Origin: Candidatus Abyssobacteria bacterium SURF_5
Lineage (GTDB): Bacteria > Abyssobacteria > SURF-5
NCBI GenBank assembly: GCA_003598085.1
Contig: QZKU01000035.1
Location: 1 to 20,650 of the forward strand
Direction of reading: 5' to 3'
Length of the DNA stretch: 20,650 nt
The notes beneath the pieces are model-generated. The model did not search any database. It was given only the letters and a program-made list of their open reading frames with translations, and had not been told where the DNA came from. A program made the position numbers and the translations under genes. Shown piece by piece: positions 1 through 20,650 of this stretch (positions are counted from its first letter, which is position 1; the number at the start of each line of letters is the position of its first letter).

Positions 1-201
1 ATCCCTAGTAGAACTGCTATCTGCTTCTGCCTCCTGCCTTCATCCCGGTTCCTCCCCCGTGGACTGTAAGCTAAGGTCCGTGGTCTGATCTTCTAATTCG
101 TGCTAATCCGTGCTAATCCGTGGTTCATTCAATCCGAGTAAATCTGCGGAATCCGCGGATAAGAAGAGTCTTTCTGTGTCGTTGACCAAGCCACTGAGCC
201 T
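1..201. other. non-coding flank with repeat-like sequence
   Basis: No coding region is supported here. It lies downstream of the minus-strand acyl-CoA dehydrogenase that ends at 202. It holds a short tandem repeat (99-123) and a second repeat-like stretch around 136-163, including the palindrome ATCCGCGGAT. This style resembles dispersed non-coding repeats of some environmental bacterial genomes. I see no convincing intrinsic terminator for the neighbouring gene. Confidence 0.5.
99..123. repeat. short tandem repeat, unit CGTGCTAATC
   Basis: The 10-base unit CGTGCTAATC occurs twice in direct succession (99-108, 109-118) and is followed by a partial third copy, CGTGG. It is non-coding. Function unknown; it may be one copy of a dispersed family in this genome. 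Confidence 0.7.
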
Positions 202-1902
202 TTACGGATTCATCTCATACGAATCCTTGAGCGCCAGCACGTGGTTCCGCCAAACGTTGCCGTAACGTTCCTCATTCACCGCCGGCTTGCGGATCATCTT
301 CATGCACAGCTTCGCCTGCGCCTCACTGCTGCTCGGTTTGCCATATATCTGCAGTGCGAACCTCGAAAAATCCCGTACCATGAAGTCGAATACCTGGTCG
401 ATCACATCGTCTTCAACTGCATATATCCGCGCGTTCTCAAGAACGAGCTGGCCGTAAACGATCAAGGTGAAAAGTTCGCCCAGGCTCATAAGAAAATCCG
501 TGTCCTTCTGCTGATCCGCCGACGGCGGCGCATTCATCAGGAATTCCCTGAATACCTCGATCTGCTCCTTGAATATATTCACATTCGGCAGATCATACGA
601 ATCATACGCCGCCCTGTAATCATGGAAAGTTATATTGCCGAGTCCCTTCGTCGGCCCTTGCCTGAACAGGAAATCGTCATTGCGCGGCTCAATTTGTTTC
701 TGGAGTTCCGCAAACTCTTGCGGATTCAGGAAATAATTCGGCATGAACTTCAGGATGAGCGCGATGTTGACGTGAACCGTCCCCTCGAGGCGGGGCAGCA
801 TGCGGATGTCACGGACCGCCATCTCGAAATACGTGTCTTTCTCGCAGCCTTTGGCTGCGATCACGTCCCAAAGCAGCGTGATAACGTCCTCGCCCTGAGT
901 GGTCACCTTCATTTTCACCACAGGATTGTACAGCAGGTACCGTCGATCCTCGAGCGAAGCCGATCTCATGTAATCCGAGGCGCGAAGCGCGACCAGCTTC
1001 ATGGCGACCAGGCGGGCGTACGCCTCTGTGAACATTTGCTTGACGTGCGGAAAATCGGTGACATACATGCCGTAGAGCCGGCGGTTGGCGGCGTGATTGA
1101 TCGCCTCATGCAACGCGTGCTCGCAGATGCCGATCGACGCCCAGCCAAGGTTATATTTGCCGATGTTCACGGTGTTGAGCGCAGCATCCCACGCGTCTCT
1201 CCCGGTCGACAAGATATCGGCTTTGGTGATCGGATAATCGTGCAGCGCGAAATTGGCGACGTAGTTCTGGGAATCCACCACATTCTTCTTCAACTCGAAT
1301 TTCTCATGTTTCGAATCGACCACGAAAAACACATAATCGCCGGTGTCGGCCATCTTGCCAAATGTCGAAATCATTCGCGCTTCGTTCGCGTTTCCAATAT
1401 AATACTTTTCGCCATTCGCCTTATAGGTGCCGTCGGCGAGCGGCGTGAGCGTCATACCCGTCGAATAAACATCCGCACCATGCTCTTTTTCAGACAGCCC
1501 GAATGCAAAAATCTCCCCCTTCTCCAGCAGGTGGGCCGCCTTCAGCTTCTGCTCCTCGTTGTCGCTCATCCAGATCGGGCCGAGCCCCAGAATCGATACC
1601 TGCCAGGTGTACCAATACGCCAGACCGTAAAACCCCAAAATCTCGTTGAACTCGCAGTTGCGCCAGGTGTCCCAGCGGCAGTCGGCGCTGCCGCCATAAC
1701 TCGAAGGCGTCAGCAACTGGGAAAAAATCTTCTCTTTCTTCACGAAATCAAGAAAATCCGAGTACCAGACCTTCTTGTGATCGTCCTCCTTCACGCTGGC
1801 CTTCCCTTTTTTCTCGAAAAATTCAATCGTCCTCAACATGATTTCCTTGGACTTCTTGTCGACATATTCGCGCTCATGCCTTTTCGGATTCAACAAGATC
1901 AT
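202..1902 (-). CDS. acyl-CoA dehydrogenase, long form (566 aa)
   Basis: Flavoprotein expected to oxidise an acyl-CoA to the trans-2-enoyl-CoA with FAD, passing electrons to electron-transfer flavoprotein in the cytoplasm. The middle-domain motif around FGLSEKEHGADVYSTG matches the family's FAD/substrate loop. The C-terminal signature LPRLEGTVHVN places Glu373 where medium-chain acyl-CoA dehydrogenase has its catalytic Glu376. The protein is longer than the usual 380-400 residues, with about 165 extra C-terminal residues after the catalytic core. The start is supported by an AGAGGTGAATT ribosome-binding site directly upstream and a strong promoter at 1955-1983. It is probably monocistronic. 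Substrate cannot be read from sequence: fatty, branched, dicarboxylic or alicyclic acyl-CoA are all possible. Confidence 0.9.
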   Translation of the reverse strand: MILLNPKRHEREYVDKKSKEIMLRTIEFFEKKGKASVKEDDHKKVWYSDFLDFVKKEKIFSQLLTPSSYGGSADCRWDTWRNCEFNEILGFYGLAYWYTWQVSILGLGPIWMSDNEEQKLKAAHLLEKGEIFAFGLSEKEHGADVYSTGMTLTPLADGTYKANGEKYYIGNANEARMISTFGKMADTGDYVFFVVDSKHEKFELKKNVVDSQNYVANFALHDYPITKADILSTGRDAWDAALNTVNIGKYNLGWASIGICEHALHEAINHAANRRLYGMYVTDFPHVKQMFTEAYARLVAMKLVALRASDYMRSASLEDRRYLLYNPVVKMKVTTQGEDVITLLWDVIAAKGCEKDTYFEMAVRDIRMLPRLEGTVHVNIALILKFMPNYFLNPQEFAELQKQIEPRNDDFLFRQGPTKGLGNITFHDYRAAYDSYDLPNVNIFKEQIEVFREFLMNAPPSADQQKDTDFLMSLGELFTLIVYGQLVLENARIYAVEDDVIDQVFDFMVRDFSRFALQIYGKPSSSEAQAKLCMKMIRKPAVNEERYGNVWRNHVLALKDSYEMNP

Positions 1903-1950
1903 AATTCACCTCTTGAAGGGATTTTTGGGGTGCATCTCGAAGTTCGGTAG

Positions 1951-1966
1951 GGCAAGTATATTTGCC
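1951..1966. promoter_or_regulatory. near-perfect palindrome over the -10 box, possible operator
   Basis: GGCAAGTATATTTGCC is palindromic except for one base pair (arms GGCAA/TTGCC around TATA). It covers the -10 element of the acyl-CoA dehydrogenase promoter. A site in this position would suit a repressor such as the TetR-type regulators of fatty-acid genes, but no such regulator is encoded in the window. The binding role is inference. Confidence 0.4.
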
Positions 1967-1983
1967 GAAATGCACCTTGTCAA
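1955..1983 (-). promoter_or_regulatory. sigma-70-type promoter of acyl-CoA dehydrogenase 1
   Basis: On the minus strand, TTGACA (1978-1983) and TATACT (1955-1960) are separated by exactly 17 bases. This is a full-consensus -35 and a five-of-six -10. Predicted transcription start is about 1948, giving a leader of roughly 45 bases before the ATG at 1902. Confidence 0.8.
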
Positions 1984-2042
1984 ATGCAGGCAGGCTTCGC
2001 TCGCGGAACAGCCCGCCGGCACATAGCTTGGAGCCCCGGTGG

Positions 2043-2061
2043 CACAGGCGTCCCGCCTGTG
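2043..2061. repeat. dispersed-type palindrome (8-bp arms)
   Basis: CACAGGCGTCCCGCCTGTG: perfect 8-base arms with a three-base loop. It resembles the second palindrome at 2175-2191 in its AGGC/GCCT core and loop size, which suggests a repeat family. There is no T-tract on either side, so it is unlikely to be a terminator. Confidence 0.65.
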
Positions 2062-2174
2062 ATTTTATGAAGATTTCACTAGTCCCCCAAAACTTAGTAC
2101 CTTTCGCTGGAAATTCGACGCCACCCACCCCTTAGCAAGCTGGAAGACTGCGTAACATGCAATTCCGTCGTAGC

Positions 2175-2191
2175 GCAGGCATCTTGCCTGC
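2175..2191. repeat. dispersed-type palindrome (7-bp arms)
   Basis: GCAGGCATCTTGCCTGC: perfect 7-base arms around a TCT loop. Same architecture and core as the palindrome at 2043-2061, about 115 bases away. Probably two degenerate copies of one interspersed element. Confidence 0.6.
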
Positions 2192-2298
2192 AAGAAAGTC
2201 CGGCGCGTGTGCCGACCGCATGTTTGTTGCTTAAGTGAATGGCATTACTCCCAACCTGCTGCCAACCACAGGCTGAAAGCCCAGCGACAATATCTCCC

Positions 2299-2337
2299 TC
2301 AGAAGAAAAGAGGCAGCAGAAATATCTGCTGCCTCTT
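2299..2337 (-). terminator. intrinsic terminator of acyl-CoA dehydrogenase 2
   Basis: A perfect 13-bp stem (2308-2320 with 2325-2337; arm AAGAGGCAGCAGA) closes a 4-base loop. On the minus strand it is followed by a T-rich run (TTTTCTTCT). It sits 26 bases past the stop codon of the 2363-3598 gene, so it should end that transcript. Confidence 0.8.
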
Positions 2338-2362
2338 GGGCTATTTCGACTTCGGATGAGAT

Positions 2363-3598
2363 CTAATATTTTCCCAGCACCGCTTTTGCGCCGGCAAGCG
2401 CAAGCACCTCGTTGCAGCCGTCCTCGATAAGCGAGGCGCGCGCGTCGCGGAATATCTTCTCGATCGTGTATTCCTTGCTCAAGCCGTAACCGCCGAAGAG
2501 CTGAACGGCATCATTGGCCACTTCAAACGCGGCCTGAGTCGCAGTGATTTTGGCTGCAATCGAAAGCTCGACCGCCGGTGGAAGCGTCTGGCTGTTATAA
2601 ATCAGCGCCGTGCGCGACAACGCCCGGGCCGCTTCCACTTTCCTGAACATGTCGAACAGCTTCTGCTGAATCCACTGATGCTCGACCAGCGGCTTGCCTC
2701 CCTGCACGCGCACCTTGCAGTAATCGAGCGCTTCCTCGAATGCAGCGCGCGCACAGCCGGTGAAGATGGCGCCCATCGCCGCGTTCGCGCCGGCAAGTGT
2801 CATATGCATCGCCATCGGATACATATCCGGCTGCGCGAGCATGTAATTGGCCGGTATCCGAACGTCCTCCAGCACGAACTCGCCCTGATTGAGCGCCCGC
2901 TGGCCGATCTTGTTGAGCGAGCGTCCCTTCTGCACGCCTGGCGAATTCAGCGGAACAATCGCGACTCCGCCGCCGTTCATCCCGCGCGAGGCGTCAATGG
3001 TGAGAAAGGTAAGCGCATGCGTCGCAACGATCCCATTGGACACCCACGATGACTTTTGCCCGTTGATCACCCACTGGTCGCCGTCAAGCTTCGCGGTTGT
3101 CGTAAAGGTAATATTCCCCTTGCTGAACTCCTCAGTCCCAACCACCAGGGAATCCGATCCGTGCTCCGGCTCAGTGATCGCCCAGCATCCAATAAATTTC
3201 GCATCTTTATCCTCGACAAACGGGCGCACAACGTTCTTGATCAGGTCGTCATCCATGCTGTTGGCCGCCGTCGAGAACGGAAACGAGGACACGCCGATCG
3301 CAATGGCAAAGTCGGCGCTCGCCCACCCCATTTCCTCAAGAAATATATGCGTCTCCACCGGCCCAAAACCCATGCCGCCATACATGGGATCGATCGAAGC
3401 CGTATGATAACCCAACTCGTAAGCCTGCTTCATCACCTTCCAAAAAAGCGACCCCTTCTTTATCACATCTTCCGGATCGGCCAGCTTGTCCAACTCCACG
3501 CTTGCCGGCCTCAACACTTCCTTGCAAAACTTGTGGATGCTCTCCTTGAGCGCAACCTGTTCATCCGTAAGAGCGAGAGTTTCCGTATAACGAAGCAT
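2363..3598 (-). CDS. acyl-CoA dehydrogenase (411 aa)
   Basis: Standard-length acyl-CoA dehydrogenase, expected to desaturate an acyl-CoA and reduce electron-transfer flavoprotein. Visible family motifs are the N-terminal helical domain, the FAD/substrate loop CWAITEPEHGSDS (about residues 138-150), the QLFGGYGLSKEYTIEKIFRD helix near the C-terminus, and the closing IEDGCNE segment. Aligned by eye to the IYEGT signature, the catalytic-base position is Asp393, with Glu392 and Glu397 next to it, so the base is unusual. The start is supported by AAAGGAGT upstream of ATG; it has its own promoter (3699-3728) and terminator (2299-2337), so it is monocistronic. Substrate not determinable. Confidence 0.92.
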   Translation of the reverse strand: MLRYTETLALTDEQVALKESIHKFCKEVLRPASVELDKLADPEDVIKKGSLFWKVMKQAYELGYHTASIDPMYGGMGFGPVETHIFLEEMGWASADFAIAIGVSSFPFSTAANSMDDDLIKNVVRPFVEDKDAKFIGCWAITEPEHGSDSLVVGTEEFSKGNITFTTTAKLDGDQWVINGQKSSWVSNGIVATHALTFLTIDASRGMNGGGVAIVPLNSPGVQKGRSLNKIGQRALNQGEFVLEDVRIPANYMLAQPDMYPMAMHMTLAGANAAMGAIFTGCARAAFEEALDYCKVRVQGGKPLVEHQWIQQKLFDMFRKVEAARALSRTALIYNSQTLPPAVELSIAAKITATQAAFEVANDAVQLFGGYGLSKEYTIEKIFRDARASLIEDGCNEVLALAGAKAVLGKY

Positions 3599-3698
3599 CG
3601 GTGACTCCTTTCTTTGACGCGCCGGCGATTAGCGGGCAAACATATTTCGAGGCTTGAGCAACAACCGTAAGCTCGTGCATGGGGAATCAATCTGCACG

Positions 3699-3728
3699 AT
3701 TATATTTGGACGGAAACCGAAAAGTCAA
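3699..3728 (-). promoter_or_regulatory. sigma-70-type promoter of acyl-CoA dehydrogenase 2
   Basis: On the minus strand, TTGACT (3723-3728) and a perfect TATAAT (3699-3704) are 18 bases apart. The predicted start near 3692 leaves a leader of about 94 bases before the ATG at 3598, long enough for some post-initiation control, though I see no known riboswitch in it. Confidence 0.7.
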
Positions 3729-3853
3729 GACAGGAATGAATGGGGTTTATTTTGTGAAGCAAAATCGAAATGGGCGAAAACAGGTGCTCGAAAAACTCGC
3801 GCTGCCCGAACGCGCAAAGCTGAATCTCCAAATATTGCCCCATAATAATGGCA

Positions 3854-4459
3854 CTAGATCCGCGCCGGCGGATCACCCTTTACTCGCACCTTGGAAACAG
3901 CCAAACTCCTCGTATCGAAAAACCTCAGGGGCGCATCCTTCCATTCCTTTGCATACTCGACCCCAACGCGCACGCTCCGGGAAATCGACGGGCGGTATCG
4001 GCAGTCGTCAAGAAGAAAGAGTGAATCTCCCGTCAGATCAAGGCCATTATCGGAGCGCGTGATCCGGAGAGCCCGCGTCAGTTTGCCCGGTCCCGAGAGA
4101 TCGGCGTCCCAACCATCGAGAGGTTCTGCAGCCCGAATCAGCACAGCCTGCGCGTCTCCCGCCTCGCTCGCCACGATATTGAACATCTCATACATTCCGT
4201 AAATGAGATACACATACGCGTGGCCGCCCGGCCCAAACATGATTTCCGTCCGTCTGGTCCTGCCTTTGGATGCATGACAGGCAAGATCATGCGCTCCAAC
4301 ATATGCCTCCGCCTCCACAATCCGGGCGCGATATTCCTTCCGTCCGATGCGACGGACAAGTATCTTGCCGATTAGATCCGGCGCAAGCTCGATGGCAGGT
4401 CGATCGAAGAAGGAATGATCAAGCTTCTTTAAGAACGCTTTGGACTGTTTTCTCGACAT
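3854..4459 (-). CDS. 3-methyladenine DNA glycosylase, AAG/MPG family (201 aa)
   Basis: Monofunctional base-excision repair enzyme that flips out and hydrolyses alkylated or deaminated purines. Length is typical of bacterial members. Recognisable against human AAG: RIVEAEAYVG (Glu51 as the water-activating Glu125 equivalent, Tyr53 as Tyr127), ACHASKG (His62 as His136), GPGGHAYVYLIYGMY (the intercalating tyrosine region), VLIRAAEPL (the conserved Arg) and SGPGKLTRAL. The start ATG has only a weak A/G-rich ribosome-binding site. It begins 33 bases after the release-factor-like gene and may be co-transcribed with it. Confidence 0.93.
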   Translation of the reverse strand: MSRKQSKAFLKKLDHSFFDRPAIELAPDLIGKILVRRIGRKEYRARIVEAEAYVGAHDLACHASKGRTRRTEIMFGPGGHAYVYLIYGMYEMFNIVASEAGDAQAVLIRAAEPLDGWDADLSGPGKLTRALRITRSDNGLDLTGDSLFLLDDCRYRPSISRSVRVGVEYAKEWKDAPLRFFDTRSLAVSKVRVKGDPPARI

Positions 4460-4492
4460 TTTCTTGAATAGGTGAGAGTAAAAGCGAAATGG

Positions 4493-4909
4493 CTACTCGT
4501 TCAGCTCCGGCTCGGTTCGCAACTTCTTCTTCTCCGCCTGCCGCTTCTTCCCGGCCAGAATCTTTTCCTGCGCCCGTTTTGAGCGCTTCCGCTTCTGGCG
4601 GCGGATTTTCTCACGGAGCTGTTGCTCCGCGCTGATCCTGCCGAGCATTCGTTTCTCGATCTTGTCGGCGAGCAGGCGGCGCGCAAGAAACCGGTTCAGC
4701 GCCTGCGAACGCTCGCGCTGCACCTTGACTTCTATTCCCGTCGGAACATGCTTGAGATACACGCGAGTGGCCACCTTGTTGACATTCTGTCCGCCGGCCC
4801 CGCTCGAACGAATGAATTTCTCGACAAGGTCCTTCTCTTCAATTCCCAGCCGTTCCATTCTGTCGCGGAGATCGGACTGCTTCTTTCCGCTTACTCCAAA
4901 GTCTATCAT
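4493..4909 (-). CDS. GGQ release-factor-like protein, probable ribosome rescue factor (138 aa)
   Basis: Small protein with only the catalytic domain of class I release factors; it lacks the codon-recognition domains. The GGQ tripeptide is at residues 39-41 within RSSGAGGQNVNKVATRVYLKH, followed by the typical TGIEVKVQRERSQALNR segment. From about residue 85 the tail is very rich in Lys and Arg, as in ArfB/YaeJ and the mitochondrial C12orf65 (MTRFR) group, where it reaches the ribosomal mRNA channel or binds rRNA. Expected role: hydrolysis of peptidyl-tRNA on stalled ribosomes or large subunits. The sequence reads closer to the C12orf65-like group than to ArfB, judged by eye. It starts 13 bases after the activator gene ends, with no strong ribosome-binding site, so translational coupling is likely. 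Confidence 0.85.
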   Translation of the reverse strand: MIDFGVSGKKQSDLRDRMERLGIEEKDLVEKFIRSSGAGGQNVNKVATRVYLKHVPTGIEVKVQRERSQALNRFLARRLLADKIEKRMLGRISAEQQLREKIRRQKRKRSKRAQEKILAGKKRQAEKKKLRTEPELNE

Positions 4910-4922
4910 GTGCCAGACAAAC

Positions 4923-6260
4923 CTAGCTGATGCCGTAGCGCTTCATCTTGCGCCACAGCGTGTTCCGGGATATTCCCAACTCCGCGGCCGTGCGGTTGCG
5001 ATTGCCGAAATGTTTGGCCAATACCGTGCGAATCGTTTCCGCCTCCGCACTGTCCAACGGAAGAAACTTCGCCTTCTGCGACGCGGCCGTTTCCGTTACC
5101 GATGCAACGATATGGCTGGGCAGATCTTCCAGTTGAATGATGTCTCCGATGCAGACTACAAATGCATGCTCGATCGCGTTCTCCAACTCGCGCACGTTGC
5201 CCGGAAACGAATATCCCATTAGCGCTGCCATTACCCGCTCGGAACATCGAGAGATGCGGCGCCCCTGCAATGCATTGAATCGCTCAATAAAATGATTGAT
5301 CAGCAACGGAATATCCTCTCGCCGCTCGGCCAGCGTCGGCAGCGACAGGCGCACCACGTTCAAGCGGAAATACAGGTCGGAGCGAAAACGCTTCTTCTGG
5401 ACCTCGCGCGCCAGGTTCTTATTCGTGCACGCGATCACTCTGAAGTCGGTCTTAACGGAAGTATTATCGCCGAGCGGAGTAAACTCTTTCGTCTCGAGAA
5501 CGCGCAACAGCTTCACCTGCATTGCCGGCGAGAGATCCCCAATCTCATCGAGCAGAATGGTGCCGTCCGCGGCAATGGCGAATCGCCCCGGTTTGTCTTT
5601 TTTTGCATCGGTGAACGCGCCCTTCTTGTAACCGAACAGTTCCGATTCAAGCAACTGGTCGGGCAACGCCGCGCAGTTAATCGCGAGAAACGGCTTGTTG
5701 CGCCGGGAACTCAAATTGTGGATGGCGCGGGCCACCAGTTCCTTGCCGGTTCCGGATTCGCCTTCTATCAACACATTGCTCTGGCTGTTCGCAACGAGCG
5801 GGATCACCTCGAAAATCTTCTGCATCGAGGGGCTCTTGCTCACGATATCTTCGAATACATATGATCCCAACAGCCGCTTGCGAAGCTCGGCAACCGCAGA
5901 AAGGTCCCGGAACATCTCCACTCCGCCAAGCACACTGCCGTTCTCGTCAATGAGCGCCGACGTCGAGATCGCAATGGGGAGCTTCCGGCCGTCTTTTGTC
6001 GTTACAACCACCTCGACCGCCTCTGAGCGCTCTCTGGTCTTGATACTGCGCTTCAGCGGGCATTCAACTTCACAGAAATCGGCTCGAAATACCCGGTGGC
6101 ACTGCTCACCCAGAACCTCTTCCTTTGTATAACCGGTGAGCATTTCCGCCATTCGATTAAACGACGTAATGCGTCCCTCGGCATCAATGGTAAATATCCC
6201 GTGGGAAATTGTGTCGAAGATCAACGGAAAAAAACGAGTATCGAGTTCCTTTTGTGACAT
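4923..6260 (-). CDS. sigma-54-dependent transcriptional activator, PAS-AAA+-Fis (445 aa)
   Basis: Bacterial enhancer-binding protein. Order: an N-terminal PAS domain (about 10-120), a AAA+ domain with Walker A GESGTGKE (167-174), the sigma-54 contact loop as GAFTDA (214-219; consensus GAFTGA) and Walker B LLDEIGD (Asp238, Glu239), then a C-terminal Fis-type helix-turn-helix (NRNRTAAELGISRNTLWRKMKRYGI). The PAS domain carries Cys54, Cys63 and Cys67 in CHRVFRADFCEVECPL. There is no receiver domain, so the PAS domain is the likely signal input. A start 171 bases further upstream is open, but ATG at 6260 has GGAAGAGGAG in front, begins the PAS domain naturally and lies downstream of the promoter at 6330-6358. 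It is divergent from the redox operon, which has a sigma-54 promoter, so that operon is the likely target. Confidence 0.93.
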   Translation of the reverse strand: MSQKELDTRFFPLIFDTISHGIFTIDAEGRITSFNRMAEMLTGYTKEEVLGEQCHRVFRADFCEVECPLKRSIKTRERSEAVEVVVTTKDGRKLPIAISTSALIDENGSVLGGVEMFRDLSAVAELRKRLLGSYVFEDIVSKSPSMQKIFEVIPLVANSQSNVLIEGESGTGKELVARAIHNLSSRRNKPFLAINCAALPDQLLESELFGYKKGAFTDAKKDKPGRFAIAADGTILLDEIGDLSPAMQVKLLRVLETKEFTPLGDNTSVKTDFRVIACTNKNLAREVQKKRFRSDLYFRLNVVRLSLPTLAERREDIPLLINHFIERFNALQGRRISRCSERVMAALMGYSFPGNVRELENAIEHAFVVCIGDIIQLEDLPSHIVASVTETAASQKAKFLPLDSAEAETIRTVLAKHFGNRNRTAAELGISRNTLWRKMKRYGIS

Positions 6261-6329
6261 CTTGCTCCTCTTCCTCCAATGAACCGTAACAGGGGTGATA
6301 CGAAGAATCGCTAGGGTGATCTCGTTAAA

Positions 6330-6358
6330 AGTATAACACAGACGTTCCAAATTTACAA
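6330..6358 (-). promoter_or_regulatory. sigma-70-type promoter of the activator gene
   Basis: On the minus strand, TTGTAA (6353-6358) and TATACT (6330-6335) are 17 bases apart. Predicted transcription start is about 6323, with a leader of about 63 bases. This excludes the longer open frame beginning at 6431 as the real start. Confidence 0.6.
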
Positions 6359-6452
6359 CATTTGTGACGTGACATGTCTCAGCGATGGAACTCGTCCGCA
6401 CGCCGCATTGAGTCGGGAAAAGGCTGCTCATCCGGTTGTGGTTGCCTTTTTC

Positions 6453-6487
6453 TGCAACGTTGCAAAAGTTGCAACTCGGCTTGCAAC
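6453..6487. promoter_or_regulatory. GTTGCAAC palindrome cluster, probable enhancer (UAS)
   Basis: Three adjacent elements share one core: TGCAACGTTGCA (6453-6464, perfect 12-bp palindrome), AGTTGCAACT (6467-6476, perfect 10-bp palindrome) and TTGCAAC (6481-6487). They lie about 60-100 bases upstream of the sigma-54 -24 element, a usual position for activator binding. The divergent Fis-type activator is the obvious candidate to bind them. Binding is inference; the repeats are directly visible. Confidence 0.65.
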
Positions 6488-6548
6488 ATTAATTTCTGAT
6501 GATCAAAGTTCAATCTGACGACATTCCGTGCTTCTTTTTCTCACGGCC

Positions 6549-6564
6549 CGGCCCAATTCTTGCC
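6549..6564 (+). promoter_or_regulatory. sigma-54 (-24/-12) promoter of the redox operon
   Basis: CGGCCC-AATTC-TTGCC fits TGGCAC-N5-TTGC at eight of ten consensus positions, with the invariant GG (6550-6551) and GC (6562-6563) exactly 10 bases apart. Predicted transcription start is about 6575. The match is strengthened by the divergent sigma-54 activator gene and the palindrome cluster upstream. Confidence 0.75.
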
Positions 6565-6622
6565 CTCTATGAGAGAAACAACCCCTGTTAAATCACCCCG
6601 GTTAAATGAGCAGGATCAGGTT

Positions 6623-8005
6623 ATGACCACCAAATATCCCTATTATGTGGAGCCGTATAACGAGACGGAGCGGCCGCGTCGGTTCCTGGAGGCGTTTTCA
6701 GCCATTCTCCAGCACAGCAACTATGGGTTTGTTCTCGACACCTATTCGAAGATAACAACCAAATGCGCCCGTTGCGCCTGTAACTGCCAGGTTTTCATGG
6801 AAAGCGGAGAGCTGAGAGATGTCCCATGTCACCGGACTGAACTTCTTCTCAGGGTCTACCGCCGGTACTTCACGCTCGGCGGAATGGTGAGTTCGAGACT
6901 CTTCAATGGATTCACCCTCACCGACCGCTACATCGATGAGATGGCTGAAAACTTTTATCGATGCACCGCGTGCCGGCGCTGCAAGTTCGGCTGCCCGATG
7001 GGGGTCGACCACGGCTTGATGACCCACCTCGCCCGCTGGATACTCGCCGAAATCGGGATCGTGCCGAAAGCGCTCGTCGTGGCGGTACGTGAACAGTTGC
7101 AGGGAAAGACCGGGAACACATCGGCCATCCCTGTCGTCGCCCTCAAAGATACATGCGAATTCCTGGAAGAAGAACTCCTGGAGAATTACAACATTCCGGC
7201 GAAATTCCCGATGGATGTCGAAGGCGCGGAAATGGTCTTTTTCCCGGCGGTCAGCGATTACCTCCTCGAACCCGATACCTTGATGGGCAACGCAGCCGTC
7301 ATGCATCTCACCAACGGCTCGTGGACCATCGGCACCGGCTACTACGATGGCATTAATTACGGCCTTTTTTACAGCGATACCCATCTCTGCAACATCGTCC
7401 GAAAGGAAGCCGCCGAAGTGAAGAGGTTGAAGGCAAAGAAGGTCCTTATCGGCGAGTGCGGCCACGCCTCGCGCTCGGCAAAGGCATTCATTCCCACCTT
7501 CTGCGGAGGCAAGAAAGCTCCGCCGGTCATCAATATCATGGAATACTCCCACAAGGCGCTCCTTGACGGGCGGCTGAAGGTGAAATCGGGCGCAATCCTC
7601 GATCGCGTCACGTATCACGACCCGTGTAATATCGCGCGCTCGAAATGGATCATCAATCAGCCGCGGGAACTGCTCGAGGCGATCTGTAAAGATTATGTCG
7701 ACATGGTTCCGGGCGGCCAGATGAATATCTGTTGCGGCGGCGGCGGCGGAACGGTTTCGATCGATGAAATCCGCAAGTTCCGAACGGGCACGGGCGGCCA
7801 TGTCAAGGCCGAACAGATAAAGGCGACCGGCGCAAAATACGTTGTGGCTCCCTGCGCGAACTGCAAAAAACAGCTCCGTGAGGTCTGCGAGGATAACGGA
7901 TTGCACGATGTCGAGATCGTCGGCCTGCATGACTTGCTGTTGAAAGCGCTCGACCTGGAATACTACGGCATAACCGCACCGGAGAAGAAAGAGGAAGAGG
8001 AATAA
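6623..8005 (+). CDS. HdrD/DsrK-like Fe-S oxidoreductase subunit (460 aa)
   Basis: Cytoplasmic catalytic-type subunit of an Hdr-related membrane complex. The N-terminal half has two cluster motifs: KCARCACNC (Cys48, 51, 55, with Cys69 a possible fourth ligand) and CTACRRCKFGCP (Cys114, 117, 120, 124). The C-terminal half has one CCG module: DPCNIARS (Cys335), CCGGGGG (Cys370-Cys371) and CANC (Cys411, 414). This matches the non-cubane cluster site of HdrB/HdrD and the layout of DsrK, HmcF and TmcB. The ATG at 6623 is chosen because AGGA stands 7 bases upstream and because the upstream TTG (6560) and ATG (6569) lie in or before the sigma-54 promoter. Physiological substrate unknown. First gene of the operon; the next starts 2 bases after its stop. 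Confidence 0.88.
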   Translation: MTTKYPYYVEPYNETERPRRFLEAFSAILQHSNYGFVLDTYSKITTKCARCACNCQVFMESGELRDVPCHRTELLLRVYRRYFTLGGMVSSRLFNGFTLTDRYIDEMAENFYRCTACRRCKFGCPMGVDHGLMTHLARWILAEIGIVPKALVVAVREQLQGKTGNTSAIPVVALKDTCEFLEEELLENYNIPAKFPMDVEGAEMVFFPAVSDYLLEPDTLMGNAAVMHLTNGSWTIGTGYYDGINYGLFYSDTHLCNIVRKEAAEVKRLKAKKVLIGECGHASRSAKAFIPTFCGGKKAPPVINIMEYSHKALLDGRLKVKSGAILDRVTYHDPCNIARSKWIINQPRELLEAICKDYVDMVPGGQMNICCGGGGGTVSIDEIRKFRTGTGGHVKAEQIKATGAKYVVAPCANCKKQLREVCEDNGLHDVEIVGLHDLLLKALDLEYYGITAPEKKEEEE

Positions 8006-8007
8006 CC

Positions 8008-8712
8008 ATGGAACAGTGGCTTGAATGGGCGCGCGGCCCACTATTCAAATTCGCGTTCGCGGTGATGGTCCTGGGGCTCTTCCGTCACCTGCTGTTAGCC
8101 GTTGCCGGCACCGTGCAGGCGTTGCTTCGGGCTGGCGACACAAAGATACCCTATAAGGTTGTTTTCCGGACAACGCTCGACTGGCTGTTCCCCGTTAAAA
8201 AGATGAATGTTAACCGGCCGGTCTACAGCGTGATCTCCGTCATCTTCCACGTGGGGCTCATCCTGACCCCCATTTTCCTGCTCCCGCACATCCAGCTCTG
8301 GGAACGCGGACTTTCAATAAGATGGCCCGCCATCCCCCACGTTCTGGCAGACATGTTGACACTCATCACGATTGCGGCGACTGTCGCACTCCTCATCGGC
8401 CGACTCGGTCACATCTATGCCAGAGGCATCAGCAGAATACAGGATATCCTGCTCCCGCCCCTGCTGATGGTCCCGTTCATAACCGGGTTTCTGGCTATGC
8501 ATCCGGCGTGGAATCCCGTCGATTACAACGCCGTTATGCTCATACACGTCTTGAGCGCGAACCTGATCTTCATCTTGATCCCGTTCACGAAACTGGGACA
8601 TATCATCCTGCTTCCGGCAACGCAGCTCGTCTCGGAGGTGGGCTGGCATTTCCCGGCGGAATCCGGCGATGATGTTGCCGTCGCACTGAAGAAAGAGAAT
8701 ATGCCGATATGA
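8008..8712 (+). CDS. NarI/DsrM-like cytochrome b membrane subunit (234 aa)
   Basis: Integral membrane subunit predicted to carry b-type heme and exchange electrons with the quinone pool. About five hydrophobic segments are visible (near residues 10-32, 68-92, 105-128, 146-166 and 178-200), with histidines in or near them (for example in FRHLLL, IFHVGL, LIHVLSAN, LGHIILL) that could bind heme. Length fits DsrM, TmcC or HmcE-type proteins. A strong purine-rich ribosome-binding site lies in the end of the preceding gene, and the stop overlaps the next start (ATGA), so translation is coupled. Confidence 0.85.
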   Translation: MEQWLEWARGPLFKFAFAVMVLGLFRHLLLAVAGTVQALLRAGDTKIPYKVVFRTTLDWLFPVKKMNVNRPVYSVISVIFHVGLILTPIFLLPHIQLWERGLSIRWPAIPHVLADMLTLITIAATVALLIGRLGHIYARGISRIQDILLPPLLMVPFITGFLAMHPAWNPVDYNAVMLIHVLSANLIFILIPFTKLGHIILLPATQLVSEVGWHFPAESGDDVAVALKKENMPI

Positions 8713-9539
8713 GACAGATGAGCATTTTGACCGATGTCACCAAATGTATCGGGTGCGAAGAGTGCGTCAAAGCCTGCAAGGAAACGAACAAGACCGGCGA
8801 AGACCAGCCCTGGCGCTGGCAGCGCAAAATCGACGATCTCTCGGCTACCCGGTGGACGACGATTCTACCCCGGCCCGACAGGCACTACGTGCGAAAACAG
8901 TGCCGCCATTGTCTGGAACCAGCCTGCGCCTCGGTTTGCCCCGTCGGCGCTATGCACAAAACGCCGGAAGGTCCCGTCGTCTATAACTCGAAAATCTGCA
9001 TGGGCTGCCGCTATTGCATGATGGCCTGCCCCTATGGCATTCCCCGCTACACCTGGGCCGATGCCGTCCCTTACGTGCGCAAGTGCATCATGTGCTACGA
9101 CAAGATATCGAGCGGTGAGCTCGAGCAGCCTGCGTGCACCAAGGCCTGCCCGAAAGAGGCAACCATTTATGGAGAGCGCGAGGAACTGATTCGACTGGCG
9201 CATGGAAGAATCGAGGAAAACCCGGATCTGTATATCCCGAAGGTATTCGGCGAACATGAGGTCGGCGGAACTTCGGTCCTGTATCTGTCGGACATCGATC
9301 TCGGCTTCCTCGGATGGAAAGAAGACTTGGGCGATGAACCGCTCCCCATGAAGACCTGGGTGGTACTCAATAAAGTGCCCGGCATCTTCGTCGGCGTCGG
9401 CGTGACGATGTTCGGGCTTTACTGGATAATCGATCGCCGGATGCGCCTGCAGGAAGAAGCGCTCGAAAAAAAATCCGCATCAACCGATGCTCAGCATGAC
9501 CCCGAAACAGGTACAGATAAAGTAGAGGCGAAAAAATGA
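8709..9539 (+). CDS. four-cluster ferredoxin subunit with C-terminal membrane anchor, HybA/DsrO-like (276 aa)
   Basis: Electron-wire subunit with four [4Fe-4S] motifs: CIGCEECVKAC (near the N-terminus), CRHCLEPACASVC, CMGCRYCMMAC and CIMCYDK...ACTKACP. A hydrophobic segment near residues 219-238 (VPGIFVGVGVTMFGLYWII) should anchor it, followed by a charged tail. This is the HybA/HmcB/DsrO type that pairs with an NrfD-like protein. Unlike DsrO and HybA it has no twin-arginine or other signal peptide, and the upstream gene overlap leaves no room for one, so the cluster domain is probably cytoplasmic. It overlaps both neighbours by four bases. Confidence 0.88.
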   Translation: MRQMSILTDVTKCIGCEECVKACKETNKTGEDQPWRWQRKIDDLSATRWTTILPRPDRHYVRKQCRHCLEPACASVCPVGAMHKTPEGPVVYNSKICMGCRYCMMACPYGIPRYTWADAVPYVRKCIMCYDKISSGELEQPACTKACPKEATIYGEREELIRLAHGRIEENPDLYIPKVFGEHEVGGTSVLYLSDIDLGFLGWKEDLGDEPLPMKTWVVLNKVPGIFVGVGVTMFGLYWIIDRRMRLQEEALEKKSASTDAQHDPETGTDKVEAKK

Positions 9540-11488
9540 TACGAGTTAGGTTCGTCAAAGGAATTCTCTGGTTTCTTGTCGGACTGGCCGCAGCCGTCAC
9601 CATCTTCCGTTTCCTCAAAGGGCTGGGCACGGTGACCGCTCTAACAGATACAACCCCGTGGGGACTGTGGATAGGATTCGATGTGCTCGGGGGCGTTGCC
9701 CTCGCCGCAGGCGGGTTCGTGATCGCGGCAACAGTCTACATCTTCCATCTAAAAAAATATGAGCCTATCCTGAGGCCTGCCGTTCTTACCGCTTGTTTGG
9801 GATATGCAGCCGTCGTCGGCGGGCTGATGTTCGACATCGGTATTCCGTGGAACATCTGGCGTCCAATGTTTTTCTGGCAGGAGCACTCGGCCCTGTTCGA
9901 GGTCGCATGGTGCGTCATGCTCTATTTCACCGTGCTGCAGCTCGAATTCCTGCCGGTCATTCTTGAAAAGTTCAAACACCCGCTGTCACAAACAGCATAC
10001 AAGATACTGAAATTCTTTACTCTGCCGCTGGTGATCCTCGGCATCATGCTCTCGACGCTGCATCAGTCGTCCCTGGGCACCCTGTTTCTGATCATGCCGC
10101 ATCGCCTGCATCCGTTGTGGTATAGCCCCATCATCCCGCTTCACTTCTTCGTTTCCGCCATCGGGCTCGGGCTGACCATGGTCATCACTGAATCCCTGGT
10201 GAGCAGTTGGATCTATAAGAAACACCTGGAGAAAGACCTTCTTTCAGGTCTTGCAAAGGCGGCGGCAATCGTTCTGTGGGCATACGCCGCAATCAAGGTA
10301 GCCGATCTTGCGGCCACGGGAAAACTGCACTATCTGTTTGCCGGCACTTGGGAGAGCAACCTGTTCCTGTTCGAATTGCTCATCAGCGCGATTCTGCCGG
10401 CCGCGCTGTTTTCCTCCGCTAAAGCAAGGCAATCGACCGGCGGTCTGGCTGCGGGAGCAGGGCTTGCCGTATTCGGCTTTGTCCTGAACCGGATTGCCGT
10501 CAGCGGGCTTGCAACGATTTCTGCAACGCAGACCGATTATTTCCCGTCATGGACCGAGTTCGCCATTAGCATCGGGATCGTCTCAGCCGCCGGCTTGGCA
10601 TTCTTCTTTCTAGTAGAGAACTTCTATGTGTACGATGAGCCGCGAGCCGAAAAACGCGATAAGTATGAGATCGTTTCACCTGACCCGGTTGGAGGTATCC
10701 GGCTCCATTGGTCGAGCCTGGCCGATGCGCGCCTGTACTCGTTGCTGTTCGTTGTCGCTCTCGCGCTCGGAATCGCCCTGATGCCCAATATCGTTACCGG
10801 CGTAACCCCGGAGAGGATCGAGGTCGAAAAGGCGCGGCGGGTCGATGCCTTCCGCTCAAAATCCGACGCCTCGCCGCTTTACCTGTATGCCCTTTATAAT
10901 CCCGATGAGCACGACAACCCGGAGGCCGGAGAGGTCGCAGAAATGCTGTTGATCGATGGCGACCGCAATAACAAATTCGTCCTGTTCGACCACGGCACGC
11001 ACGAGAAAAACAATGGCGGACCAGAATCCTGCGGGATGTGCCACCACATGAACAAACCGTTGGATAAAGCTACTTCCTGTTATGAATGCCATACGGATAT
11101 GTTTCTCACGACCGACACGTTTCAGCACGAATATCATCGCGAGAAGCTGAAGGAGCAAGGCGGATGCGTTAAATGCCATAAGGACCCGGCTGAACCGAAG
11201 ACCCGCGAAACGGCTACCGCCTGCGGCGAATGTCACAAAAACATGCGGGTTCCCAACAGCTTCGTCAAAGTGGAAGAAGCCGATCAGACCGGGATTGCGC
11301 CCGGGTACATGAATGTAATGCATAAGCTGTGCATCGAATGCCACAAGCAGAAGCAGGAAGAAAAGGTCGAGCTGGCTCCCGATCTCGCCCGCTGCGCCGC
11401 ATGCCATCAGGGTCTGGATGAGTCGATGCTCATGGTAGTCGAGCCGTATCCGCAACCCCAGAGCATGTCGCTCCTGACGCAGCGATAA
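9536..11488 (+). CDS. NrfD/DsrP-like membrane protein fused to a six-heme cytochrome c domain (650 aa)
   Basis: The first ~420 residues form a polytopic NrfD/HybB/HmcC-type protein with around ten hydrophobic segments, expected to bind quinone. After the last segment (about 400-420) comes a soluble domain with six CXXCH heme sites: Cys499 (CGMCH), 515 (CYECH), 544 (CVKCH), 563 (CGECH), 599 (CIECH) and 620 (CAACH). Further histidines (FDHGTH, FQHEYH, VMHKL) may be distal ligands. c-type heme attachment requires this domain to be periplasmic. In Dsr and Hmc complexes the NrfD and cytochrome subunits are separate proteins, so this looks like a DsrP-DsrJ or HmcC-HmcA type fusion. It begins in an ATGA overlap with the ferredoxin gene. 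The reading frame is continuous, so an assembly artefact is unlikely. Confidence 0.88.
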   Translation: MIRVRFVKGILWFLVGLAAAVTIFRFLKGLGTVTALTDTTPWGLWIGFDVLGGVALAAGGFVIAATVYIFHLKKYEPILRPAVLTACLGYAAVVGGLMFDIGIPWNIWRPMFFWQEHSALFEVAWCVMLYFTVLQLEFLPVILEKFKHPLSQTAYKILKFFTLPLVILGIMLSTLHQSSLGTLFLIMPHRLHPLWYSPIIPLHFFVSAIGLGLTMVITESLVSSWIYKKHLEKDLLSGLAKAAAIVLWAYAAIKVADLAATGKLHYLFAGTWESNLFLFELLISAILPAALFSSAKARQSTGGLAAGAGLAVFGFVLNRIAVSGLATISATQTDYFPSWTEFAISIGIVSAAGLAFFFLVENFYVYDEPRAEKRDKYEIVSPDPVGGIRLHWSSLADARLYSLLFVVALALGIALMPNIVTGVTPERIEVEKARRVDAFRSKSDASPLYLYALYNPDEHDNPEAGEVAEMLLIDGDRNNKFVLFDHGTHEKNNGGPESCGMCHHMNKPLDKATSCYECHTDMFLTTDTFQHEYHREKLKEQGGCVKCHKDPAEPKTRETATACGECHKNMRVPNSFVKVEEADQTGIAPGYMNVMHKLCIECHKQKQEEKVELAPDLARCAACHQGLDESMLMVVEPYPQPQSMSLLTQR

Positions 11489-11518
11489 TGGCTTCTTTAA
11501 GAAGGAAATCGAGAGACC

Positions 11519-11926
11519 ATGGCTGGAAAAAAAATTGCCATTATCGATGACGAGCCCGATGTTGTCATTTATCTGACGTCGGCTCTGCAGGATAATGGAT
11601 TCGAAGTTTGTTCCGCACCCAACGCAACTGAAGGATTTGCGCTCATTCGCTCGCAGCGGCCTGATCTTGTATGCCTGGATATTCTTATGCCCGAGGAAAC
11701 CGGATTCTCGCTCTACCGGAAGATCAGGGATGACTCATCTCTCAAGGATATGCGGGTTGTAATCATCAGCGGCTTGAACATCAAGCAGGAGATGCCGCGT
11801 ATCCTCTCTGGAAGAAATGGAGACGCCGCGGCGGTGGAGCCCGATTTTTTTATTGAGAAACCAATCGATTTGCCGCTCTTTATCCATACAGTCCGGCGGC
11901 TCACAGGCGCAGGGGAAGCAGCATGA
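11519..11926 (+). CDS. single-domain response regulator (135 aa)
   Basis: Receiver domain only: acidic pair Asp10-Asp11, phospho-acceptor Asp54 (CLDILMP), IISG and the conserved Lys in EKPID. No output domain, so it probably acts as a phosphate carrier or through protein contact. It begins 30 bases after the redox-complex genes and overlaps the kinase gene by four bases (ATGA), so it belongs to the same operon. A small inverted repeat (CTTCT/AGAAG) in the gap is too weak to call a terminator. Confidence 0.9.
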   Translation: MAGKKIAIIDDEPDVVIYLTSALQDNGFEVCSAPNATEGFALIRSQRPDLVCLDILMPEETGFSLYRKIRDDSSLKDMRVVIISGLNIKQEMPRILSGRNGDAAAVEPDFFIEKPIDLPLFIHTVRRLTGAGEAA

Positions 11927-13734
11927 GCGAGCCCGAATGGCAAAAATGGCTGCGCACGCAACTGTTCGACCAGGTGCCGTGCAATATCGCCATCATCGAC
12001 CGAAAGTACACCATCGTCGACCATAACCGCAATTTCGCGGAACTGTTCGGCGAAGGGAAAGGGTTTCCTTGCTACCAGGTGTACAAAGGCCGCCTCGAAC
12101 GGTGCTCCTCTTGCATGGCGGCGCACACCTTCCAGGATGGCAAGATCCGGATCAATGACGAAGTAGGTGTCGATCGATATGGCCGTCCCGCCCATTATAT
12201 CGTTCATATCGCCCCTATCTTCGGCAAGAATGGAGACATCCCCTACCTGATCGAGATGTCAACCGACGTCACCGAGACCAAGCGTTTGCAGCGGGAATAC
12301 CAGAATCTGTTCGAGCGCGTCCCTTGTTTTGTCGCAGTGCTCAACCGCGATTTCCGCGTCGTCCGCGCTAATGAACGATTCCGCGAAACCTTCGGAGAAA
12401 CGACCGGCCAGCGCTGTTACGAGGTCTTCAAACGCCGCTCAGAAAAGTGCGAGGATTGCCCGGCGGAACTCACCTTCCAGGACGGCCGCCCGCATAGCGG
12501 CTCGCATATCGGCATCAATAAGGAAGGCAATCCGACCTATTATTACGTCACCACGACCGCATTAGCCCGCGGCGGCCCTAATATCCCTCATATCATCGAG
12601 ATGGCGCTCGACGTCACTGAGGTCCATAAGCTGGAAGATGAATTGGAGCGCTCGCATGCATTTCAGAAGACGTTGATCGAAAATTCCGTCGATGGCGTCA
12701 TAGCCACGGATGCGCAGGGACAAGTGATTATTTTTAATCCTGCCGCCAAGAGTATGCTAAAATATGGCGACAGCGATCTGATCGGCCGGCCGCTGCCGCC
12801 GGAGATTTTAAAATTGAAGCCGGAAGACGCGATGGCCGAAGGCCAAAATGAATGCATTCTTCCCGAGACGACGGCGAAGGCAAGCGACGGAGAGGAGATA
12901 CCCGTGCGGCTTTCCTGCATTACGCTCAGGAAGGGAACAGACATGATCGGAACCGCTCTCTTCCTGCAGGACCTGCGCAAAATCAAACAGCTCGAGAAGG
13001 AGAAAATCGACGCCGAACGCCTCGCCGCCGTCGGACAGACGGTCGCGGGACTGGCGCATGGAATCAAGAATATCCTGACCGGGCTCGAGGGCGGCATGTA
13101 CGTCGTGAATTCAGGCCTCCAGAAAGGACAGCAGGACAAGGTCGACGTCGGCTGGGGCATGCTCAAACGCAATATCAGCCGAATATCCAGCCTGGTCAAG
13201 AACCTGCTCAATTTCTCGAAGGGGCGCACTCCGCACGTCACCATCATCAATCCGAACGATATCGTGCGCGACATCATCTCGCTCTATGAGGATGCGGCCA
13301 AGCAGGATGGTATAAAACTCGTGGCCGATACCGATGAAGCCATTGCACCCGCTCCTTTCGATTCCGAGGAGATCCACACGTGCCTCGCCAACCTGGTGTC
13401 GAATGCGCTCGACGCCTGCCAGATGAGCGAGAAAATGGTGTGCAGTGTCGTTATCCGCTGCAGAGATGAGAACGGCAGCATCGTCTTCGAGGTGGCCGAC
13501 GAAGGCGCGGGAATGGATTATGAGATCAAACAGAAAGTATTCACCAACTTCTTCACAACAAAGGGAAGCGGCGGCACCGGGATCGGACTTCTCCTGACGA
13601 GAAAAATCGTGCAGGAACATGGTGGCAGAATAAGTGTAGAATCTACGCCGGGCGAAGGTTCGCTGTTCCGGCTCATTTTCCCCCGCGATCGCCTGCCGCA
13701 GCCTGCGGCAGAAGGGGCTGCCCCGCAAAACTGA
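11923..13734 (+). CDS. PAS-PAS-PAS sensor histidine kinase (603 aa)
   Basis: No transmembrane segment is visible, so it is probably a cytoplasmic sensor. Three PAS domains (about 10-125, 125-250, 255-365) precede the kinase core: the H-box AHGIKNIL with His379, the N-box ANLVSNALDAC, and the G-boxes VADEGAGMD and GTGIGLLL. The H-box has Gly instead of the usual Glu after the histidine. The first two PAS domains each carry Cys-X10-Cys-X2-Cys (Cys50/61/64 and Cys165/176/179), resembling the motif in the PAS domain of the sigma-54 activator at 4923-6260. This suggests metal, Fe-S or thiol sensing. It sits between two receiver-only genes, its probable partners. Confidence 0.92.
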   Translation: MSEPEWQKWLRTQLFDQVPCNIAIIDRKYTIVDHNRNFAELFGEGKGFPCYQVYKGRLERCSSCMAAHTFQDGKIRINDEVGVDRYGRPAHYIVHIAPIFGKNGDIPYLIEMSTDVTETKRLQREYQNLFERVPCFVAVLNRDFRVVRANERFRETFGETTGQRCYEVFKRRSEKCEDCPAELTFQDGRPHSGSHIGINKEGNPTYYYVTTTALARGGPNIPHIIEMALDVTEVHKLEDELERSHAFQKTLIENSVDGVIATDAQGQVIIFNPAAKSMLKYGDSDLIGRPLPPEILKLKPEDAMAEGQNECILPETTAKASDGEEIPVRLSCITLRKGTDMIGTALFLQDLRKIKQLEKEKIDAERLAAVGQTVAGLAHGIKNILTGLEGGMYVVNSGLQKGQQDKVDVGWGMLKRNISRISSLVKNLLNFSKGRTPHVTIINPNDIVRDIISLYEDAAKQDGIKLVADTDEAIAPAPFDSEEIHTCLANLVSNALDACQMSEKMVCSVVIRCRDENGSIVFEVADEGAGMDYEIKQKVFTNFFTTKGSGGTGIGLLLTRKIVQEHGGRISVESTPGEGSLFRLIFPRDRLPQPAAEGAAPQN

Positions 13735-13788
13735 CGCCTCACAAAGAAAAGTAGTCGAGAATGCCCACTGGCGGCGAAAGGATCAGCA

Positions 13789-14322
13789 ATGACGACTCCA
13801 TCCGAAAAAACAGTCCTGGTGGTGGATGACGAACCCGATATTCTTCTGTTCCTGCAAACGGCGCTCGAGGATGCCGGCTTTAATGTCGTTACTGCTTCCA
13901 ATGGAGATGAGGCGCTCCAAAGAGTAAAAGAATGCCCTCCCGACTTCATCTCCTGCGATCTCGTGATGCCGAAAAAATCAGGCGTGCGATTTCTCTATGA
14001 GCTGAGAAAACATAAGGAATGGGCGCGGATCCCCATCGTCGTAGTCACCGCGCACGCGCGCGATGAATTGGGCTCCAAAGACCTGAAGGAAATCCTCGAC
14101 GGAAAAATCCTTTCCGGCCCGCAGGTGTATCTCGAGAAGCCGGTTCGCGCGGAAGATTTTGTCGGTATGGTCAAACGCGAACTCGGAATCGTGGAGACGG
14201 CGCCTTCAAAAGCCGCGGAATCGACCGACGCCCTGAAAAAACAGGTTCAGGAATTGCTGAATTCCGCCGATCCCGAAGCTCTCAAGGAGGCCGCCCGAAT
14301 ACTTAAGGCAAAAAGAACCTGA
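13789..14322 (+). CDS. response regulator with C-terminal helical tail (177 aa)
   Basis: N-terminal receiver domain with Asp13-Asp14, phospho-acceptor Asp57 (ISCDLVMP), VVVTAHA and LEKPV. The last ~45 residues (TDALKKQVQELLNSADPEAL onward) look helical and charged and do not match a known DNA-binding domain, so the output is probably by protein contact. AAAGGATC precedes the ATG. It starts 54 bases after the kinase gene and is likely the last gene of the operon. Confidence 0.88.
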   Translation: MTTPSEKTVLVVDDEPDILLFLQTALEDAGFNVVTASNGDEALQRVKECPPDFISCDLVMPKKSGVRFLYELRKHKEWARIPIVVVTAHARDELGSKDLKEILDGKILSGPQVYLEKPVRAEDFVGMVKRELGIVETAPSKAAESTDALKKQVQELLNSADPEALKEAARILKAKRT

Positions 14323-14450
14323 TTCTGCGAAACATTTTCCTTTAGGCGCCTCCTGTCGATGAGATAATTTGTCCGGAATACCGCTTCCCTTCTGTCATGA
14401 TTTAGCCTGCATCACCCAGCGCTCCCCCCTTCCTGTCCGCGCCACAAATA

Positions 14451-14459
14451 TGATATAGT
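14451..14459 (+). promoter_or_regulatory. possible extended -10 promoter of the AOR operon
   Basis: TGATATAGT gives a TGn-extended -10 (TATAGT at 14454-14459) but no good -35. Predicted start is about 14466, 39 bases before the ATG. The 182-base gap from the previous gene supports a separate transcription unit. I found no GG-N10-GC sigma-54 element here. Confidence 0.35.
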
Positions 14460-14504
14460 TCTGTCGCGGGCCACCAAAAGTCCTCACAAAAAGGAGGATC
14501 AAAA

Positions 14505-16358
14505 ATGCTCCACGGGTACGTCGGAAAACTTCTCTATATCGACCTGTCGAAAGAATCCTCCAAACCTTTCCATGTGCCCGAGGAAATCCTGAAGAAATAC
14601 ATTGGCGGGCGCGGGCTCGGAGCAAAGCTGTATTGGGATCTGCTGCCCCCCGATGCCGAACCGCTCGGGCCGAAAAACGTCTTCATGGTTCTCTCCGGAC
14701 CCGTGAGCGGAACAATGGTACCCGGTGCGGGCAAACACGTGATTGTCACCAGATCTCCTGCGACCGGCGCGTGGCTCGACGCCTATTCGAGTGGACGCAT
14801 GGCGCCCGAGATGAAGTTCGCCGGATACGACGGCATCATTATTACCGGGAAAGCCAGAAAACCGACGTATCTGCTCATCCAGGATGAAAAAGTGGATTTT
14901 TGCGACGCCGCTCACCTGTGGGGGAAAGGCTCTTTCGCCGCCGAATCATTCGTGAAAGAAAACTTCCACCCCGACTGCGGCTGCATCTCGATCGGGCCGG
15001 CAGGGGAGAATCTCGTCCATTTCGCGTGCGTCGGAAGCGAATACTTCCGCAAGGCGGGCCGCGGCGGCGCCGGAGCCGTCATGGGCTCAAAGAATCTGAA
15101 GCTGGTGGCAGTCAAAGGAAGCGGCGGCATCACCTGCGCCAACGTTCAGGGCGTGCGCGAACTCGTGCTGCAACATTTCGACAGCTTCATCAACAACCCC
15201 GTTGGGCTGAGCCGGCGCAAATACGGGAGCCCGCTCACCATGACTATCACGAATGCGGCCGGAATGCTGCCCACGCGTAATTTCCAGAAAGGCCGCTTCG
15301 AACAGAGTATCGGCAAAATCGATAAAGACGCCGTCCGCAACGCGAAGATAGCCGATCGCTCCTGCTACGCCTGCTTCGCATCGTGCGGTAAACTGACCGA
15401 GGTGAAGGACGGAATCTTCAAAGGAACCAGGCTCGAAGGGCCTGAATACGAAACGCTCGCGCTGCTCGGCTCTAACCTCGAAATAGATTATCTTCCGGCT
15501 GTCATCAAAGGAAATTATCTGTGCGACGATCTCGGCTTGGATACCATTTCAGCCGGCGGCGTCATCGGGTTCGCGATGGAATGCTTCGAACGCGGCATCC
15601 TGACTAAAGAAGATACGGACGGGCTGGAGCTCAAATTCGGCAACTATGAGGCGGCCCTGAAGCTGCTCGAATTAATCGCGCACCGCAAGGGCTTCGGCGA
15701 CTTCTGCGCCCGCGGCGTCAGGGACATGGCGAAGGAGCTTGGCCGCGGCACCGAAGCGTTCGCCATGCACTGCAAAGGAATGGAACTGCCCGCTTACGAT
15801 CCCCGCGCCGGCTGGGGTGCGGCCATCACCTATTCCGTCACCCCGCGCGGCGGCTGTCACCGGCGGGCGTGGCCCCCGCTCCGGGAGGTATTGGGCGGGA
15901 TGGACCCGTTCTCGGCTGAAGAAAAGGCCGCAATGGTAAGAGACATGATGCACGAGACATGCATCATGCACAGCCTGCTCGTGTGCGATGCCCCTCCGAA
16001 AATTATTCCCGCCGGCATTCCGGGCTATTGCCAGTACCTGAATCTCGTTACCGGCATGAATTATTCCGAAGATGATCTTGTCGCACGGGCCGACATCATC
16101 GAGACGCTGATCCGGCGGATCAACGTCAGGCAGGGACTCGGCTCGGAGGAAGACTCTCTCCCCAAACGAATCCTCGAGGAAAGCCTGCCTGAGGGGCCTC
16201 CCAAAGGAAGAGTCATGGGGCTGGACAACTTCCTCAAAATGCGCGCCGAATACTACAAAATCCGCGGGTGGGACAGCGAAGGCGTTCCAACCGCTGAAAC
16301 CATCGCCAAATATGGATTCGAAGGAGAAACGAATCTCGCGAATCAGGTAAAGATTTAA
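14505..16358 (+). CDS. aldehyde:ferredoxin oxidoreductase family tungsten enzyme (617 aa)
   Basis: AOR-family enzyme binding a bis-pyranopterin tungsten (possibly molybdenum) cofactor and one [4Fe-4S] cluster. Cluster ligands fit the family: CYACFASC gives Cys287, 290, 294, plus Cys494; Pyrococcus furiosus AOR uses Cys288, 291, 295, 494. GPEYE (Glu314) and GGCH (His452) align with its catalytic Glu and His. N-terminal motifs GGRGLGAKLYW and SGPVSGTMVPG are typical. AAGGAGGATC precedes the ATG. Expected reaction is oxidation of an aldehyde to the acid with ferredoxin reduction, or the reverse. The related BamB subunit of class II benzoyl-CoA reductase is an alternative that sequence alone does not exclude, but no other bam genes are present. 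First gene of a four-gene operon. Confidence 0.92.
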   Translation: MLHGYVGKLLYIDLSKESSKPFHVPEEILKKYIGGRGLGAKLYWDLLPPDAEPLGPKNVFMVLSGPVSGTMVPGAGKHVIVTRSPATGAWLDAYSSGRMAPEMKFAGYDGIIITGKARKPTYLLIQDEKVDFCDAAHLWGKGSFAAESFVKENFHPDCGCISIGPAGENLVHFACVGSEYFRKAGRGGAGAVMGSKNLKLVAVKGSGGITCANVQGVRELVLQHFDSFINNPVGLSRRKYGSPLTMTITNAAGMLPTRNFQKGRFEQSIGKIDKDAVRNAKIADRSCYACFASCGKLTEVKDGIFKGTRLEGPEYETLALLGSNLEIDYLPAVIKGNYLCDDLGLDTISAGGVIGFAMECFERGILTKEDTDGLELKFGNYEAALKLLELIAHRKGFGDFCARGVRDMAKELGRGTEAFAMHCKGMELPAYDPRAGWGAAITYSVTPRGGCHRRAWPPLREVLGGMDPFSAEEKAAMVRDMMHETCIMHSLLVCDAPPKIIPAGIPGYCQYLNLVTGMNYSEDDLVARADIIETLIRRINVRQGLGSEEDSLPKRILEESLPEGPPKGRVMGLDNFLKMRAEYYKIRGWDSEGVPTAETIAKYGFEGETNLANQVKI

Positions 16359-16359
16359 G

Positions 16360-16641
16360 GTGAAGATCAAGTTCTCGGTTGTTGGTGTCTCAGAAGAATC
16401 TTTCCCGGCGGAACCGGAAAGTCTTCAGGTGAATAGTCGCACGGTTCAGGATTTGCTGGATTCTCTGTTTAATAGGTACGGCGCCCACGCCGCAGCAAAA
16501 CTATTCGATTCAAATGGTCTTCGCCCGGGGCTTTCTTTATTGGTCAACGGCCGCAACGTGCTCTCGCTGCCGGACAGATACCAAACGCGATTGCAGGATT
16601 TAGACGAGATAGTGATCACTGTCCGGGTCACCGGCGGATAG
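16360..16641 (+). CDS. MoaD/ThiS-like ubiquitin-fold protein (93 aa)
   Basis: Small beta-grasp protein ending in Gly-Gly (VTVRVTGG), the mark of sulfur carriers MoaD and ThiS. Expected to donate sulfur for the pyranopterin cofactor, probably dedicated to the tungsten enzyme next to it, as in aor operons where the MoaD-like gene is called aorD. GTG start, one base after the AOR stop codon, with only a weak ribosome-binding site; translational coupling is likely. Slightly longer than E. coli MoaD (81 aa). Confidence 0.85.
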   Translation: MKIKFSVVGVSEESFPAEPESLQVNSRTVQDLLDSLFNRYGAHAAAKLFDSNGLRPGLSLLVNGRNVLSLPDRYQTRLQDLDEIVITVRVTGG

Positions 16642-16654
16642 AGGAGACGCTTCG

Positions 16655-17272
16655 ATGGCAAGAGTTATCACGATTAACGCCGCAAATTGCACAGGATGCC
16701 GCATGTGCGAGCTTGCCTGCTCCAGCTCCAAAGAAAGTGAGTTCAACCCGGACCGCTCGCGAATTAAGGTGATTGACAATCGGCTCGAGGGATGGTCGCG
16801 GCCCTCGGTCTGCCTGCAGTGCGATGAACCTCTGTGCGCGGCAGTGTGCCCGTCGCAGGCGATTTCCACAGCGACTACTGTACAGGGCGACCATGTCGTT
16901 CAAGTGGACCCGGAAAAATGCTATGGGTGCCAAAGCTGCGTGATGGCGTGCCCCTTCGGCGCAATCAGCTTCTTCCCGAAAACAAAAGCGATCAAATGCG
17001 ACCTCTGCGGCGGCTCCCCCGAATGTGTCAAGTTCTGCTTCTATGATTGTCTCTCGATCGTGGAACTGACCGAGCAGATGCAGGCCCAGCGCAAACAAGC
17101 ACTAAAAGCCTTGACGATCAGGGCCTGTCACGAGATCGGAAAAAGAGAAGCCAGGCGCCGCCGCGAACAATTCTCTCAAGAGGCGTCCACCATTGTTCCC
17201 GTCCGGCCGAGGCCTGAGCTCGATCTGCCGGAAATCGATTTCGACCGCATGCTGCGGAAGGAAGAACAATGA
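16655..17272 (+). CDS. four-cluster ferredoxin-like electron-transfer subunit (205 aa)
   Basis: Polyferredoxin of the AorA/DmsB type with motifs CTGCRMCELAC, CLQCDEPLCAAVC, CYGCQSCVMAC and CDLCGGSPECVKFC, sufficient for four [4Fe-4S] clusters. No signal peptide or membrane segment. Residues ~140-205 form a charged tail without cysteines. It probably links the tungsten enzyme to a soluble acceptor or a larger complex, as AorA does in Aromatoleum. GAGGAGA precedes the ATG; it overlaps the next gene by four bases (ATGA). Confidence 0.9.
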   Translation: MARVITINAANCTGCRMCELACSSSKESEFNPDRSRIKVIDNRLEGWSRPSVCLQCDEPLCAAVCPSQAISTATTVQGDHVVQVDPEKCYGCQSCVMACPFGAISFFPKTKAIKCDLCGGSPECVKFCFYDCLSIVELTEQMQAQRKQALKALTIRACHEIGKREARRRREQFSQEASTIVPVRPRPELDLPEIDFDRMLRKEEQ

Positions 17273-18261
17273 GCGCAAAGGTTATCGACGGCCATCGGCA
17301 CTTGATGTGTCTGGATGCGCACCAGCGGGCAAACTCGCTTGACCCGGTTAGGGCAAATGCAATGGGCGGAACCAGCCAGGCGTCCGCCATGGTCAACCTC
17401 GAAAAGGCGCCGGAATGGTTTCGGAAAATGTCCGATTTCGATGAGCATCTTGCCGATATGGATGCGGCAGGCATCGACGTCGGTGTTATCTGGCCGCCGC
17501 CGCCCGGCTTCTATTATTGGGCCGAGCCTTCGGCCGGCGCGGAGCTGGCCCAAATCGTCAATGACAACACCGCCCAAGTCGTTCGCGAGCATCCCGATCG
17601 GCTTGTCGGATTGACCTCGCTCCCTCTGCAGGATCCTTCGTCAGCAACCAGGGAACTGAAGCGGGGAATCCGCGAACTGAACCATAAGGGAGTAGCCATC
17701 GCATCAAACGTAAATGATTCGGGCCTTGACGATGAGGGGCTGCTTCCTTTTTTCGAGCAGGCCGAAGCGCTGGATGTGCCTGTCTTCATTCACCCGGATG
17801 TCACCCACGTTACCGAGCGACTTGGCAAATATTATCTTGTCAATTTTTTGGGATACCCGATGCATACGGCTCTGGCCGCGTGCGAATTGGTTTTCGGAGG
17901 AGTACTTGATCGGTTCCCCAACCTGAAAATATGCCTGGTGCATGCCGGCGGCACGTTGCCGTTTCTCCTCGGTCGGCTTGAGCACGGACAATCGGTCCGC
18001 CCAGAGGCCCGCGAGAAATGTCTTCACCCTTTTCCTTATTACCTGAAGAATTTCTACGTGGATACCATCGCGTTTAATCCGGAAATCCTCCGGTTCGTCT
18101 GCACCATCATGCAAAAAGACCACGTCTTCCTCGGCACCGACTATCCATTCGATATGGCCGATATGGATCCGGTATCGTCGGCCAAAAAAGCGATCACCCA
18201 TGACGATGCAACACTTGATCTTATAATCGGCGATAACCTTCAACGCATCCTGAATATCTGA
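17269..18261 (+). CDS. amidohydrolase_2 family metal-dependent hydrolase or decarboxylase, ACMSD-like (330 aa)
   Basis: TIM-barrel metalloenzyme. Putative ligands follow the ACMSD pattern closely: His9 and His11 (GHRH), His175 (FIHPD), His225 (LVHAGG) and Asp291 (GTDYPFD); ACMSD of Pseudomonas uses His9, His11, His177, His228 and Asp294. Family members are zinc- or manganese-dependent decarboxylases and hydrolases, many acting on aromatic or unsaturated carboxylic acids. The four-base overlap with the ferredoxin gene indicates a shared pathway with the tungsten enzyme, for example a decarboxylation or hydrolysis that forms or consumes its aldehyde or acid. Exact substrate unknown. Confidence 0.88.
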   Translation: MSAKVIDGHRHLMCLDAHQRANSLDPVRANAMGGTSQASAMVNLEKAPEWFRKMSDFDEHLADMDAAGIDVGVIWPPPPGFYYWAEPSAGAELAQIVNDNTAQVVREHPDRLVGLTSLPLQDPSSATRELKRGIRELNHKGVAIASNVNDSGLDDEGLLPFFEQAEALDVPVFIHPDVTHVTERLGKYYLVNFLGYPMHTALAACELVFGGVLDRFPNLKICLVHAGGTLPFLLGRLEHGQSVRPEAREKCLHPFPYYLKNFYVDTIAFNPEILRFVCTIMQKDHVFLGTDYPFDMADMDPVSSAKKAITHDDATLDLIIGDNLQRILNI

Positions 18262-18285
18262 GACGATCCCGCCGAATATCTGGAT

Positions 18286-18315
18286 TTGCGTTATCTGCTC
18301 TTCCTGTGGTAAAAT
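18286..18315 (+). promoter_or_regulatory. probable promoter of the lipoprotein gene
   Basis: An extended -10 (TGG-TAAAAT; -10 hexamer at 18310-18315) stands 18 bases after a weak -35 (TTGCGT, 18286-18291). Predicted start is about 18322, 41 bases before the ATG at 18363. Confidence 0.45.
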
Positions 18316-18362
18316 TTTTCAACGGCACGGGGTACTTTCAACCTGCAAAAGTGGAGATCCAC

Positions 18363-20459
18363 ATGCGATTGAAACACTCGCCGGCCCGTCTGCTCATTAT
18401 CCTTCCCTTAATTTTTCTGATAACTTCCTGCAGTGCGGATAAAGCAGCAAACATTCTGCTTAAGTATCAAAAATATCGAAAAGCTCGCCAGTACGCGGAG
18501 AGGCAGAAACAGGTGTCCGAAGGACTCGTAACTCTCGAGCCGCCATACAAACCATGGAATTGGGGAAACGAACGAACAAAATTGAGCGTCCAGAATGCGG
18601 TCTATGCGATCTGCAGACAGGTCGGCGTCACCTATAACCGCGAAAAATCCTATACGAACACCGACCCTCTTTGCCGGATGTGGGTCACTCCATGGATCAA
18701 AGACAAACCGTGGAGAGAGGCTATCGAGGAGGTCCTTGCACCATATGACCTCACCTACATCCAGGAGAACAGACAGATCGTTCTGATGAAGAAGGAAGAT
18801 GCTCTCAAGCGCGAACAGGAAATCGAAGGTTTGAAGGCTGAATTCCAGGCATTCATCTCCGGCCTCGAACCAGAGAAATTACCCGATGCGGTTGTTATCC
18901 TCCCGATGGTTGATGCGACGGGCACAACAACCCGGCTCGGGACTCTTCTCGCAGAGATGGGGATGCTCAAGGCGGTCTATGTCCCGCAGAAAGTGCTGAA
19001 TCTGCATGTCCCCGCAGTATTGGACTTGTACGATGACAAGGGCTACCATTACGAAGGGAAAACCATATCTGAGAAGGACCGCGATCAGATTACCCGGCGC
19101 TACGCCACTCAAGATTTTGCCGTCGCAACATTGGAAATTGAAGGCGGCAGCTTCCACGCAGATCTCCACTTCGAGGGGCAACACGGCAAACAGGATTTCT
19201 CCTTTTCCGGAACAGAGGAAGAAATATTCAGAATCCCACAGTGGATAGCCCGATGTGTTCATCAATATGCCGGCATAGAATTATCTCCGGAACAGGAGCA
19301 GTATGTTGACCTGCCCGAAATTCGAGACCAGGAAAACCTCATCAGGCTCGCGGAATTGGAACACAAGTACTGGAACGACCGAAGAAACATGGCATCGTGG
19401 AACCAATTCCTTGATCGCAATCCCGACTCTGTCTATGCTCTCTATCGAATACATTGCATTGCAAAAAGCGAAGGGCTGGATGAATCGCTCGACCAGATCA
19501 CTGCCGCTCTCGAAAAGTGCAAAGACCATGATTTTCTGAAAAGCATGCAGGCGCAGGCACACCATCAGAACGAGGATTACTCTCTCTCGGTTCGGACATA
19601 TTTTGAACTTATCAAAAATGATTTTCGAAACCTCACTTATTATGATTGGCTGGATACGGGAATGCTTGCTATGGGGCTCGGCGAACAGGCCGAGGCCCTT
19701 TATCAGTTCTGGCAAAAAAATGATCCGGATTCGTACGTCCCCCTCCTCGGCCAGGGCGACTTCTACATCTCATACGCGTGGGATGCTCGCGGCGGCGGAT
19801 GGTCGGGTTCCGTCTCGGACGAAGGCAGAGCAAAATTCAAGGAAAGACTTCGGCTGGCGGAGGAGGTTCTGCTCAAAGCGCTTGAACGCAATCACACCGA
19901 TCCAAACATCGCTTCTAATCTCCTCATCGTGGCTAAAGGACTGGGACATGAGCGCGCACAAATGGAAGAATGGTTCCAGTTGGCCATACAGGCCGACCCG
20001 ACCTTTTATGAAGCTTATAGAGCCAAACTGGAATATCTCAAACCGAAATGGTATGGCGATCGGCGGGGAGAAGAAATGTTCGCCTTCGCCCGCCAGTGCG
20101 CCGCTAATCCGCCCGAAGGCTCTCGGGTCGGACTGCTCATACTGAACATTCATTCCGAATTTTCCCGGCGATGGGCGGAAAAACACGACAATGACTGGAG
20201 ACCCTATTATCGGAATCCGGAAGTGTATCGGGAAGTCAAGCAGGCCTATGAAAAATATCTTCTCGAGCATCCGGAATCAAACCGGGAACGAAACGCGCTG
20301 GCCGAAATAGCCGTCGCCGCTCGCCAATATGAAGACGCCGTCTACCAGTTCGAAATCATCGGCGAGGACCGCGATCCCGGCATCTGGAACAGCAGCCAAT
20401 TCGAAGAATGGAGAAAGGAAGCCTACGAAAAAACCGGCCGCACAATAGGCGGCACTTGA
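18363..20459 (+). CDS. lipoprotein with STN-like domain and TPR-like repeats (698 aa)
   Basis: Not a gene I can name. ATG at 18363 is preferred over the open frame from 18306 because it has GGAG upstream and starts a classic lipoprotein signal: basic N-terminus, hydrophobic stretch, lipobox ITSC with lipidated Cys23. Serine at +2 favours the outer membrane by the Lol rule. Residues about 56-135 resemble the secretin/TonB short N-terminal domain (LSVQNAVYAICRQVGVTYN ... LTYIQENRQIVLMKK). A middle domain (about 150-310, from DAVVILPMVDATGTTTRLG) is unassigned. The rest to the C-terminus is helical with paired-helix, tetratricopeptide-like spacing (for example LAEEVLLKALERNHTDPNIA and YEKYLLEHPESNRERNALAE). 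Probably a protein-interaction or envelope scaffold. Its link to neighbouring operons is unclear. Confidence 0.75.
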   Translation: MRLKHSPARLLIILPLIFLITSCSADKAANILLKYQKYRKARQYAERQKQVSEGLVTLEPPYKPWNWGNERTKLSVQNAVYAICRQVGVTYNREKSYTNTDPLCRMWVTPWIKDKPWREAIEEVLAPYDLTYIQENRQIVLMKKEDALKREQEIEGLKAEFQAFISGLEPEKLPDAVVILPMVDATGTTTRLGTLLAEMGMLKAVYVPQKVLNLHVPAVLDLYDDKGYHYEGKTISEKDRDQITRRYATQDFAVATLEIEGGSFHADLHFEGQHGKQDFSFSGTEEEIFRIPQWIARCVHQYAGIELSPEQEQYVDLPEIRDQENLIRLAELEHKYWNDRRNMASWNQFLDRNPDSVYALYRIHCIAKSEGLDESLDQITAALEKCKDHDFLKSMQAQAHHQNEDYSLSVRTYFELIKNDFRNLTYYDWLDTGMLAMGLGEQAEALYQFWQKNDPDSYVPLLGQGDFYISYAWDARGGGWSGSVSDEGRAKFKERLRLAEEVLLKALERNHTDPNIASNLLIVAKGLGHERAQMEEWFQLAIQADPTFYEAYRAKLEYLKPKWYGDRRGEEMFAFARQCAANPPEGSRVGLLILNIHSEFSRRWAEKHDNDWRPYYRNPEVYREVKQAYEKYLLEHPESNRERNALAEIAVAARQYEDAVYQFEIIGEDRDPGIWNSSQFEEWRKEAYEKTGRTIGGT

Positions 20460-20565
20460 AGCTGGAATTATTCTTCTCAAATTAATACTGGTTCTCTTTT
20501 CTCAAACTGCGTGCCGAAATACGAAACGCGGTAAAAGATGAAGGCATTATCGAACCGCAAAGGCG
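20460..20565. other. short non-coding spacer and intron 3' exon
   Basis: About 106 bases between the lipoprotein stop and the group II intron end. A short plus-strand open stretch ends at the TAG at 20567-20569, but it has no start or recognisable motif. No terminator is clear. Confidence 0.4.
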
Positions 20566-20650
20566 GTAGAGTAGGGAGGGCATTACCCCTCCCCCTCGTC
20601 AAACCGGACGTGCAGATTTCCCGCATCCGGCTTTCCTGAAGGCTTTGCCT
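20566..20650 (-). mobile_element. group II intron, 3' end (domains V and VI), truncated by window edge
   Basis: On the minus strand, 20633-20601 folds as domain V: an 8-bp lower stem AAGCCGGA/TCCGGTTT containing the AGC triad, a two-base CG bulge, and an upper stem UGCGG/CUGCA capped by a GAAA-containing loop. After a GAC linker, 20597-20569 folds as domain VI: an 11-bp stem with a single bulged adenosine (20572), the expected branch point, seven bases (counting the A) from a 3' end ending in AC at about 20566. The reverse transcriptase and other domains would lie beyond 20650. The class cannot be set from this part. Confidence 0.78.

Follow-up and report, generated by a model that had tools for sequence, protein, structure and literature searches.

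A conserved fusion of an NrfD-type membrane protein with a hexaheme cytochrome c in an Hmc-like operon of Candidatus Abyssobacteria bacterium SURF_5

Gene content of the locus

The window analysed here is an entire contig of 20,650 nucleotides from the draft genome (5.1 Mb, 98% complete) of Candidatus Abyssobacteria bacterium SURF_5. Its forward strand carries at positions 9536-11488 a single open frame of 650 residues, which starts with ATG and has no internal stop. This gene encodes a fusion protein and is the last of a four-gene operon with the order HmcF-HmcE-HmcB-(HmcC::cytochrome). The parts of the fusion and the adjoining genes are listed in Table 1.

Table 1. Coordinates of the operon, the domains of the fusion protein and the adjoining regulatory genes in the window
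Feature	Position	Strand	Assignment and details
Sigma-54-dependent regulator with PAS domain, divergent	4923..6431	-	Pfam PF00158
HmcF/DsrK-like cytoplasmic iron-sulfur protein, CCG domain	6560..8005, likely ATG 6623	+	NCBIfam
HmcE/TmcC-like cytochrome b subunit, five helices	8008..8712	+	NCBIfam
HmcB/HybA-like four-cluster ferredoxin, C-terminal membrane tail	8709..9539	+	NCBIfam
NrfD module, HmcC/HybB type, ten helices, ActC fold	9536..10645	+	Residues 1-370; Pfam/NCBIfam, AF2
Eleventh transmembrane helix	10715..10777	+	Residues 394-414; AF2 helix and hydropathy
Hexaheme class III-type cytochrome c domain	10823..11485	+	Residues 430-650; six CXXCH, PF02085
Response regulator (11519-11926), PAS histidine kinase (11923-13734), response regulator (13789-14322)	11519..14322	+	Pfam

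The operon thus contains homologues of HmcF, HmcE, HmcB and HmcC together, as an Hmc-type locus is expected to do. The HmcF-like protein was matched by the NCBIfam models of DsrK (245 bits) and HmcF (197 bits, cut-off 750), the HmcE-like protein by those of TmcC (126 bits) and HmcE (116 bits, cut-off 275), and the HmcB-like protein by that of HmcB (248 bits, cut-off 420), the last match beginning at profile position 37. The membrane part of the fusion scored 324 bits with HmcC (cut-off 550), 274 with HybB and 114 with QrcD. All these scores are below the equivalog cut-offs. Two four-cysteine cluster motifs and the CCG cysteines of the HmcF-like protein are invariant among 43 homologues, as are 16 cysteines and the pair R243 R244 of the HmcB-like protein among 47. 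Histidines H94 and H180 of the HmcE-like protein are present in 48 of 48 homologues, H81 and H198 in 46.

The three partner genes stand immediately upstream of the fusion in 41 of the 43 loci with enough upstream sequence. The exceptions, L068 and L100 from Phycisphaerae, keep HmcE and HmcB, and no HmcF is recognisable upstream of the fusion there. The regulatory genes recur less strictly. In flank clustering the sigma-54 regulator family was found at 22 loci, the kinase family at 32 and the receiver family at 26; under a strict adjacency rule the regulator was retained in 13 of 31 loci and the kinase stood beside the fusion in 20 of 39. The same clustering across loci revealed no conserved donor or acceptor gene next to the operon.

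Acyl-CoA dehydrogenase family genes occupy positions 202-3598 of the reverse strand (202-1902 by Pfam; 2363-3598 resembles a second), and a cluster of aldehyde ferredoxin oxidoreductase, MoaD-like protein, ferredoxin and amidohydrolase genes lies at 14505-18261. A functional tie of the operon to either group was rejected, neither being conserved at other fusion loci. Elsewhere, genes with PF02579 (dinitrogenase iron-molybdenum cofactor) are located shortly 5' of HmcF in L059 (3975-4742) and L096 (3261-4238), one of them with DUF1847; the families to which they belong are represented at 11 and 4 fusion loci, respectively.

Domains and heme ligands of the fusion protein

An earlier note on this DNA had claimed that one frame combines an NrfD-type membrane module with six CXXCH sites. 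Pfam bears this out: PF03916 (NrfD) was matched with 45.7 bits against a cut-off of 25.8 over residues 33-322, and PF02085 (Cytochrom_CIII) with 55.2 bits against 22.9, with the best stretch at 478-567. The CXXCH motifs begin at residues 499, 515, 544, 563, 599 and 620. As judged by the profile scores, the membrane part is specifically an NrfD protein of the HmcC/HybB type. The cytochrome domain gave profile matches to the 16-heme cytochrome 1z1n (E 5e-26), to HmcA and to a nine-heme cytochrome; its nearest relatives by sequence profile are cytochromes of sulfate reducers with 16 and nine hemes, and on this ground it is classed as c3/HmcA-like.

All six CXXCH motifs together with H486, H504, H531, H534 and H596 are invariant in the 48 aligned fusion sequences, while H489 is kept in 39 of them. 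The number of additional histidines equals that of the hemes, six, which points to bis-histidine coordination; in nine sequences the sixth ligand is in doubt. The fixed 1:1 stoichiometry of NrfD protein and cytochrome that had been proposed follows from the single chain. The hemes may also be seated directly at the quinone site.

Structure and membrane topology

In the AF2 model of the fusion (mean pLDDT 79.6, pTM 0.72), the ten NrfD helices are followed by the additional helix and then by the cytochrome domain. The NrfD helices matched ActC of alternative complex III (ACIII) with a VIA Z of 33.3 (range 31-33) over 361 residues at an rmsd of 3.3. Foldseek with the cytochrome domain modelled alone and without hemes gave no match at E 0.001; in a second structural look at the heme-free model, cytochrome c3 chains ranked first, with a Z of only 5.5.

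The K/R count is 17.6 on the inferred N-side loops versus 4.6 on the P-side loops, and in every one of the 48 sequences the first five loops are richer in these residues on the N side. The NrfD N-terminus is accordingly predicted to lie inside, and the cytochrome outside via the eleventh helix. Attachment of c-type hemes takes place on the outer, periplasmic side. The suggestion that the cytochrome needs no signal peptide of its own is upheld by this extra helix, which puts the domain outside and has its counterpart in a hydrophobic stretch before the cytochrome in all 48 homologues.

Distribution of the fusion

Among 98 sampled genomes, full-length homologues were found with 74% identity in a member of the same family and with 48% in a member of another family. 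The phylum of the bacterium itself is represented by only three genomes. A locus scan of 84,980 species genomes, using patterns taken from the cytochrome domain alone, yielded 56 loci. In 52 of these the six motifs stand in the fusion frame or the frame is ended by a contig edge; this count includes L070, whose contig ends so near the cytochrome that a fusion cannot be seen. The remaining four are three distant cytochromes (L101-L103) and one separate cytochrome (L091). The homologues that are full length or nearly so number 47 and are 36-74% identical to the window protein. About 8 of 386 sampled genomes carry the full-length fusion.

A reading of the fusion as a one-off does not hold, since it recurs together with its three partner genes in at least eleven phyla. 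By record title and NCBI rank the carriers belong to Poribacteria, Myxococcota, Planctomycetota, Gemmatimonadota, Zixibacteria, Acidobacteriota, LCP-89, Electryoneota, Bacteroidota, Calditrichota and Chloroflexota; a unique case is refuted by the scan loci and the sampled genomes alike. Nearly all carriers are metagenome-assembled genomes (MAGs), so that single phylum assignments may err, the overall spread being independent of any one of them. A viral origin was also rejected, as viral contigs contained no match with the cytochrome part.

The window protein itself comes from a single draft MAG contig, and a sequencing error could in principle have merged two genes. Third-position GC passes the junction of the two parts without a break. 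Chance and misassembly are excluded because the same fusion recurs in the independent MAGs with 74% and 48% identity. A frameshift or misassembly is likewise ruled out by the junction and heme spacing, which are conserved in 47 full-length independent relatives forming one fully supported clade, and an artefact of this kind is vanishingly improbable.

Among the related sequences, L118 (1408-3345) and L119 (638-2773) are pentaheme variants of the fusion in which one CXXCH, apparently the third, is missing. One of the distant cytochromes, L102 (4601-6547), has 26 CXXCH motifs in 648 residues.

Evolutionary origin

A carefully built tree of 87 NrfD modules placed the fusions with six and five hemes in one clade (support 100/100) and gave an NrfD-triheme fusion a second, separate origin. 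The only unfused row within the fusion clade of a wider quick tree, L012, runs off the contig end. A plausible pre-fusion state is seen in L015, which belongs to the sister clade: its NrfD gene and that of a triheme cytochrome with a membrane anchor overlap. In the Spirochaete locus L091 (6745-9438), HmcF and HmcE accompany a separate hexaheme protein with one N-terminal helix, and no NrfD match was found in that genome; the hexaheme cytochrome therefore pairs with the HmcF/HmcE module. The L015 and L091 loci suggest that helix 11 was once the anchor of a membrane-bound cytochrome, to whose gene an NrfD gene was joined. The triheme fusions are located at L128 (1471-3015) and L131 (1351-2985), consist of NrfD, a helix and a triheme cytochrome, and adjoin a leaderless HmcB.

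The HmcB-like subunit lacks a Tat leader

No Tat leader was found on the HmcB-like subunit in any readable fusion locus. The first cluster cysteine is at residue 13 in the window protein and about 10-19 residues after the start in most fusion loci; longer HmcB frames are overlong open frames with no recognisable leader. An automatic Tat flag in four of the frames falls on upstream read-through, by reading of the printed letters. That a leader is to be expected was inferred from the first 36 positions of the profile and from leader-bearing relatives, and other Hmc-like loci do encode HmcB with clear leaders. The C-terminal tail helix has the same charge pattern in both forms, with K/R counts of 1.6 before and 4.2 after the helix in the leaderless HmcB and of 1.3 and 3.7 in the exported one. 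In a published case, a HybA-like protein without a leader is presumed to be exported with a leader-bearing FeFe hydrogenase as partner (PMC10924467). No leader-bearing export partner was seen in the fusion operon.

In two other loci, L133 (1558-3705) and L134 (1516-3678), HmcB with a Tat leader and HmcC form a single chain of about 720 residues, which limits the topologies open to the leader-bearing type.

It is conceivable, if somewhat doubtful, that the fusion loci represent a complex family of single origin in which the leaderless HmcB lies on the cytoplasmic face by HmcF and the fused cytochrome takes the place of the iron-sulfur wire in the periplasm. In such a family the connection to NrfD would be on the side opposite to that in Hmc, Hyd-2, Psr and ACIII.

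Proposed function

The operon probably encodes a compact Hmc-type respiratory complex, with the fusion as its last subunit, which transfers electrons between the cytoplasm or menaquinone and periplasmic cytochromes. This reading builds on the order of the genes, the fusion itself, the ligand conservation and the predicted topology, from which we infer the electron path, its direction, the partners and the energy coupling. HmcF would exchange electrons with a cytoplasmic partner. HmcE would pass them on to menaquinone or, on its b hemes, across the membrane, and the c-heme domain would exchange them with periplasmic cytochromes. The HmcB/NrfD pair may add a quinone step, possibly an ion-translocating one; a proposal in the literature assigns ion pumping in many respiratory complexes to the NrfD protein (PMC8076601). 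The fused cytochrome would take the role of a separate HmcA, DsrJ, QrcA or ActA. Counted against the compact Hmc-type complex are the leaderless HmcB, which leaves it in doubt where four iron-sulfur clusters lie, the lack of a conserved adjoining donor or acceptor gene, and the two Phycisphaerae loci.

The genome of the bacterium showed no match to dsrA (TIGR02064) above the cut-off, and neither a NiFe hydrogenase nor a haem-copper oxidase was found in it; the complex is therefore not a partner of these enzymes there, and such a partnership was set aside as unsupported. Cytochromes of the c3 type are present elsewhere in this genome. Because of these two observations, electron transfer from the cytoplasm or menaquinol to periplasmic cytochromes is favoured, and the more likely direction here is outward, to a chain of periplasmic acceptors that leads neither to sulfite nor, via haem-copper oxidase, to oxygen. 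In the opposite case, periplasmic cytochromes, fed for example by formate or extracellular donors, would reduce the hexaheme domain and electrons would pass to the cytoplasmic HmcF, as was proposed for the Hmc of Desulfovibrio. Such inward flow is unlikely given the missing hydrogenase and dsrA, and no periplasmic donor enzyme is conserved next to the operon.

Comparison with known complexes

The fusion is a real, conserved and compact version of a known respiratory complex, in which known modules are rearranged. In the complexes named in the earlier note (Dsr, Hmc and Qrc-like), the NrfD-like protein and the multiheme cytochrome are indeed separate subunits, and the papers searched describe no other arrangement. 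As to whether the fusion is already common and characterised, it occurs in many phyla, but no characterisation was found. A full-text search returned no NrfD-multiheme fusion; most subscription papers and the NrfD review of Duarte et al. 2021 were outside its coverage, so that an earlier mention is possible, and the fusion is apparently undescribed so far. A natural one-chain NrfD-cytochrome fixes partner, stoichiometry and membrane side and would aid structural and electrochemical work. The family, found in many phyla that are mostly uncultured, can also serve as a simple marker for a respiratory module.

The triheme fusions of L128 and L131 likewise have NrfD, an extra helix and a c-type cytochrome in one chain; they differ in having three hemes and an independent origin, and no HmcF or HmcE was found nearby. 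The layout of the L091 locus, with HmcF, HmcE and a hexaheme protein but no NrfD, resembles a Tmc-type complex. What sets the window complex apart is that HmcB and the fused NrfD come in addition; in Tmc the cytochrome TmcA, tetraheme according to its NCBIfam name, is a protein of its own. With DsrMKJOP it shares a CCG iron-sulfur protein, a NarI-type cytochrome b, a ferredoxin, an NrfD protein and a membrane-anchored cytochrome c. DsrJ is triheme and, in contrast to the fused domain, a separate subunit of a system whose dsrA is missing above the cut-off from the window genome.

ACIII and Qrc combine an NrfD protein with an iron-sulfur protein and a multiheme cytochrome. Their NrfD fold (ActC, Z 33) and its neighbour, a multiheme cytochrome anchored in the membrane (ActA, QrcA), recall the fusion; in these complexes the cytochrome is a separate subunit, a molybdopterin-fold subunit is present and the HmcF/HmcE module is absent. 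By analogy, NrfD and HmcB could exchange menaquinol electrons with the c hemes, with HmcF and HmcE as a side branch. The structural match to ActC and the two loci that retain HmcE-HmcB-fusion without a recognisable HmcF are in line with this. The prevalence of HmcF and HmcE upstream of the fusion speaks against it, as does the fact that no ActB/QrcB-like molybdopterin-fold subunit was recognised among the window reading frames (Pfam/NCBIfam) or the named conserved flanking families; a leaderless HmcB, moreover, may not get to the periplasmic face. An ACIII/Qrc-like mode of action is accordingly quite improbable.

The compact Hmc-type complex stands closest to HmcABCDEF of Desulfovibrio, with which it has in common subunits of the HmcF, HmcE, HmcB and HmcC types and a multiheme cytochrome of the c3 type. 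The 16-heme HmcA of that complex is a protein on its own, and its HmcB is an iron-sulfur protein with a tail anchor (PMC10924467). The window operon contains no separate gene for a 16-heme HmcA and has a leaderless HmcB; its cytochrome is instead a six-heme domain carried by HmcC itself.
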